55,635 bases of DNA from Chthonomonadaceae bacterium (GTDB taxonomy: Bacteria > Armatimonadota > Chthonomonadetes > Chthonomonadales > Chthonomonadaceae), in contig DAIDKH010000022.1 of assembly GCA_027450145.1 (NCBI GenBank), positions 1 to 55,635 on the forward strand, given 5' to 3'. The notes beneath the pieces were generated by a model. It did not search any database. It was not told the DNA's origin and saw only the letters and a program-made list of their open reading frames with translations. Position 1 is the stretch's first letter. Every line of letters begins with the position of its first letter. A program made the position numbers and the translations under genes. This document shows positions 1-55,635 of this stretch, one piece after another.

Positions 1-1761
1 GACGCTGCTCACGCCAGCATTGCTATTGGCGTATTTCCGGGTTTTCTCGTTCAGGTGGTCATACCGCTTTCCACCCTGCGGTTGCAAACTCTGTTTCCTC
101 CAAGGAAGCCCGGCAGCATGAAGACCGTGTGTACTGGAACTCCCGTCGACCCGGCGCAGGTGACTAAGTTCAGCATCACCGTTCCAGCCTCGGCAAAGCC
201 ACAGACTGTCCTGTTTGGCGCTCCGCTCATTGCAGATTGCGAGCCAACCTACAGCATTCCCAAAACGCCTGTTGTAGACGAACTGGGTCAATGGAACAGT
301 AAGGACTGGGCCGGTAAGACACGGGGAATAGAGGAGTTAAAGATCAATTTGCAGCGGTGGCATCAGGAGAAGCCAATGCCATTACCTGGGCCGTTTGACC
401 GTTTCGGTGGCTGGACGGGCAGGCAATACGAGGCCACTGGGTTCTTCCGCACAAAGTTCGATGAAGGACGCTGGTGGTTAGTGGATCCCGATGGACATCC
501 CTTTTTCAGTGTTGGACCTGATTGTATAGAACCGGCCTGCAATGGTCCTGTAACAAACCTGGAATCACTGTTCGCGTGGCTGCCTCCGCACGATGGTGAG
601 TTCGCAGATGCCTGGAGTGACGTTAGCGGTCGTGGTGCTTTCGTCAGTTATTCAATTGCAAACTTAATCCGCGCCTTTGGTGACAGGTGGCACGAAAGGT
701 GGTACGAGCTAACTGAGGCACGGCTGCGTCACTGGGGATTCAACACCATAGGCAACTGGTCGGAGCCCAATCTGGGCAGACGGTTCTCCATGCCTTATGT
801 GACAAGAATGGGCTCCTTTCCTACCACAAAGCACCGAATATTCCGTGACTTGCCTGACGTGTTTAGTCCCGAGTACGCTGCATCGGCGGCAGTTTGTGCA
901 GAGACTTTGCGCGAAACCCTTGATGACCCATACCTTATTGGCTATTTTCTAACCAACGAGCCTAACTGGGCATTTGGTGATTATAACCTTGGGGCAATGG
1001 TGTTAAACTGTGCTGAACCCCTGTCAACTCGTGATAAACTTGTCGAATTTCTAAGTGATAAGTACGACGGCGACATTGCCTCATTAACCGCCGCTTGGAA
1101 AATACCTGTGCGTTCTTGGGAAGATCTGCACAAGCCTTTCGAACGTGAATCTTCCCTGAGCCAGGCCGCCCTTCAGGACCTTGCAGCTTTTTCACCAGTA
1201 ATTATTGATGAATATGTGCGTATCCCGGCGGAGGCAGCACGGCGAGTGGACACCAATCACCTATGCCTCGGCCTTCGCTGGGCATGGATCGCGTCGGATG
1301 CATTCTTTGCCGGGAGCAGGTATTGTGACGTATTCTCTATTAACTGCTACCAGATGAGACCGGATGCGGCTGAAATTGCGAAGACATCCAAGGCGAGCGG
1401 TTTACCGGTTATGATAGGAGAGTTCCACGCGGGATCGCTAGACGTTGGGTTACCCGCAAACGCGTTGAGAGGTGTAGAAAGCCAGGCGGCGCGAGGCGAC
1501 TTCTACCGCTATTACGTGGAGAATGCTGCCGCAATTCCTGAGCTGGTAGGAGCCCACTATTTCCAGTACGGAGATCAACCAGTACTGGGACGGTTTGATG
1601 GCGAGTGCCTAAATATAGGCCTGGTTGATGTTTGTCACAAACCCTATTACGATATGATAAGCGTGATCGCGCAAACTCACATGGGGCTCTATGAAGTGTG
1701 CAGTGGCAGTAGACCACCTACAAATATGTCGCCAACAGAGATGCCTCGCGAGGGATTTTAG
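1..1761 (+). CDS. Agarase/GH42-like glycoside hydrolase, 5' end cut by window edge
   Basis: The frame is open from base 1, so the N-terminus and any signal peptide lie outside the window; the GTG at 55 is not a convincing start. The first ~100 visible residues look like the beta-sandwich that precedes the barrel in agarase-type enzymes (VDPAQVTKFSI, then VVDELGQW, KDWAGKTRG). The rest is a TIM-barrel glycosidase of the GH42/GH50 kind: WWLVDPDGHPFFSVGPDC, HWGFNTIGNWSEP, then IGYFLTNEPNW with the likely acid/base Glu, and MIGEFHAG with the likely nucleophile Glu, ending with HYFQYGDQP. Enzymes of this type cleave beta-galactosidic links in galactans or agars; the actual substrate cannot be read here. 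It converges with cimA. Class confidence is high, family number is not. Confidence 0.8.
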   Translation, partial: DAAHASIAIGVFPGFLVQVVIPLSTLRLQTLFPPRKPGSMKTVCTGTPVDPAQVTKFSITVPASAKPQTVLFGAPLIADCEPTYSIPKTPVVDELGQWNSKDWAGKTRGIEELKINLQRWHQEKPMPLPGPFDRFGGWTGRQYEATGFFRTKFDEGRWWLVDPDGHPFFSVGPDCIEPACNGPVTNLESLFAWLPPHDGEFADAWSDVSGRGAFVSYSIANLIRAFGDRWHERWYELTEARLRHWGFNTIGNWSEPNLGRRFSMPYVTRMGSFPTTKHRIFRDLPDVFSPEYAASAAVCAETLRETLDDPYLIGYFLTNEPNWAFGDYNLGAMVLNCAEPLSTRDKLVEFLSDKYDGDIASLTAAWKIPVRSWEDLHKPFERESSLSQAALQDLAAFSPVIIDEYVRIPAEAARRVDTNHLCLGLRWAWIASDAFFAGSRYCDVFSINCYQMRPDAAEIAKTSKASGLPVMIGEFHAGSLDVGLPANALRGVESQAARGDFYRYYVENAAAIPELVGAHYFQYGDQPVLGRFDGECLNIGLVDVCHKPYYDMISVIAQTHMGLYEVCSGSRPPTNMSPTEMPREGF

Positions 1762-1794
1762 CGTGTCGGCGTAGTCAGGGCTTGCAGATTAGTA

Positions 1795-1832
1795 CAGCCG
1801 GTTCATCATCCGCTAGGATAATGAGCCGGCTG
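1795..1832. terminator. Hairpin between convergent genes
   Basis: The arms CAGCCGGTTCAT (1795-1806) and ATGAGCCGGCTG (1821-1832) pair over 12 positions with one G-T wobble around a 14-nt loop. It sits between the end of the glycosidase and the end of cimA, so it could end transcription from either side. Neither side has a clear T-tract, so factor-independent termination is not assured. Confidence 0.5.
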
Positions 1833-1863
1833 CGTACAATATAATCGGCCAAGGGGTAGGCGG

Positions 1864-3489
1864 TTAATGCGCGGACGCAGCGGGCGTGTCCAATTTGTCT
1901 CCCGTGGACCGCGGTGAGGGCTGCAGGCCGTAAACCATTCCATCTACCAGCGCATGCCAACTTGCCTCAATCACGTTTTCAGATACCCCAACTGTCGACC
2001 ATGACTGATCGCCGTTAGTGGAGTCGATGATGACACGTACACGGGCGGCTGTACCAGCTCTGGAACTAACTACACGTACCTTAAAATCGGTTAACTTAAT
2101 GCGCTCCACGGCAGGATAAAAGTCAACAAGTGCCTGCCTTAAAGCCCCATCCAATGCGTGAACCGGACCGTCACCCTCGGCAACAGTAAGGCGCTCTTTG
2201 CCTGCAACCTCAACTTTCACTGTCGCCTCTGTAATCGGTTCCTCGTCGTGACCGCGCTTCTCAACAATGCATCGGTAGCCGCGCAGTGTGAAGGGTTCAA
2301 AAATCTGCCCAACGGCTCGCATCAGGAGCAACTCGAACGACGCCTCTGCGCCCTCGTAGCTGTAGCCTTCATGCTCGCGCTCCGCAACAGATTGCAGCAA
2401 GGAACGAGCCTCGGGTGATTTACGATTAAGGTCAATACCATACTGCGCCGCTTTGCCTGCAATGCTGCTGCTGCCAGCAAGTTCAGAAACCAGCAGCCGC
2501 CTGGAATTGCCGACCTCGTCGGGGCTAATGTGCTCGTAACGTGCACCTTTTAACACGGCATCTGCATGTACGCCGCCTTTGTGCGCGAATGCCGACCTAC
2601 CGACATAGGCTCGTCGGTTGTCGGGCGTCAGGTTAGCGATTTCATCAACATATTGTGAGAGACCGGTTAGATGCTGCAAAGAGTCCGCGTTAAGGCATTG
2701 CATTCCAAGCTTCAGCTTTATTGCTGCGATAACTGGAATGAGATCGCAGTTCCCGCACCGTTCACCAAATCCGTTCACGGTACCCTGAACGTGTATCGCT
2801 CCCTCCTCAAGCGCCGACAGCGCACATGCTACAGCTGTTGAGGAGTCGTTGTGGGTGTGAATTCCGATATTCGCTTCTGGCATCGCCAAGAGAACTTCAC
2901 GAACGATTGCGCCTACTTCAGCTGGCAAGGTACCACCGTTGGTATCGCAGAGAACCAGTCGACGAGCGCCAGCCTGATAAGCGACTTTAAGGCATTCCAT
3001 CGCATATTCGCTATTGGTTTTGTACCCGTCAAAAAAGTGCTCGGCGTCGTAAATAACGGTTTCCGCTCGGCGGGCTAAGTACTCTACACTTTCGCCAATC
3101 ATGGCTAGGTTTTCTTCAAGTGTGGTACGTAACGCGTGGACAACATGGTCTTCCCAGGATTTACCGAAGATGGTAATCCCAGGTGTGGCTGAACTCAAAA
3201 GCGTCTGCAGCTGTGGATCGCTTTCGGGTTTGACCCCTGCTCTACGAGTACTGCCGAACGCTGTCAGCACAGAGTTAGACAACTTCTCATCGCGCATCCG
3301 CTGAAAAAACGCCTCATCTTTGGGGTTTGAACCTGGCCATCCGCCCTCTATATAATCCATGCCGAATTCATCCAGGCGACGTGCAATGCGAATCTTGTCC
3401 TCAACGCTAAAGGAAATGCCTTCTCCCTGTGATCCGTCGCGAAGCGTTGTGTCGTAGATTTCAATGCGTGCCTGGTCATTAGACGGCAT
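1864..3489 (-). CDS. cimA: (R)-citramalate synthase
   Basis: Condenses pyruvate with acetyl-CoA to citramalate, the threonine-independent entry to isoleucine synthesis. The 541 residues match the long CimA type: N-terminal DRE-TIM barrel with YDTTLRDGSQGEG at ~12-24, the IEGGWPGSNPKD segment typical of this family rather than of isopropylmalate synthase, metal-binding HTHND, and VNGFGERCGNCDL. A LeuA-type C-terminal regulatory domain (~400-520) usually gives feedback control by isoleucine or leucine. The ATG start has AAAGGAG 8 nt upstream. It stands alone, converging with the glycosidase; no ilv or leu genes are nearby. Homocitrate or isopropylmalate synthase is the alternative but fits the N-terminal motif less well. 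Confidence 0.92.
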   Translation of the reverse strand: MPSNDQARIEIYDTTLRDGSQGEGISFSVEDKIRIARRLDEFGMDYIEGGWPGSNPKDEAFFQRMRDEKLSNSVLTAFGSTRRAGVKPESDPQLQTLLSSATPGITIFGKSWEDHVVHALRTTLEENLAMIGESVEYLARRAETVIYDAEHFFDGYKTNSEYAMECLKVAYQAGARRLVLCDTNGGTLPAEVGAIVREVLLAMPEANIGIHTHNDSSTAVACALSALEEGAIHVQGTVNGFGERCGNCDLIPVIAAIKLKLGMQCLNADSLQHLTGLSQYVDEIANLTPDNRRAYVGRSAFAHKGGVHADAVLKGARYEHISPDEVGNSRRLLVSELAGSSSIAGKAAQYGIDLNRKSPEARSLLQSVAEREHEGYSYEGAEASFELLLMRAVGQIFEPFTLRGYRCIVEKRGHDEEPITEATVKVEVAGKERLTVAEGDGPVHALDGALRQALVDFYPAVERIKLTDFKVRVVSSRAGTAARVRVIIDSTNGDQSWSTVGVSENVIEASWHALVDGMVYGLQPSPRSTGDKLDTPAASAH

Positions 3490-3778
3490 GATTATGCTCC
3501 TTTAAATCGACCTGCATTTAAAAAGATATACCGCAGGAAGTATATTGTACCTTAAACACGATAGGTCCCCACGTAAACACGTACACAGTCGGGCCAATCA
3601 ATATGGGCTCCAACTAAAATGGTGCTCCGTAGGTTGTTTTACTTCCATTGAGAAAACTGGGTATTATTTGGGTGCTAACGTGTTACCCCCACACTGTTTT
3701 CGGAAAATCCAGATGATTTGCGCAGGAACTCGGTAAAGTGATGCTGCCTTCCTGCACTTACACTCTTGCGGAGCAATC

Positions 3779-4315
3779 ATGCAACACATTCTTGTATTAA
3801 TCGACACTCTAGACGATCACGCTACCGAGCTAAATCGGCGCGCAATCAGTTGTGCTCAGCACATTGGTGAGGTTATTGGGGCTGTCTACTCGCTTTTAGT
3901 CAACTCGCCGCCGACGGAGTGCGCTACGTTCCAACAATGGTTGCATTACGGTGCAAAAGGGGTATTCGCGGAGGCACTGTCGATAACCTCTATCGGGATA
4001 GATGATGCGGTCGCCCGTTTAATTAAAATCGTTCAAAGTAACCAATGTACCCATGTGGTTGCGCCGGGAGAGGGCTTCTGGAGCGAGCTTCTGGCGCGAT
4101 TATCGGCAACGATCCATTGGCAGTTAGTGGGCGACGTGACACATGTGGAGATGACTGGCACTGGTACACTTTACCACGGGCCGTGGATCGCCGGCCAGGC
4201 GCATACTGCCCGTCGATTAACAGGTGGTTCCGCGATCTTTACACCTGCTGCAGGAACATATCAGCCCGCTCATTCAATAGCGACAAATTCACCGTTATTA
4301 AGTGAAACTTGCTAG
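3779..4315 (+). CDS. Stand-alone N-terminal domain of electron transfer flavoprotein alpha
   Basis: 178 residues resembling only the first domain of ETF-alpha (FixB): MQHILVLIDT at the N-terminus, THVVAPGEGFWSELLARLSA where ETF-alpha has its domain-I nucleotide-fold segment, then VGDVTHVE, a YHGPWIAGQA segment like the usual YGGNA-type motif, and a final FTPAAGTYQPA strand. The C-terminal FAD-binding domain (~130 residues in the normal ~310-residue protein) is absent, and the sequence after the stop does not continue it. No ETF-beta or ETF dehydrogenase is nearby. A GCGGAG element precedes the ATG. It may be a decayed gene or a small nucleotide-binding protein of changed role. The fold call is by motif recognition; function unknown. 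Confidence 0.6.
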   Translation: MQHILVLIDTLDDHATELNRRAISCAQHIGEVIGAVYSLLVNSPPTECATFQQWLHYGAKGVFAEALSITSIGIDDAVARLIKIVQSNQCTHVVAPGEGFWSELLARLSATIHWQLVGDVTHVEMTGTGTLYHGPWIAGQAHTARRLTGGSAIFTPAAGTYQPAHSIATNSPLLSETC

Positions 4316-4537
4316 CGCGTTAGTAGGCAATTCGCACGTTTCCATATTTTCTGGTGAATTTGGCAATTGTCAGGTTACCTAGGCACATGTAGCCAGCGTT
4401 TCAGCATAAAAATGTACGCACGCAAGTGCGCAGTTGATGAAACGATAATATCTGGACACGCCTCACTCACATCTTTCGGCTAACTGTTTCAGTATGGGCA
4501 CGAACGGCAATCTGAATTCCTTAGTTCGAGGTGGGCG

Positions 4538-6217
4538 ATGAAGATACGATCACTTTTCTATTCAATACTGTTGTGTGTTGCCACTTTATCGTCAGTTAAT
4601 GCCTCACCGTCGATTAAGCGAGTTGGTGACCCCGCTAAGCCCATGTTTTTGGAGGCAGAGCTGCAGAGCGCCTATCGCCATGGATTTCGGCAAATCGTCG
4701 TTCGGCCGGGTGTTTACATACTTCCGAATACCGGCGGGCCGGTGTTCTCGCTAACTAAATGGCGCGATGCGACCATTTCGGGTAGCGGTACAACGGTCGT
4801 AATGAGCGGTGTGACCTGGGGCGAAGACTGTTTCACGCTACAGCAGTGCCAAAATGTTGTGTTAAAGGGTTTCACGATCTCTCAAAGCGAGGTGCCAAAT
4901 TACCAGGGGCGTGTTCTGCGCGTGGAAAAGGACACCAAGGGCCGTCTAAATGTAGTATGGAAGCCCGACGTGGGATATCCGAAGCTGCCCGCTGCAACGA
5001 CAAGATTTCCTGGGGCAATTAACATTGTCGACCAACATACGCACGAACTTAAAGTAGGAGATGGTGACATATACAATGCTCCAACCAGACCTGCGTCCAA
5101 TGGTAGTTGGCTAATTGATTTTGGCACATCCAGGGTACTTCTATCGGTTGGTGATTGGTTGGTGGGCAGGTACGGTTCGCCGCCTATCAAAATACACCTG
5201 TTGAGCTGCCGTAACTGCACCGTGGAGGACGTCACACTGCTGCGCAATGGATTTGCACCGATACGGGAGGAAGGTGGCGGCGGTAACGTTTACCGAAACT
5301 GCATTTGGAGGCCCGGGCCTATGCCATCAGGGGCCGATACACCTGATCTGGTGACGAATGCAGCGGACGGGATGCATATGACTGGCTCGTACCCCGGGCC
5401 AGATATCGAGAATTGCGATTTCAGAGGTGTTTTTCTAGACGACTGTATCGCGATTCATGGGTACTACAGCCAGGTCAAATCAGTTGCAGGCAGCACAATA
5501 ATTACCACTAAGCCAGCCGGGGTGAATGCCATTGTGGGTGGGCGTATTCGCATCTCCAATGAACATGGATTCTACGAAGAGGCAAATGTAACGGCAGTCC
5601 ACAACAATCCCGATGGCACTACATCCGTTACCGTAAGTTCCTCCAGTCCAATACCCGTTGGCGCAAAGTTCAGTAGTCCACACGCAGACGGCGACGGTTA
5701 CAAAATAATTGGGTGTCACTTGGGAAACACGCGTTCCAGGGGCATACTGGCGAAAGCCGACAATGGTTTGATAGAGAACAACGTGATCACCCATTGTGGA
5801 ATGTCTGCCATTAGCCTGGGCCCGGAATACTACTGGGGCGAAGCCGATTATGTGGATAGCGTCCTTGTGCGGGGTAATAACATTCAGTATAACGGTGGTG
5901 CGACCTATGGTGGCGCTGCAGTATGGGTGCACGGCCACGGCGCCCAGGGCAACGATCACATACTAATCACAAATAATCGATTCTTTAGTAACTACCAGGG
6001 TGATGTGGTAGTAGAATGGGCCCGCAATGTTGCTGTTACCAGTAACAATATTAAGGCACCCCACAAGTGGCCATCGACCATCCAACAAACCTCACCGATT
6101 AAGTTAGACAACTGTGCTGGAATTGCCCTCGTAGGTAACACCTTGCTCAATACGACATTTTGGCAGTTGCCACTGGTGCATTTAGGCAACAATGTTTCCA
6201 AATTGACCATTCACTAA
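4538..6217 (+). CDS. Secreted right-handed parallel beta-helix protein
   Basis: 559 residues with a Sec signal peptide (MKIRSLFYSILLCVATLSSVNA, cleavage near 22). The body has the short hydrophobic/Asn-rich rungs of the pectate-lyase-like beta-helix fold: repeats such as NVVLKGFTIS, NCTVEDVTLLRNGF, NGLIENNVITHCGMSAISL, VLVRGNNIQYNGG and HILITNNRFFSN. Such proteins are usually polysaccharide lyases, glycosidases or epimerases, and substrate and catalytic residues cannot be assigned here. GGHGA-like segments (WVHGHGAQGND) and DDCIAIHG, typical of GH28/alpha-1,3-glucosidase-like helices, hint at a glycosidase. AGGTGGG just before the ATG serves as ribosome-binding site. It is monocistronic by spacing. 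Confidence 0.8.
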   Translation: MKIRSLFYSILLCVATLSSVNASPSIKRVGDPAKPMFLEAELQSAYRHGFRQIVVRPGVYILPNTGGPVFSLTKWRDATISGSGTTVVMSGVTWGEDCFTLQQCQNVVLKGFTISQSEVPNYQGRVLRVEKDTKGRLNVVWKPDVGYPKLPAATTRFPGAINIVDQHTHELKVGDGDIYNAPTRPASNGSWLIDFGTSRVLLSVGDWLVGRYGSPPIKIHLLSCRNCTVEDVTLLRNGFAPIREEGGGGNVYRNCIWRPGPMPSGADTPDLVTNAADGMHMTGSYPGPDIENCDFRGVFLDDCIAIHGYYSQVKSVAGSTIITTKPAGVNAIVGGRIRISNEHGFYEEANVTAVHNNPDGTTSVTVSSSSPIPVGAKFSSPHADGDGYKIIGCHLGNTRSRGILAKADNGLIENNVITHCGMSAISLGPEYYWGEADYVDSVLVRGNNIQYNGGATYGGAAVWVHGHGAQGNDHILITNNRFFSNYQGDVVVEWARNVAVTSNNIKAPHKWPSTIQQTSPIKLDNCAGIALVGNTLLNTTFWQLPLVHLGNNVSKLTIH

Positions 6218-6623
6218 ATTAAAGCTATCGTGTTACGGTGGTATATTCAATCGCTCTACCCTGCAGCGTACCTTCCTAGTAATAGGCGCGGATGGCTTCC
6301 ACGAAGTCTCTGCTGTGGTACTTAGCAACGCAGAAGGCTTGTGGTGTTGGTGGAGGATTTTTGATTAACTGCTTCATCTGTAGTTTGGTTATTCGCGAGG
6401 TTTACGGTGATGCACGGGATCCTGTGCTATGAAATACATGAAATATTGCGTAATGAATTTGAATATTTTTGCCCGTAGCCATAGAGTGGAAGAAAACATT
6501 GACCAATAATATATTCACGCTGCGCTCAATGCAGCGATCTGGGCTGGACGTATCCGATCCGCTTGGCATGCGGGAGAAGTAATCCGGCAGTCATCTTACA
6601 TTAGAAGTGGTCCTCGCGCATCC
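6218..6623. other. Intergenic region before the diguanylate cyclase
   Basis: 406 bases with no credible reading frame. It becomes AT-rich around 6430-6530, where a promoter for the downstream gene would be expected, but I found no pair of well-spaced -35/-10 boxes and no clear ribosome-binding site before the ATG at 6624. Confidence 0.4.
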
Positions 6624-9326
6624 ATGGTGCAGTCGGAATATAACACAGTTCAAGGCATCAACGCCGCTCATAAATTGAGGGTATGTATTGGAATCACCGC
6701 ATTTTTGTTGCTTATGGCTGGACTGATTGCTCAGTATCATACCCATGTGTTAGGTCGTGAAATAGCCAAATGCCTGATGATCCAACGCAGTGTTGAGTCA
6801 CTCTCTCAGCAAGCTGATGGTACCGGCAGCACCCAATTCAACCAGCATCTAGAGCGGTCACGCAAAGTCCTGGACGTAGCTATAAGCGCATACCCATGGG
6901 CGTTTAACGGGATATCAAGAACGGTTGAGCCATTCTTATCACAGATTGCAGAACGAGGCAGCGCTGGTTGGGCAACAACGAATGCACTGTTTACAACCAT
7001 CAGAACGACCGTCACCAAGTTGCATCACGCGGAACGACGAGCAAGAGAAGCTGGCGACGCAATGTTAATATCTAGTGTATCCCTTACTCTAATGTCATCG
7101 CTGTTTAGAGGTCGCAAGTTACGTAACAGAATGCGGTTTGATCGCCGCAAACCTGCGAGCGATACAGGCTTCGAGCCGTTTATAGATTTGCTGCCTGAGC
7201 CAGTTGTTCTCTTTCGCGCCGACAGGGTAATAGGAATTAATCCTGCCGCCCAGTTGCTGCTTGGCTATTCCAGTGCACAAGAGGCTCTCGGCCGACAGCA
7301 CTCTGAGATATTTCTTGTTCCCGAGCCAGGATGTTCAAGCCTATCATGCCTCATACCTACAGAATCTGACGTGCAACAACGCTCGGCAGTCCGATCCTGG
7401 TATTGTCGGCGCTCCAACGGATCTAAGATACCTGTCCACGTTACTCTCTCCTATCTGACGTGCGGAGCGGACAGCAATTTGATAGCTGTTATTCATGATC
7501 TTACCGACGAGAGACGGGTTCAAGATACCGTGCGAGCCAACGAACGCCGCTTGGTCGATATGATTGATAACCTTCCAGTTGGCACCGTACTTGTAGAGGG
7601 CGAAAAAATAACTCCTAATCGCATGGTAGAAGAATTTACCGGGTATTCACGAGATGAGCTTACTAGTTTAACGGCATGGTTTAAGCTAATGTACAGAGAG
7701 GAAGCGGATCATATTCGCGCCGCGTACGAGTCAAATCGACTGCGTGGTTTCACATCCGCCCAAATTCGAACCATTGAGCGCAAGGATGGAACTCGAAGGA
7801 TTATCCAGTTTTCGGCGCTCACATACGACGAAAGTGAGGTATGGATTCTGCAAGATGTCAGCGAACGTATTGAGGCGGAACAGGCAGCAGAAAGATTATC
7901 AGCTATCCTAGAGGCCACTCCGGACTATATTGGCTCCTCCACGATTGACGGGCGGATTTTTTACAGCAACAAGGCCTTTCAGGCTCTATGGGATTCGGCC
8001 GGATTAGTGCCACAAACGATACAACAGTGCGTCCCTGCGGAAACTTACCGAATTCTAAGAAGAAACGCAATGCCTACGGCCGCGCGTCTGGGCCTATGGC
8101 AGGGTGAGGGTGCGCTTGTAGCTTCTCATGGTAAAGAGATTCCCGTGTCGGCGGTAGTCATCGCCCATCGGGATGCCAATGGAAAAGTTCTCTATTACTC
8201 GACAATCGCAAGAGACATCAGTGCTCGATTGCAGACAGAAAACAGGTTGCGCAGCAGCGAAGCGCTTCTTGCCGAGGCGCAGCAGGTAGCTCATATGGGG
8301 AGCTATGAGTACAACTACGCAACCAGACAGCTCATTTGGAGCGAAGAAGTCTACCGACTGTTCGACCGTGATCCATCTTTGGGGCCGCCCAGCGTAGACG
8401 AGATCATGGAATACTATCACCCGGATGACGCCGCAGCGCTAAAAAATGCACGTAAGGAAGCGCTGAAAACTAATGGGACTTACGAATATGACATTCGCAT
8501 TCGGCAACGCAATGGAGTTTACCGCTGGTGTCATACCATTACCCGTGCGACGAGTGATGAATTTGGTAAGCCACTTAGGATTGTTGGTACTCTCATCGAT
8601 ATTACGGCGACAAAATGCGCTCAAGAGCAGGCACACTCAACCAATCTCTGGTTGGAAGAAACGAACAAACAGTTGATCGAACAGCAGGCAACGGTTTTGC
8701 AGATGCATCAGCGAATGGAAGAGCAGGTGAGGGTTGTAAACGAGCAGGCACTGCTGCTCGAGCAGCAGAAGCAGGAACTAGAGAAAATGAATGGGATGTT
8801 GCAGGCGCTCGCTACCACTGATGGACTTACAGGCATTGCGAATCATCGAGCATTTCAGGAGCGTCTCGCAGATGAATGGCAGCGCAGTGAACGGTACAAG
8901 AGCCCATTCTCTGTGATCCTCTTAGACGTTGACAAGTTTAAGACATATAACGATGAATATGGGCACCCGGAAGGCGATACTGTTTTAAAGATGGTTGCTC
9001 ACACGTTAAAATTGGTGATGCGTGATGTAGATCTGGTAGCGCGCTACGGTGGCGAAGAGTTTGTTATCCTCCTCCCAGAAACCGGACCCCAGGGAGCACG
9101 CGATGCCGCTGAGCGGTGCCGTGTGGCTATAGAGAGCAATAGCTGGCCTAAACGACCCGTCACTGCCAGTTTTGGCGTTTCAACCACAGGATTTGCGGTA
9201 ACGACAGCGCAGGAACTCATCGACAACGCAGACAAGGCGTTGTATGTTAGTAAGGATAACGGTCGCAATAGGGTAACCCACTACGAAAATATCTGTGAAT
9301 ACGACCCTAAGGCTCTAAACCCATAG
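6624..9326 (+). CDS. Membrane-bound diguanylate cyclase with four PAS domains
   Basis: Makes the second messenger c-di-GMP from two GTP. The 900 residues read, in order: transmembrane helix ~18-38; an extracytoplasmic stretch to ~145; a second short hydrophobic segment ~146-161 followed by basic residues; PAS domains at ~185-298, ~308-420, ~424-540 and ~548-665 (the last of the PAS_3 type, HMGSYEYNYATRQLIWSEE); a Gln/Glu-rich coiled coil ~668-728; and a GGDEF domain ~729-890. The active-site motif is GGEEF at 809-813, a catalytically competent variant. An RxxD inhibitory site (R800-D803) lies exactly five residues before it, so product inhibition is expected. No EAL domain follows. Ligands of the PAS domains are unknown. 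It is a single gene by spacing. Confidence 0.93.
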   Translation: MVQSEYNTVQGINAAHKLRVCIGITAFLLLMAGLIAQYHTHVLGREIAKCLMIQRSVESLSQQADGTGSTQFNQHLERSRKVLDVAISAYPWAFNGISRTVEPFLSQIAERGSAGWATTNALFTTIRTTVTKLHHAERRAREAGDAMLISSVSLTLMSSLFRGRKLRNRMRFDRRKPASDTGFEPFIDLLPEPVVLFRADRVIGINPAAQLLLGYSSAQEALGRQHSEIFLVPEPGCSSLSCLIPTESDVQQRSAVRSWYCRRSNGSKIPVHVTLSYLTCGADSNLIAVIHDLTDERRVQDTVRANERRLVDMIDNLPVGTVLVEGEKITPNRMVEEFTGYSRDELTSLTAWFKLMYREEADHIRAAYESNRLRGFTSAQIRTIERKDGTRRIIQFSALTYDESEVWILQDVSERIEAEQAAERLSAILEATPDYIGSSTIDGRIFYSNKAFQALWDSAGLVPQTIQQCVPAETYRILRRNAMPTAARLGLWQGEGALVASHGKEIPVSAVVIAHRDANGKVLYYSTIARDISARLQTENRLRSSEALLAEAQQVAHMGSYEYNYATRQLIWSEEVYRLFDRDPSLGPPSVDEIMEYYHPDDAAALKNARKEALKTNGTYEYDIRIRQRNGVYRWCHTITRATSDEFGKPLRIVGTLIDITATKCAQEQAHSTNLWLEETNKQLIEQQATVLQMHQRMEEQVRVVNEQALLLEQQKQELEKMNGMLQALATTDGLTGIANHRAFQERLADEWQRSERYKSPFSVILLDVDKFKTYNDEYGHPEGDTVLKMVAHTLKLVMRDVDLVARYGGEEFVILLPETGPQGARDAAERCRVAIESNSWPKRPVTASFGVSTTGFAVTTAQELIDNADKALYVSKDNGRNRVTHYENICEYDPKALNP

Positions 9327-9544
9327 TAAATGCCATGATTGTGGTTGGCTGAACCTCGTACCATGCATGTTAAGCCAATCATCAGGCTGTTTGTCGCTAC
9401 GCCCGACTTAGTCACCTACTTGCCGTGAAGCAGGTGGTGACCAAGGCTGTTTTCAGTGTTTTCGTGAGCGTGACCGTACTATTGTTCAGAGCTGTTGTTT
9501 GTGCGCAGGGTACTATTTACTGTCTAACGCTGGAAGGAGCGCAG

Positions 9545-10927
9545 ATGGCAGAAACAGTAGTTTGGCGCGCAGACGTCGTACTTACCGAACCGAATACGCA
9601 GTTGTTCGACGCGGAAATAGTGACTCAAAATAGCGTTATTCAGGAAGTAAGACCGCGAACCGCATTGGGGAATGACACCGTGCGCGACCTGGGGCGCGCC
9701 ATTCTTATGCCAGGCCTCGTTAATGTGCACACTCACCTGGACTACACTGCAATGCGCGGGGCGGTGGAGGATGTGAGTTTTTTCCCCTGGATTCGAGGAC
9801 TTACTGAACGCAGTGCAGTTTTGACTCCCGATGACTGGCTCGCTTCCGCCACGTGGGGCGCCGCCGAATGTGCGGCAGGTGGCGTCACCACTATTGGCGA
9901 TTGCACTCCCACTGGTCGCGCTGCCGAAGCGGCAGCCACGGTGGGCCTAGGTGGAGTAATCTATCAGGAGCTTTTTGGTATTGACCCTGGCGGGCAGACT
10001 GTTACTGAGAGCCTCAGCGAATTACAGCTAAAGCTTAACAAAATTGGCGCTATATGCAGTGGAACTCCACTACGCCCTGGCGTATCTCCACACTCGCCGT
10101 ATACCGTTCGCAGAGAGCTTCTGCAGGCTGTCGCGCAGTTCGCACGTACCCATGATTTGCCAATTTGTATCCATGCCGCCGAGTCCCTTCCGGAATGTCA
10201 GCTAGTGCGAAATGGCGAGGGAGAGATAGCGGAATCGCTGCGACGCCGATCCATCAATTGGAAACCGCCGGGTCTAACGACCGTACAGTATCTCGATGAC
10301 TGCGGTCTTTTGGGCGACAGCACTTTGCTGGTACATGGGGTGCAATCCTCCGCCTCTGATCTCCTCATCACACAGCGTAGCGGCCTTGCTTGGGCTCACT
10401 GCCCGCGAAGCAATGCAAAACTCGGTAATGGTGTGGCGCCACTGGGACTGCTGGGCAGCCGAATTGGCCTGGGTACCGATAGCGCTGTGAGCAGTAATAC
10501 GCTGGATCTGTTTGAGGAAATGCGCTTTGCCGTTTATATGCAGCGCGCCAACCGGCGCCAGATAGAGACAATGGGTGCCCGAGATATTGTGAGCATGGCT
10601 ACTCAGGGCGGTGCTTCAGTACTAAACATCAGCGGCCGAACGGGCAGGTTAGAGCCAGGAAGCAGCGCAGATTTTTGTGCTATTTCGCTCAACAGCATTA
10701 GCTGCCAACCGGCATACGATGCCTGTTCGGCTTTGGTATATTCCTGCAGTGCGCGGGACGTACTGCTAACATTGAGCGGTGGTCGCGTAATCTACGACGC
10801 AGCGATAGGAAGCGATCCAATGGAAAGGTACCCCGGACTCAATATGCGCAAAACCTATGAGGCGCTGCAGAATGCTGTGAGCCGGATCCGTAACTGGAAG
10901 AGTCCAAAGACTTCCAAAGCAGATTAG
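9545..10927 (+). CDS. Amidohydrolase, deaminase type (MtaD/SsnA/aminofutalosine deaminase-like)
   Basis: A metal-dependent cytosolic deaminase of the amidohydrolase superfamily, 460 residues. Visible are the first metal ligands (NVHTHLD), FFPWIRGL, a second ligand region (CIHAAES), the conserved HCPRSNAKLGNG and the terminal metal Asp in GLGTDSAVSSN followed by LDLFEEMR. Substrates in this family include 5'-methylthioadenosine, S-adenosylhomocysteine, guanine and 6-aminodeoxyfutalosine. The PWIRGL...GVTTIGDCTPTG stretch reminds me of the aminofutalosine deaminases of menaquinone synthesis, which is a suggestion only. The start is ATG 9545 with GGAAGGAG at 9532-9539. The frame also extends to a GTG at 9425 with a hydrophobic N-terminus, but that has no ribosome-binding site. 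It may be co-transcribed with the antiporter 42 nt downstream. Confidence 0.85.
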   Translation: MAETVVWRADVVLTEPNTQLFDAEIVTQNSVIQEVRPRTALGNDTVRDLGRAILMPGLVNVHTHLDYTAMRGAVEDVSFFPWIRGLTERSAVLTPDDWLASATWGAAECAAGGVTTIGDCTPTGRAAEAAATVGLGGVIYQELFGIDPGGQTVTESLSELQLKLNKIGAICSGTPLRPGVSPHSPYTVRRELLQAVAQFARTHDLPICIHAAESLPECQLVRNGEGEIAESLRRRSINWKPPGLTTVQYLDDCGLLGDSTLLVHGVQSSASDLLITQRSGLAWAHCPRSNAKLGNGVAPLGLLGSRIGLGTDSAVSSNTLDLFEEMRFAVYMQRANRRQIETMGARDIVSMATQGGASVLNISGRTGRLEPGSSADFCAISLNSISCQPAYDACSALVYSCSARDVLLTLSGGRVIYDAAIGSDPMERYPGLNMRKTYEALQNAVSRIRNWKSPKTSKAD

Positions 10928-10969
10928 CTTGTTAGTATTGCGGTGTTCGTGGATAGAGAAGGTGGAGAC

Positions 10970-12049
10970 ATGTTGACAGGTACAACAAGGCTTTCGGTAA
11001 TCGCGGCAGCAGTGATTGTGCCCATCAGCTTTCTGGTGACTCTGCTTCATGCTCCGCCGCTTGTTATATTTGCTTTTGCGTGCCTTTCGCTAATGCCATT
11101 GGCTGGAATACTCAGTACCGCAACCGAACAGATATCGCTGTGGCGCGGTCCGGCCGTGGGTGGTCTCTTAAATGCAACATTTGGTAACGCCACCGAGCTT
11201 ATATTTAGTTTGATTGCGCTTCGTCAGGGTCAGCTTGAACTGGTTCGGGCATCGTTAATAGGCTCAGTTATAGGGAATATCCTGCTGGTTCTTGGCGTCT
11301 CTGCGCTGTTAGGCGGTCTTAAGCACCGAGTACTCAAGTTCAATGCGGAGGCCGCGCAGGCCCATGCCACTATGATGGCGCTATCCGCTATTGCGCTTCT
11401 CGTGCCAGCACTTTTCGTATGGAACATGCAAGGCACGCATTCCGTGTTCGCACCTCAAAAAGCCCTCCACTTAAGTTTCGGTGTCGCACTAGTTTTGCTA
11501 GCGGTATACCTTGGCGGTCTTCTGTTTTCATTGAGGACACACGAGAGCCTGTTTAGGTATGCTGAGGAGATCGTGGAGAAGCCTTCGTGGCGACAGAGTT
11601 TTGCGGGCGCAATACTTGCGCTAACAACGGTGGTTATCGCCGTGGAAAGTGAATTTCTTGTAGGAAGCCTACATGGCACAGTGCACGCGCTTGGTCTTAG
11701 CCCTGTGTTTGTTGGCCTAATTATAATCCCTATAGTCGGTAACGCCGCAGAGCACGGAGCGGCTATCCTGATGGCAATGGCTGACCGCATGGACGTGAGT
11801 TTAAGTATCGCAGTGTCATCGTCTACTCAAATTGCGATGTTTGTGATTCCGGTACTGGTGTTTCTGAGCATTCCTCTAGGCCACCCCATGTCGATTTTAT
11901 TTACGCCATTTGAGCTGGTTGCGCTCACCGTCAGCGTTCTGATTGCCACCGTTATTTCTTCGGATGGCAAAAGTCATTGGCTAGAAGGCGCTCAACTGGT
12001 CGCCGTGTACCTCGTGCTTGCCCTATCGTTTTATTATGTGGGATCTTGA
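10970..12049 (+). CDS. Ca2+/H+ antiporter, CaCA/CAX family
   Basis: An inner-membrane cation/proton exchanger of ~359 residues and about 11 hydrophobic segments, built as two inverted halves. Each half carries the CAX alpha-repeat: GNATELIFSLIALRQGQ in the first half and GNAAEHGAAILMAMADR in the second, with the acidic residues that bind Ca2+. A short acidic linker (EEIVEKPSW) separates the halves. The start is ATG 10970, preceded by AAGGTGGAG; the frame also allows GTG 10943. The 3' end overlaps the DNA glycosylase gene by 14 bases, implying translational coupling. It exports calcium at the expense of the proton gradient. Confidence 0.9.
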   Translation: MLTGTTRLSVIAAAVIVPISFLVTLLHAPPLVIFAFACLSLMPLAGILSTATEQISLWRGPAVGGLLNATFGNATELIFSLIALRQGQLELVRASLIGSVIGNILLVLGVSALLGGLKHRVLKFNAEAAQAHATMMALSAIALLVPALFVWNMQGTHSVFAPQKALHLSFGVALVLLAVYLGGLLFSLRTHESLFRYAEEIVEKPSWRQSFAGAILALTTVVIAVESEFLVGSLHGTVHALGLSPVFVGLIIIPIVGNAAEHGAAILMAMADRMDVSLSIAVSSSTQIAMFVIPVLVFLSIPLGHPMSILFTPFELVALTVSVLIATVISSDGKSHWLEGAQLVAVYLVLALSFYYVGS

Positions 12050-12653
12050 AACGCTTCCGCGGCTCGACCGTGAATTTTATGCCAGGTCGGCTCTTCATGT
12101 GGCGCCAGATCTTTTGGGGTGCACATTTGCAAAACGAGAGCAAGATGGCTCCCTGTGTGCAGGGATAATCGTCGAAACGGAGGCATACACCGGGGATGAT
12201 CCGGCATGCCATGCTTTTCGCGGCGAAAGCCCTCGCTGCCGAGTAATGTTTGGTGAACCGGGTAACGCGTACGTATACTTTACGTACGGTATGCACTTTT
12301 GCTTTAATGTTGTGACCTCGCTACCGGGCTGTGGCGAGGCGGTATTGGTGAGGGCTGTGGAACCCTGCGTTGGTGCGACCATCATGGCTACGCGGCGCGG
12401 AACTGCTGTTACACCGTCACGCCGTCAGCAGCCAAACTTTTTATGCGGCGGTCCTGCGCGATTATGTCAGGCATTCGGAATAGATCTCTCATTTAATGGC
12501 GCGAGCTTATTGGGTGAAACACCCATCGTTATTTACGGTCGGCCACCAAATTACACGCCAAACGTGAGCGCCACGGCGCGTATCGGCATCAGTCGTGCCA
12601 AGGAACAACTGTGGCGGTTCGTTGTTACCAATAGCAGATATCTGTCTCGATAG
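12036..12653 (+). CDS. 3-methyladenine DNA glycosylase, AAG/MPG family
   Basis: A base-excision repair enzyme that removes alkylated and deaminated purines. The 205 residues are the usual bacterial length. The family signature is clear: LLGCTFAKRE, the catalytic segment VETEAYTGDDPACHAFRG containing the general-base Glu, VMFGEPGNAYVYFTYGMHFCFNVV with the intercalating Tyr region, AVLVRAVEP, then GGPARLCQAFGI. ATG 12036 is preferred over the upstream in-frame TTG 12018; it lies inside the end of the antiporter gene. The pairing of a DNA-repair enzyme with a calcium antiporter looks like operon convenience rather than a shared pathway. Confidence 0.93.
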   Translation: MWDLETLPRLDREFYARSALHVAPDLLGCTFAKREQDGSLCAGIIVETEAYTGDDPACHAFRGESPRCRVMFGEPGNAYVYFTYGMHFCFNVVTSLPGCGEAVLVRAVEPCVGATIMATRRGTAVTPSRRQQPNFLCGGPARLCQAFGIDLSFNGASLLGETPIVIYGRPPNYTPNVSATARIGISRAKEQLWRFVVTNSRYLSR

Positions 12654-12765
12654 ACGCATAATCACGATACCTGCGCCTATGTCACGCGCGCGTACAGGGT
12701 ACACTCAGATTCAGGATGCTTGATAATACGACTCAAACTTTGTAGTAAAGGGAGTGCCACAACGC

Positions 12766-13695
12766 ATGGAAATTGGAATAGTTGGCCTGGGTAAAATGGG
12801 TGGAAACATGGCGGAGCGCCTTATTCAACGCGGGCATACCGTTGTGGGTTCCGATCTAGGACCCGGGCCGCGCGAGCGTCTTGCAGCTCTGGGAGGCAAA
12901 ACAGCCACCTCGGTTACCGAACTGGCAGGGCTCTTGCAGCAATCACCCAGAATTATTTGGTCAATGGTCAGCGCCGGTGCGGTTACAGACAGCGTCATAC
13001 GTGAAGCAGCAACGGTGTTGAAACCTGGCGATATCCTTATAGACGGTGGGAATTCCAAGTACACCGATTCGCAGCGCCACAGTGCAGAATTGGAAGCCAA
13101 TGGCATCCGCTTTCTAGATGCAGGCACTTCGGGAGGAGTGTGGGGTCTTAAAGAAGGCTACTGCCTTATGGTGGGCGGTGACAAATCGGCATTTGACTAT
13201 GCTGAGCCTCTTCTTAAGGACCTCGCGCCGGAATCTGGTCTATTGTACACGGGGCCAGCTGGTTCGGGCCACTATGTCAAAATGGTGCACAACGGTGTGG
13301 AATACGCAATGATGCAGTCCTATGCTGAAGGGTTCGAGATATTGAAGGCTTCCCCCTATGGCGATTTAGACCTGGAAGCAATCTGTAATCTTTGGATGCA
13401 TGGCAGCGTAGTCCGGTCCTGGCTGCTTGAACTCGCGGCACTAGCCTTTAAAGAGGATCCCGAACTGGAGCGGATTAGCGGATGGGTGGAGGACTCTGGC
13501 GAAGGGCGATGGACTGTGATGGAGAGCATCGATCACGCTGTACCTGCGCCGGTCATCGCGCTGTCCCTGTATCTCCGCTTCCGCTCGCGGCAAACGGATA
13601 GCTTTAGCATGAAAGTACTGGCAGCTCTTAGAAATCAATTTGGTGGACACGCCGTGCGTGAGGCAGCGCCAGCAAAAGAGGACTCAAAGGAATAG
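12766..13695 (+). CDS. gnd: 6-phosphogluconate dehydrogenase, decarboxylating, short type
   Basis: Oxidises and decarboxylates 6-phosphogluconate to ribulose 5-phosphate in the pentose phosphate pathway. The 309 residues match the short (~300 aa) YqeC/GndA-like class, often NAD-preferring, rather than the ~470-residue enteric form. Visible are the Rossmann motif GIVGLGKMGGNMAERL, DGGNSKYTDSQR, the substrate loop DAGTSGGVWGLKEGYCLMVGG, the catalytic MVHNGVEYAMMQSYAEG with Lys and Asn, and VEDSGEGRWT. ATG 12766 is chosen over the in-frame GTG 12754 because the protein then begins MEIGIVGLG and an AAAGGGAG lies upstream. It is the first gene of a four-gene operon with 4-, 1- and 0-base gaps. Confidence 0.93.
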   Translation: MEIGIVGLGKMGGNMAERLIQRGHTVVGSDLGPGPRERLAALGGKTATSVTELAGLLQQSPRIIWSMVSAGAVTDSVIREAATVLKPGDILIDGGNSKYTDSQRHSAELEANGIRFLDAGTSGGVWGLKEGYCLMVGGDKSAFDYAEPLLKDLAPESGLLYTGPAGSGHYVKMVHNGVEYAMMQSYAEGFEILKASPYGDLDLEAICNLWMHGSVVRSWLLELAALAFKEDPELERISGWVEDSGEGRWTVMESIDHAVPAPVIALSLYLRFRSRQTDSFSMKVLAALRNQFGGHAVREAAPAKEDSKE

Positions 13696-13699
13696 GCCT

Positions 13700-14329
13700 A
13701 TGTGGAAAGACCTTCGCGTTGCTGTTGCTGGCGCCATTGGCCTCTTTTGCGGCTTGGCGTTAACTCACAATGGTGGCGCGCAACCTTCTTCGTCGAATGG
13801 CATTGTTACCGGCCATGAGTTTAGGCTTACCGATACGAGCGGAAAAGTACGGGCAGTACTAAAATGCAGTCCTGTTGGTTCGCCAAACCTGTTGTTTTTG
13901 GACGATCACGAGCACACGAGAATGCAGCTAGGGCTGGCTGGCGATGCAGGTGGTCTAACATTATATGATGCCGCCGGGCAGGGGCGCGGTTATGTGTCAT
14001 TGGAGCCTGATGGAAATACCGGTATAGCCCTGCTAGATGCGAAAGGAAAATTGCGTCTGGCCATGCGCCTTAAACCAGACGGGAGCCCATCCATTTCCAT
14101 GAACGATCCCGAGGGAAACGCGCGAGCGGTGCTAGAGACGCGTCCAGACGGCACGCCCGCGCTGCTGTTGAACAACAGCACCATGCATGGCGGAGCTGCG
14201 ATCCTGGTAAACCACAGCGATAGACCCGCGGTGATTTTCAAGGATGCCGACGGTAAGCTCCTCTGGTCGGTTCCTGCCGATGTAGTTCCGGCAAATCAGC
14301 TCTTTCCACCATCTAACAAGGCACCCTAA
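13700..14329 (+). CDS. Secreted or membrane-anchored protein of 23-residue beta repeats
   Basis: Not a family I can name. The 209-residue protein starts with a Lys/Arg-bearing hydrophobic segment (~6-22), a signal peptide or single anchor. Residues ~41-192 form about six and a half repeats of ~23 residues with the pattern L-x-D-x2-G-x2-R-x2-L-x3-PDG-x-P-x-(L/I/V), for example DAKGKLRLAMRLKPDGSPSI then DPEGNARAVLETRPDGTPAL. The strict period and alternating hydrophobics suggest a beta-solenoid or stacked hairpins. One Cys is present in the first repeat. ATG 13700 lies 4 nt after gnd, and the stop is 1 nt before the next gene, so it is translated within the gnd operon. Function unknown. Confidence 0.8.
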   Translation: MWKDLRVAVAGAIGLFCGLALTHNGGAQPSSSNGIVTGHEFRLTDTSGKVRAVLKCSPVGSPNLLFLDDHEHTRMQLGLAGDAGGLTLYDAAGQGRGYVSLEPDGNTGIALLDAKGKLRLAMRLKPDGSPSISMNDPEGNARAVLETRPDGTPALLLNNSTMHGGAAILVNHSDRPAVIFKDADGKLLWSVPADVVPANQLFPPSNKAP

Positions 14330-14330
14330 C

Positions 14331-15599
14331 ATGACGTCACATGGCGGTGAAACCGCAGGCAGCGAACCAGAAAAGCATTCGGGAACTATGGATCACTGGC
14401 TGCAGACACTAGTTGTACTCGCCACGGTTCTGTTGGCGTCGCTAGCCATTGTGGGCCTTGTACGCCTATTGACGGCCATACACCATACGCTCCTTCTCTT
14501 TAGTCTCGGCGGTCTTCTGGCATATGCGCTGGACCCAATTGTAGAATGGTTAAGGAGGGTGCGCCTCGCCGAAAACGCACCTTTGCGGCACCGCGGGCGG
14601 TGCGTTCTTGGGATGTTTGGAGCACTGGCACTCCTCACCCTCCTATCGACTGCGGTACTCGGTGGCTTCGTTGGCCGCGAGATCAGTATGCTAAACAGCG
14701 ATCACCAGGTTTACCTGCTGGGTACGCAGGCTAATGCAACCGTCGCCCAGCGCACTATGGCACAGCGTACCTACGCTTGGCGTGCCCAACGGAAGCTTGT
14801 TGAAGAAGATACATGGCTTACGAAGCATGGTATCCCACTTCACTTAGAGGCGAACCTGCAGCATCCTGCTGTCCTGGTGAAGAAGCTAAGCCAAAAGGTG
14901 ACGAAGGATGCCATTCAGGTGTTTGCCGGTATTGGTAAGTCCGTAGTAGAAGGTGTTCTTGTTGTTCTAATCGCGCTCTATTTTATGGTCTACAGCGAAG
15001 AATTAAAGCACAAATTAGTGAATGCGCTGCCGCCTCGTCTACAACCCTATGCGGTTCGGTGGCAGGATGATGTAAACGAGATCCTGGGTGGGTTCGTGCG
15101 GGGCCAGCTAGTGCTTGCTCTTGTGATGGGGGTGTTGGCGGGCGTTCTCTGTTTGGTGCTGGATCTTAAACTGTGGGTGCTTTTGGGTTTGGTAGTAATG
15201 GTGGCATCACTTATTCCGGTAGTTGGCCCCTATGTTGGTGCGCTACCCGCAGTAATCGCAGCTCTTATTTCACCTCCTCATGGTTTTCTTAATCCCACGT
15301 CGAGAGTCATAATTTTACTGCTGGCATTTGTGGTGATTAATGAGGTTGGCTCCAAAGTACTCTATCCTAGATTGGTGGGTAAGGCACTGGGTTTGCATGA
15401 GGTTCTGGTTCTTTTCGTGCTGCTTGCCGGATTTGAGGTAAGCGGCCTAACAGGTGTACTATTTGCTGCGCCACTAACTGCACTCGTTATTGCGACTCTG
15501 CCACAGGTGATCCGTCTTTGGCAGGGAACACCGCCTATGTCGCTTAGCTCGGTGAATGGGCGCCAAAGGAACGAAGTTCACGGTGGAACGGAGATATAG
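14331..15599 (+). CDS. AI-2E family transporter (PF01594-type permease)
   Basis: A 422-residue inner-membrane protein with about eight transmembrane segments and a large soluble loop after the third. Family landmarks are LLFSLGGLLAYALDPIVEWL near the N-terminus, the central amphipathic region GIGKSVVEGVLVVLIALYFM, GGFVRGQLVLALVMGVLAGV, LVVMVASLIPVVGPYVGALPAVIAAL, and LYPRLVGKALGLHEVLVLFVLLAG. Members export varied small molecules or ions (autoinducer-2, indole-3-acetate, Na+), so the substrate is open. The ATG follows the preceding stop by one base, and its own TAG abuts the next start codon, so it sits inside a tight operon. A transport role linked to the aminotransferase is possible but unproven. 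Confidence 0.9.
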   Translation: MTSHGGETAGSEPEKHSGTMDHWLQTLVVLATVLLASLAIVGLVRLLTAIHHTLLLFSLGGLLAYALDPIVEWLRRVRLAENAPLRHRGRCVLGMFGALALLTLLSTAVLGGFVGREISMLNSDHQVYLLGTQANATVAQRTMAQRTYAWRAQRKLVEEDTWLTKHGIPLHLEANLQHPAVLVKKLSQKVTKDAIQVFAGIGKSVVEGVLVVLIALYFMVYSEELKHKLVNALPPRLQPYAVRWQDDVNEILGGFVRGQLVLALVMGVLAGVLCLVLDLKLWVLLGLVVMVASLIPVVGPYVGALPAVIAALISPPHGFLNPTSRVIILLLAFVVINEVGSKVLYPRLVGKALGLHEVLVLFVLLAGFEVSGLTGVLFAAPLTALVIATLPQVIRLWQGTPPMSLSSVNGRQRNEVHGGTEI

Positions 15600-16883
15600 A
15601 TGATAGTTGACCAAGATGAGACCGCAGCCATTGAGGCGCACATTAATTCGGTCGTGGAGAAGTACCGTCAGTACGTAAATCCCGGCCTTTCGAGGCTATT
15701 GCAGTTTGGCGGCTTTGGAGACCTTGAAGTGAGCGCCGAAGGGTGTACCGTTACACTTGCCAGCGGAGGAACGTGTCTCGATTTTTTGGGTGGCTACGGC
15801 GTCTTTTCTGTGGGGCACCGAAATCCCGCCGTAGTCAGCGCAGTGAAGCACCAGCTGGATCGCATGCCACTCTCTACGCGTGCCTATTTCAACGAACCGC
15901 AGGCCCTTCTTGCTGAAATGCTGGCAGAGATAGCGCCCGGCAACCTCACGTATACCTTCTTTTCCAACAGTGGCGCCGAGGCAGTGGAAGCTGCGCTGAA
16001 ACTTGCTCGCAAATCGACGGGTAGAACAAAGTTTATTTCTACGGAAGGCGCATACCACGGCAAGACCATGGGCAGTCTGGCCGTTACAGGACGGGAGAAA
16101 TACCGCAAACCGTTTGGCCCTATGGTACCGGGTACGACGTTTGTACCGTACAACTCCGCGGAGGCTATAGCGGCCGCTTTAGACAGTGACACCGCTGCAG
16201 TAATACTTGAGACCGTGCAGGGCGAGGGTGGAATCGTTCCTGCCATTCCCGGATATATAAGTGAGGTTCGGCGACTAACCGAAGCGGCTGGTGCATTGCT
16301 CATAATTGACGAGGTACAGACTGGGCTAGGACGGACCGGTAAATTGTTTGGATGCAACCATGACGGCGTCCAGCCAGATGTTATGACGCTTGCAAAGGCA
16401 TTGGGTGGCGGAGTAATGCCGATAGGTGCTACGGTGTTCACTCCGGGTATTTGCGATGCTGCGTTTGGTGAAAACCCCTATATTCATACGAGTACGTTTG
16501 GTGGCAATCAACTGGCATGTGCCGCAGGGCTCGCTGCGTTGCAGTTTACATTGGCGGAGGACCTGCCTTCGCGCGCAGTAAAAAGCGGTACCCGCCTGAA
16601 GGATGGACTAACCTCCGTGTTGGAGTCTCATCCTGACGCATTAACGGAGGTGCGTGGATTGGGGCTTATGTTGGGCGTGGAGTTTGCTGTGCAGGATGTC
16701 GCTGAACTCACCATCAACGGGATGGCGCGCCGTGGAGTCATTGCAGGATATACACTGAATAATCCCAAAGTCATCCGGTTCGAGCCACCGCTCACCGTAA
16801 GTGAACATGAAATCGATCAGGCTGTTCAGGCGTTTGGTGAAGCGATTGCCGAAGCCATGGAACTACTTCACGATATCGACTGA
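15600..16883 (+). CDS. Putrescine aminotransferase-like class III PLP aminotransferase
   Basis: A cytosolic PLP enzyme that moves an amino group from an omega-amine to 2-oxoglutarate or pyruvate. The 427 residues resemble E. coli YgjG (PatA) closely by eye: CLDFLGGYGVFSVGHRNP, TFFSNSGAEAVEAALKLAR, AYHGKTMGSLAVTG, IIDEVQTGLGRTGKLFGC, LAKALGGGVMPIGA with the PLP Lys at residue 266, HTSTFGGNQLACAAG, and AGYTLNNPKVIRFEPPLT. Acetylornithine and 4-aminobutyrate aminotransferases are relatives, but the last motif favours the putrescine group. The start codon directly abuts the AI-2E permease stop, so translation is coupled. Putrescine use next to a permease could imply polyamine turnover; this is inference. 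Confidence 0.85.
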   Translation: MIVDQDETAAIEAHINSVVEKYRQYVNPGLSRLLQFGGFGDLEVSAEGCTVTLASGGTCLDFLGGYGVFSVGHRNPAVVSAVKHQLDRMPLSTRAYFNEPQALLAEMLAEIAPGNLTYTFFSNSGAEAVEAALKLARKSTGRTKFISTEGAYHGKTMGSLAVTGREKYRKPFGPMVPGTTFVPYNSAEAIAAALDSDTAAVILETVQGEGGIVPAIPGYISEVRRLTEAAGALLIIDEVQTGLGRTGKLFGCNHDGVQPDVMTLAKALGGGVMPIGATVFTPGICDAAFGENPYIHTSTFGGNQLACAAGLAALQFTLAEDLPSRAVKSGTRLKDGLTSVLESHPDALTEVRGLGLMLGVEFAVQDVAELTINGMARRGVIAGYTLNNPKVIRFEPPLTVSEHEIDQAVQAFGEAIAEAMELLHDID

Positions 16884-17023
16884 AGTAGAATCGATTGCAC
16901 GTTAATTCACCGCCGATGTGGTGAAATTCTGTAATTCGACAAATATATTTTGAATTGGGCAGGAATGTGGTTGAAAATGGTCTAATATATCGTGGTGATC
17001 AGCAGGTTACAGGGGAGTAACAG

Positions 17024-18142
17024 ATGCCACGTTCCGCTTGGCGTATTATGGCAGCGCTTGCCGTATGCTCATTCGCCCTCGGCACAACTTTCCGTGCTTC
17101 TGCAGCAGGGCTAGACGTAAGGGCTAAGCTGCCGAGCTTTCTTTCCGGTGGCGACATCTCACTATTGGGTCTAGAAGAGCAGCATGGTCAAGTTTACAAA
17201 TTCCACGGTAAACCGATGCCTGCCCTTCAGATCTTTAAGCAGGCCGGCTGGAATTGTATGCGCCTGCGCTTATGGGTGCACCCAACTGGCAAATCTATCT
17301 TCGTCAATAATCTCGCGTATACCGAGGAATTGGGACGACGGATTAAGGCGGCTGGCTTCTACCTAGTACTCGACCTGCACTACTCGGATACTTGGGCTGA
17401 TCCTGGACATCAACTCGTACCTGCCGCCTGGCAAAACCTGGACCTAAAACAGCTCGCCCACAAGGTCTTCACCTACACTCGAAAAGTGATTGAGTCGATG
17501 AAGGCTGCAGGCGCCATGCCTGATATGGTTGCCGTAGGCAATGAAATCTCTCCCGGTATGATGTGGCCAGTTGGTCGCATTACTAAGGGCCCCGGTGGTT
17601 TCGCGAATCTCGCACAGCTTTTGAAAGCGGGGATTGCGGGAGTAAAAGCAGGCAGCGGCGTGGCCACGCCACCTCTTATCATGATACATTTGGACCGCGG
17701 TGGAGACTGGAATTATACGCGCTGGTTTTTCGATCGATGTGCCAAATACGGCGTTGATTACGACGTGATTGGGGAGAGCTACTACCCTATTTTTCAAGGG
17801 AATTTAGCGGCTCTTAAGAACACGCTCTTCCACGCCGCCCGTAAGTTTCACAAACCCATTGTAGTTGCAGAAACAGGTTATGCGTACAAGGATGATGGCA
17901 GGCAGCCCGTCGCTGGTGTTAGCTATCCTAAGACTCCGGCAGGGCAGGCCGAATTCCTTAGCGACCTCATATCCACTGTGAAAGCCACACCCGATAACCT
18001 TGGCCGAGGGATTATATATTGGGCCCCGGAGTGGATACCCATGAATGGCGTGGCGGGGTCCTGGCATGCGTTTACTCTGTTTGATGACAACGGCGAGGCA
18101 CTGCCTGGGCTCGAAGTGCTCGGCAAGGCTGCAAGCCCTTAG
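17024..18142 (+). CDS. Arabinogalactan endo-beta-1,4-galactanase, GH53
   Basis: A secreted enzyme cutting beta-1,4-galactan, for example pectin side chains, into galacto-oligosaccharides. The 372 residues begin with a signal peptide (to ~28). GH53 motifs are plain: FLSGGDISLLGLEEQHG, NCMRLRLWVHP, LVLDLHYSDTWADPGHQ, AVGNEISPGMMWP with acid/base E174, DVIGESYYPIF, and IVVAETGYAY with nucleophile E283. The ATG has GGGGAG seven bases upstream. It heads a four-gene operon with a lipoprotein and two permeases, the same logic as the Bacillus gan locus (galactanase plus galacto-oligosaccharide importer). A weak AT-rich stretch (~16935-16990) precedes it, but no confident promoter boxes were found. 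Confidence 0.94.
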   Translation: MPRSAWRIMAALAVCSFALGTTFRASAAGLDVRAKLPSFLSGGDISLLGLEEQHGQVYKFHGKPMPALQIFKQAGWNCMRLRLWVHPTGKSIFVNNLAYTEELGRRIKAAGFYLVLDLHYSDTWADPGHQLVPAAWQNLDLKQLAHKVFTYTRKVIESMKAAGAMPDMVAVGNEISPGMMWPVGRITKGPGGFANLAQLLKAGIAGVKAGSGVATPPLIMIHLDRGGDWNYTRWFFDRCAKYGVDYDVIGESYYPIFQGNLAALKNTLFHAARKFHKPIVVAETGYAYKDDGRQPVAGVSYPKTPAGQAEFLSDLISTVKATPDNLGRGIIYWAPEWIPMNGVAGSWHAFTLFDDNGEALPGLEVLGKAASP

Positions 18143-18154
18143 ACCTACAAAAAG

Positions 18155-19540
18155 TTGACCATAGTGAATCAAAATAAAAATCAAATCCGTCGTGCCGCGT
18201 TTCTCACATTGGCGCTGGCTGGGGCTTGTCTGGCTGGCTGTCAAGGCAATCCCGCAGTGAATGCTCCGCCGTTAACAGCCCAGCAAGCAGCGCAACCTGT
18301 TAAGGGAAACATCACTGTGTGGAGTTGGAACATTGCTGCAAAGGCGCTTCAGGACATTGCTCCGTCATTCGAGCGCGCGCATCCAGGAACGCGTGTGAAC
18401 GTAGATCTTACTGGCGCTCAGATGCAGACGCGATTTATGTTATCACTGGCAGCGGACGTTGGCGCCCCGGATGTGTCTCAATTGCAGATCACCGATGCAC
18501 CACATTACATGGCCACAGGCAAATTAGCTGATCTCACAGCAGTAGCCGCCAAATATCAATCCGATTTTCCAGCAAGCCGCTGGGCAGAATGCGTAATGAA
18601 TGGCCATGTATATGCCATACCATGGGATCTTGGGCCCGTTGCTATTTTTTATAAGCGCAATATCTTCACCGAATACCACATCGATCCGTCTACCATTCAC
18701 ACATGGGCAGATTACATAGCCGCCGGTAAAAAGATTGTTGCCCTTTCACATGGCAAAACAAAGATGCTTGCGCTGGGCGTTTCGGGATTAGCAGACATGT
18801 TTGAGATATTCCTGCAACAGACCCACGGGCAAGTGTTTGATGATGCAGGGCGAATTGCCATCGATTCCCCTCAGGCCAGAAAGGCTTTGGAACTCATTCG
18901 GGAAATTCACAATGCCGGCATAACCCTTGATATTAATGCATACGGTCAGGAATGGATGGCAGGATTCAACGACTCTACCCTTGCAACGTACCCTGGGGCC
19001 GTGTGGCTGGGTGGTATTATCAAGGACTCACACTCGAAGTTTGAGGGTAACTCCACACGTTGGGGTGTTTTTCGGTTACCCGCGATAGAACGAGGTGGGG
19101 TACATGTAGCCAACCTGGGAGGATCGGTTCTGGTAATACCAAAGCAGTGCGCGAACAAGGCTGCTGCGTGGGCGTTTGTTAAATATGCCCTCTGCACCAA
19201 GCAAGGCCAGCTCATGCAGTATGAAAAGGAGAGCCTCTATCCGTCTTTTCTTCCTGCACTGAAGTCCAAAGTCATGGACAAGCCAGATCCGTTTTTTGGC
19301 GACCAACCAGTAGGAAGACTCTTTGCAAGGGATGTTCAGAAAATATGGCGCATTAACCGCACCGCCAACTGGGCCGAGGCCGAAAGTTATATCCAGCAGG
19401 ATCTTAGCCAATGGGCAGCTGCAGGCATGCCACACGATCATCTACTCAAAACGCTGGCCGTAAGCTTGCATCAGCGCCTGGATGTTCCCATGGCGCCGGC
19501 AAGTGAGCTTAGTCAAGCTGCACCCGAGGTGCAACAATGA
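18155..19540 (+). CDS. Sugar ABC transporter substrate-binding lipoprotein (GanS-like)
   Basis: Captures sugars outside the cytoplasmic membrane for the permease pair downstream. The 461 residues begin with a basic N-terminus, a hydrophobic stretch and a lipobox LAGC (Cys ~29), so the protein is lipid-anchored. The body is a family-1 extracellular solute-binding protein: ITVWSWNIAAKAL, FERAHPGTRVNV, VYAIPWDLGPVAIFYKRNIF, WADYIAAGKKI, and GSVLVIPKQCANKAAAWAFVKY. The start is TTG 18155 or GTG 18164; neither has a strong ribosome-binding site, but the gene follows GH53 by only 12 bases. Its last codon overlaps the next start (ATGA). Galacto-oligosaccharide binding is inferred from the neighbouring galactanase. 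Confidence 0.9.
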   Translation: MTIVNQNKNQIRRAAFLTLALAGACLAGCQGNPAVNAPPLTAQQAAQPVKGNITVWSWNIAAKALQDIAPSFERAHPGTRVNVDLTGAQMQTRFMLSLAADVGAPDVSQLQITDAPHYMATGKLADLTAVAAKYQSDFPASRWAECVMNGHVYAIPWDLGPVAIFYKRNIFTEYHIDPSTIHTWADYIAAGKKIVALSHGKTKMLALGVSGLADMFEIFLQQTHGQVFDDAGRIAIDSPQARKALELIREIHNAGITLDINAYGQEWMAGFNDSTLATYPGAVWLGGIIKDSHSKFEGNSTRWGVFRLPAIERGGVHVANLGGSVLVIPKQCANKAAAWAFVKYALCTKQGQLMQYEKESLYPSFLPALKSKVMDKPDPFFGDQPVGRLFARDVQKIWRINRTANWAEAESYIQQDLSQWAAAGMPHDHLLKTLAVSLHQRLDVPMAPASELSQAAPEVQQ

Positions 19541-20487
19541 ATACCAGCTCGATACCCGGCGGTAATCAGGCCGGCGGTTCCAGAATTAACTGGCAGGCAT
19601 TGTGGAAGTATAGGCACTTTTACCTTTTCGTATCACCGTTTTTCATCCTGTTCGCAATTTTCGGGCTCTACCCGCTTCTGTTTTCGCTCTTTCTAAGCTT
19701 CACCAAATGGGATGGGATAACTGCGATCCATTGGGCGGGGCTCTATAACTTCAGATTAATGTTACACGACGAGCTTCTCTGGCGGTCGTTGTGGAATACG
19801 CTGGTTATTGGCGTGCTGTACATTCCGCCCATGCTGATACTTGCGTTCTTATTCGCGCAGATACTCAACAGTCAGTGGTTAAAACTGAAGTCGCTTTACC
19901 GTGCCGCATTTTTCCTCCCCGCCGTGACGCCTATGGTGGTCATCGCGGTTGTGTTCTCTCTGATCTTCAGCTCTGAGCGCGGTGTACTAAATTACGTTCT
20001 TTTGATGCTCAATCACGTGTTGCCATTCTTTCATTTCAAACCAATTCACTGGCTAGACAGTGAGCAGTGGTCTAAAGTTTCAGTTGCTATACTGGTAGTA
20101 TGGCGATGGACAGGATACAACATGGTGTTGATGCTGGCTGGTCTGCAAGCCATACCAATAGACTACTATGAGGCTGCTCAACTCGACGGCGCAAATGCCT
20201 GGCAGAGTATGCGTCACGTTACGTGGCCGCTACTGCAGCCCGTTTTCAGGTTCTGTCTGCTATTGTCACTTCTAGGCACACTATACATGTTTGATGAAGT
20301 ATTTGTACTTACAAACGGAGGACCAGGCACTTCCTCTACCAACTTCGGCCTCTATCTGTTTAATCTTTCATTTACAGATTTTAAATTTGGGTATGCCTCC
20401 TGTGTAGCCTATAGTGTGGCAATTGTTGTGTTTGGTCTCTCCTTGGGAATCAACCGCCTTAACCGACGAAATTCGGAGGGTGCATAG
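19537..20487 (+). CDS. Sugar ABC transporter permease, MalF/GanP type
   Basis: One of two membrane subunits of the carbohydrate importer, 316 residues with six transmembrane helices starting at ~27. The cytoplasmic EAA loop that docks the ATPase is seen as YYEAAQLDGANAWQSMRHVTWPLLQP. The N-terminal YLFVSPFFILFAIFGLYPLLFSL and LTNGGPGTSS are typical of UgpA/MalF-family proteins. Its ATG overlaps the lipoprotein stop (ATGA), giving coupled translation. No ATP-binding subunit is encoded in the operon, so a shared MsmX/UgpC-like ATPase from elsewhere is expected. Confidence 0.93.
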   Translation: MNTSSIPGGNQAGGSRINWQALWKYRHFYLFVSPFFILFAIFGLYPLLFSLFLSFTKWDGITAIHWAGLYNFRLMLHDELLWRSLWNTLVIGVLYIPPMLILAFLFAQILNSQWLKLKSLYRAAFFLPAVTPMVVIAVVFSLIFSSERGVLNYVLLMLNHVLPFFHFKPIHWLDSEQWSKVSVAILVVWRWTGYNMVLMLAGLQAIPIDYYEAAQLDGANAWQSMRHVTWPLLQPVFRFCLLLSLLGTLYMFDEVFVLTNGGPGTSSTNFGLYLFNLSFTDFKFGYASCVAYSVAIVVFGLSLGINRLNRRNSEGA

Positions 20488-20490
20488 GCT

Positions 20491-21336
20491 ATGAACAAGG
20501 CGCAAAAACCGAACGTCATGGCACTACGCCTCGCAACTTATATCATGCTCACACTGCTCGCTGTGGTGTTTGTTTTTCCATTCTATTGGCTCTTTACGGC
20601 CTCCTTCAAGACACAAGCCCAGATATTTGTCACACCGCCCCACTGGATCCCCAGCCACCTTATGTGGTCAAACTACACGGACCTATTTCAGCAAACTAAC
20701 ATCCTGCGGGCGTTCTTTAATTCTGTTGTAACGTCCGCAGGAAGCGTGCTGCTCTCGCTATTCTTATGCTCATTGGGCGGGTTCGCGTTTGCGAAGTATC
20801 CGCTGGCTCCAGGAAATAATCGAATGTTCGCGTTTGTATTGGGAACGATGCTTATACCAGGAGCCGTTACACTTATTCCTACATTTGAGATACTCGTTCA
20901 TATCCACTGGATTAACACCTACTGGGCACTCATAGTGCCAGGTGCCGTGGGTGCGTTTGGCATCTTCTGGATGCGGCAGTACATGGGCGCTAACCTGCCA
21001 GATGATCTGCTGGCTGCGGCGCGTATTGACGGATGCAGCGAGTTCGGTATCTACTGGCGCATTGCGGTACCAATCGCACAACCTGCTCTTGCCGCGTTGG
21101 GCATTATGAACTTGATTGGAAGCTGGAACAACCTTATGTGGGCGTTCATCGTGCTTCGTACACCTTCTATGTATACGCTGCCACTAGTCATCTATTTGAT
21201 GCAGGGTGAGATGAGTACACCGTGGGGCATGTTAATGGCGGGAGGTGTTTTCACCGTGTTGCCTCTGGTGATTGCGTTCCTTCTGTTCCAAAAGCAGTTT
21301 GTTGCCGGTATAACGGCGGGTGCCGTAAAACAGTAA
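20491..21336 (+). CDS. Sugar ABC transporter permease, MalG/GanQ type
   Basis: The second membrane subunit of the importer, 281 residues with six transmembrane helices. It shows the MalG-family start (VFPFYWLFTASFKT), FNSVVTSAG, and the EAA loop AARIDGCSEFGIYWRIAVPIAQPALA, ending with KQFVAGITAGAVKQ, a tail typical of this subfamily. GGAGGG lies before the ATG, which follows the first permease by 3 bases. The operon ends here, converging 15 bases later with the hydrogenase-like cluster; no hairpin separates the two. Confidence 0.93.
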   Translation: MNKAQKPNVMALRLATYIMLTLLAVVFVFPFYWLFTASFKTQAQIFVTPPHWIPSHLMWSNYTDLFQQTNILRAFFNSVVTSAGSVLLSLFLCSLGGFAFAKYPLAPGNNRMFAFVLGTMLIPGAVTLIPTFEILVHIHWINTYWALIVPGAVGAFGIFWMRQYMGANLPDDLLAAARIDGCSEFGIYWRIAVPIAQPALAALGIMNLIGSWNNLMWAFIVLRTPSMYTLPLVIYLMQGEMSTPWGMLMAGGVFTVLPLVIAFLLFQKQFVAGITAGAVKQ

Positions 21337-21351
21337 ATTATGTTCTTTGGG

Positions 21352-22119
21352 TTACGTGTGTAAGGCAAGAGGGTGACCCATGGCAAGCAAAAGACCATGG
21401 AGTATCATCCACGGATGCGGTGGGTTCCCAGGAACCCACACGTCGGGTTGCAGCACGCTGCTTACACCGTTAGCGTTTGCATAGCCCCCGCAAAACATGC
21501 CGCCCGAAATCGCTTGAGCGCCAACTGCTATGATAACTCTGGGCTGTCCCATGGCATGCAGCGTTTGACATAGAGGCTCTTGCATAGCGAGTGGCGCCGG
21601 GCCAGCAACTAGCAGTACATCGGCGAACCGTGGAGATGCCGTGAAGTGAATACCGAACCGGCTTGCGTCGAAGATTGGATTCGTACACGCTGCCACTTCC
21701 AAATCGGTGGCGTTGTCTCCCGTAGAGACGTAGCGAACAACAACTGATTGTTTGAACGGGCTATGCGCTGCGTCTACATTTAGGGTAGGGCGACCAGCAC
21801 GAAGCACCAGATCTTCGCGCCTCTTGACAGCTGTGCGTGTACTGCGTGACGTGACGATGGTTTTGGTGGGGCACACGCGCATGCAGTGGCCGCAACCCAC
21901 ACATTTTCCTAGGTCTAGCGCAACCTCTGGCTTTTCGTCTGTAGGTAGTTCTATCGCCTTTGTTGGGCAACCATCTGCGCAAAGTGTACAACCTTCACCG
22001 TGCGTGCACGGCGCGGAAGTTATCGCAGGCAGTCCGCGATTGGCCGCAGATAGGTCTGGAAATATTTCATCAGCAGTGCAACGCGGCGATTTTAGGTAGT
22101 TTAATAGCGACGGCAGCAT
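21352..22119 (-). CDS. Ferredoxin-NuoB/HyfI fusion subunit of Ehr-type complex, proximal-cluster cysteines missing
   Basis: 255 residues. The N-terminal ~100 form a two-[4Fe-4S] ferredoxin domain: CTHGEGCTLCADGCP, with an atypical 5-residue first gap, and canonical CVGCGHCMRVCP. The rest aligns by eye with the small subunit of group-4 hydrogenases (HycG/HyfI, NuoB family): FDASRFGIHFTASPRFADVLLVAGP, VIIAVGAQAISGGMF, VPGNPP, ILHGLLLAMG. In functional relatives these positions read CxxC, GxC and GCPP. Here all four ligands of the proximal cluster are replaced (TGDNATDLE, GAQ, GNPP). HyfH and HyfI are normally separate genes; this is a fusion. ATG 22119 is chosen for its GGGGAG ribosome-binding site 16 nt after the large-subunit stop; an in-frame ATG at 22209 lies inside that gene. 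Last gene of the operon. Confidence 0.88.
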   Translation of the reverse strand: MLPSLLNYLKSPRCTADEIFPDLSAANRGLPAITSAPCTHGEGCTLCADGCPTKAIELPTDEKPEVALDLGKCVGCGHCMRVCPTKTIVTSRSTRTAVKRREDLVLRAGRPTLNVDAAHSPFKQSVVVRYVSTGDNATDLEVAACTNPIFDASRFGIHFTASPRFADVLLVAGPAPLAMQEPLCQTLHAMGQPRVIIAVGAQAISGGMFCGGYANANGVSSVLQPDVWVPGNPPHPWMILHGLLLAMGHPLALHT

Positions 22120-22135
22120 CACTCTCCCCTTCTGG

Positions 22136-23665
22136 TCATAGGTCGGTCCCACTGTACGATAGACCAAAGCTCTTGTTGCACAGGGGAAAATCGGAGAGAA
22201 GACGACCACGAACCGCTATAGATAGTGCAGTCCAGTTGTTGAAACTGGGGTCCTTGATCTTGTAGCGAGAAACGCGGCCGTGGCTGTCCGTCATCACAAG
22301 GTGAATAAGCTCCCCTCTCCACGCCTCAACTATGCCAACCCCCACAGAATTCGCAGGCAATGTTGCTGGCGATGAATCGGGCTCATGAGAACTGGTAATC
22401 CTAGACACCATATCTGCTGCGAGTTCCATCGCGACGATTGCCTCCTCTGCGCGCACTCGTGTTCTTGCGAATACGTCTCCTTCAAAGTAGGTTGGCGGCT
22501 GCCACTCTACCTGCTCGTACTCCGGTTGAGCTATCACCTTGCGCACGTCGTATGCAATGCCGCTTGCTCTCCCCGCCGGTCCTACGAGCCCAAAGTCACG
22601 CGCCAGTGATGTCTTAATGTCGCCCATTCCCTCCATGCGTTCAATCGCTGCACCGTTGTTGAGCAGGAGTGGCAGAATGGATCGCAACTGGCTGCTACAG
22701 GTCCTCAATCGACGAGTAGCCTCTATTAACAGGGGTTTGGCAGGCATATACTTATGGGCGAATGGAACTATCACGCTCGTCATAAACCGCGTGCCGGTAA
22801 GAAGTTCCGCAACACCAAGCACATCGCCTCGCAACGCAGAAAATGCCGTACCCCCCGCGCCGAACCCCAAATCAGTACAGATACCTACCAGATCGCCGAT
22901 GTGGCAGGCCGCACGCTCAATCTCTATGCAGGCATATCGCATTTTGCGCACATCGGGTGCTGCAGGAACGCTGCACAGGTTTTCCATTGCGAATGCGTGC
23001 GCAGTTGCATTGGCCGCTGCTGTATCACTGGAGGCTGCTTCTACCAGGTAGTTCATCATCCTCCAGTCGCAACGGGTAAGGCGTTCTTCCAAACCTCTGT
23101 GAACAAATCCCAACCTTATTTCCAGGTTTTCGATTACCTCACCTAGGCAGCTGAAGCGAAAGTGTCCGGGCTCAATAATGCCGGCATGAACAGGACCAAC
23201 TGGAACCTCGAAGACCCCATTGCCCTGAACTACCGTGAACCGGTAAGGAGCGCGACGCGAACGTTTACGCGCTGTCGCGGCTGTAACGTGTTCGGCAAGT
23301 GGGAACAGATCAGTCGGGTAGGAATCATGCATGACCAGGCTCTTCAGGCGTGGGTGACCTACTGGCCGAATTCCCCACAAATCTGCAATCTCTCGCTCGA
23401 ACCAGTGCGCTTGTGGAAGGTCTGGAGTGAGCGATGCGTAGGATACAGCATCGTGTGGAAGTGGTGAATTAAGGAGACTTACACCGCCGCTTTGGGTTTG
23501 TATAATGAGCGTAAGAAGCTGATGACCGTCTGCGCCGTCGGCAGCTGTAAGCAGTCCAAGTCGGTTACCATCCCCAATTTCCGATTTAAGACGGGCACGG
23601 AGCTGCATGATGGGAACTTCGTCCATTTTTAGTGCGCCTGTGAACACACCGGGCTGAGTATTCAT
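22136..23665 (-). CDS. HyfG/HycE-like large subunit of Ehr-type complex, Ni-Fe cysteines missing
   Basis: 509 residues combining a NuoC/30-kDa-like N-terminal domain (WFEREIADLWGI near 90) with a NuoD/HycE-like large-subunit domain (PVGPVHAGIIEPGHFRFSCLGE, RLGFVHRGLEERL, GDVLGVAELLTGTRF, MEGMGDIKTSLARDFGLVGPAGRASG). In hydrogenases the RxCGxC motif follows the EERLT helix; here that stretch is VEAASSDTAAANA with no cysteine. The C-terminal CxxC is also gone: the protein ends FPLCNKSFGLSYSGTDL. It therefore cannot hold a Ni-Fe centre. Such sequences are known as Ehr subunits. The ATG at 23665 overlaps the preceding TGA (ATGA), fixing the start; a longer frame to 23767 exists but lies inside the neighbour. 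Confidence 0.9.
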   Translation of the reverse strand: MNTQPGVFTGALKMDEVPIMQLRARLKSEIGDGNRLGLLTAADGADGHQLLTLIIQTQSGGVSLLNSPLPHDAVSYASLTPDLPQAHWFEREIADLWGIRPVGHPRLKSLVMHDSYPTDLFPLAEHVTAATARKRSRRAPYRFTVVQGNGVFEVPVGPVHAGIIEPGHFRFSCLGEVIENLEIRLGFVHRGLEERLTRCDWRMMNYLVEAASSDTAAANATAHAFAMENLCSVPAAPDVRKMRYACIEIERAACHIGDLVGICTDLGFGAGGTAFSALRGDVLGVAELLTGTRFMTSVIVPFAHKYMPAKPLLIEATRRLRTCSSQLRSILPLLLNNGAAIERMEGMGDIKTSLARDFGLVGPAGRASGIAYDVRKVIAQPEYEQVEWQPPTYFEGDVFARTRVRAEEAIVAMELAADMVSRITSSHEPDSSPATLPANSVGVGIVEAWRGELIHLVMTDSHGRVSRYKIKDPSFNNWTALSIAVRGRLLSDFPLCNKSFGLSYSGTDL

Positions 23666-25134
23666 GGCGTCAACCTCGAAAAGGCTCGAAGCACTGCAGA
23701 TGGGAGCAAAGTGCCTAGCCACAAAGCTAGTACCAGCAGCATTGCCGGTGCAGCGATACTCCGCCACGTATTTCCAAACTTTTGCGGCAATCGTTCCTTG
23801 CCGGGCGGCGGCTCACCAAACGCGACACCACAAGCGTGTACCACTAGCGCTACGAATGCACACGTGATGCCCACCAGCAATGCCCCTGCAGCGATAGGCT
23901 GGTGTTCTCTAATGCAGGCTGCCAGGATATGCCACTCTGATAAAAAGCTGCCGAAAGGCGGCGTTCCCGCAACTGCAGCAATACCGGCTAGCCAGAGCAG
24001 AGCGCGCGCGGGCGAAATAGTAATTAGCCCCCGAAGGCGCTCCAATAAATTTGTTCCGTAGATTTGATTGGCATCACCCGAGATCAGGAAGAGTGCAGTT
24101 TTTGCAAGACTGTGACAGACAGCCTGGAGGCAGAAACCGCCTACGGAACCAAGGCTTATAGCTGTCGCCATAATCCCCATGTTTTCCATACTGCTGTAGG
24201 CCAGCATGCGGCCGGAATTCCGTTGTCGTACGAGGAATAGTGCTGCAACACAGGTTGTCAGCACGCCCATAGGAAGCATTGTAAGCCGTACGAATTGTCC
24301 CTGTCCCGCAGCAAGCATGACATTGGTCACCCTTAAAAGGGCCAACATGGCACCGTTGCCCAGCGCTCCTGCAAGGATTGCCGCTCCTGGGGCAGGGCTC
24401 TGGTTGTATGCATCGGGTTGCCAAAACTGGAGTGGAAATAGACCGGCTTTGGTTCCGTATCCTAACAGTAAGAAGACAAAACCAAACCTTAACAGGGCAG
24501 GTGGCAAGTGGTTAGCGGTGCGAATTAGCAAGGCGCAAGACAGTGTTCCGTCTGGCGCAAGAGCGTGCTGAGAGGCAGCAAATATTAGCGCGGTGCCGAA
24601 GAAAGCGAACGCAATCCCTACACTGCAGATAATGAGGTATTTCCATGCAGCCTCCAATGACGCGCCAGACCTAGTGGAGTAAACAAGGGGAGCCGAGGCG
24701 AGTGTGGATGCCTCTACCGCGATCCACAGGTATCCAAGATTGTCTGCAATTGCTATGCCGTAGATACATAGCAATACTGCCAGCGTACAGAAATAGAATT
24801 CTCTAAGCACCCGGTGGTTTTGGAGATTAATACCCTGTTGCTCGCGGGCGAAATAACCGGTAGTATGTTCTGTAACCGCCGCTGTAACGAATGTTGTGAG
24901 CAGTATGAAAAGTACTGCAGTGGGGTCAACTAAAACGCCAGGCCACGGTCGATCTGGTGCATGATTATGCCAGAGGTAGGGAGCGCTGAAGATTACTGAG
25001 ACAGCGCACTGTAACCACATCATCCTGGCAACTACGCGCGGTAATTTCGGTGCCGGCAGCATAAGCGCAGTGAACAGCCCAATTACCGGCACAGCACACA
25101 AACCGATGAATTCTAGCGTTTGATGGACGTTCAT
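23662..25134 (-). CDS. HyfF-like NuoM/N antiporter-type membrane subunit
   Basis: About 490 residues and ~14 transmembrane helices; one of two antiporter-like, proton-pumping modules of the complex. Motifs: LWIAVEASTLASAPLVYS with the conserved acidic residue of helix 5, GYGTKAGLFPLQFWQPDAYNQSPAPGAAILAG with the conserved Lys in helix 7 and the broken-helix Pro, SMENMGIMATAISLG, and AGTPPFGSFLSEWHIL. ATG 25134 gives the N-terminus expected for the family; a longer frame to 25179 has no better ribosome-binding site. It overlaps the large-subunit gene by ATGA. Confidence 0.88.
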   Translation of the reverse strand: MNVHQTLEFIGLCAVPVIGLFTALMLPAPKLPRVVARMMWLQCAVSVIFSAPYLWHNHAPDRPWPGVLVDPTAVLFILLTTFVTAAVTEHTTGYFAREQQGINLQNHRVLREFYFCTLAVLLCIYGIAIADNLGYLWIAVEASTLASAPLVYSTRSGASLEAAWKYLIICSVGIAFAFFGTALIFAASQHALAPDGTLSCALLIRTANHLPPALLRFGFVFLLLGYGTKAGLFPLQFWQPDAYNQSPAPGAAILAGALGNGAMLALLRVTNVMLAAGQGQFVRLTMLPMGVLTTCVAALFLVRQRNSGRMLAYSSMENMGIMATAISLGSVGGFCLQAVCHSLAKTALFLISGDANQIYGTNLLERLRGLITISPARALLWLAGIAAVAGTPPFGSFLSEWHILAACIREHQPIAAGALLVGITCAFVALVVHACGVAFGEPPPGKERLPQKFGNTWRSIAAPAMLLVLALWLGTLLPSAVLRAFSRLTP

Positions 25135-25198
25135 TCGGTGTCCCTGGCGCCTTCGGCACCTGAGCAACGCAAATTGCAATCTGGGTTGCTAATTGCCT

Positions 25199-25828
25199 TC
25201 ATCGCTTGTGATTACCTAATCGTAGTATGTCAATGTGTTCGAAGCTGTCGCTTATCTGAAAGACCAGCACGCCAGCAATCATCGTTCCTGCCATAATGTC
25301 CAACAGAACGCCCAACTCTACTAAAAGTGGTAGAGAGTGCGGAATAGTTACCGTGAAAAAGAACATGCCATTTTCTAGGACTAGAAAGCCAATTATTTGG
25401 CTCACTGCAAGTCGTCGCGAAACCATGAGGATCATGCCGGCAAGAATCACGCCGATAGACGGTAGTGCGGCAGGAGGTACGGATTGCTGGAATGGATGAA
25501 ATAGAAAGAGCCCGCCAACGGCAGCAGAAGCGAGTAAAAGCAGTAGCGGCGACGAAATAAAGGTTCCTAGGTCTTTTCGGCATCCTACGACCTGTGTAAG
25601 GTGCGAAAGGTATAAAGGGGCTGCAATACCCTTGAGCAGCAGAACCCCCACTCCTGCAATCGTAAGTGCAGGTTCATTGTGTGCGATACCTACAAGTGTA
25701 GCGAGAGCGCCAACAGCAATTGTCTGAACCGAGTAGAGTGTAAGCTTGGTGCTAATTGCAGTTACCCCCACCATCCATAAACTGGTAATGAGTAGCAGGT
25801 TACCCAGTAGCGAATCCAGCGAAGTCAC
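25199..25828 (-). CDS. HyfE-like membrane subunit (NuoK-related)
   Basis: A small, very hydrophobic protein of ~209 residues with about seven transmembrane segments, placed where hyfE sits in hydrogenase-4 operons, between the NuoH-like and second NuoN-like genes. Recognisable parts are LLKGIAAPLYLSHL and VLENGMFFFTVT, the latter matching the ENG(L/M) motif of HyfE/NuoK with its conserved Glu, then ELGVLLDIMAGTMIAGVLVFQI near the C-terminus. GTG 25828 follows the upstream stop with an AAAAGGA ribosome-binding site; ATG 25864 would overlap that gene by 28 bases and is less likely. Confidence 0.8.
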   Translation of the reverse strand: MTSLDSLLGNLLLITSLWMVGVTAISTKLTLYSVQTIAVGALATLVGIAHNEPALTIAGVGVLLLKGIAAPLYLSHLTQVVGCRKDLGTFISSPLLLLLASAAVGGLFLFHPFQQSVPPAALPSIGVILAGMILMVSRRLAVSQIIGFLVLENGMFFFTVTIPHSLPLLVELGVLLDIMAGTMIAGVLVFQISDSFEHIDILRLGNHKR

Positions 25829-25836
25829 GGCTTTGT

Positions 25837-26757
25837 TTATCCTTTTAGGGCGGCTAGCAGGCATGCTACTAATGAGAACGCCAGCCCAAACGCCAGCAGG
25901 TCAGGTAATTTGCGCCAGTGTAGACGCACAAGAACGGTATCGATAATGGCCGCCAAAACTACCAGGCAAAACATGATTGTAGTGGTCGCTGCCCAGCGAG
26001 TAATTGGTGTCTTAATCACGATCTCATTAATTAGCATCTGCGCGATCAGACCGTAGTAGACAGTGAGCTTGAGGCCAGCCTGATACTCCATAAGAGCGAG
26101 ACGAGGTCCACTGTACTCTAGTAGCTGAGCTTCATGGATCATCGTTAATTCAAGGTGTGTGACCGGGTCTTCAATCGGCATCCGGGCGGTTTCTGCTGCA
26201 GCACAAATCCAGATGGCAGCCACTGCGAGTGGCAGGACATAGGCAGAACCACCAGTCGAAACAGGAGTAGCGATAAGCGCGTTTAGCCAGGGACTCCCTT
26301 GATATATTGCAACTGCGCTCAGTGCAAGTACCAGCGTTGGTTCGACAAATATGGAGAGCGCGGATTCGCGGCTTGCTCCCATCCCTCCAAAGGCTGTGCT
26401 AGTATCCATAGCGGCTAAACCCGTCGCCATACGTGCGGCAGCTAACAGGAACACAAACAGGATAAGATCCGCACTAATTGGCGCGGGCAGGCCAGCCCAC
26501 GGCACAACTAATGCCACCAACCCATAGGCCGTTAGGCTCACAACAGGGGCATTCTTAAAAATAGGGCCAGTTTCGTCACTAAGAACTGTTTGTTTTCGTG
26601 CAAGCCTCAGGAAATCGTACAATGGCTGGACGACCCGGGGCCCTCGACGTTTTTGTAGACGGGAACGGCATGATCGCAGAATGCCAACAAGCAAGAACGG
26701 CATTATTATCGACTCGAGTACTGTAACCGCTAATCCTACAAGAGAGATTCTGCTCAC
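25837..26757 (-). CDS. HyfC/HycD-like NuoH-type membrane subunit
   Basis: 306 residues and eight transmembrane helices; the NuoH-family subunit linking the hydrophilic head to the pump modules. It has the family segments RGPRVVQPLYDFLRLARKQ, DLILFVFLLAAARMATGLAAMDTSTAFGGMGASRE, and EDPVTHLELTMIHEAQLLEYSGPRLALMEY, whose acidic residues face the subunit interface in the complex I and hydrogenase structures. It starts in an ATGA overlap with the HyfB-like gene, so expression is coupled. Confidence 0.92.
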   Translation of the reverse strand: MSRISLVGLAVTVLESIIMPFLLVGILRSCRSRLQKRRGPRVVQPLYDFLRLARKQTVLSDETGPIFKNAPVVSLTAYGLVALVVPWAGLPAPISADLILFVFLLAAARMATGLAAMDTSTAFGGMGASRESALSIFVEPTLVLALSAVAIYQGSPWLNALIATPVSTGGSAYVLPLAVAAIWICAAAETARMPIEDPVTHLELTMIHEAQLLEYSGPRLALMEYQAGLKLTVYYGLIAQMLINEIVIKTPITRWAATTTIMFCLVVLAAIIDTVLVRLHWRKLPDLLAFGLAFSLVACLLAALKG

Positions 26758-28712
26758 CGATAGTATCCTGCGGCCGCTAGCAATAGCAGGAGTGTAGCGA
26801 ACATGGTCACTAAATAGGCATGAATACTGCCGGCCTGAAGTTGCGCAATAAGATCTCCAATTCTTTGAATTACCCTTAACAGCGGTATGTAGACGCGGGA
26901 TTCCATGGTAGCGTCCGCATGTGTCTCAACCTCTATGTGGTCTGGAAATAGACGGGCGTTAGAACCATCAAACCGTACCTCAATGTCGTATCGGTAGATG
27001 GCGCCGAATAGCCGAGCAAGCGGTTGGGCGAAGCTCTCACCTGTGGTCTGCATTCGAGCGGAAATGCCACCACCACAAGCCCAGGCGGGCACAGATAGGA
27101 GCGGCATTCCCTTGTCTCTATAGGCGAGCCACATCGCCATAATGCCTCCGCCTGCAAACATGAGAATTACGAGTTGCCCCGTTGGAAGTGTCCAGAAGAG
27201 AGTCGGGTGTGCGGGACAGATTAACCCGGCGAGAAACCTGGTGATGACAGGAGCCAATAGCCCCGCAGCCACCGATAACACGGCAGGGATCGCTATACCA
27301 ACTCGCATCGTGGGCCCACATTCGCGTGCTCTTTCTGCTTTCAATGACCGCGCACGACCTAGGAATACGACGCCAATGAACCTTATGCATGTCGCCATAG
27401 AGAGTGCGCCAACAAGTGCCAGCCACCCTAAAAGCAGTAGAGCTCCCATGCGAAGCGAGGGCTGATGAGAGGCAAGCGCAAGCTGAAGACACCCGTGCAA
27501 CAGCAGCCACTCGGTTGCGAACCCTGCCAGCGGGGGTAAAGCACAGAACGAGGCGCCTGCGGTTAATGTGCATAACATTGTGTGGGGCATACGCCTGCCT
27601 AGCCCGCCAAGTTTATCAATATCATGGCAATCCGCGGTTATGTCCACTGCTCCCGCAGCAAGAAACAGTGTAGATTTGAATAGTGCGTGGCTCAACACAC
27701 CAAATAGGGCAGCGATCTCCAAGCTCATCCCAATTTGGGCTAATCCCATTTGCGTCGCTATCAAGCTTACACCAATTGCACACGTAATTACGCCTACATT
27801 TTCCACTGTGCTGTATGCAAGGAGACGTTTTAAATCGCGTTGAAGAAACGTGAAAATCACGCCCCAAAAGGCGGTGATAAGCCCGAATATTACCAGCACG
27901 TAAGAGGCTACTGGACTTTGAATTGCATGGTCTACAAGAAAAATCCTGATGAGAGTGTAAATCGCTGTTTTCACCATGACCCCGCTCATCAATGCGGATA
28001 CAGGAGCTGGTGCGGCTGGGTGTGCGGCAGGCAACCACAGATGAAACGGCCAACATCCTGCTTTGACCACTAGTCCAATAACGAGTAAAATTGCTGGCCA
28101 CATTGCGAGCGATCCTGTGACGTGCCATGCGGTAAAGTCCCATGAATGGGTAATGGCATGGAGCCAAAAAAAGGATCCCGCAACGAAGAGTGTGCTTATT
28201 CGCGTCGCTGCTAGGTAGATGAGGCCCGTGGTGCGCGTGGTGCGCTCCTTGTGATTCGTAAACACCAGCATTGCGGAACTAACGGCCATGGCTTCCCAAC
28301 AGACGACAAATGTTATCGCGTTGGCGGCGGTAATTACGCCACACATCGCGGCCACAAGTATAACAAGAGAGACCCAGAATATGCGGGCGTTAGCTTCGTG
28401 CCTTAAGTGCCGCATGTAGGAGGGAGCGTAAAGGGCTACAGCGATGGTGCATATAGCAACTACGCCCAGAAACCATCCGCACAACCAGTCAAATCTAAAC
28501 GCTGGACCAATTCCAGCCAGGCAGAACTGGGTGTGGACGGTAACTAAGAATGATCGATTGATCGCAGCTCCAGCAACGAGCATAATCCCTATACTGCTGG
28601 TAATGAGCAATGCTGCGGAAGTGCTGTCGCCTTTGTTTTGTGGTGCGAGTATCGGAACCAGCCCGGCTAAGACCCACGTGCAAATTATAAAAATTAAGAT
28701 TTCAAGGTGCAT
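26754..28712 (-). CDS. HyfB/NuoL-like antiporter-type membrane subunit
   Basis: 652 residues with ~15 transmembrane helices; the larger ion-pumping module. Conserved channel features are present: VVCWEAMAVSSAM with the helix-5 Glu, VVKAGCWPFHLWLPAAHPAAPAPVSALMSG with the helix-7 Lys, YSTVENVGVITCAIGVSL, and FKSTLFLAAGAVD with a further Lys. The C-terminal ~100 residues (~550-652) form the extra soluble/helical extension seen in HycC/HyfB proteins. A GCGGAG ribosome-binding site precedes the ATG, 15 bases after the ArsR-type gene, placing the regulator and complex in one transcript. Confidence 0.93.
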   Translation of the reverse strand: MHLEILIFIICTWVLAGLVPILAPQNKGDSTSAALLITSSIGIMLVAGAAINRSFLVTVHTQFCLAGIGPAFRFDWLCGWFLGVVAICTIAVALYAPSYMRHLRHEANARIFWVSLVILVAAMCGVITAANAITFVVCWEAMAVSSAMLVFTNHKERTTRTTGLIYLAATRISTLFVAGSFFWLHAITHSWDFTAWHVTGSLAMWPAILLVIGLVVKAGCWPFHLWLPAAHPAAPAPVSALMSGVMVKTAIYTLIRIFLVDHAIQSPVASYVLVIFGLITAFWGVIFTFLQRDLKRLLAYSTVENVGVITCAIGVSLIATQMGLAQIGMSLEIAALFGVLSHALFKSTLFLAAGAVDITADCHDIDKLGGLGRRMPHTMLCTLTAGASFCALPPLAGFATEWLLLHGCLQLALASHQPSLRMGALLLLGWLALVGALSMATCIRFIGVVFLGRARSLKAERARECGPTMRVGIAIPAVLSVAAGLLAPVITRFLAGLICPAHPTLFWTLPTGQLVILMFAGGGIMAMWLAYRDKGMPLLSVPAWACGGGISARMQTTGESFAQPLARLFGAIYRYDIEVRFDGSNARLFPDHIEVETHADATMESRVYIPLLRVIQRIGDLIAQLQAGSIHAYLVTMFATLLLLLAAAGYYR

Positions 28713-28727
28713 CGCCGAACTCCGCCT

Positions 28728-29084
28728 CTATGAGTCCGTTTTAGGGGCACTACCGGTTGACTGTTGATTGATTTCAGCCAGCATTTCAACTGACTCGTTC
28801 AACTCCTCCATGAAGTAGAGCCGCATTAGAGACAACACATCTACAAGTCGGTGGTTCTTTAATGAGTAAAAGACTTGATTGCCTTCTTTGCGATTAACGA
28901 CAATATGACTGGCGCGCAAGACCGCCAAATGCTGTGACGCGTTGGCTTGCTCAACGGCTAGCCGCTCTAATATTGCTCCCGCAGACATTTCTCCTTCGCT
29001 CAGGATTTCGACAATTGCGATCCTTGTTGGATGTGACAGAGCTTGAAAAATAGCCGCCTTAAATTTTCGTAACTGTGATTGCAA
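28728..29084 (-). CDS. ArsR/SmtB-family transcription regulator without metal-binding cysteines
   Basis: 118 residues with a winged helix-turn-helix: ALSHPTRIAIVEILSEGEMSAGAILERL, then the recognition helix QANASQHLAVLRASHIV and the wing NRKEGNQVFYSLKN. The ELCVCDL-type alpha-3 cysteine motif is absent and the protein has no cysteine at all, so it senses no classical thiol-bound metal; other inputs such as redox partners or small molecules are possible. The start is TTG 29084 with AAGGGA seven bases upstream; no ATG fits. It is the first gene of the Ehr-type operon, and a perfect inverted repeat lies just upstream, suggesting auto-repression of the whole cluster. Confidence 0.9.
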   Translation of the reverse strand: MQSQLRKFKAAIFQALSHPTRIAIVEILSEGEMSAGAILERLAVEQANASQHLAVLRASHIVVNRKEGNQVFYSLKNHRLVDVLSLMRLYFMEELNESVEMLAEINQQSTGSAPKTDS

Positions 29085-29137
29085 ATCACAATCCCTTCAT
29101 GAATTTAGTAAAACATTCGTATTTTACGTATTATAGC

Positions 29138-29157
29138 ATATTCGTTATTTCGAATAT
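29138..29157. promoter_or_regulatory. Inverted repeat, likely ArsR operator
   Basis: ATATTCG-6-CGAATAT is a perfect 7-base inverted repeat 54 bases upstream of the regulator's start codon, in an AT-rich promoter-like stretch. ArsR/SmtB proteins typically bind such AT-rich imperfect 12-2-12-like or short inverted repeats that overlap the promoter. A second partial copy of the arm (CATTCG) lies at 29114-29119. Confidence 0.6.
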
Positions 29158-29403
29158 ATGATATGTTCAGTCTAGTTTGATACGGTATGTGGCTAAATGT
29201 GCGAACGGTACGAGTGCACGCTGAAGGGGACACATGGAATACCGCCGGATCTAGTTGCTGTCAAGGTTTCCATGAACAACGATTCAGTGCCTAAGCGGTG
29301 CTCGTCCATGATAGGCAAACTGAAGCACTAATTAATTGGGGCGTTTTTAGCCTTCACAATCGGTACCTGGCAGTGCCAAATGATCGTCGCTAACCACTAT
29401 ATT

Positions 29404-30810
29404 TCATTGGTGGTCGACGACGAGACTGCTATTGTAGGTCTTACGCATTTGGCTTGTTGTTGCCTTCTCGCTGGTGCCATTCCAGGATACAAAATAGTCC
29501 CAGTACTCTCCAAAGCTGTGCATAAGCGTGATGTCTGGTACACCGCCGATTTCCGTGATAGCGAGTAGTTTGCGGCCATCAAAGAGAGTTTGCATCTTTT
29601 GGTATAGACCGGTCAGAGGATCGCTTTGGCTAGCCGGATAGGCGTCTACACCTACGATATCGACGTATTTGTCACCAGGATACCATGCCATGTTTCCTCC
29701 GCTAGTGTAGACCCAAATAAGGTTGTGAAGATGGTCGATCTTGGTGTAGCGATTATACATTAGCTTCCACAGTTTTTTAAAAGCTTCGGGGCCGTGGGCG
29801 CCCCACCAGAACCATCCACCCTCTGCTTCATGTAGCGGTCTCCACAAAACAGGTATTCCGGCGGTCTGCAGCTTTTTTAACTGGATTGCAATGGCGTCAA
29901 GGTTAGAAATAAGAGTCCTATATTCCGGTGATTTCGGGTGAGCTAGTGCGTCAGCAAGATTGTAGGTTGTGGCATATGTATAGAATCCGCTCCACCAGGG
30001 TGCGTGAATGAGTTTACCCGCGCTGTTTTTGTAGGTTCCGTTGATGAGATGCATGGGTGCATTCCAATGCCAAGAAATGGTGAGGATGTAGCCGTTACGG
30101 GCAGTTGCGATCATTCGCTGCACGGTACCGGCGGGATTCGCATGGTGAGCAATTCGGGACGGCGAATAATCCATAAAGTCCTCGCCCCTTATAAATGGAA
30201 GCCTGCCAGTTTGCGAATGGATGAACGCGGCATCTTTTCCGGAATAGCACCCACTAGCGGTTTGTTTGCCGTAAATAATCCACAGCTTCTTGAACAGCAT
30301 ACGAGCCGCGGCGTCAGCGTTAGGGTCGCTTAGTTTTAGAGGAGGCTTGTGCGGTGACGGAAAGGGCTTTACTGGAACAAGCCTCACGGAGTTGACATTG
30401 TAATATCCCCATCCACCACCGATGGAAATTATGTTGTTTCCGTTGATTAGGCGTACAATACCGGCTCGGTGCATTGCCCAGCTATTGCCTGTGGCAGGGA
30501 ATGTACCGCTGAATGTCAACTGGTTCACCTTTAGGTTGTAGCCTTTGGGGCCGGCAGGTGAACTGTAGCGAATTTCAGGCCGGTACAAACCAGCCTGAGC
30601 ATCAAATCGAAAGGTAACATTGTCGGCTGCAGTGATGAAACCGGTTGCATAACCTTGTCCGGTGTAGCCCGGTATGGAGCGTGCAATCGTGGTGCCTTGC
30701 AACTCCGCTCTACCTATTGGTAAATTGATCGCTCCGGATTCGGCAATGGAAATTGAAGGGACGAGCAGCAAAACTGCAGCCGCTAAGCCCGTGAATAGTC
30801 GTGGAACCAT
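29404..30810 (-). CDS. Secreted beta-mannanase, CBM35-like domain plus GH26
   Basis: Hydrolyses internal beta-1,4-mannosidic links of mannans outside the cell. The 468 residues comprise a signal peptide (to ~23), a CBM35-like beta-sandwich (~35-147: RAELQGT, GQGYATGF, YNLKVN, GGWGYYNVNSVRLVP) and a GH26 barrel (~170-460). Catalytic features are ISWHWNAP, WRPLHEAEGGWFWWG with acid/base E328, LIWVYTSGG, VDIVGVDAYPA, and AITEIGGVPD with nucleophile E420. AAAGG precedes the ATG. It stands alone with ~300-370 bases of non-coding sequence on each side, so it is probably regulated independently. Confidence 0.95.
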   Translation of the reverse strand: MVPRLFTGLAAAVLLLVPSISIAESGAINLPIGRAELQGTTIARSIPGYTGQGYATGFITAADNVTFRFDAQAGLYRPEIRYSSPAGPKGYNLKVNQLTFSGTFPATGNSWAMHRAGIVRLINGNNIISIGGGWGYYNVNSVRLVPVKPFPSPHKPPLKLSDPNADAAARMLFKKLWIIYGKQTASGCYSGKDAAFIHSQTGRLPFIRGEDFMDYSPSRIAHHANPAGTVQRMIATARNGYILTISWHWNAPMHLINGTYKNSAGKLIHAPWWSGFYTYATTYNLADALAHPKSPEYRTLISNLDAIAIQLKKLQTAGIPVLWRPLHEAEGGWFWWGAHGPEAFKKLWKLMYNRYTKIDHLHNLIWVYTSGGNMAWYPGDKYVDIVGVDAYPASQSDPLTGLYQKMQTLFDGRKLLAITEIGGVPDITLMHSFGEYWDYFVSWNGTSEKATTSQMRKTYNSSLVVDHQ

Positions 30811-31180
30811 TTAGGAAGGCCTTTCATCTTAATTCAATATCTCCGGAAGTCTCTAGTCGCCGCAGGGACGGGCAATGCAATGCCCACTTTAGCTATAACA
30901 TTTACGCAACCGATTCGATAATCCCTTCTCATTAGGGTTGACAGCGGGACGATCGGAATACCAGCAGGGGTTAGATCAATGGTGGTTCAGTCCGCGCGTA
31001 TTTAAGACTAAGTGATGCGTTGAAAGCAGGTTTATATGGACTTATCGCAAGTACTTCCTAGACTATAGTAAGTGGTTGTACCTAATTGACAGAAGAATTC
31101 AGAGTCGAAAGTATCTTTTTTGGACGTACTCGGCGCGAGTATAATAGTTCAATGTGTACGTGCTGCCCAAAGGTGACTGA
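30811..31180. other. Divergent intergenic region between GH26 and trpF, with a possible trpF promoter
   Basis: 370 bases without a gene, expected to hold both divergent promoters. A perfect TATAAT lies at 31140-31145, about 35 bases before the trpF ATG, but its best upstream partner is poor (TTTTTG at 17-bp spacing; TTGGAC is only 14 bases away). AAAGGTGA precedes the ATG as ribosome-binding site. No clear boxes were found on the GH26 side. Confidence 0.4.
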
Positions 31181-31825
31181 ATGACGCGTGTAAAAATATG
31201 CGGTATTACCAATCTCGATGACGCGATGTATGCCGTGGAGTGCGGCGCTGATGCACTTGGCTTTATCGCGGTAGCAGAGTCACCTAGGTATGTTGGAAGG
31301 TTTGAGGGCTGGGAGGCGATCCCTTTCCGGGTGCCGCCACCAATTACCTGCGTGTGCGTATGCAGGCGGGTGGAAGAAGCTCTACCTGGTTTTGACACGC
31401 TGCAGACCTATTCGCTGCCGCCTGCATCTCGTGGTCCCAATAGGCGGCTTGTACTGGCCGTCCGTATTGCCGATGCCCATAGCCTCGACGAGTTGCAACA
31501 GACATTGCAGACAGAAGGCAGACAACAACCGGCAGCTCTCCTCCTTGATGCGTACAGTCCCACGGCTTTTGGCGGCACCGGAGAGCGATTTGACTGGTCT
31601 ATAGCTCAGGAGGCGATACATCGTTTCACACTGCCAATCATTCTGGCAGGAGGACTAACGCCGGAGAACGTAGGCGAGGCAATACTGGCTGTAAGACCGT
31701 GGATGGTGGATGTCGCGAGTGGAGTGGAGGCTGGCCCCGGCCGCAAAGATCACGCCAAGGTTAGGGCGTTTTGCAGTGCAGTAGCCGAGGCCAATCGCAT
31801 TCTTGCCGAAGGGACCCGTCAGTGA
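31181..31825 (+). CDS. trpF: Phosphoribosylanthranilate isomerase
   Basis: Catalyses the Amadori isomerisation of N-(5-phosphoribosyl)anthranilate in tryptophan synthesis. The 214-residue (beta/alpha)8 protein shows RVKICGIT with catalytic Cys7, ALGFIAVAESPRYV, ALLLDAYSPTAFGGTGERFDW with the catalytic Asp, PIILAGGLTPENV, and VDVASGVEAGPGRKD with the phosphate-binding loops. It is detached from other trp genes, which is common outside enteric bacteria. It converges with the PhyH-type gene. Confidence 0.95.
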   Translation: MTRVKICGITNLDDAMYAVECGADALGFIAVAESPRYVGRFEGWEAIPFRVPPPITCVCVCRRVEEALPGFDTLQTYSLPPASRGPNRRLVLAVRIADAHSLDELQQTLQTEGRQQPAALLLDAYSPTAFGGTGERFDWSIAQEAIHRFTLPIILAGGLTPENVGEAILAVRPWMVDVASGVEAGPGRKDHAKVRAFCSAVAEANRILAEGTRQ

Positions 31826-31894
31826 AACTCTTCGGCTGTGTGTAAATGGTTTAACATAGGGATTCCGAAATATTCGGGCGCGTCTGCGGGAAAT

Positions 31895-32680
31895 TTAGAA
31901 ATTACGATCAGTAACTGTGCGTATGCCCACTTCTTTTATTAGTGCATCGTCGCATTTTTCTAATGGGGTGTAGGATGGGTGGCCAGGTAAGTCTCTACAC
32001 GGATTATGACGCGTATTATAACAGCAGATGAATCCCCACCTAGGATCTTCGCTAAGGTTCGCATCGCTTCGATGAAGTGTATTACTGTGAAAGAAGAGTG
32101 CATCGCCCGGCGCCATTTCGCAGTAGACCAGATCAAGCTGGTTCTGGGCCAACTCTACGCGAGCTGGATCAGCACCAGTCTGTCCGCCAGCTTTGCCGTG
32201 TTCAATGCGCCCCATGCGATTCGATCCGCGCAATACCTGCAGACATCCGTTTTGCTTATGCGCTCTGTCGACCGCGATGTAGCAGCTTGCCATATCGGGA
32301 AAAAGGCAGCCATTGTTGTACCAGTACCCGTAGTCTTGGTGCCACTCCCAGGCCCCACCTTGCCTGGGCTCCTTAACCATCATCTTGTAATGGTAAAGAT
32401 AGACCTCGTCCTCCAAAAGTTTCTCCATACGATCTACCAACTTGTGGCAACGGCAGATCGCACTGTAAATCGAGTCATTTGTAACGTCGCTAGCCAGCCA
32501 CAGTTTCGATTGACGACCCTCTGAGTCCACGACTGCGTGAACGGAATGCGACTGATCTTCCTGGCCAACTCGTCGAAGATAGTCCATTTCCTCCTGGTCA
32601 AATAGACCTGGGACCAATAAATAGCCGTCCCTTTTAAACCGATCGACTTCAAGTTTCTCATCCACTGTTTGTGTCACCAT
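31895..32680 (-). CDS. Phytanoyl-CoA dioxygenase (PhyH)-family oxygenase
   Basis: An Fe(II)/2-oxoglutarate-dependent oxygenase, 261 residues. Visible are FKRDGYLLVPGLFDQEEM at the N-terminus, the metal ligands in WEWHQDYGYW (HxD), the PDMASCYIAVDRAHKQNGCLQVLRGSN strand pair, the distal His in FFHSNTLHRSD, and the 2-oxoglutarate-binding Arg in PRWGFICCYN. Members hydroxylate ectoine, secondary metabolites or lipids; the substrate is unknown here. AGGAGG sits 3 bases before ATG 32680 and 6 before GTG 32677, so the true start may be one codon in. It lies 50 bases downstream of the cas6-like gene on the same strand, so the two may be co-transcribed. Confidence 0.88.
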   Translation of the reverse strand: MVTQTVDEKLEVDRFKRDGYLLVPGLFDQEEMDYLRRVGQEDQSHSVHAVVDSEGRQSKLWLASDVTNDSIYSAICRCHKLVDRMEKLLEDEVYLYHYKMMVKEPRQGGAWEWHQDYGYWYNNGCLFPDMASCYIAVDRAHKQNGCLQVLRGSNRMGRIEHGKAGGQTGADPARVELAQNQLDLVYCEMAPGDALFFHSNTLHRSDANLSEDPRWGFICCYNTRHNPCRDLPGHPSYTPLEKCDDALIKEVGIRTVTDRNF

Positions 32681-32730
32681 GTGCCTCCTGGTTGGCTCCG
32701 CCTGGGCGAACGCCTGTTGTGACAGAAGTT

Positions 32731-33528
32731 CTACTCGCCTTCGTGACTATCCTGCGATGTTGTACTGTTTTCGTAAATACCATCCATCGCGGGCCGCATG
32801 GAGATCATACCAAACCCATCTGTACGCCGCTGTCCTAATCCGCACTCCCACGCCGTCAGCAATAATTCTATTTCGCCATAGAGCACAAAAGGTGCGTAGC
32901 AGCCGATGATGTCCTCCCCGAGAAACCGAACTTTCCGTGTTCCCTCACGAGGGTCCTTTCGAATGTATTTCTGATTGAATTCAATGTGCACCGGTTTACC
33001 CCGCAGTTCCGCACCACTCACCCGCCTGTGTGTGAGAAGCAGCTCGTTCACTAGTACGCGTTCTATTTCCTCGCCGTGATGAAGTGGTCGCAAATACCGT
33101 ACCATTTGCGGTGTCGGCTGTGCAATCGCCGGTGTGACAATGGGTGTAACACATGTGCAATCCATTCGACCACCTCTAAAATCCGGCGTACTGATTTGTC
33201 GTATTGCAGCAATGCGTAGCGGGTGACCGCATAAAGTAATTGTCTGCTGCTTCGTCGCAAAATCATGTAGTTTCTGGATAAGCGGCTGGCTTGGCGAGGC
33301 GAACTGCCATTCAATGCGCCCTGGTGCAAAGTGGATGTGGCCATCGCTGATACGGCGTGACTGGCTTCGTAGGTTGCTGAAATGGTAGTCCCCACCAGGC
33401 ATCAGGCCGTCAGCTGCGGTTGACGGTGTTCCATCAATAATTGCGCGAACCAACTGCTGCAAGTGTTCCTGGTGGTCAATCGGTATCGATAATTCGTTGT
33501 CGGTTACAAAGCTCAAAAGAATGCGCAT
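32731..33528 (-). CDS. cas6: Orphan Cas6-like CRISPR RNA endoribonuclease
   Basis: 265 residues with the hallmarks of Cas6, which cuts CRISPR repeat RNA: N-terminal MRILLSFVTDNELSIPIDHQEHLQQLVRAII (ferredoxin-like strand and helix), DYHFSNLRSQSR near 47-58 with a candidate catalytic His49, a middle region rich in short strands, and the C-terminal glycine-rich loop CGLGQRRTDGFG at ~229-240 followed by a hydrophobic strand. No other cas gene and no repeat-spacer array is visible in the window. AGGAA precedes the ATG. It may serve an array elsewhere or be a remnant. RAMP-fold Cas5 is less likely because of the GxGxxxxxGFG spacing. Confidence 0.78.
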   Translation of the reverse strand: MRILLSFVTDNELSIPIDHQEHLQQLVRAIIDGTPSTAADGLMPGGDYHFSNLRSQSRRISDGHIHFAPGRIEWQFASPSQPLIQKLHDFATKQQTITLCGHPLRIAAIRQISTPDFRGGRMDCTCVTPIVTPAIAQPTPQMVRYLRPLHHGEEIERVLVNELLLTHRRVSGAELRGKPVHIEFNQKYIRKDPREGTRKVRFLGEDIIGCYAPFVLYGEIELLLTAWECGLGQRRTDGFGMISMRPAMDGIYENSTTSQDSHEGE

Positions 33529-33742
33529 GTTATAGAATTCCTAACTAGCAAATGAATTTAGGCGCCAAAAACGGGCTGGCTTCAACTTAGATAATCTCGT
33601 TGAATAGGCCAGTTTGCCGGTACAAGCGGCAGAATTTTCTCAAACTCGCGTGGAGCGGCTTCCAACGGGTACTCGGCGGTCGGTACCATGCGGTACCATA
33701 ACGATAAATAACTGGGCGTTTAACGTGCAAGGAGTAACACAG

Positions 33743-34900
33743 ATGACGAAGCGGGTTCGCCATGAGGGGCGGCGGAATTTCCTGAAGGCGGCAGCGGCGG
33801 TGGCCACCATGTCCAGCGTAACTGGAAGCTTAAATGCAGAAGCGGAAGCCGGTGCCGTTAGCGGCACGCCGGCATTGGGCGACACCATTGCAGCCGTAAA
33901 TCTTGGGGCATGGATGGTGCTGGAGAAGTGGATTGTTCCGTCGGTATTTAAGGGGCTGAGCGCGCCGGATGAATACACGATTGGCAAGGAACTTGGGTCG
34001 GTGAAAGCGGCTGCTCTGTTAAAGCGGCACAGGGAGACGTGGATAACAGAAAAGGATTTTCGGTGGATAGCCGACCATGGATTGAATACCGTACGTCTGC
34101 CTATAGGCTATTGGGCGGTGATGCCGGAGGCACCGTACGTGGATGCCAGTGATACGCTGCTCTCCGCGTTGCAGATGGCGGCAAGACATAAGTTGGGCGT
34201 AATCGTCGACCTGCACGGTGCGCCAGGAAGCCAGAATGGCTGGGATCATAGCGGCCATGCAGGTCCACTGCACTGGCCCGAGCCCAAAAACGTAGACCAC
34301 ACGCTGCAGGTAATCGACAAGCTTGCCGCACTGTGCAGTTCCCATTCGTGCGTGGTAGGCATAGAGCTTCTAAATGAACCACGCTGGGATGTTCCAATTG
34401 AGGTGCTAAAGGATTACTACATGCGAGGATATCATGTAGTGCGAAAGCATCTTTCCAGCGATCGCGCTGCTGTTGTGATCCATGACAGTTTTAGGCCCAC
34501 GGCTTGGTCGAACTTTATGCAGTCTCCAATGTACGAGAACGTCATCCTGGATACGCACATGTATCAGTGCTTTTCCGCGCAGGACAACGCCAGAAACCTC
34601 TCGGGGCAGATCAACTACGCCCTCAATGACCGAAGTGTGCAGCTGGCAGCAATGGGCAAGGAGCTGCCGACGATGGTGGGCGAATGGTCGCTTGCACTTT
34701 CGGGCGACACGTGGACAGGGTTAAATGCGTTGCAGCAGTGCGCAGGCAACCGAGCTTATGCTGCAGCACAACTGTTGAGTTATACCGCCACCCGAGGTTG
34801 GAGTTTCTGGACTCTCAAAACCGAAGGCGGTGGTGGCTGGAGCCTTCAGGACTGCGTGAAACAGGGTTGGATGCCCGCAAACCTATCCCCGGCCAGCTGA
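33743..34900 (+). CDS. Tat-exported GH5 glucanase (exo-beta-1,3-glucanase-like)
   Basis: A 385-residue secreted glycosidase. It begins with a twin-arginine signal (GRRNFLKAAAAVATMSS), implying export in folded form. The barrel has GH5 features of the exo-1,3-glucanase kind: NLGAWMVLEKW, GLNTVRLPIGYWA, VIVDLHGAPGSQNG, VGIELLNEPRWD with acid/base E212, ILDTHMYQCFS, MVGEWSLALSGDT with nucleophile E314, and GWSFWTLKTEGGGGWSLQ. ATG 33743 is chosen for the AAGGAG eight bases upstream and for giving the Tat signal; the frame runs back to 33614 without support. A 10-base tandem repeat (CGGTACCAT, 33681-33700) lies in the leader. Confidence 0.92.
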   Translation: MTKRVRHEGRRNFLKAAAAVATMSSVTGSLNAEAEAGAVSGTPALGDTIAAVNLGAWMVLEKWIVPSVFKGLSAPDEYTIGKELGSVKAAALLKRHRETWITEKDFRWIADHGLNTVRLPIGYWAVMPEAPYVDASDTLLSALQMAARHKLGVIVDLHGAPGSQNGWDHSGHAGPLHWPEPKNVDHTLQVIDKLAALCSSHSCVVGIELLNEPRWDVPIEVLKDYYMRGYHVVRKHLSSDRAAVVIHDSFRPTAWSNFMQSPMYENVILDTHMYQCFSAQDNARNLSGQINYALNDRSVQLAAMGKELPTMVGEWSLALSGDTWTGLNALQQCAGNRAYAAAQLLSYTATRGWSFWTLKTEGGGGWSLQDCVKQGWMPANLSPAS

Positions 34901-34976
34901 TCGACGTGTCGGTGACGTGCACTCCTTTAACGTTACGTGTAATTCGGTGGGTTGAGTGAATTAGAGGGCAAATTGC

Positions 34977-35897
34977 ATGGAGATTCGGCAGCTAGAGACA
35001 TTTGTAGCGATAGCTAGACTGCAGAGTTTCACAAAGGCAGCAGAGGAGCTGCATCTCACTCAACCTGCAGTTACACGACAAATAGCAGGGCTGGAGGGAG
35101 AGTTGCATACTCGGCTCCTAGAGCGACTAGGGCGCAAGGTGGAACTGACGCAGGCGGGTGAGGCGCTTTTGGGCTATGCCAGTGAGATACTGAGGCTCAC
35201 CGATGAGGCGGTACGGAGTGTTTCGGAGCGCACACTAGGTACGGCAGGCCGCCTGTCGGTGGGCGCAAACAATACCACCGCAACCTACATTCTTCCGTCC
35301 ATTTTGCAGCGTTTTCGCATGCGGTATCCCGGTGTTGAATTAAGTGTTCACACAGGGGTTTCCTCACACGTGGTGGAGATGGTTGCGGCCAATACCGTTG
35401 ACCTTGGTATCGTTGCATATTTCGCACCACGACAAGGAATTACCGAAATGCCGCTCGCAGATTATGCGACCGGTGTAGTGGTACCGCCTCATCATCCGCT
35501 TGCCGAAGCTGGGTGCCCGGTCACTGCCGAGCAATTGCATGGGCAGTCGTTAATCCTCATGGAGCAGGGCACCAACCTGCGATCGTACGTCGACAGCCTG
35601 CTTTCTGCTGCTGGTGTTGCAGAACAGGCCGCGCTTGAGCTGGATAACGTGGAAGCGATAAAAAAAATGATTGAGGCCGGTCTAGGCATCTCTCTGCTGC
35701 CGTTTATATCTGTGGAGGCTGAGGTTGCAGCCGGTATTCTGTGTGCGCTCCCCCTTGCCAATATTCCCGGTGCGCAGAGGCGGTTGAGCGCTATCTATCG
35801 TCGCGATAAGTACCTGTCGGCGGCGTTGAAGGCTTTTCTTCAGCTGCTGCAACAGGAAGTAGGTTCCGCAGAAACAAACGCCCCGACGGCTACGTGA
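34977..35897 (+). CDS. LysR-family transcription regulator
   Basis: 306 residues: an N-terminal winged helix-turn-helix (LETFVAIARLQSFTKAAEELHLTQPAVTRQIAGLEGELHTRLLER) and a two-lobe effector-binding domain (~92-295: GRLSVGANNTTATYILPSILQRF, LILMEQGTNLRSYVDSL, VEAIKKMIEAGLGISLLP). It looks closest to CysL/CbbR-like regulators, but no target can be named. GAGGG precedes the ATG. It follows the GH5 gene by 76 bases on the same strand; a TAACGTTA palindrome lies between them. Unlike the usual LysR arrangement, there is no divergently transcribed neighbour. Confidence 0.93.
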   Translation: MEIRQLETFVAIARLQSFTKAAEELHLTQPAVTRQIAGLEGELHTRLLERLGRKVELTQAGEALLGYASEILRLTDEAVRSVSERTLGTAGRLSVGANNTTATYILPSILQRFRMRYPGVELSVHTGVSSHVVEMVAANTVDLGIVAYFAPRQGITEMPLADYATGVVVPPHHPLAEAGCPVTAEQLHGQSLILMEQGTNLRSYVDSLLSAAGVAEQAALELDNVEAIKKMIEAGLGISLLPFISVEAEVAAGILCALPLANIPGAQRRLSAIYRRDKYLSAALKAFLQLLQQEVGSAETNAPTAT

Positions 35898-35911
35898 GCC
35901 AGTCGGGGCGT
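35878..35911 (-). terminator. Strong hairpin at the lysR end, terminator for the minus-strand surface gene
   Basis: ACGCCCCGAC (35878-35887) pairs perfectly with GTCGGGGCGT (35902-35911), and the loop adds GGCT/AGCC with one bulged A. The left arm covers the last lysR codons and its stop lies in the loop. Read on the minus strand, the stem is followed by TTTGTTT, so it best serves the PEP-CTERM-like gene that ends at 35936. Confidence 0.7.
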
Positions 35912-35935
35912 AGGGACAAGGCGGTATAAGACGAC

Positions 35936-36613
35936 CTAGCCGCGTTTGCGGCGCTTGAAGCCTAACGCACCAACTCCACAGAGGGCTAACATACCGGCTG
36001 CGCTGCTCGCTTCTGGCACCGCGGGGGGCGGCACATTGAAGTAGACATGACCTGTGGATATCTGCCCGGCGCCAGCGCCATTGCCAAATGGATCGATTCC
36101 GTTGCTTCCGACGGTCACCGCGATGTCTAAGCCGTACTGAGTTGGTACATTAGACCCCAACGCGTTGTTCAGTGCAAAGATGTTGCCTGTATTCTCGTTT
36201 GGCAGAAGGTCACCCTTTTTTAGTGAGCCGTTGTATCCGTTTCCGCTGGTCATTGCCCAACCTACATACGATGAACCATTATCGGCGGTGTAAGTCGTGG
36301 TATGTCCGCCAAGAACGAGACTACCGCTCACACTGCTGTCTACGGCTGCGAGTGGCGAGATGTTCGAACCGAAACCGACATAGAAGGCTCGAATGTCGTC
36401 AAGCGTATACGTCCCAGCTTTGCCCGAGAACCCTATCTGGCTCCCAATGTTAAGGCCAAAGTTTTTGACCTTTGAAGTAGTAGCATTATCATTTGTGACT
36501 GTTATGCCGCTCGTGATGAGGGTGCTGTAATTAGACGGTAGGGCTGCCATCGCGGGCATTGCAATCACGGTGACAATCCCGGTAATTAAACTAGCACGCA
36601 ACAATGATTTCAT
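35936..36613 (-). CDS. PEP-CTERM-like secreted surface protein
   Basis: 225 residues. A signal peptide (to ~23) is followed by a Ser/Thr/Asn/Gly-rich, charge-poor beta-type body with no family I recognise (GFGSNISPLAAVDSSVSGSLVL, DNGSSYVGWAMTSGNGY). The C-terminus has the tripartite sorting tail: VPEASS, a hydrophobic helix (AAGMLALCGVGALGF) and the basic end KRRKRG. Here the motif is P-E-A rather than P-E-P. Such tails are normally recognised by an exosortase; none is in the window. A GGAGA ribosome-binding site precedes the ATG. It is probably an extracellular-matrix or envelope protein. Confidence 0.82.
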   Translation of the reverse strand: MKSLLRASLITGIVTVIAMPAMAALPSNYSTLITSGITVTNDNATTSKVKNFGLNIGSQIGFSGKAGTYTLDDIRAFYVGFGSNISPLAAVDSSVSGSLVLGGHTTTYTADNGSSYVGWAMTSGNGYNGSLKKGDLLPNENTGNIFALNNALGSNVPTQYGLDIAVTVGSNGIDPFGNGAGAGQISTGHVYFNVPPPAVPEASSAAGMLALCGVGALGFKRRKRG

Positions 36614-36785
36614 ACGCTAGGGTCTCCATGAGATGAATTGCAAACTTAAGCCTAAGTAGCTAAGAGTTATGTTATAGCGTCTTACGTAGCTATTATACAG
36701 TGTGTGCCACAGGTATCACATGATAATTGTACGGGTTTAACTTTAAACAATTAACATTACCTGGCGGTTTGATATTGGAAGCAAA

Positions 36786-36818
36786 CGACGGTGTGGCCAC
36801 AGGGTGGACACACCGTCG
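36786..36818 (-). terminator. Hairpin downstream of minus-strand surface gene
   Basis: CGACGGTGTG (36786-36795) and CACACCGTCG (36809-36818) form a perfect 10-bp stem with a 13-nt loop, 25 bases after the stop of the gene ending at 36843. On the minus strand it is followed by TTTGCTT, a weak T-tract. Confidence 0.65.
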
Positions 36819-36842
36819 AACCATTACTGAAACGGTTTATGC

Positions 36843-37580
36843 TTAGCGCTTTCGACGCCTAAACATGCCCAGGCTACCTATACCGAACAACACGCTTAGT
36901 CCTGCCATGCTGCTTGCTTCAGGCACCGGCGGTGGTCCATTTGGCGAGCTGTAATTTCCGAACGCTATATCCTGAGGACGACCACTAGCCTGAGGACCCG
37001 CGTATGCGAGAATCGAGCCCCAAGATCGTCCATCATTGGCAAGTGCAGCTTGCTCAACGGAGTAGACAGACTGTGCAGAAACGCCAGTTGCAGAAAAAGC
37101 AGTTCCCCAATTGTACGAACTGCCTGACTTTGCCACCGCACTGTTTAGGGACAGATCCCAAATGGCTATTTGTGCCGCAGCAGAGTTACTCGTGTTAATG
37201 TAGTGGGATGCAAGGTAGTCGATGGCGTTGATGTTCGAGGTGGTAAGCTTGACTTCCTTTGCGTACCAGGTGCTGGCCAAACCGCTCACAGGATTAGCTA
37301 CCGTTGTGAAGGTTGCCTTCCAACTCTCACTGTTGTGAATATTGTCGCTAAGATCTGTACAGTAACCCTTGTATGATTTTCCAGCGATGGTGAAATTATA
37401 ACTACCAGCAGCGGTGTTCTCGGTGTAATGCTTACCACCTAAATAGTAGGATACACCGACGTTTGTTGACCCGTTGTCATTATTAAATGTAATATTGTTT
37501 TGGGCAAACGCTGCGCCGGAAAATAGAGACAGTGTGCAACATCCGATAACAGACAACATGGCGATGCTTCGTGAACCCAT
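36843..37580 (-). CDS. PEP-CTERM-like surface protein with a possible thioester domain
   Basis: 245 residues: signal peptide (to ~26, FAQN), a beta-rich body and the sorting tail VPEASS, hydrophobic helix, RRRKR. The body carries KGYCTDLSDNIHN near 74 and, ~70 residues on, SAAAQIAIWDLSLN. A Cys in a (F/Y)C(T/I)D context with a later Gln in QxAIW is the arrangement of thioester adhesin domains, in which Cys and Gln form an internal bond able to couple to host or matrix amines. The resemblance is by motif only. AAGGAG lies nine bases before the ATG. It is adjacent to another tail-bearing gene on the same strand, separated by a terminator hairpin. Confidence 0.8.
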   Translation of the reverse strand: MGSRSIAMLSVIGCCTLSLFSGAAFAQNNITFNNDNGSTNVGVSYYLGGKHYTENTAAGSYNFTIAGKSYKGYCTDLSDNIHNSESWKATFTTVANPVSGLASTWYAKEVKLTTSNINAIDYLASHYINTSNSAAAQIAIWDLSLNSAVAKSGSSYNWGTAFSATGVSAQSVYSVEQAALANDGRSWGSILAYAGPQASGRPQDIAFGNYSSPNGPPPVPEASSMAGLSVLFGIGSLGMFRRRKR

Positions 37581-37950
37581 TTAGTACTACTCCTTAAACA
37601 ACTTTGGCTACGACTGATCAAATTCAGCGAGCCATCACATCCCGATGATTTTGAAAACAATAACGTTATACGGCAATTCAGTAATGCGCAAAATGATAAA
37701 TTTGCGAGTAATTGCTAAATGCTGTTACATTTGCAGTAGATGAACTGAATGTGCCGATTTTCTTTCGATGACGCAAAAAGAACACATCATCGAACTATAG
37801 TCCGCTGAATTCTGGTTCTATTCGAAAATGCTCGCGTTGCAATATAGTTAGAAAATTCAGTGTAGCGTTAGGTGATATGTGCGAGATTTGAGTGCAACAT
37901 ACTTAGGATGCGATGCTGGCATTAAACAAACCAGAGGCTGCGAGGTGTAG
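37581..37950. other. Divergent intergenic region with TAACGTTA palindrome
   Basis: 370 AT-rich bases between the minus-strand surface gene and anmK; no reading frame of note. A TAACGTTAT element at 37661-37669, ~80 bases upstream of the surface gene, repeats at two other intergenic sites nearby. GAGGTG just before 37951 is the anmK ribosome-binding site. No confident promoter boxes were found. Confidence 0.4.
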
Positions 37951-39135
37951 ATGAAAACCATTGTGGGGCTCATGTCGGGTACGTCGGTGGATGCTATCGA
38001 CGCGGTAATCATGCAGTTCAGCGGTCGCACTCGGCTCAAGTGGAAACTAATCGCTAGCAGGTCTATGCCATGGCCAACTACCGCTCGTGCGGCTATTCTA
38101 GACGCATGCAAATCAGATTATCCTTTAAGCCAGCTAACAGTCCTTAACTACGCATTGGGCGAATACTTTGGCCACGCGGTTTGTGAACTTTGCGATCATG
38201 CCGGTATCCCACTGGCGGCTATTGACGCAGTTGCTTCGCACGGTCAAACCATCTGGCATCAGCCAGCCCCTGTGCCGTCTGCAGGTTTGATCGCACGAGG
38301 AACCATGCAGATTGGGGAGGCCAGTGTCATTGCACAAATTACCGGCTGTACCGTAATCTCAGATTTTCGTACCGGCGATTTAGCGGCTGGCGGTCAAGGC
38401 GCGCCGCTGGTTCCTTGGTGGGACTGGCGAATTATGACGCATCGCCGGCAAACCAGGATCATACAAAATATCGGGGGAATTGCCAATGCAACGTTTCTGC
38501 CTGCAAGTGGTAGCCTAGGACAGGTCGTTGCTTTTGATACTGGCCCAGGCAACATGGTAATTGACCAACTTATGACTATTATGTCGGGTGGTCAGCGGCT
38601 ATATGACGACGACGGGGCGTTTGCAGCGCAAGGAGTCGTACATCGCGACTTACTCAAGGTGCTGTTGGAGCATCCGTTCTTCGCGCAGAGACCACCACGC
38701 TCTACGGGAAGAGAGCTGTTTGGCAGTGAATATGCCATTAGGCTAACATTTGAGGCAAAGAAGAGAGGCATGAGCGATGAGGACCTAATCGCGACAGTAA
38801 CAGAACTGACAGCGGTGTCAATTGCCGACTCTTACCGAAGATGGTTGCCCATAACTGAGGGAGAAATCGCAGTAATCCTCGGTGGTGGTGGCGCGAGGAA
38901 CGGATATTTGGTAGAGAGACTAAAGAGCTTGCTTCCTGCTTACATTGTGTCAACGCATGACGCGTTTTCGATACCGAGCGACTACCGTGAGGCGATGGCC
39001 TTTGCGCTGCTGGGTTATGAGCGCTTGAACGGGCAATGCAGCAACGTTCCGACTGCCACGGGGGCGCGGTTACCCGTTAGTCTGGGAAAGGTGACACTGC
39101 CGCCCGACGGTACATATCGCCGGGCGGCAGTGTAG
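37951..39135 (+). CDS. anmK: Anhydro-N-acetylmuramic acid kinase
   Basis: Phosphorylates and opens 1,6-anhydro-MurNAc to MurNAc-6-phosphate in peptidoglycan recycling. The 394 residues fit the family: IVGLMSGTSVDAIDAV at the N-terminus (ATP/substrate loop), AVASHGQTIWHQP, GEASVIAQITGCTVISDFRTGDLAAGGQGAPLVP with the catalytic Asp, QNIGGIANATFLP, FDTGPGNMVIDQLM, STGRELFG, and VILGGGGARNGYLVERL. The downstream partner murQ is absent. The last codons form a 13-bp hairpin in the message. Its presence implies a recyclable murein wall. Confidence 0.95.
   Translation: MKTIVGLMSGTSVDAIDAVIMQFSGRTRLKWKLIASRSMPWPTTARAAILDACKSDYPLSQLTVLNYALGEYFGHAVCELCDHAGIPLAAIDAVASHGQTIWHQPAPVPSAGLIARGTMQIGEASVIAQITGCTVISDFRTGDLAAGGQGAPLVPWWDWRIMTHRRQTRIIQNIGGIANATFLPASGSLGQVVAFDTGPGNMVIDQLMTIMSGGQRLYDDDGAFAAQGVVHRDLLKVLLEHPFFAQRPPRSTGRELFGSEYAIRLTFEAKKRGMSDEDLIATVTELTAVSIADSYRRWLPITEGEIAVILGGGGARNGYLVERLKSLLPAYIVSTHDAFSIPSDYREAMAFALLGYERLNGQCSNVPTATGARLPVSLGKVTLPPDGTYRRAAV
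39094..39133. terminator. Thirteen-base-pair hairpin inside the anmK 3' end
   Basis: ACACTGCCGCCCG (39094-39106) and CGGGCGGCAGTGT (39121-39133) pair perfectly around a 14-nt loop. The stem spans the last 14 codons of anmK, its final base being the T of the TAG stop. Neither strand has a T-tract beside it, so it may act as an mRNA 3'-end stabiliser or a factor-dependent terminator between converging genes. Confidence 0.55.
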
Positions 39136-39143
39136 CGTGCAGA

Positions 39144-39362
39144 TTATGCACGAATATCCAATCTCGTTCCAACCGTAGGCGGCCCTGAGTCCGCGCTGCT
39201 TTGCATGGCATCTGCCTGTGAGCTTTGGGGTTTCTGAAGGACATTCGACCGAACGTGTTGTATTCGACTGCTCAGTGCTGAATCCAGCTGGTCTTGCAGC
39301 ATCCTTATTCTCGATGACGCCGAAGAGCTGCCTACATCGCGTCGCGACGAGATCGATGACAT
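39144..39362 (-). CDS. Small helical protein, LDI(R/T)A family copy 1
   Basis: 72 residues, no signal or membrane segment. A Ser/Arg-rich start is followed by an amphipathic helix (RIRMLQDQLDSALSSRIQHVRSNV, given here only as R-x3-LQ-x-QL-D-x2-L-x3-R-IQ-x2-R), a Gln/Ser-rich linker and the end GTRLDIRA. A second gene 1.5 kb away encodes a protein of matching length and layout ending in GGNQLDITA. GGGAGGGG lies eight bases before the ATG, an excellent ribosome-binding site, which with the paralogue makes a real gene likely. The G-x2-(L/I)DI end resembles the YjfB-type putative motility proteins; a weak lead only. Confidence 0.7.
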   Translation of the reverse strand: MSSISSRRDVGSSSASSRIRMLQDQLDSALSSRIQHVRSNVLQKPQSSQADAMQSSADSGPPTVGTRLDIRA

Positions 39363-39864
39363 GAAGATGTCCCCTCCCTACATGATTAATTTGCTTGACA
39401 TTACAATCAATCGTTGTTCGTAGCCTTGTAGGGGGATTAATCCATATGGGAGCAACAACTTCGTCTGTTCAATTTGCTTGTTTCGGGACGAGTTCATCAA
39501 CGCTGGCTGTCATTAAGTGTCGACTTCGTACGCCAGTAATCTGTATCGATTAGGGCTGATGATGAGTGCGATTTAGAAGGGTACGTTTAAGTGAACATCC
39601 AGAATTTCAATCAGGTCTCGATGCCAATTAAAATTTATAAAAGCAATGTTTATATTATGCAATTATGGCAATGAGTTGCCCCTGATATCTTATTAGTCGA
39701 ACGTGATAATTGTTACTTGCGTGCGTGATTAAAAACTGGTAAGATTCTCATGTGGGTATTGATAAAGCGTTAAGTATAATAACTTTGCGAATACCCGCTA
39801 ACTCTATGACGAGTGATATTAATCCGTTATCTCAGCCTTTGTTAAAGTGGAAGGAAGAAACTCG
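39363..39864. other. AT-rich divergent intergenic region
   Basis: 502 bases between the small protein gene and the choice-of-anchor surface gene, markedly AT-rich from ~39600 to 39800. It must hold promoters for both. A TTGATA at 39758-39763 and TATAAT at 39774-39779 are present but separated by only 10 bases, too close for a normal sigma-70 promoter. I see no convincing gene. Confidence 0.4.
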
Positions 39865-40830
39865 ATGCGGTTTTACAACGGAATTGCAATATTGGGAATT
39901 GCTGCAGCACTATCGGTACCTATGGCAGCTCATGCAGCGGACCTTGGCACAGCAAACTCATTCAATGTTTGGGTTTTAGGTAATGCAAGTATTACGGGCT
40001 CTACCGATGCAGAAGGCGCAATCGCCGTTGGTGGTAATTTGAACCTGCCTACCACGTACACCGCAGAGGGTCACAATGCCGGCGGTACGATAGGTACTGA
40101 CACCAACGTGGCAGCCTACATCGGCGGCAACGTTAGCGGTGGTGGACAGCTTGGCGCCAACAACAGCGGGAACGTCTACATTGGCGGTACCAATAGTGAC
40201 AGTCTGCAGCTGAATGGCGGAAAATTGTTTACATCGGTTAGCTCGTCAATCTTCGCAAGCCAGGCAGCCTATTCGCACGCACAGTCCAGTTATCTGTCAA
40301 CGTTGGCCGGTACAACTGTGGATACCTCTAACTTTAATCAGTGGACACTCGATGCCAGCACCGCGAAGACATACACTGTGGGTAGTGATACACTCGCCGT
40401 TTTTAACGTAGCGGCATCCGCGTTAAGCGACAACGCGATCATTAACATCAACAACGCGGGCAGTGATACTGTTCTCATCAACGTGACCGGTTCGCTAAAC
40501 GGCGTAACCTGGAATGCAGACGCGCAGAACTTCAATGGCAAATCGAAGCTGCTGTGGAACTACACTGGCAGTGATTCGTTTACAATAGGCCGCCAGTTTG
40601 ACGGTTCGCTGTTAGCAGCGAATGCGAGCGTTACACAGAGCAGTAATGGTCAAGTGGACGGTACTCTCATTGCAAACAACTGGGTAAACCAGGGAAGTGA
40701 GGATCACTCCTACATCTTTAACGGTAATCTGCCTACTCCGCCTGCAGTACCCGAGGCGGCTAGTGTGTGGGGCTTTGGCGCCATGATGGGTGTAGCTGGC
40801 ATTTCCCTCCGACGCCGTAAGAGCCGCTAG
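39865..40830 (+). CDS. Choice-of-anchor A surface protein with PEP-CTERM-like tail
   Basis: 321 residues: signal peptide (to ~21, AHAAD), then the choice-of-anchor A domain, recognisable by LGTANSFNVWVLGNASITGSTDAEGAIAVGG near the start, repeated YIGGN/YIGGT turns, and QFDGSLLAANASVTQSSNGQVDGTLIANNW near the end. The tail is VPEAAS, a hydrophobic helix and LRRRKSR. These domains occur on surface proteins of many Gram-positive and Gram-negative bacteria with different anchors; function unknown. ATG 39865 has GGAAGGAAG eight bases before it. It is flanked on both sides by the small LDI(R/T)A genes, which point away from it on the left and toward it on the right. Confidence 0.9.
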   Translation: MRFYNGIAILGIAAALSVPMAAHAADLGTANSFNVWVLGNASITGSTDAEGAIAVGGNLNLPTTYTAEGHNAGGTIGTDTNVAAYIGGNVSGGGQLGANNSGNVYIGGTNSDSLQLNGGKLFTSVSSSIFASQAAYSHAQSSYLSTLAGTTVDTSNFNQWTLDASTAKTYTVGSDTLAVFNVAASALSDNAIININNAGSDTVLINVTGSLNGVTWNADAQNFNGKSKLLWNYTGSDSFTIGRQFDGSLLAANASVTQSSNGQVDGTLIANNWVNQGSEDHSYIFNGNLPTPPAVPEAASVWGFGAMMGVAGISLRRRKSR

Positions 40831-40858
40831 AACCGGCAGTTTGTTGGTCGAAAGTAAA

Positions 40859-40888
40859 ATGCAGCCAGAAAATGATTTCTGGCTGCAT
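40859..40888. terminator. Bidirectional terminator hairpin
   Basis: ATGCAGCCAGAAA (40859-40871) and TTTCTGGCTGCAT (40876-40888) form a perfect 13-bp stem with a 4-nt loop. It is followed by TATCGTTTT on the plus strand and ATTTTACTTT on the minus strand, between two converging genes. Confidence 0.85.
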
Positions 40889-40910
40889 TATCGTTTTGGG
40901 TAATTCTCAG

Positions 40911-41132
40911 CTAGGCCGTGATGTCGAGCTGATTGCCTCCAGAACCCGATGGTTGAGACGGTGACCCGCCGGTCTCTGGAGCTATTTCTAAGTTTGGTTG
41001 TGTTGACATGCGAGTGCGAATATTCTGTAGCCGCTTATTGAGTTGATCTTCCAATTGTTTTTCAAGAAATTGTTGTCTGGTTTGATAGTTTGCATAGGTA
41101 GAGTTACCCACGCCATTTAGATTACCACTCAT
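40911..41132 (-). CDS. Small helical protein, LDI(R/T)A family copy 2
   Basis: 73 residues, paralogue of the 72-residue protein at 39144-39362. It shares the central helix pattern (R-x2-FLE-x-QLE-x2-L-x3-RLQ-x2-R), a Pro/Gly/Ser-rich linker and the end GGNQLDITA. ATG 41132 is chosen because AGGGAGA lies eight bases upstream and the length then matches its partner; the frame continues to 41216 but that start has no ribosome-binding site. No secretion signal is seen. Both copies lie beside the surface-protein genes, so a role in envelope or matrix assembly can be imagined but not shown. Confidence 0.7.
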   Translation of the reverse strand: MSGNLNGVGNSTYANYQTRQQFLEKQLEDQLNKRLQNIRTRMSTQPNLEIAPETGGSPSQPSGSGGNQLDITA

Positions 41133-41534
41133 ACTCGAGGTCTCCCTATGGGCACCGCACCCTGTCACATTGGCCTGATCTATACTTACGATGCCTCTAT
41201 TATTATTTTTGTTCAAAATACCGGAATAATTACCTGTATTTAGGGTTTTTTGCTGTACAAATGACTTGGATTTAACGCGTTAACGTCATCTTTAACCTCG
41301 CGTGCTTAAGGATCAGCGTGTAATCTGAGCAGGGGGCAGTTGTCTGCCATTGAAGTCCGCCGAACGCACCTAGCCATGCGAGGCATTCTTGTGATTTAAC
41401 GAGAATACCTGCGATTATAATTTAATTCTGGGGATTACAACAACCATATTGCGGCGACTGCGGGTATAAACATTCGGTCACTACCAAAACATTAACGTTA
41501 CTGTTAAATGTTGTGCCACAGGAGGTTTGTTGTC
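41133..41534. other. Intergenic region with two palindromes before GH2
   Basis: 402 bases without a clear gene. Two symmetrical elements stand out: TTAACGCGTTAA, a perfect 12-base palindrome at 41272-41283, and TAACGTTA at 41493-41500 within ACATTAAC-6-GTTAAATGT. Both resemble LacI-family-type operators and lie upstream of the secreted GH2 gene. No regulator gene of that family is in the window. Confidence 0.45.
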
Positions 41535-44348
41535 TTGAACTCCACATTTAGTCGCGTGCTATGTCTCTGCACTGCTGCAGCGACATTAGGTGTGCTCACG
41601 GGCGTCCAGGCTAACGCCACAGTGAAACCGTTTACCGGTAGCCGGCAGCGGTTTGACTCTGGGTGGCGATTTCACCGAGGAGACTTTGCCGACTCCGCCG
41701 GCGGACCGGAGGTTACTGGGTGGGTATGGAAGCCAGACAGCAATTCACTGCCAAATGATGCATCCGTTAATGCGGCGCCGAACCTGGAGACCCACGATGG
41801 CGGATGGTTGCCTGCAACATACGATGACGTGTTTCATGGCAGAGTAGGGTATGCCTGGTACCGCGCAGCTCTACCACCCATTCATCGCGGCAGGACAGTG
41901 TTGCGGTTCACCAACGTTGACGACAACGCAACCGTTTATGTCAATGGGCACAAGGTAGGAGAACATGATGGTTGGGATACTCCATTTCAGTTCGATATAA
42001 CTGCAGATGTAGAACCCAATAGCCGAAACGTGGTTGCTGTCCTTGTGCAGAATACCGCTGGAGGCGGCGGTATTAATGGCCCGGTGTCTTTAGTTTTCAA
42101 CCGCGTTCGGGTGCCGGTTGGAGCCACATCGAGCTATTCCGATGCTAAATGGAACACGGTGCAACTTCCGCAAGATTTTGTCGTGGGTACGCCGTTTTCA
42201 AAGAGTGCAGATACCAGTCACGGGTTCCACCCCGTAATGGTAGGGTGGTATCGTAAGCAATTTTATCTTCCCGCAAGCGCACGCGGCCGCCAGATCTGGC
42301 TTAACTTTGGCGGGATATACAGGGATGCAAGGCTCTGGATCAACGGCAAATTTGTAGGCAGGCACCAATCTGGTTATACTCCCTATCGACCTAACGTAAC
42401 CCCGTATATTCACTTTGGCAGCGACAATCTGATAGCGGTGAGGGTCGATCCCACTCGGTTTGAAGGCTGGTGGTACGAAGGCGGTGGTATCTACCGTCAC
42501 GTGTGGCTGGAAGAGCATAATGCTCTTCGAGTAAAGCATTGGGGTACGTTCGTAATATCCAGCGTTCACAACGTTACATCGGCAGACCCGAGCGCGGATT
42601 TGACCATTCAAACCACGGTTGCTAATAGCTCCTCACGCACGGTCGTGGCACATCTGGAGTCTCGCGTTGTCAGCCCTACTGGACTGTCAGTAGCATCCAT
42701 TGGCGCCAACGTACGCCTACCGAGATATTCGTCACACAGGGTGACCACCACTGTACACCTCGAAAAGGCGGCATTGTGGTCGCTGCAACATCGCAACCTC
42801 TATCGTTTGGTTTCTACTGTGAGTTCAAATAACCACGAGACTGATGTTCATTACACGACATTTGGAGTCCGCACGATTCAATTTAATGCTGCAACGGGTT
42901 TCTACCTGAATGGAAGACCTGTGAAACTGAAGGGAACGTGCAATCATCAAGATTTTGCCGGCGTAGGGATCGGTGTTCCAGATTACGTCTTTAAATACCG
43001 TATTATGCGTCTCAAGCAAATGGGTTCGAATGCTTACAGGTGCTCGCATAACCCTCCTGCCACAGAGCTGTTGGATCAATGCGATCGCCAGGGAATGTTG
43101 GTAATGGATGAGAACAGGCATCTTGGAGATACATACTCTCCCAAATCTGGACCGAGCACGAAAGTAGGCAACCTATCTGATCTGAAAGAGATGGTGCTGC
43201 GCGACCGCAATCATCCCAGCGTCATTATGTGGTCGATGTGTAACGAGGAGCCATTGCAGAGTACGGCCACAGGTGCTCATATCTTTGCAGCAATGCGCCA
43301 GGTAACCCGTGCTCTTGATCCCACGAGGCCCGTAACCTGTGCTATGAATGGCGGTTGGGGATATGGCATCTCCAATGTGGAAGATTTGCAGGGCTGCAAT
43401 TACAATCCTGGTTCCTATGACAGGTTTCATGCGGAGTTCCCGAACAAACCGATGTATGGAAGCGAAGTAGGCAGTACAGTTTCTACTCGGGGTATCTATA
43501 CGAACAGCAAGAAGCTAGGCTACGTAAGCGCATACGATGTAAATGCGCCTTCGTGGGCTCAAACAGCGGAGGTCACATGGTCTGCAATAGCTTCACGCCC
43601 GTTTGTCGCCGGCGGTTTTGTTTGGACCGGGTTTGACTATCGTGGTGAGCCCACGCCATACGGTTGGCCATGTATTAACAGCCACTTTGGTATCCTGGAC
43701 ATGTGTGGGTTTGCAAAGGACAACTACTACTATTACAAGGCCTGGTGGGGCCATAAGCCGTTGGTGCACATATTGCCACACTGGAATTGGGCAGGAGAGG
43801 AAGGGCAACCGATAAGCGTTTGGTGCTATTCTGCATGCCATAAAGTAGAACTGTTCTTAAACGGAAAAAGCCTGGGAGTTCAAGACATGCCCAGGTATGG
43901 TCATGTGCAATGGGAGGTGCCGTACGAACCTGGTACGCTGGTGGCTAAAGCCTACACGGGCGGGAAACTGCTTGCCACCGATACGGTATCCACGACTGGG
44001 CAGGCTGCAGCGATTCGACTTATTCCGCTTCGAAAGACAATTTTAGCGGATAATGAGGACGTGCAACTGGTAAAGGTAGAGGTTGTGGACGCACAGGGAC
44101 GCGTCGTACCTACTGCAGATAATACCGTTCACTTCAGCGTGTCGGGTCCTGCAGAACTTGATGGCGTGGCGAACGGTGATCCCAGCGACCATGAGAGCGA
44201 CCGAGGGCACAGCCGCAAGGCATTTAACGGTTTGTGCATGGTGATCGTTCGCGCGAGCAACAAAGCCGGTTCCATTACACTGCAGGCATCGGGAAGCGGC
44301 TTGACGCCTGCAGTGGTGAGCTTTAGAAGCACGCTGCGAACGCGTTAA
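41535..44348 (+). CDS. Secreted GH2 beta-glycosidase (beta-galactosidase type)
   Basis: 937 residues. A signal peptide (to ~27, VQANA) is followed by an N-terminal jelly roll (~35-200, including DDNATVYVNGHKVGEHDGW), a second GH2 sugar-binding stretch (WYRKQFYLP, DARLWINGKFVGRHQSGY), an Ig-like domain and the catalytic barrel. MWSMCNEEP carries acid/base E571 and MYGSEVGS nucleophile E644; the C-terminal ~200 residues are beta-sandwich (VELFLNGKSLGVQDMPRYG). The start is TTG 41535, chosen for a perfect AGGAGG (41520-41525) nine bases upstream; the in-frame ATG 41508 lies before that element. A rho-independent terminator follows. Galactoside is the likeliest substrate; glucuronides or mannosides cannot be excluded. 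Confidence 0.92.
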   Translation: MNSTFSRVLCLCTAAATLGVLTGVQANATVKPFTGSRQRFDSGWRFHRGDFADSAGGPEVTGWVWKPDSNSLPNDASVNAAPNLETHDGGWLPATYDDVFHGRVGYAWYRAALPPIHRGRTVLRFTNVDDNATVYVNGHKVGEHDGWDTPFQFDITADVEPNSRNVVAVLVQNTAGGGGINGPVSLVFNRVRVPVGATSSYSDAKWNTVQLPQDFVVGTPFSKSADTSHGFHPVMVGWYRKQFYLPASARGRQIWLNFGGIYRDARLWINGKFVGRHQSGYTPYRPNVTPYIHFGSDNLIAVRVDPTRFEGWWYEGGGIYRHVWLEEHNALRVKHWGTFVISSVHNVTSADPSADLTIQTTVANSSSRTVVAHLESRVVSPTGLSVASIGANVRLPRYSSHRVTTTVHLEKAALWSLQHRNLYRLVSTVSSNNHETDVHYTTFGVRTIQFNAATGFYLNGRPVKLKGTCNHQDFAGVGIGVPDYVFKYRIMRLKQMGSNAYRCSHNPPATELLDQCDRQGMLVMDENRHLGDTYSPKSGPSTKVGNLSDLKEMVLRDRNHPSVIMWSMCNEEPLQSTATGAHIFAAMRQVTRALDPTRPVTCAMNGGWGYGISNVEDLQGCNYNPGSYDRFHAEFPNKPMYGSEVGSTVSTRGIYTNSKKLGYVSAYDVNAPSWAQTAEVTWSAIASRPFVAGGFVWTGFDYRGEPTPYGWPCINSHFGILDMCGFAKDNYYYYKAWWGHKPLVHILPHWNWAGEEGQPISVWCYSACHKVELFLNGKSLGVQDMPRYGHVQWEVPYEPGTLVAKAYTGGKLLATDTVSTTGQAAAIRLIPLRKTILADNEDVQLVKVEVVDAQGRVVPTADNTVHFSVSGPAELDGVANGDPSDHESDRGHSRKAFNGLCMVIVRASNKAGSITLQASGSGLTPAVVSFRSTLRTR

Positions 44349-44368
44349 CAAGCGGGGGGATTAAAAGG

Positions 44369-44402
44369 AGGGCCTGGTTCAATTAAACGCCCAGGCCCTT
44401 TT
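44369..44402 (+). terminator. Rho-independent terminator after GH2
   Basis: AGGGCCTGG (44369-44377) and CCAGGCCCT (44391-44399) form a 9-bp GC-rich stem, closely followed by TTTT (44399-44402). It ends the GH2 transcript and, with AAAA on the other side, could also stop the converging aldo/keto reductase transcript. Confidence 0.85.
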
Positions 44403-44442
44403 AAAATGTCAAGTGAACCTCTTCTATCCACCCTTACGTTTG

Positions 44443-45399
44443 CTAGGGTACATTCGTGCCACGCGCAGCAACCCAAAGTTTGTACCAATCCTGTCGAGTT
44501 AGCTGGACATTGACAGCTGCCGCTGCCTCTTTAATATGCATTACGTTGGTGCTTCCTACCAGCGGAATAATCCCTGCAGGATGTTTCAACAGCCAGGAAA
44601 CAGCAAATTGTGCGGGCGAAGCGCCGCCGTATGCTGGTGCAAGCTCCTTCATAACAGTAAGTATCCGTTCAATTACTGCATGTTGGTGATGGTCTGCAGG
44701 AACTTCGCGCTGGCCGGTGAGCCATCCTCGCCCCACAGGACTGTAGGCGAGAGGCGTTATGCCTAACTCCAGGCACTGGTCTAGCACGCCGTCTCCGTTC
44801 CCACCTGCCGCGCCCTCATAGATAGGATCTAGCCGCAGAAGCGAAATCTCGATCTGGTTGGATACGATAGGCGCTTGCAGATATCGTCGTAGGGCAAGAA
44901 CCTGATGCGGATAGTAGTTAGAGACTCCAATCATGCGGACCAGCCCTCGATCCACCAGATCGTCCAGTACTGCTGCAGTCTTGGCTGGGTGCGTGAGCGG
45001 GTCGGGACGATGAAGCTGATACAGATCAACGTAATCCAGGCCCATACGCGTGAGCGATCCGGCTATAGAGGTGCGAATATACTCCGGGTCGTGTTCATAG
45101 AACCCACGACGAATTCCCACCTTGGTAGCAATAAACATTTTCTCACGGCTGCCTGGCAGGGCTTTCAGGCACTCCTTGAAGACCGTTTCGCAGGCTGTTC
45201 CACCATAGATATCAGCATGATCGAAGAAGTTAATACCATTCTCAAGAGCTGTTTCTACCGCGGTAATTGCCTTCCGGATGTTGTCTGGGCCAACGGAGTT
45301 GGGGTCCCATGTGCCCGCGAGCCCCATACAACCAAGCGCGATTCGCGATACCTGTACACCTGTGCATCCAAATGCCTGGTGCAGCATACCTGTAGTCAT
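44443..45399 (-). CDS. Aldo/keto reductase
   Basis: A cytosolic NADPH-dependent oxidoreductase, 318 residues. The catalytic tetrad is present in the usual order: Asp and Tyr in FFDHADIYGG, Lys in IATKVG, and His in LYQLHRPDP. GVSNYYPHQV and SPVGRGWLTG are conserved barrel segments, and PLVGSTNVMHIKEA binds the cofactor. It resembles the YdhF/YcsN group. ATG 45399 has AAGGAG six bases upstream; the in-frame TTG 45414 includes that element and is rejected. It lies 87 bases downstream of dnaE on the same strand. Substrate unknown, possibly a sugar-derived aldehyde. Confidence 0.92.
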   Translation of the reverse strand: MTTGMLHQAFGCTGVQVSRIALGCMGLAGTWDPNSVGPDNIRKAITAVETALENGINFFDHADIYGGTACETVFKECLKALPGSREKMFIATKVGIRRGFYEHDPEYIRTSIAGSLTRMGLDYVDLYQLHRPDPLTHPAKTAAVLDDLVDRGLVRMIGVSNYYPHQVLALRRYLQAPIVSNQIEISLLRLDPIYEGAAGGNGDGVLDQCLELGITPLAYSPVGRGWLTGQREVPADHHQHAVIERILTVMKELAPAYGGASPAQFAVSWLLKHPAGIIPLVGSTNVMHIKEAAAAVNVQLTRQDWYKLWVAARGTNVP

Positions 45400-45486
45400 T
45401 GTTTTCTCCTTCAACGAATAAAGCGGCAGATATTACCGTTGGGAAGGGCGCATTTGTGATGAACTAATGCTCAAATTATTCCCTCA

Positions 45487-48400
45487 TTACTCTTGCCACA
45501 CGCACTGCCTGCCCAGAAGTGACTCCAGCTGTTGCCTGAACGCGTCGGAGTAATCTGCAAAAAGCTCGGTTCTAACCTCGTACCGGGTGCTGTTTTCGCG
45601 CAATTCCAGAAAGATCGGCAGGCCTGCAGCACCTGGCTTTTTGTGGTGTTCCATCGTTTCACGCACCATTTTCATGCGATCGCTGGTGACACCTTCCAGC
45701 TTCACCACAATCTTGCTATTACCACCGTTTTTACCCACCGCGCTGCCTAGCGGCTGAAGCGCCTCAACCAACAACTCCGCAACACGGTCACCGGCGTCAC
45801 CTTCTCGCACCCGTTCTCTATAACTAACTTTTGCCTCGAGTATTACAGCGCGATCCTTCTCGATCTGGTCGCGATATTTCGCGTATGCTGACGGAAACAT
45901 GGTGCATGAGACCTGGCCGGAAAGATCCTCCAGGGTAAAGAAAACCATTGCCTCGCCAGATTTCTTGGAAGTAAAGGGCTTCACCTGAGTCAACATACCG
46001 CCGACCTTTACCTCCTTTTTGTCGGGTAGTTCGGAGAGATCAGCAACCCTTACCGTGCCCGCTTTCACCAACACATGCGAGTACTCCTGCAATGGGTGGT
46101 CGGTTATGTACAATCCGAGTAACTCGCGTTCGTACCCCAGCAACTGCGCCCTCGAAAACTCAGGAATATCCGGAATTTTTACGACAGGCGTATTACTATC
46201 CGTGCTGTCGCCAAACATATCATCCAATGAACCCTGGCCCAGCTTTTTAGATCGCTGTAATTGCGTCGCTTGGGCTATGCAGTCATCAATCACCTCACAA
46301 AGTGCTCGGCGGTTTGCGTGCCCGGCAATGCTGGAAAAGGCACCAGCATGTATCAGTGTCTCTATCACGGACTTTGTCACGCCACCATTTTCAGTTCCGA
46401 TGGTGCGGTTGCAAAAGTCTTCCAGGCAGGCAAACGGGCCCTCGCTGCGCGCGTGAAGAATTGCGTCCACTGCTGCTTTGCCCACGTTTTTGATGGCGGC
46501 TAGTCCATACCTAATGGCGCGTTTACCAAGCTCAACGGTAAAATCCGCGCCGCTGGCATTGATGTCCGGCGGTAGAACTGGAATGGACATTCGCTTGCAT
46601 TCGTCCATGCAGGTCACTAGTTTATCGGATTTGTCCAGGAAGCAGGCCATGAGGGCAGCCATGTACTCTAACGGGTAATTGGCTTTTAAATAGGCCGTTT
46701 GATAGGCCACCATGGCATAACATACTGCGTGTGCCTTGTTGAAAGCATAGCCCGCAAACGGCTCCATGAGGTCGAAGATCTCGTCGGCTTTCTGCTTTGA
46801 AATGTTGTTTGCCTTGGCGCCTTCAATGAATTTTTCCCGCTGCTTAATCATCTCCTCTTTCTTTTTCTTACCCATCGCCCGCCGAAGCACGTCTGCCTGG
46901 CCAAGGGTATATCCGGCGATGATCTGGGCAATGCGCATAACCTGATCCTGATAGACGATAACTCCGTAGGTCTCCTCTAGAAGGTCCTTTAGGAGAGGGT
47001 GTGGATACTCAATCTTCTCTTGCCCATGTTTGCACCGAATAAATCGTGGTATGTGGGCCATGGGACCAGGGCGGTAAAGCGCTACCATAGCCGCAACCTC
47101 GCGAACGTTACCGGGCTGCAGCTCTTGAATATATCGCCGCATTTGTGGCGACTCAAGTTGAAAGACACCAACACAATCACCGCGTGCAAGCAGATCATAC
47201 GTCTTCGCATCATCCAGTGGCAGTTTGCGTACATCCAGACGCTCCCCGGTGCTCTGCTCTACATTCCGTACCGCTTGAGCAAGAATGGAGAGATTGATGA
47301 GCCCGAGGAAGTCCATTTTGAGCAGACCGATCTTCTCCAGCATCCCTGCCGGGTACTGGGTAACGCAACCGCCATCTGCCGACCGCTGCAGCGGAGTATA
47401 GTTGACGAGGGGCTCGTGCGAGATGATAACACCTGCGGCGTGTACCGAGGAGTGTCGTGATATGCCCTCTAGCCGTCGCGCGGTATCGATCAGTTTGCGT
47501 GCAGCGGTCTCCTGCTGGTAGACGGTGCTAAACTCCTGGTTAACTTCCATTGTTTTGTCAATGGTCATACCGACGGGAATGGTGGGGATCATTTTGCACA
47601 ACCGTTCAACATCGGGTATGGCGTACCCCAGCGCCCTGCCGGCATCCTTTAGCACGGCCCTGGCGGCAAGAGTACCAAACGTCACAATTTGTGCCACACG
47701 TGCCTCTGTTGGGTCGTTCTGATTGGGGCTGTATTTTTGCGTAACGTAATCAATCACTTCCGATCGTCGGGCATCCTCAAAGTCCATATCTACGTCGGGC
47801 ATCTGCACGCGTTCAGGGTTCAGAAAGCGTTCGAATGTAAGACCATACTCCACGGGATCAATGTCGGTAATGCCTACCAGGTAAGATGTGAGGCTTCCCG
47901 CTGCAGAACCGCGAACGCCGAAAAATATTCCCTTTTTGGCAGCGAAGTCTGCAAAGTCGCGAACAATTAGGATGTACTGGGAAAATCCCGTGGACTGTAT
48001 GATGTCCAGTTCATATTTTAGTCGTTCTGAAACCGGTGGTGGAGGCGAGCTCCCAAATCTGGCCGTTAACCCTTCATACGCGAGCTGTGATAGATACTCA
48101 TGCGGCGTTAGGTGCTCTGGTATTCCCGGTGAGGGTAGAGGACATCGGCCAAACTCCAGGTCTACGTTACATCGCTCTGCAATACCAAGAGTGTTTTCGA
48201 TGCAATGTGGGTTCAATGCACCAAATAACTCCTTCATCTGCTGTGCGCTCTTGAGATAGAACTCCTGTGTGGCGTATCTCAATCTGTTTTCATCGGATAC
48301 GGTTGAGCCAGTACCGATACACAACAGGATATCGTGCGCGTCGGCATCCCCAGCCGTGAGGTAATGAACGTCATTGGAGCAGATTACTGGCAGGTGAAGA

Positions 48401-48993
48401 TCCCGTGCTATCTTGAGCAGCTGCTCATTACAGTGAATCTGCTCGGGGAGGTTGTGGTTCTGCAGTTCCACATAATAGTTTTCGGCACCAAAAACATCAC
48501 GGTAAAACGCGCACGCGTCGCGAGCCTTATCGTAGTCGTTTTGCAGAAGCGCTTGATTAATCTCGCTACCCAGGCAGGCCGTGGTGGCAATTACTCCCTC
48601 ACTGTACTTCTGGAGCAAATCGCGATCGATTCTCGGCTTGTAATAGAACCCTTCAAGTGCAGCAATGGAAGTGAGCTTTAACAGGTTGCGATAGCCTGCG
48701 TTGTTTCGTGCCAAGAGCACCATGTGGTATGCAGACTGATCTAATTTGGGTTGTTTGTCGGTATGCCGCCGTGGCGCGACGTAAGCCTCTACGCCAAGAA
48801 CTGGCTTAATGCCGGCGTCGTGGCACTTGACGTAAAAGTCGCCTACTCCAAACATAACACCGTGATCGGTAAGCGCGATGGCCGGCATTTCCATTTCGGC
48901 AGCCCGTTTAATTAGCTGCCCCAGTTTATTGGCGCCATCGAGGAGACTGAACTCCGAATGGCAATGTAAGTGTACGAAGTCGCTGCTTGTCAT
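45487..48993 (-). CDS. dnaE: DNA polymerase III alpha subunit with intact PHP domain
   Basis: The replicative polymerase, 1168 residues, full length. Order: PHP domain (~1-280), polymerase palm with the catalytic aspartates in PDVDMDFEDARR (~400), thumb and fingers (YRPGPMAHIPRFI, GVIVYQDQVMRIAQ, FNKAHAVCYAMVAYQTAYLKA), helix-hairpin-helix region (RYGLAAIKNVGKAAVDAI) and C-terminal OB fold (VKVGGMLTQVKPF). The PHP metal ligands are all kept: HLHCHSEFSLLDG, ALTDHG, GVEAYV, YHMVLLA, TACLGSE, SNDVHYL. This contrasts with the degenerate E. coli domain and predicts built-in proofreading. ATG 48993 is plausible, and a good promoter lies at 49126-49155. Confidence 0.97.
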   Translation of the reverse strand: MTSSDFVHLHCHSEFSLLDGANKLGQLIKRAAEMEMPAIALTDHGVMFGVGDFYVKCHDAGIKPVLGVEAYVAPRRHTDKQPKLDQSAYHMVLLARNNAGYRNLLKLTSIAALEGFYYKPRIDRDLLQKYSEGVIATTACLGSEINQALLQNDYDKARDACAFYRDVFGAENYYVELQNHNLPEQIHCNEQLLKIARDLHLPVICSNDVHYLTAGDADAHDILLCIGTGSTVSDENRLRYATQEFYLKSAQQMKELFGALNPHCIENTLGIAERCNVDLEFGRCPLPSPGIPEHLTPHEYLSQLAYEGLTARFGSSPPPPVSERLKYELDIIQSTGFSQYILIVRDFADFAAKKGIFFGVRGSAAGSLTSYLVGITDIDPVEYGLTFERFLNPERVQMPDVDMDFEDARRSEVIDYVTQKYSPNQNDPTEARVAQIVTFGTLAARAVLKDAGRALGYAIPDVERLCKMIPTIPVGMTIDKTMEVNQEFSTVYQQETAARKLIDTARRLEGISRHSSVHAAGVIISHEPLVNYTPLQRSADGGCVTQYPAGMLEKIGLLKMDFLGLINLSILAQAVRNVEQSTGERLDVRKLPLDDAKTYDLLARGDCVGVFQLESPQMRRYIQELQPGNVREVAAMVALYRPGPMAHIPRFIRCKHGQEKIEYPHPLLKDLLEETYGVIVYQDQVMRIAQIIAGYTLGQADVLRRAMGKKKKEEMIKQREKFIEGAKANNISKQKADEIFDLMEPFAGYAFNKAHAVCYAMVAYQTAYLKANYPLEYMAALMACFLDKSDKLVTCMDECKRMSIPVLPPDINASGADFTVELGKRAIRYGLAAIKNVGKAAVDAILHARSEGPFACLEDFCNRTIGTENGGVTKSVIETLIHAGAFSSIAGHANRRALCEVIDDCIAQATQLQRSKKLGQGSLDDMFGDSTDSNTPVVKIPDIPEFSRAQLLGYERELLGLYITDHPLQEYSHVLVKAGTVRVADLSELPDKKEVKVGGMLTQVKPFTSKKSGEAMVFFTLEDLSGQVSCTMFPSAYAKYRDQIEKDRAVILEAKVSYRERVREGDAGDRVAELLVEALQPLGSAVGKNGGNSKIVVKLEGVTSDRMKMVRETMEHHKKPGAAGLPIFLELRENSTRYEVRTELFADYSDAFRQQLESLLGRQCVWQE

Positions 48994-49125
48994 ACTGAGA
49001 AGGACGCCTTTTGCTGTTGAAGAGTGCCGCTCGCTACCAACAAATCACACCGCATAATCCCGCTACACCGATTCGCGGTGCGGTGCTGCACCATTGATGC
49101 AGAAAATACAGAGTGAACGTACACT

Positions 49126-49155
49126 ATTTTAGCCGCTTGAAAGCAGCGGTTTCAA
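49126..49155 (-). promoter_or_regulatory. Probable sigma-70-type promoter for dnaE
   Basis: On the minus strand TTGAAA (49155-49150) and TAAAAT (49131-49126) are separated by 18 bases, each one base off consensus. The spacer contains a small inverted repeat (CCGCT/AGCGG). It lies ~130 bases before the dnaE start, in the 360-base gap between dnaE and the sugar kinase gene. The rest of that gap holds no gene I can support. Confidence 0.6.
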
Positions 49156-49353
49156 CCAGACAAATTTTACGGTGACGATAAGGCTGTTAGGCAGATTTAG
49201 CGGGAAAGTCTTCCTTGCTTCCTGTCTGCTCATTGATCATTTTCGGCTGACCGTTCGTCCGCAGGCTGTTTTTGGGCAGCGCGTTACATGGTTGTGTGCA
49301 AAAATCCCTTCACGCGCTCGTGGTAGCACAATCACCCCGCAATTAGGTTTCTG

Positions 49354-50355
49354 TTACCTCTTGAGCCCGCCCAAACTACCATTTACAACCTGAATGATTT
49401 CCTCGCGCGTTGCAAGCAGAATGTCACCCGCGTAGCCATGTTTCAATGCTGCCATTGCCATGCCGTACTGCAAACCCATCTGCACATCGCCGTGTAGAAT
49501 TCCGTAAAGCAGTCCTGCTGCAAAGGCATCACCGGCACCCACGCGGCCAACCAGAGAGCCTATTGCCAGGCCGGGTGCGTAATACTGTCTGCCAGCTGCG
49601 CTCGCATATGCGCCATCTGCACCGCATGTTACAACGGCTGCAGGTACACCAAGGGTAGCGCAAAGATCTGTTGCAACCTCGTTACCCGAGCCATTTAGGC
49701 CGTACAGGAGCGCGGCATCCTCCTGCGTACACACCAGTAGATCTATGTATTGATACAGTTCAGCTAGAGTATCGCGTGCGGCGGCGGCGGACCAGAGTCG
49801 CGATCGGTAGTTCACGTCAAAGGAGACAAACGTACCGGCGGACTTTGCCTTTACCGCGGTTTGTAAAGTGAACGCCGCACAGGAAGAGCTGAGCGCTGGC
49901 GTAATGCCTGTAAGGTGAAGGATTCGTGCAGCTTGAAGCGCCAACTCATCCGCGTCGCCAGGCTGGAGCCGGGTGGCGGAGGAGTTAGCTCTGTCATAAA
50001 GGACACTGGTAGTTCTGGGCGCGCTTCCACTTTCCAGGAAGAACAATCCGGTACGACCTGTCTCCTCCGGCTCCCAAATCACCTGACTAAGGTCTACCTG
50101 CCATCGGCGCAGCTCGGCGGCGATACGCCTGCCGGGGCCTGCACTGTGCAGACGCGAGCCCCAGGCGACACGAATGCCTAAACGTGCCAGTGCGACCGCA
50201 GTGTTAGACTCGGATCCCGCCACGTGAAGATGCAGGTTATCTGCATCTTCGAGCGACGAGGCCAGTTCTGGGCTTAGGCGCAGCATGGTTTCGCCGTATG
50301 TTACGACGTCCCAATCCGCCCCTTCAGCCGCGCGCAATGGTGTAGAGGTTCGCAT
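49354..50355 (-). CDS. kdgK: PfkB-family sugar kinase, 2-keto-3-deoxygluconate kinase type
   Basis: 333 residues of the ribokinase fold. It has VVTYGETMLRLSP at the start, AGSESNTAVALARLGI, the sugar-contacting TGLFFLESG and SVLYDRANSSA, FDVNYRSRLWS, and the anion hole with catalytic Asp in VGRVGAGDAFAAGLLYG. The FDVNYR..LW segment is typical of KDG kinases, which make KDPG in pectin and uronate catabolism; fructokinase is the alternative. ATG 50355 lies three bases after the stop of the upstream secreted hydrolase, with no ribosome-binding site of its own, so translation is probably coupled. An in-frame TTG abuts that stop. Confidence 0.85.
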   Translation of the reverse strand: MRTSTPLRAAEGADWDVVTYGETMLRLSPELASSLEDADNLHLHVAGSESNTAVALARLGIRVAWGSRLHSAGPGRRIAAELRRWQVDLSQVIWEPEETGRTGLFFLESGSAPRTTSVLYDRANSSATRLQPGDADELALQAARILHLTGITPALSSSCAAFTLQTAVKAKSAGTFVSFDVNYRSRLWSAAAARDTLAELYQYIDLLVCTQEDAALLYGLNGSGNEVATDLCATLGVPAAVVTCGADGAYASAAGRQYYAPGLAIGSLVGRVGAGDAFAAGLLYGILHGDVQMGLQYGMAMAALKHGYAGDILLATREEIIQVVNGSLGGLKR

Positions 50356-50358
50356 CAA

Positions 50359-52680
50359 CTAACGGTTGTCGGTTGTCGGCACAAGCCGTACCGCAAGGTC
50401 GGTAGTCAATCCAGGGATTTTTACAGTCGCGGCCCCGTTCTTTGTTTCAACCGTCTCGCCTTTGGTGCTGGCGCCCGTAGTCGTGTTGAAGTACTCCACT
50501 GCATAGCTACCTGGCTTTAGGCCCGTCACCGCGATCTCGGAAGCAGGGCACGGAACTATCGGCTGATGCTTGTAAACCGCCATCCAGTTATGCGCTATAT
50601 TGTGGACCCACATAAACGCTTGGCTCTCATTTGTCATTCCGTAAACCTGTAGGTCGGGATACCTGCTGCTGCGGTAATCCGTTATGTCAATACTGGAAAA
50701 GGTGAGCCAATCGCCCGATGGAACGTTCACGGTTACAGTGTGTTTTCCGGCCGGCACGTGGACGTCAAATGTAGAGTCAAACGTAGCAAGGTAGATGTTG
50801 TACTGCTTCTCAAACGTCGTGCTTTTGTAAGGCGGCTTTCCCGAGGCTGGTGGCGCAGCGACGTAGACAGCAGTAGCGGCGGGAGCACCATCCACCTGTG
50901 CCTGAAGGGTTACATTGTTGGAGACCTGGTTCACGCCGAACTGAACGGTGCACGCGTGAGGACAGTCGAGGTGTAGTATGAGCGGCTGGTGGAGGTCCGG
51001 TTTGCCGGGTGAGAACAGATACTGCGGCAGCGTTCCCGTTACTCTGCCGTCCGCGTGTACGGTGACCTGAGGAGAAGGCGCTTTGCCCCAGCCAAAGGTC
51101 GGTACCAGATGAAGAGTTTGGTAGGTGACATTATGGGCCAGCGAAACAGGAGCATCTATGTTGGCTGGCTGCCATTTTCCTTCATTCCATGGAATGCTTT
51201 TAACGAACGCCGAGATGGGCTTCCACACGTGATAGAGATGAAGCGGAGCGACGTAGCTATCCCACCACCAAATCATCGCTGTACCTGCATCACCGCTCGC
51301 GATGGCGGACCACATGGCATTATGCAGGTTTACACCTTTACCCTCCGGATCATAGGGAGTATCCGGCTTTCTCCAGTCGATACCAAACTCTGCCATAAGG
51401 TGGGGTTTGTTGAACTGTAGGTTCGCAACAGCATCGTCGTGCACAACAGGCGCGAAATCTGGCAGATTGCCCTCGCCGTAGTTGTGCGACATCGTAAAAT
51501 CGACGCCTGGCAGCTTCCAGATAGCGTCATCACCATAGGTAGTACTCACCAGATGGTCTTGCGGATCGGCCGGTTTACCTGCGAAGGAACCCAAGCCCTT
51601 AAGGTAGTCGCTCATCGTCTTCATCCACGCAGTGGTGGGGTGCGCCTCATTGAAGAACTCCCAGCCAAACAAGTTGGTGCGCCATCCGTATCGTGCCGCC
51701 ATGTATCTTAACCTGTTTTCATACATGCGACGTGCGATGGGGTTGCTCCAGAAATCGTCGGGGGTAGCACATGGGCCGCCGTTAGCCTGATTGTAGGGGT
51801 TCTTGGGCCACGCACCCTCGCCCCAATATCCGCCGGTCACGAATTCACCGTACGTGCCCATCGTGAGCATCACGTTCAACCCGCTTTTCTGAGCAAGATC
51901 GAGGATCCGACCAATCTGCCAGGCTTTGGCGAGGCTGTAATAGCCTATGCCATGGTGGTGCACATAGTGACCGGCAACGGGTGGCTTTCCAGACCATTCA
52001 ATATTATTGTCAGTCGCCATCCAAAGCCTTATCCAGTTACCGCCTACGTCGTGGAGATCCCTCATCCACGTTTCAAAACCCGCGGGCGTGTAGTTTGGTG
52101 ACCAGCACATGTCTTCCCCAATTGGTGTGAAGACTTTGCCATTATTGTAGGCGAAGAACAACGAATTGTTTTTGTCTCTGGTGATGAAGCCCGGACTAGC
52201 AGATGGTACGCATCGAAACCGAGCCGAGGAGAGCGTAATGTCGCCGACAGGTTCAGAGGCTTTCACTGTGTAACGCCATATACCTACCTGCGTGGGTGCG
52301 AAACGAATAAGCCACACAGGCGGGCCCGCCGGTTCACCGGGTGTGCCATTTGGGTTAGAATGAAACGGTTGGTACAGAAACCCGGGTACATGAATGGTTT
52401 CACCATTCGGCGCCATGAAGTTACCCTCCACGTCAATTTGGCGTGGATCAAACGGATTTGTAGCATCCGTCTGCAGGTCAAGGGTCAATTGAAATAGCTG
52501 ATATCGCCCTACCACCGTGCTATTTGGTGTAGCGGTACGCAAGTTGAGCCGAGGGATTAGCTGCAGCTGCCCTTGTTGTACCGCTTTAGTAGGCGATGAT
52601 GCGTGAGGCGCGGTCAGGGGTGCAGCACCGGCCGCATTAGCGGCGAGTAGTCCGAATAAAGAAAGAATTGCACGTTTCAT
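50359..52680 (-). CDS. Secreted DUF5060-containing GH5-like glycosidase
   Basis: 773 residues: signal peptide (to ~19), an N-terminal DUF5060-type beta-sandwich (~55-160: FQLTLDLQTDATNPFDPRQIDV, VPGFLYQPF, WLIRFAPTQVGIWRYTV), then a barrel (~165-500) with FTPIGEDMCW, GGNWIRLWMA, GLNVMLTMGTYGEF, LFGWEFFNEAHPT (acid/base E345), VDFTMSHNYG and HLMAEFGIDW (nucleophile E431), and beta-rich C-terminal domains including TVNVPSGDWLTFSSIDI. Substrate unknown, likely a plant or microbial polysaccharide. The kinase gene follows directly, suggesting its product sugar feeds that kinase. The ATG has AAAGG ~9 bases upstream. Confidence 0.9.
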   Translation of the reverse strand: MKRAILSLFGLLAANAAGAAPLTAPHASSPTKAVQQGQLQLIPRLNLRTATPNSTVVGRYQLFQLTLDLQTDATNPFDPRQIDVEGNFMAPNGETIHVPGFLYQPFHSNPNGTPGEPAGPPVWLIRFAPTQVGIWRYTVKASEPVGDITLSSARFRCVPSASPGFITRDKNNSLFFAYNNGKVFTPIGEDMCWSPNYTPAGFETWMRDLHDVGGNWIRLWMATDNNIEWSGKPPVAGHYVHHHGIGYYSLAKAWQIGRILDLAQKSGLNVMLTMGTYGEFVTGGYWGEGAWPKNPYNQANGGPCATPDDFWSNPIARRMYENRLRYMAARYGWRTNLFGWEFFNEAHPTTAWMKTMSDYLKGLGSFAGKPADPQDHLVSTTYGDDAIWKLPGVDFTMSHNYGEGNLPDFAPVVHDDAVANLQFNKPHLMAEFGIDWRKPDTPYDPEGKGVNLHNAMWSAIASGDAGTAMIWWWDSYVAPLHLYHVWKPISAFVKSIPWNEGKWQPANIDAPVSLAHNVTYQTLHLVPTFGWGKAPSPQVTVHADGRVTGTLPQYLFSPGKPDLHQPLILHLDCPHACTVQFGVNQVSNNVTLQAQVDGAPAATAVYVAAPPASGKPPYKSTTFEKQYNIYLATFDSTFDVHVPAGKHTVTVNVPSGDWLTFSSIDITDYRSSRYPDLQVYGMTNESQAFMWVHNIAHNWMAVYKHQPIVPCPASEIAVTGLKPGSYAVEYFNTTTGASTKGETVETKNGAATVKIPGLTTDLAVRLVPTTDNR

Positions 52681-52743
52681 AGGGTACTAAGCCCTTTCCT
52701 TTAATGGCTGCTGCAGGATCAATAGCCGCTCACCACGAGTGAA

Positions 52744-54339
52744 TTAGCCACCAGATGCCCAGCGCAAACCAACATATTTCCTAAAATTGTAGCACCGTGC
52801 GATAGAGATAGAAGCGATAGGTTTGCTATACAGAGGTTTGCGCCAAATAAGATAGTCTGGCTCCCAGATTACCCGATTAAAAATCGATCGAAGATCCGGG
52901 TCGTTATGGCGCCACACATCTAAAAAGATCGCATTTTCTCCCAGCTTACCTTTGAGTTCCTGAATATACGCTGCATACATCGTAAGCCGCCAGTGCAGGA
53001 ACAAGTCGTATGTATGAGGATGCCCTGGCATGTAAAAGGCCATTTCCGCGGGAAATTCGTAATTGTTTCCGCAGATGAAAACTGGCTTACCGTCCTTTTG
53101 CGTCATGACCGCGCTCAACGCAGCTACATGGTTTGCTAGCCTCCGCCATCCTGTGGCCGTATTGGTTATATCTGCAGATGGTGGCAGTTTGACGCCTGCT
53201 GTCTTACGGAAACCAGGCAAAAAGATCACCAACGTAAGGAATAGACTCATGCCGGCCGCTAAGAGTGTGATCATCCATGCGGCCCGACCAGGTTGCTTAC
53301 CACGGTCGATACGGGCAGAGAGCATGCCTGCCCATAGGATGGACGGCGTGATCCAGGCGAATGGGCACCAGTTCCCCTGCACTTTCGCCTTTAATGCTTG
53401 AAAGCAGAAGAACAACAGGGATGGCGCAGCCATGGCAATGAGAAATTTTACTTCCGCGCTCACCTTCTTGTCGCTACCACGTATGGGTTTTACCAGAGCT
53501 GCCACACAGCCGCCAAATAGAAGTGGCCCAAGCAACAACGCCTGCGAGCCGATGAAGTTGCCAAGCCGCAGAAAGGGTGAGTGATGCGATTTGTGCTCCA
53601 GGAAGAGAAGATGCTTGAACGTCCACCAATAGTGGTGTGCATTCCAGTAAATGACACCGCCGTAGCACAATATCATAATGGCAAGCGCTGCCCAGGGCTG
53701 CCAGCGTGTTAGCCAGCCACGGTAGTCGCTAACATAATAGAAGAAGATAAGCAGCGAGGGAAGTATGAGCACAATGGTCTGTTTGGTCATTAGACCCAAG
53801 CCCATCACAAGCCCTAGAGACAGCCACGTAAGCGTGTTGCGCTGTGAGGCCCCCGGTGCAGCGCTAAATAGGCAGTGGTAGAGTAGGACGAGCGAGAGTG
53901 ACCAAAAGAAGACTAGCGGAGGATCGTAGGTCGAGATAACTGAACCGACCTCCATGAGCGGCGTAAGGCCCACGAGCACTGTAGCAATAAATGCCGCACG
54001 TGCATTGAATATTCTGTATGCCAGGTACCAGATACACGCCGCCGTGCCAAGGGAAAGCGCGCATGCGCCAAATCGTACGCCAAACTCGTTGGTACCAAAC
54101 AGCAGCGTAGTCAGGTGTACGATGTAGGCGATCATCGGGCCATTGTCGTAGTAACCTAATGACAGGTGTCTTGACCAATCCCAATAGTAGGCCTCATCCG
54201 GAACCAGATCAAAACTGCTAAGCTGTACCAGGCGAATAATCGTCACGACGAATAGAAAAAGTGCGGAGAGGCGATTCCATAGGGGAAGTCTTGCGGTAGT
54301 GTTGTCGCTCGACGGTGACCCAGCAGGTCCCATGGACAT
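52744..54339 (-). CDS. Membrane glycosyltransferase, ArnT/PMT (GT39/GT83) type
   Basis: 531 residues with ~11-12 transmembrane helices. The first periplasmic loop has the catalytic acidic pair in LVPDEAYYWDWSRHLSLGYYDNGPMIAYIV, characteristic of enzymes that transfer sugars from a polyprenyl-phosphate donor (ArnT, PMT). FGVRFGACALSLGTAACIWYLAYRIF and PPLVFFWSLSLVLLYH follow, and the C-terminal part is soluble (VFICGNNYEFPAEMAFYMPG). The acceptor is unknown. Its ATG shares one base with the TAA of the upstream GT4 gene (TAATG), so the two are translated together, as in a surface-glycan locus continuing beyond the window. Confidence 0.88.
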   Translation of the reverse strand: MSMGPAGSPSSDNTTARLPLWNRLSALFLFVVTIIRLVQLSSFDLVPDEAYYWDWSRHLSLGYYDNGPMIAYIVHLTTLLFGTNEFGVRFGACALSLGTAACIWYLAYRIFNARAAFIATVLVGLTPLMEVGSVISTYDPPLVFFWSLSLVLLYHCLFSAAPGASQRNTLTWLSLGLVMGLGLMTKQTIVLILPSLLIFFYYVSDYRGWLTRWQPWAALAIMILCYGGVIYWNAHHYWWTFKHLLFLEHKSHHSPFLRLGNFIGSQALLLGPLLFGGCVAALVKPIRGSDKKVSAEVKFLIAMAAPSLLFFCFQALKAKVQGNWCPFAWITPSILWAGMLSARIDRGKQPGRAAWMITLLAAGMSLFLTLVIFLPGFRKTAGVKLPPSADITNTATGWRRLANHVAALSAVMTQKDGKPVFICGNNYEFPAEMAFYMPGHPHTYDLFLHWRLTMYAAYIQELKGKLGENAIFLDVWRHNDPDLRSIFNRVIWEPDYLIWRKPLYSKPIASISIARCYNFRKYVGLRWASGG

Positions 54340-55445
54340 TAGGACGCCATCCTTTGCGAGAACGCTCCTTGAGCCGCTATGATCGAGTGGTATACCCGCT
54401 CCATGCCTTGTGCCATTGTCTCTACGGTAAAATGCTCCTGCTGTAGTTCAAGGCCCTTGCCACCCATATTCGATCGTAGGGCCGCATCCAATACCAGTGC
54501 GTTAAGCGCGTCTGCCATTCCACGCACGTCATGCTTTTGGACAACATAACCGTTGACACTGTCTTGCACAAGCTCGGCGTTACCCCCGCTGCGCGTGACT
54601 ACCAGCGGCTTCGCCATGGACATCGCCTCTAGTATTGCCTGGCTGCATGCTTCCTCCCAAAGCGAGGGCTGTACCACGATATCCAGCGCGGAGGTAATGG
54701 CATCACTGTCGTTACGCCAGCCCAGGAAGAACACTCTATCCTGCAGGCCCTCCGCCGCCGTAATACGCTTGACGGTGGCAAGGTCGTTTCCATCGCCGAC
54801 CACAACGCACGCCGCGCGATTATCTACATATTTCATGGCCTGAACCAGCTCGCGATGTCCCTTTTGGGCAATAACCCGGGATACTATACCTATCAGGACA
54901 GAATCTGGGGCAAGGCCCAGCTCGGCTCGAATGTCTGGCGCAGGTCCGGGAACAACCTTTTCAACGCCTCCGTAAACCATTTCCAGGCGCTCCGGTGGAA
55001 TTCCGCCCTCAAGAAGTGCGTTGTAAACAGCCTGCGAAACACCTACTACCTTATCATACAGTGCCTTACTATACATCCAACGGCGAATATGCGGCCAGCA
55101 GTGGGGCATGTGTCGGTGAATTACCATGCCGCGACGCCGTTCCAGCCAGCTGGCCAGGCCGGGCACAAGGTAATCCCGCGAAAAGTGAGTGTTGATGATG
55201 TCGTAGCGCTCGCGTCGGATGAGTCGGCGGTAAGCGCCTAGGGTATGAAGGTCGTGCTGGTTGTAAACTTTAAGTGAGAATACGGGGTGATGGTGCGCCT
55301 CTGCGGTTTTATATAGCCAGCTTCCGGACGGTGCTGTGATATGCACCTCGTGACCCCGCGCGGTAAGTCCATCTGCTAAGTGGATGATGTATCGCTCGAT
55401 GCCGCCGCTATTGAACAGGGAACTCCCTGCCTGCAGGATCTTCAT
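54339..55445 (-). CDS. GT4-family glycosyltransferase
   Basis: A cytosolic, membrane-associated GT-B enzyme of 368 residues that transfers a sugar from a nucleotide donor to a growing glycan. Features: N-terminal LFNSGGIERYIIHLADGLTARGHEVHITAP (glycine loop), DIINTHFSRDYL, VSQAVYNALLEGGIPPERLEMVYGGV, and the donor-binding domain IGIVSRVIAQKGHRELVQA, VVVGDGNDL, FLGWRNDSDAI, then PSLWEEACSQAILEAMSMAKPLVVT with the E-x7-E motif. The start ATG 55445 is plausible. The 190 bases to the right edge contain a GCACGG/CCGTGC hairpin but no supported gene. Confidence 0.92.
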   Translation of the reverse strand: MKILQAGSSLFNSGGIERYIIHLADGLTARGHEVHITAPSGSWLYKTAEAHHHPVFSLKVYNQHDLHTLGAYRRLIRRERYDIINTHFSRDYLVPGLASWLERRRGMVIHRHMPHCWPHIRRWMYSKALYDKVVGVSQAVYNALLEGGIPPERLEMVYGGVEKVVPGPAPDIRAELGLAPDSVLIGIVSRVIAQKGHRELVQAMKYVDNRAACVVVGDGNDLATVKRITAAEGLQDRVFFLGWRNDSDAITSALDIVVQPSLWEEACSQAILEAMSMAKPLVVTRSGGNAELVQDSVNGYVVQKHDVRGMADALNALVLDAALRSNMGGKGLELQQEHFTVETMAQGMERVYHSIIAAQGAFSQRMAS

Positions 55446-55635
55446 TAAATATTGACCTCAAATACCGCTATCTGCACAGTTCCACATGATACCCGAATCA
55501 GTGTATCGAGCGTACTTAGGATCGTTGAACAGCGTTAACAATCCGAGGTTTTTTGCACGGGGTTGAAACACCGTGCTGATATGCAAAAGTCCACTGCGTG
55601 GACTAGGTGCTGGGAGTGCAGAGCCGTCTGCCAGG

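Follow-up and report, generated by a model that had tools for sequence, protein, structure and literature searches.

Introduction

Ehr (energy-converting-hydrogenase-related, or Ech-hydrogenase-related) complexes were reportedly recognised by Coppi in 2005 and Marreiros in 2013, and we know of no member lacking the N2-type iron-sulfur cluster for which there is transport, expression or structural information. Complexes of this family have been described repeatedly (PMC6349859, PMC10284858, PMC4378227, PMC7304191, PMC10432482, PMC7894505). The Geobacter Ehr is up in formate-grown cells (PMC7894505) and redox roles have been suspected by other authors (PMC6349859). Ehr occurs across many phyla, one occurrence being in a relative of a tuberculosis dormancy operon. 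In Mycobacterium tuberculosis, Rv0081 regulates the adjoining hyc-like/Ehr-like operon rv0082-rv0087 (PMC6901956, PMC8044303).

How the chemistry of the head is coupled to distant membrane pumping in complex I is a debated question. Complex I without N2 assembles and shows no quinone reductase activity (PMC8042128). DAB2, in which a NuoL-like module is coupled to a non-redox head, the carbonic-anhydrase-like protein DabA, 'functions independently of electron transfer' (PMC13144422).

Operon organisation and family membership

The window, meaning the whole stretch of DNA analysed, comprises 55,635 nucleotides of contig DAIDKH010000022.1 of a Chthonomonadaceae bacterium. Between positions 21352-28712, on the minus strand, it carries a six-gene Ehr operon in the order HyfB-HyfC-HyfE-HyfF-HyfG-HyfH/I, with genes overlapping or nearly touching, and the gene calls match the layout proposed in a first-pass annotation made from the letters alone. 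The subunits are as follows.

26754..28712, minus strand: HyfB, NuoL-type antiporter-like subunit, key Glu/Lys retained
25837..26757, minus strand: HyfC, NuoH-like subunit, acidic loop Ehr-typical
25199..25864, minus strand: HyfE, NuoK-like membrane subunit; K78, E164 and E183 retained
23662..25179, minus strand: HyfF, NuoN/M-type antiporter-like subunit, key Glu/Lys retained; true start probably residue 16
22136..23767, minus strand: HyfG/EhrL, NuoC+NuoD fusion that has the hydrogenase large-subunit fold but no Ni-Fe ligands; start probably residue 35 (position 23665)
21352..22209, minus strand: HyfH-HyfI = EhrS, ferredoxin + NuoB fusion; start probably residue 31

The HyfB/C/E/F/G/I-type six-subunit content expected of an Ehr complex is present, and the electron input module NuoEFG is absent from the operon. 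The Ehr-type identity suggested by the first-pass annotation is supported by the alignments, by fold matches (the HyfG model aligns with E. coli HycE, 7z0s, at TM 0.88, and the NuoB part matches the HycG fold) and by a tree in which HyfG falls within Ehr, apart from E. coli HycE/HyfG and NuoCD. The grouping of HyfG with Ehr rather than with active hydrogenases or complex I is relative to the outgroups of that tree, namely the three E. coli proteins HycE, HyfG and NuoCD; Mbh, Mbx, Ech and Fpo are not among them. As the Ehr definition requires, the large subunit is without both CxxC Ni-Fe motifs, and because these are replaced by residues invariant in 45/45 aligned Ehr, the complex is, on sequence grounds, a real member of the known family. 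It has neither the CGxC nor the DPCxxC of a group-4 [NiFe] hydrogenase and, in comparison with respiratory complex I or Fpo, it has no N2, Asp/Thr at the quinone-site motif and no NuoEFG in the operon.

Alignment bore out the first-pass claim that both antiporter-like subunits keep their channel Glu/Lys: HyfB retains E140, K217, K248, K346 and E401, and HyfF retains E141, K165, K229, H341 and E400, such that the conserved ion-channel residues characteristic of Mrp-type subunits are present. The TM8 lysine position is Asn in HyfF, as it is in E. coli HyfF. The companion claim that the NuoH-like subunit keeps its acidic loop was mostly right: E139, E203, E214 and R130 of HyfC are retained, but D213, E216 and E218 are altered (to E196, V199 and H201 respectively), the last two being Ehr-typical changes.

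Former metal sites of the head

In HyfG the CGIC and DPCxxC motifs of E. coli HycE/HyfG are missing, as in every Ehr relative examined.

23021..23032, minus strand: former first Ni-Fe motif (CGIC), now S-S-D-T; the Asp (D214) is invariant in 45/45 Ehr
22139..22177, minus strand: former second Ni-Fe motif (DPCxxC), now NKSFGLSYSGTDL, at the end of the protein

The HyfG end formed by NKSFGLSYSGTDL lies, we take it, close to where processed HycE would terminate. The replacement motifs, A/S-G/S-D-T/S and NKSFxLSYxGxDL, are common to all relatives aligned, and the motif positions hold D214, N497-K498-S499 and a C-terminal ...SYxGxDL that are invariant in the 45 aligned Ehr, the nine N2-less members among them (9/9). 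Judged from these alignments, the Ni-Fe pocket is rebuilt with invariant D/N/K/S residues across the Ehr examined and is not decayed; the 'catalytically emptied head' of the first-pass annotation was thus correct as to the lost ligands and too strong as a description of the site. Nearby cysteines do not form a paired replacement: C173 is invariant and C496 is present in more than 90% of Ehr, and several members without C496 still have C173. The positions aligned with the quinone-site Tyr/His motif of NuoD are Asp/Thr. Confidence in the predicted model is low precisely at the C-terminus and in residues 153-173, which leaves the geometry of the pocket unproven.

The second metal site, in the NuoB part of EhrS, is also gone. 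The N2/proximal [4Fe-4S] cluster has lost its four cysteines, which are typical of Ehr but not definitional (DTQN in place of CCCC), in agreement with the first-pass statement that both metal sites of the head are lost. The ferredoxin half, which that annotation overlooked, is intact.

21715..21717, minus strand: N2 ligand 1, now Asp165; all fully N2-less Armatimonadota-type relatives have Asp here
21706..21708, minus strand: N2 ligand 2, now Thr168
21514..21516, minus strand: N2 ligand 3, now Gln232
21424..21426, minus strand: N2 ligand 4, now Asn262 (PGCPP to PGNPP)
21967..22008, minus strand: first Cys motif of the ferredoxin half (C68, C74, C77, C81), intact
21871..21903, minus strand: second Cys motif of the ferredoxin half (C103, C106, C109, C113), intact

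Replacement of the lost N2 ligands by neighbouring cysteines is rejected, since the N2-less set shares no other fixed cysteine in the NuoB part. Ligand positions 2-4 vary among these members (T/S/A/C, Q/A/S/G and N/S/D/H/G respectively), and the HRGxE motif, containing Arg190, is retained in the window. Both [4Fe-4S] clusters of the ferredoxin half keep 8/8 cysteines in all aligned N2-less members, the counts for four of the loci (L004, L005, L019 and L073) being taken from the alignment.

The operon genes have dN of 0.1-0.3 with saturated third codon positions and, by this measure, are under purifying selection. Given that the same changes occur in independently assembled genomes, sequencing error or a pseudogene is rejected and the ligand losses are beyond chance.

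Distribution of N2 loss

The first-pass annotation treated the double metal-site loss as ordinary for Ehr; this did not hold, as most Ehr examined keep all four N2-type cysteines (70/79 NuoB-type sequences in the first relatives' alignment). Within the same phylum, Armatimonadota, Ehr is present in 12/291 genomes, and the 11 assessable complexes comprise nine that have lost N2, two with three of the four cysteines and none intact. The first ligand is always Asp in the nine, one of which retains a single Cys. Outside Armatimonadota, the N2-less copy found is one Allomeiothermus plasmid Ehr. In the sequences compared, loss of the N2-type cluster is therefore a rarity among Ehr, characteristic of the Armatimonadota members and that plasmid copy. 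Forcing the 13 N2-less rows into one clade was rejected by the AU test (p=0.0009), which excludes a single origin under the model used and makes the loss look recurrent. Conversely, the Ehr of three Omnitrophota loci (L022, L026, L028), Rhodococcus, Rhizobium and Cupriavidus keep N2 and have no ferredoxin clusters in the operon, and a continuous electron wire is hence not an Ehr constant. The pocket and the pump are conserved across Ehr lineages where a continuous wire is not. A search for relatives in viral contigs found none.

Regulator and genomic context

The operon is headed by a regulator gene that had been overlooked in the first-pass annotation.

28728..29084, minus strand: ArsR/SmtB-family regulator, no cysteines
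29130-29135, minus strand: TATAAT -10, assigned by eye, with the operator 2 bp upstream
29138..29157, minus strand: putative ArsR operator, inverted repeat ATATTCG-N6-CGAATAT with perfect 7-bp arms

No consensus pair emerged when the promoter was scanned for sigma-70 sites. The operator also precedes ArsR in four relatives (L004, where it is perfect, L005, L006 and L122). It is single-copy in the 4.14-Mb genome even allowing one mismatch (control matches, 0), and a regulon search with it across the genome gave no further site. The ArsR gene adjoins the Ehr operon in L004, L005, L006, L013, L122, L128 and L129 and is divergent in several Melainabacteria. The protein has M. tuberculosis Rv0081 (6jmi) as its closest solved structure and, being cysteine-free and Ehr-linked as well, is of the Rv0081 type; it would repress the operon when bound to the putative operator over its own promoter.

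Redox partner genes (formate dehydrogenase, NuoEF) were sought in the operon flanks of relatives and none was conserved; the conserved flanks are sugar-ABC transporter and GH53 genes only, with synteny within the same genus. Elsewhere the genome encodes a separate complex I, a DabA-DabB system, a pyruvate:ferredoxin oxidoreductase, whereby reduced ferredoxin is presumably present in the cell, and, on another contig, a Hox-like hydrogenase with intact motifs. Due to this hydrogenase, HypD is uninformative as a sign of Ni-Fe in the Ehr complex.

Discussion

The absence of Ni-Fe ligands is already known for Ehr; the uncommon part of the window complex is the loss of the N2 site. With N2 and Ni-Fe both gone, the head cannot pass electrons to the old Ni-Fe/quinone site and electron-driven pumping through it is very unlikely. 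Among the power sources left open by the first-pass annotation (ferredoxin, quinone or a conformational partner), the lack of quinone reductase activity in N2-less complex I (PMC8042128) speaks strongly against quinone reduction at the old site, and on the same result ferredoxin fails as a donor to that site, the ferredoxin domain itself being intact. With neither the hydrogenase metal site nor the iron-sulfur cluster that normally supplies it left in the head, a power source other than electron flow is probable for the pump.

On balance, the evidence leans slightly towards a working Ehr whose head does not pass electrons, a non-redox, Mrp-like or PMF-coupled ion translocator. In such a complex HyfB, HyfF and the HyfC/HyfE region would carry H+, possibly against Na+, with no electrons flowing through the head, which would serve as a non-redox cap in an Mrp-antiporter-like manner. 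The conserved D214/N497/K498/S503 pocket, on being protonated or on binding a ligand, may gate or drive the HyfC coupling loop; Asp165 probably supplies the negative charge of the lost cluster beside Arg190; and the ferredoxin half may be a structural or redox-sensing module. Several points stand against the non-redox reading: retention of both ferredoxin clusters hints at a surviving electron role, another energy source is needed, with PMF or an ion gradient alone at hand, the predicted model is weak at the pocket, and for other Ehr there are the rise in formate-grown Geobacter (PMC7894505) and the redox roles suspected by others (PMC6349859). More broadly, it is conceivable, and only tentatively proposed, that Ehr are in general not electron-transfer machines, the pocket having been rebuilt, once Ni-Fe was lost, as a non-redox coupling site operated by protons or a ligand, and what is left of the iron-sulfur wire being dispensable and therefore broken differently: at N2 in Armatimonadota and Allomeiothermus, and in Omnitrophota, rhizobia, Cupriavidus and Rhodococcus at the ferredoxin clusters.

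The complete set of ferredoxin cysteines in the N2-less members, together with the presumed supply of reduced ferredoxin, raises the possibility of a rewired redox pump, in which electrons enter the ferredoxin clusters and drive pumping by leaving to an acceptor near the ferredoxin half or by exchange with soluble partners. This is rather unlikely, given that the flanks hold no conserved partner gene, the NuoB part shows no new conserved pocket beyond D165 and P212, and the operons of several Ehr lineages encode no ferredoxin cluster. The invariance of the pocket across Ehr, and the precedent of DAB2 (PMC13144422), would also accommodate PMF-driven, non-redox catalysis by DabA-like logic, with a small substrate, for instance CO2/bicarbonate or another anion, bound in the D/N/K/S pocket while the antiporter modules run inward to make the reaction vectorial; neither a zinc site nor a carbonic-anhydrase fold was found in the head, the genome already has a DabA-DabB system, and this scenario is improbable. 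Less probable still is an intact wire, with another cofactor at the N2 site or a cluster there that is held by Asp, His or Asn in place of Cys. Fe-S clusters can be ligated by Asp and His, Asp165 is fixed and the fourth position is His in two members, but the variation at positions 2-4 leaves no conserved ligand set. That a once-functional Ehr is shedding cofactors by drift, as its sparse, patchy occurrence and the free variation of ligand positions 2-4 might suggest, is scarcely credible in view of intact frames, low dN against saturated third positions, the unvarying Asp at the first ligand, invariant ferredoxin cysteines and pump residues, and a conserved operator.

With its pump parts complete and both N2 and Ni-Fe missing, this naturally occurring Ehr sets the coupling machinery apart from the delivery of electrons, and it offers a natural test of what can power such pumps. 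If an N2-less Ehr moves ions, redox chemistry at that site is unnecessary for the architecture; if it moves none, the complex may be a gate or sensor. Either outcome constrains the role of Ehr everywhere.

Comparison with known systems

Known Ehr share with the window complex the six genes EhrABCDLS, the lack of Ni-Fe ligands, the same replacement motifs and the retained pump residues, and differ in that most of those examined retain the four N2-type cysteines, all of which the window clade has replaced. The E. coli formate hydrogenlyases (Hyc, Hyf; 7z0s) have the same subunit set and folds, but possess CGIC, DPCxxC and the proximal cluster, none of which occurs in the window complex. Mrp antiporters are not known to have a NuoD/NuoB-type head. 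In rv0082-rv0087, as described in the literature, the NuoB-like gene presumably comes first and no fused ferredoxin is known; a Rhodococcus plasmid Ehr has the gene order NuoB-HyfB-C-E-F-G. The link to the M. tuberculosis rv0081-rv0087 locus, termed 'formate hydrogenlyase-like' (PMC6901956, PMC8044303), is that, among solved structures, the ArsR protein has its nearest relative in Rv0081, and the likeness to Mrp antiporters and DAB2 (DabA-DabB; PMC13144422) lies in antiporter-like subunits that operate without electron transfer.

Gene content, genomic context and regulation

The first-pass annotation described a six-gene Hyf-type set at 21352-28712 with intact ion-pump modules. Gene content bears out the former, and the pump residues of HyfB, HyfF, HyfC and HyfE agree with those of other energy-converting-hydrogenase-related (Ehr) complexes.

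21352-28712, minus strand: six-gene Ehr-type operon of HyfB, HyfC (NuoH), HyfE, HyfF, HyfG and a ferredoxin-NuoB fusion
28728-29084: ArsR-family regulator directly upstream of HyfB, counted as seventh gene of the group

HyfG is NuoC fused to NuoD, and the last subunit joins a HyfH-type ferredoxin domain to a HyfI/NuoB domain. The genome (G000; 4.14 Mb, 168 contigs) holds two NuoD-type loci, this operon and part of an ordinary complex I. It also encodes DabA (PF10070, E 2.5e-258) with an adjoining NuoL-like DabB (contig C92, L142:2680-6999), an inorganic-carbon DAB-type system. Contig C46 (loci L141 and L131) carries a genuine [NiFe] hydrogenase cluster, whose large subunit has intact RxCGxC and DPCxxC and whose neighbours are apparent Hox-type electron-transfer subunits, a 1205-aa pyruvate:ferredoxin oxidoreductase and HypD. 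Polysaccharide-degradation genes flank the operon (17024-21336, 29404-30810, 33614-34900 and 41508-44348; GH53, sugar ABC transporter, GH26+CBM35, GH5, GH2), with synteny of the GH53/ABC block limited to the genus; a Cas6-like protein (PF01881, 32731-33528) lies between a PhyH-family gene and a GH5 gene.

The ArsR protein is cysteine-free; among solved structures it is nearest to Mycobacterium tuberculosis Rv0081 (E 3.7e-15), a hypoxia hub (PMC8044303) that regulates the adjoining hyc-like rv0082-rv0087 operon (PMC6901956). The ArsR gene is preceded by an inverted repeat, ATATTCG-N6-CGAATAT, placed 2 bp upstream of a TATAAT, and this repeat recurs, identical or similar, at that place in four relatives (L004, L005, L006, L122); the 4.14-Mb genome holds no further copy, even at one mismatch. 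This pattern fits a predicted dedicated local autoregulator.

A rebuilt pocket and a lost N2 cluster

Aligned to Escherichia coli HycE (7z0s), window HyfG has Ser-Ser-Asp-Thr for CGIC and FGLSYSG for the C-terminal DPCYSC, and every Ehr relative aligned shows similar replacement of both motifs. The usual Ehr forms are (A/S)-(G/S)-D-(T/S) and, at the extreme C-terminus, NKSFxLSYxGxDL, which stops about where processed HycE presumably ends. D214, N497, K498, S499, L502, S503, Y504, G506, D508 and L509 are invariant in 45 Ehr sequences (45% mean column identity; numbering from Met35), a set outside which lies the distant Allomeiothermus copy (L088), deviating at the first motif. Relatives were collected by short HyfG peptide patterns, none overlapping the C-terminal motif; one, KDPSFNNW, precedes it by about 20 residues. 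Judged by this conservation, the Ni-Fe pocket is rebuilt, not abandoned. The head had earlier been called catalytically emptied, which holds for the Ni-Fe motifs and the cysteines of N2, the proximal [4Fe-4S] cluster, but not for a pocket so constant. HyfG C173 (23147-23149, within EPGHFRFxC) is also invariant in 45/45 and is not at a Ni-Fe ligand position.

All four N2 cysteines (CCCC) persist in 70 of the 79 non-reference NuoB-type sequences of the first alignment, a figure approximate by one since the E. coli HyfI reference was counted among the CCCC rows. The window has D165, T168, Q232 and N262, and its nearest relatives have lost all or nearly all ligands.

Residues at the four N2 ligand positions in loci of relatives
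DTQN: L004, L005
DTAS: L006
DCSD: L008
DSSH: L009, L122
DAGD: L012, L014
DAAG: L013
DSSD: L126
DASD: L127
CTCC: L128, L129
CCDC: L019
TDES: L088, Allomeiothermus silvanus plasmid pMESIL01

The loss in L088 looks independent; there the second ferredoxin cluster alone is left, and pMESIL01 matches the large subunit once more, at 20229-21491. Ehr-grade HyfG (E below 1e-100) occurs in 12 of 291 same-phylum genomes; among the 11 with a readable NuoB part, nine have lost N2, two are missing a single ligand and an intact site occurs in none. Among Ehr from the Melainabacteria-type relatives' phylum, the readable N2 motifs are kept.

On a concatenated tree of the five subunits other than the NuoB part, N2-less rows are split: one group is sister to the CTCC pair, the other to CCCC Melainabacteria. 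Constraining 13 rows (12 N2-less and L130, with its NuoB part beyond the contig) to a single clade was rejected (AU p = 0.0009). N2 thus appears to have been lost more than once, with Asp replacing the first cysteine in both groups; the tree models are limited, and transfer is possible.

The electron wire and a probable mode of action

Other Ehr lineages break the chain elsewhere. Omnitrophota-type Ehr (L022, L024-L026, L028, L037, L044, L053) keep the N2 cysteines and a fused ferredoxin half that has lost most or all cluster cysteines; Rhodococcus, Rhizobium and Cupriavidus copies keep N2, and the locus as fetched contains no ferredoxin motif; several further Ehr retain just one ferredoxin cluster, the second. 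Judged by ligand patterns, then, pocket and pump appear constant across Ehr, whereas a continuous ferredoxin-N2-pocket wire does not, and this is the finding of greatest interest. For N2-only complexes, an external electron donor encoded elsewhere is possible.

The operon genes are under purifying selection, with third codon positions saturated and dN at 0.1-0.3 between the window and same-genus relatives. AlphaFold models of HyfG and the fusion (pLDDT 83 and 87) match formate hydrogenlyase HycE (TM 0.88) and HycG; the C-terminal pocket is modelled with low confidence, and its geometry cannot be read from them.

Complex I minus N2 assembles and does not reduce quinone (PMC8042128), so by analogy reduction at the old Ni-Fe/quinone site is highly improbable in this complex. 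As the main alternative to a non-redox reading, the ferredoxin half, which has 8/8 cysteines of its two clusters in all nine aligned N2-less members, may have been rewired for another redox role; no conserved redox partner gene was found in the operon's flanks. Given this, the failure of N2-less complex I to reduce quinone and the precedent of DAB2, where a NuoL-like subunit is coupled to a head working without electron transfer (PMC13144422), a non-redox ion translocator is favoured, if with little better than even confidence. Such a complex would transport ions, with D214/K498 perhaps gating. HRGxE of HyfG is complete in N2-less members; in complex I its Arg lies 3.7 A from N2 (PMC8042128), and the counterpart here is R190, with which D165 may pair.

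No description of N2-less Ehr was found in the open literature searched, which excludes the defining paper (Marreiros 2013). Ehr complexes lacking Ni-Fe ligands are already well known (PMC6349859, PMC10284858, PMC4378227, PMC7304191, PMC10432482), and the new aspect, as read from the alignments, would be loss of N2 within that known family.
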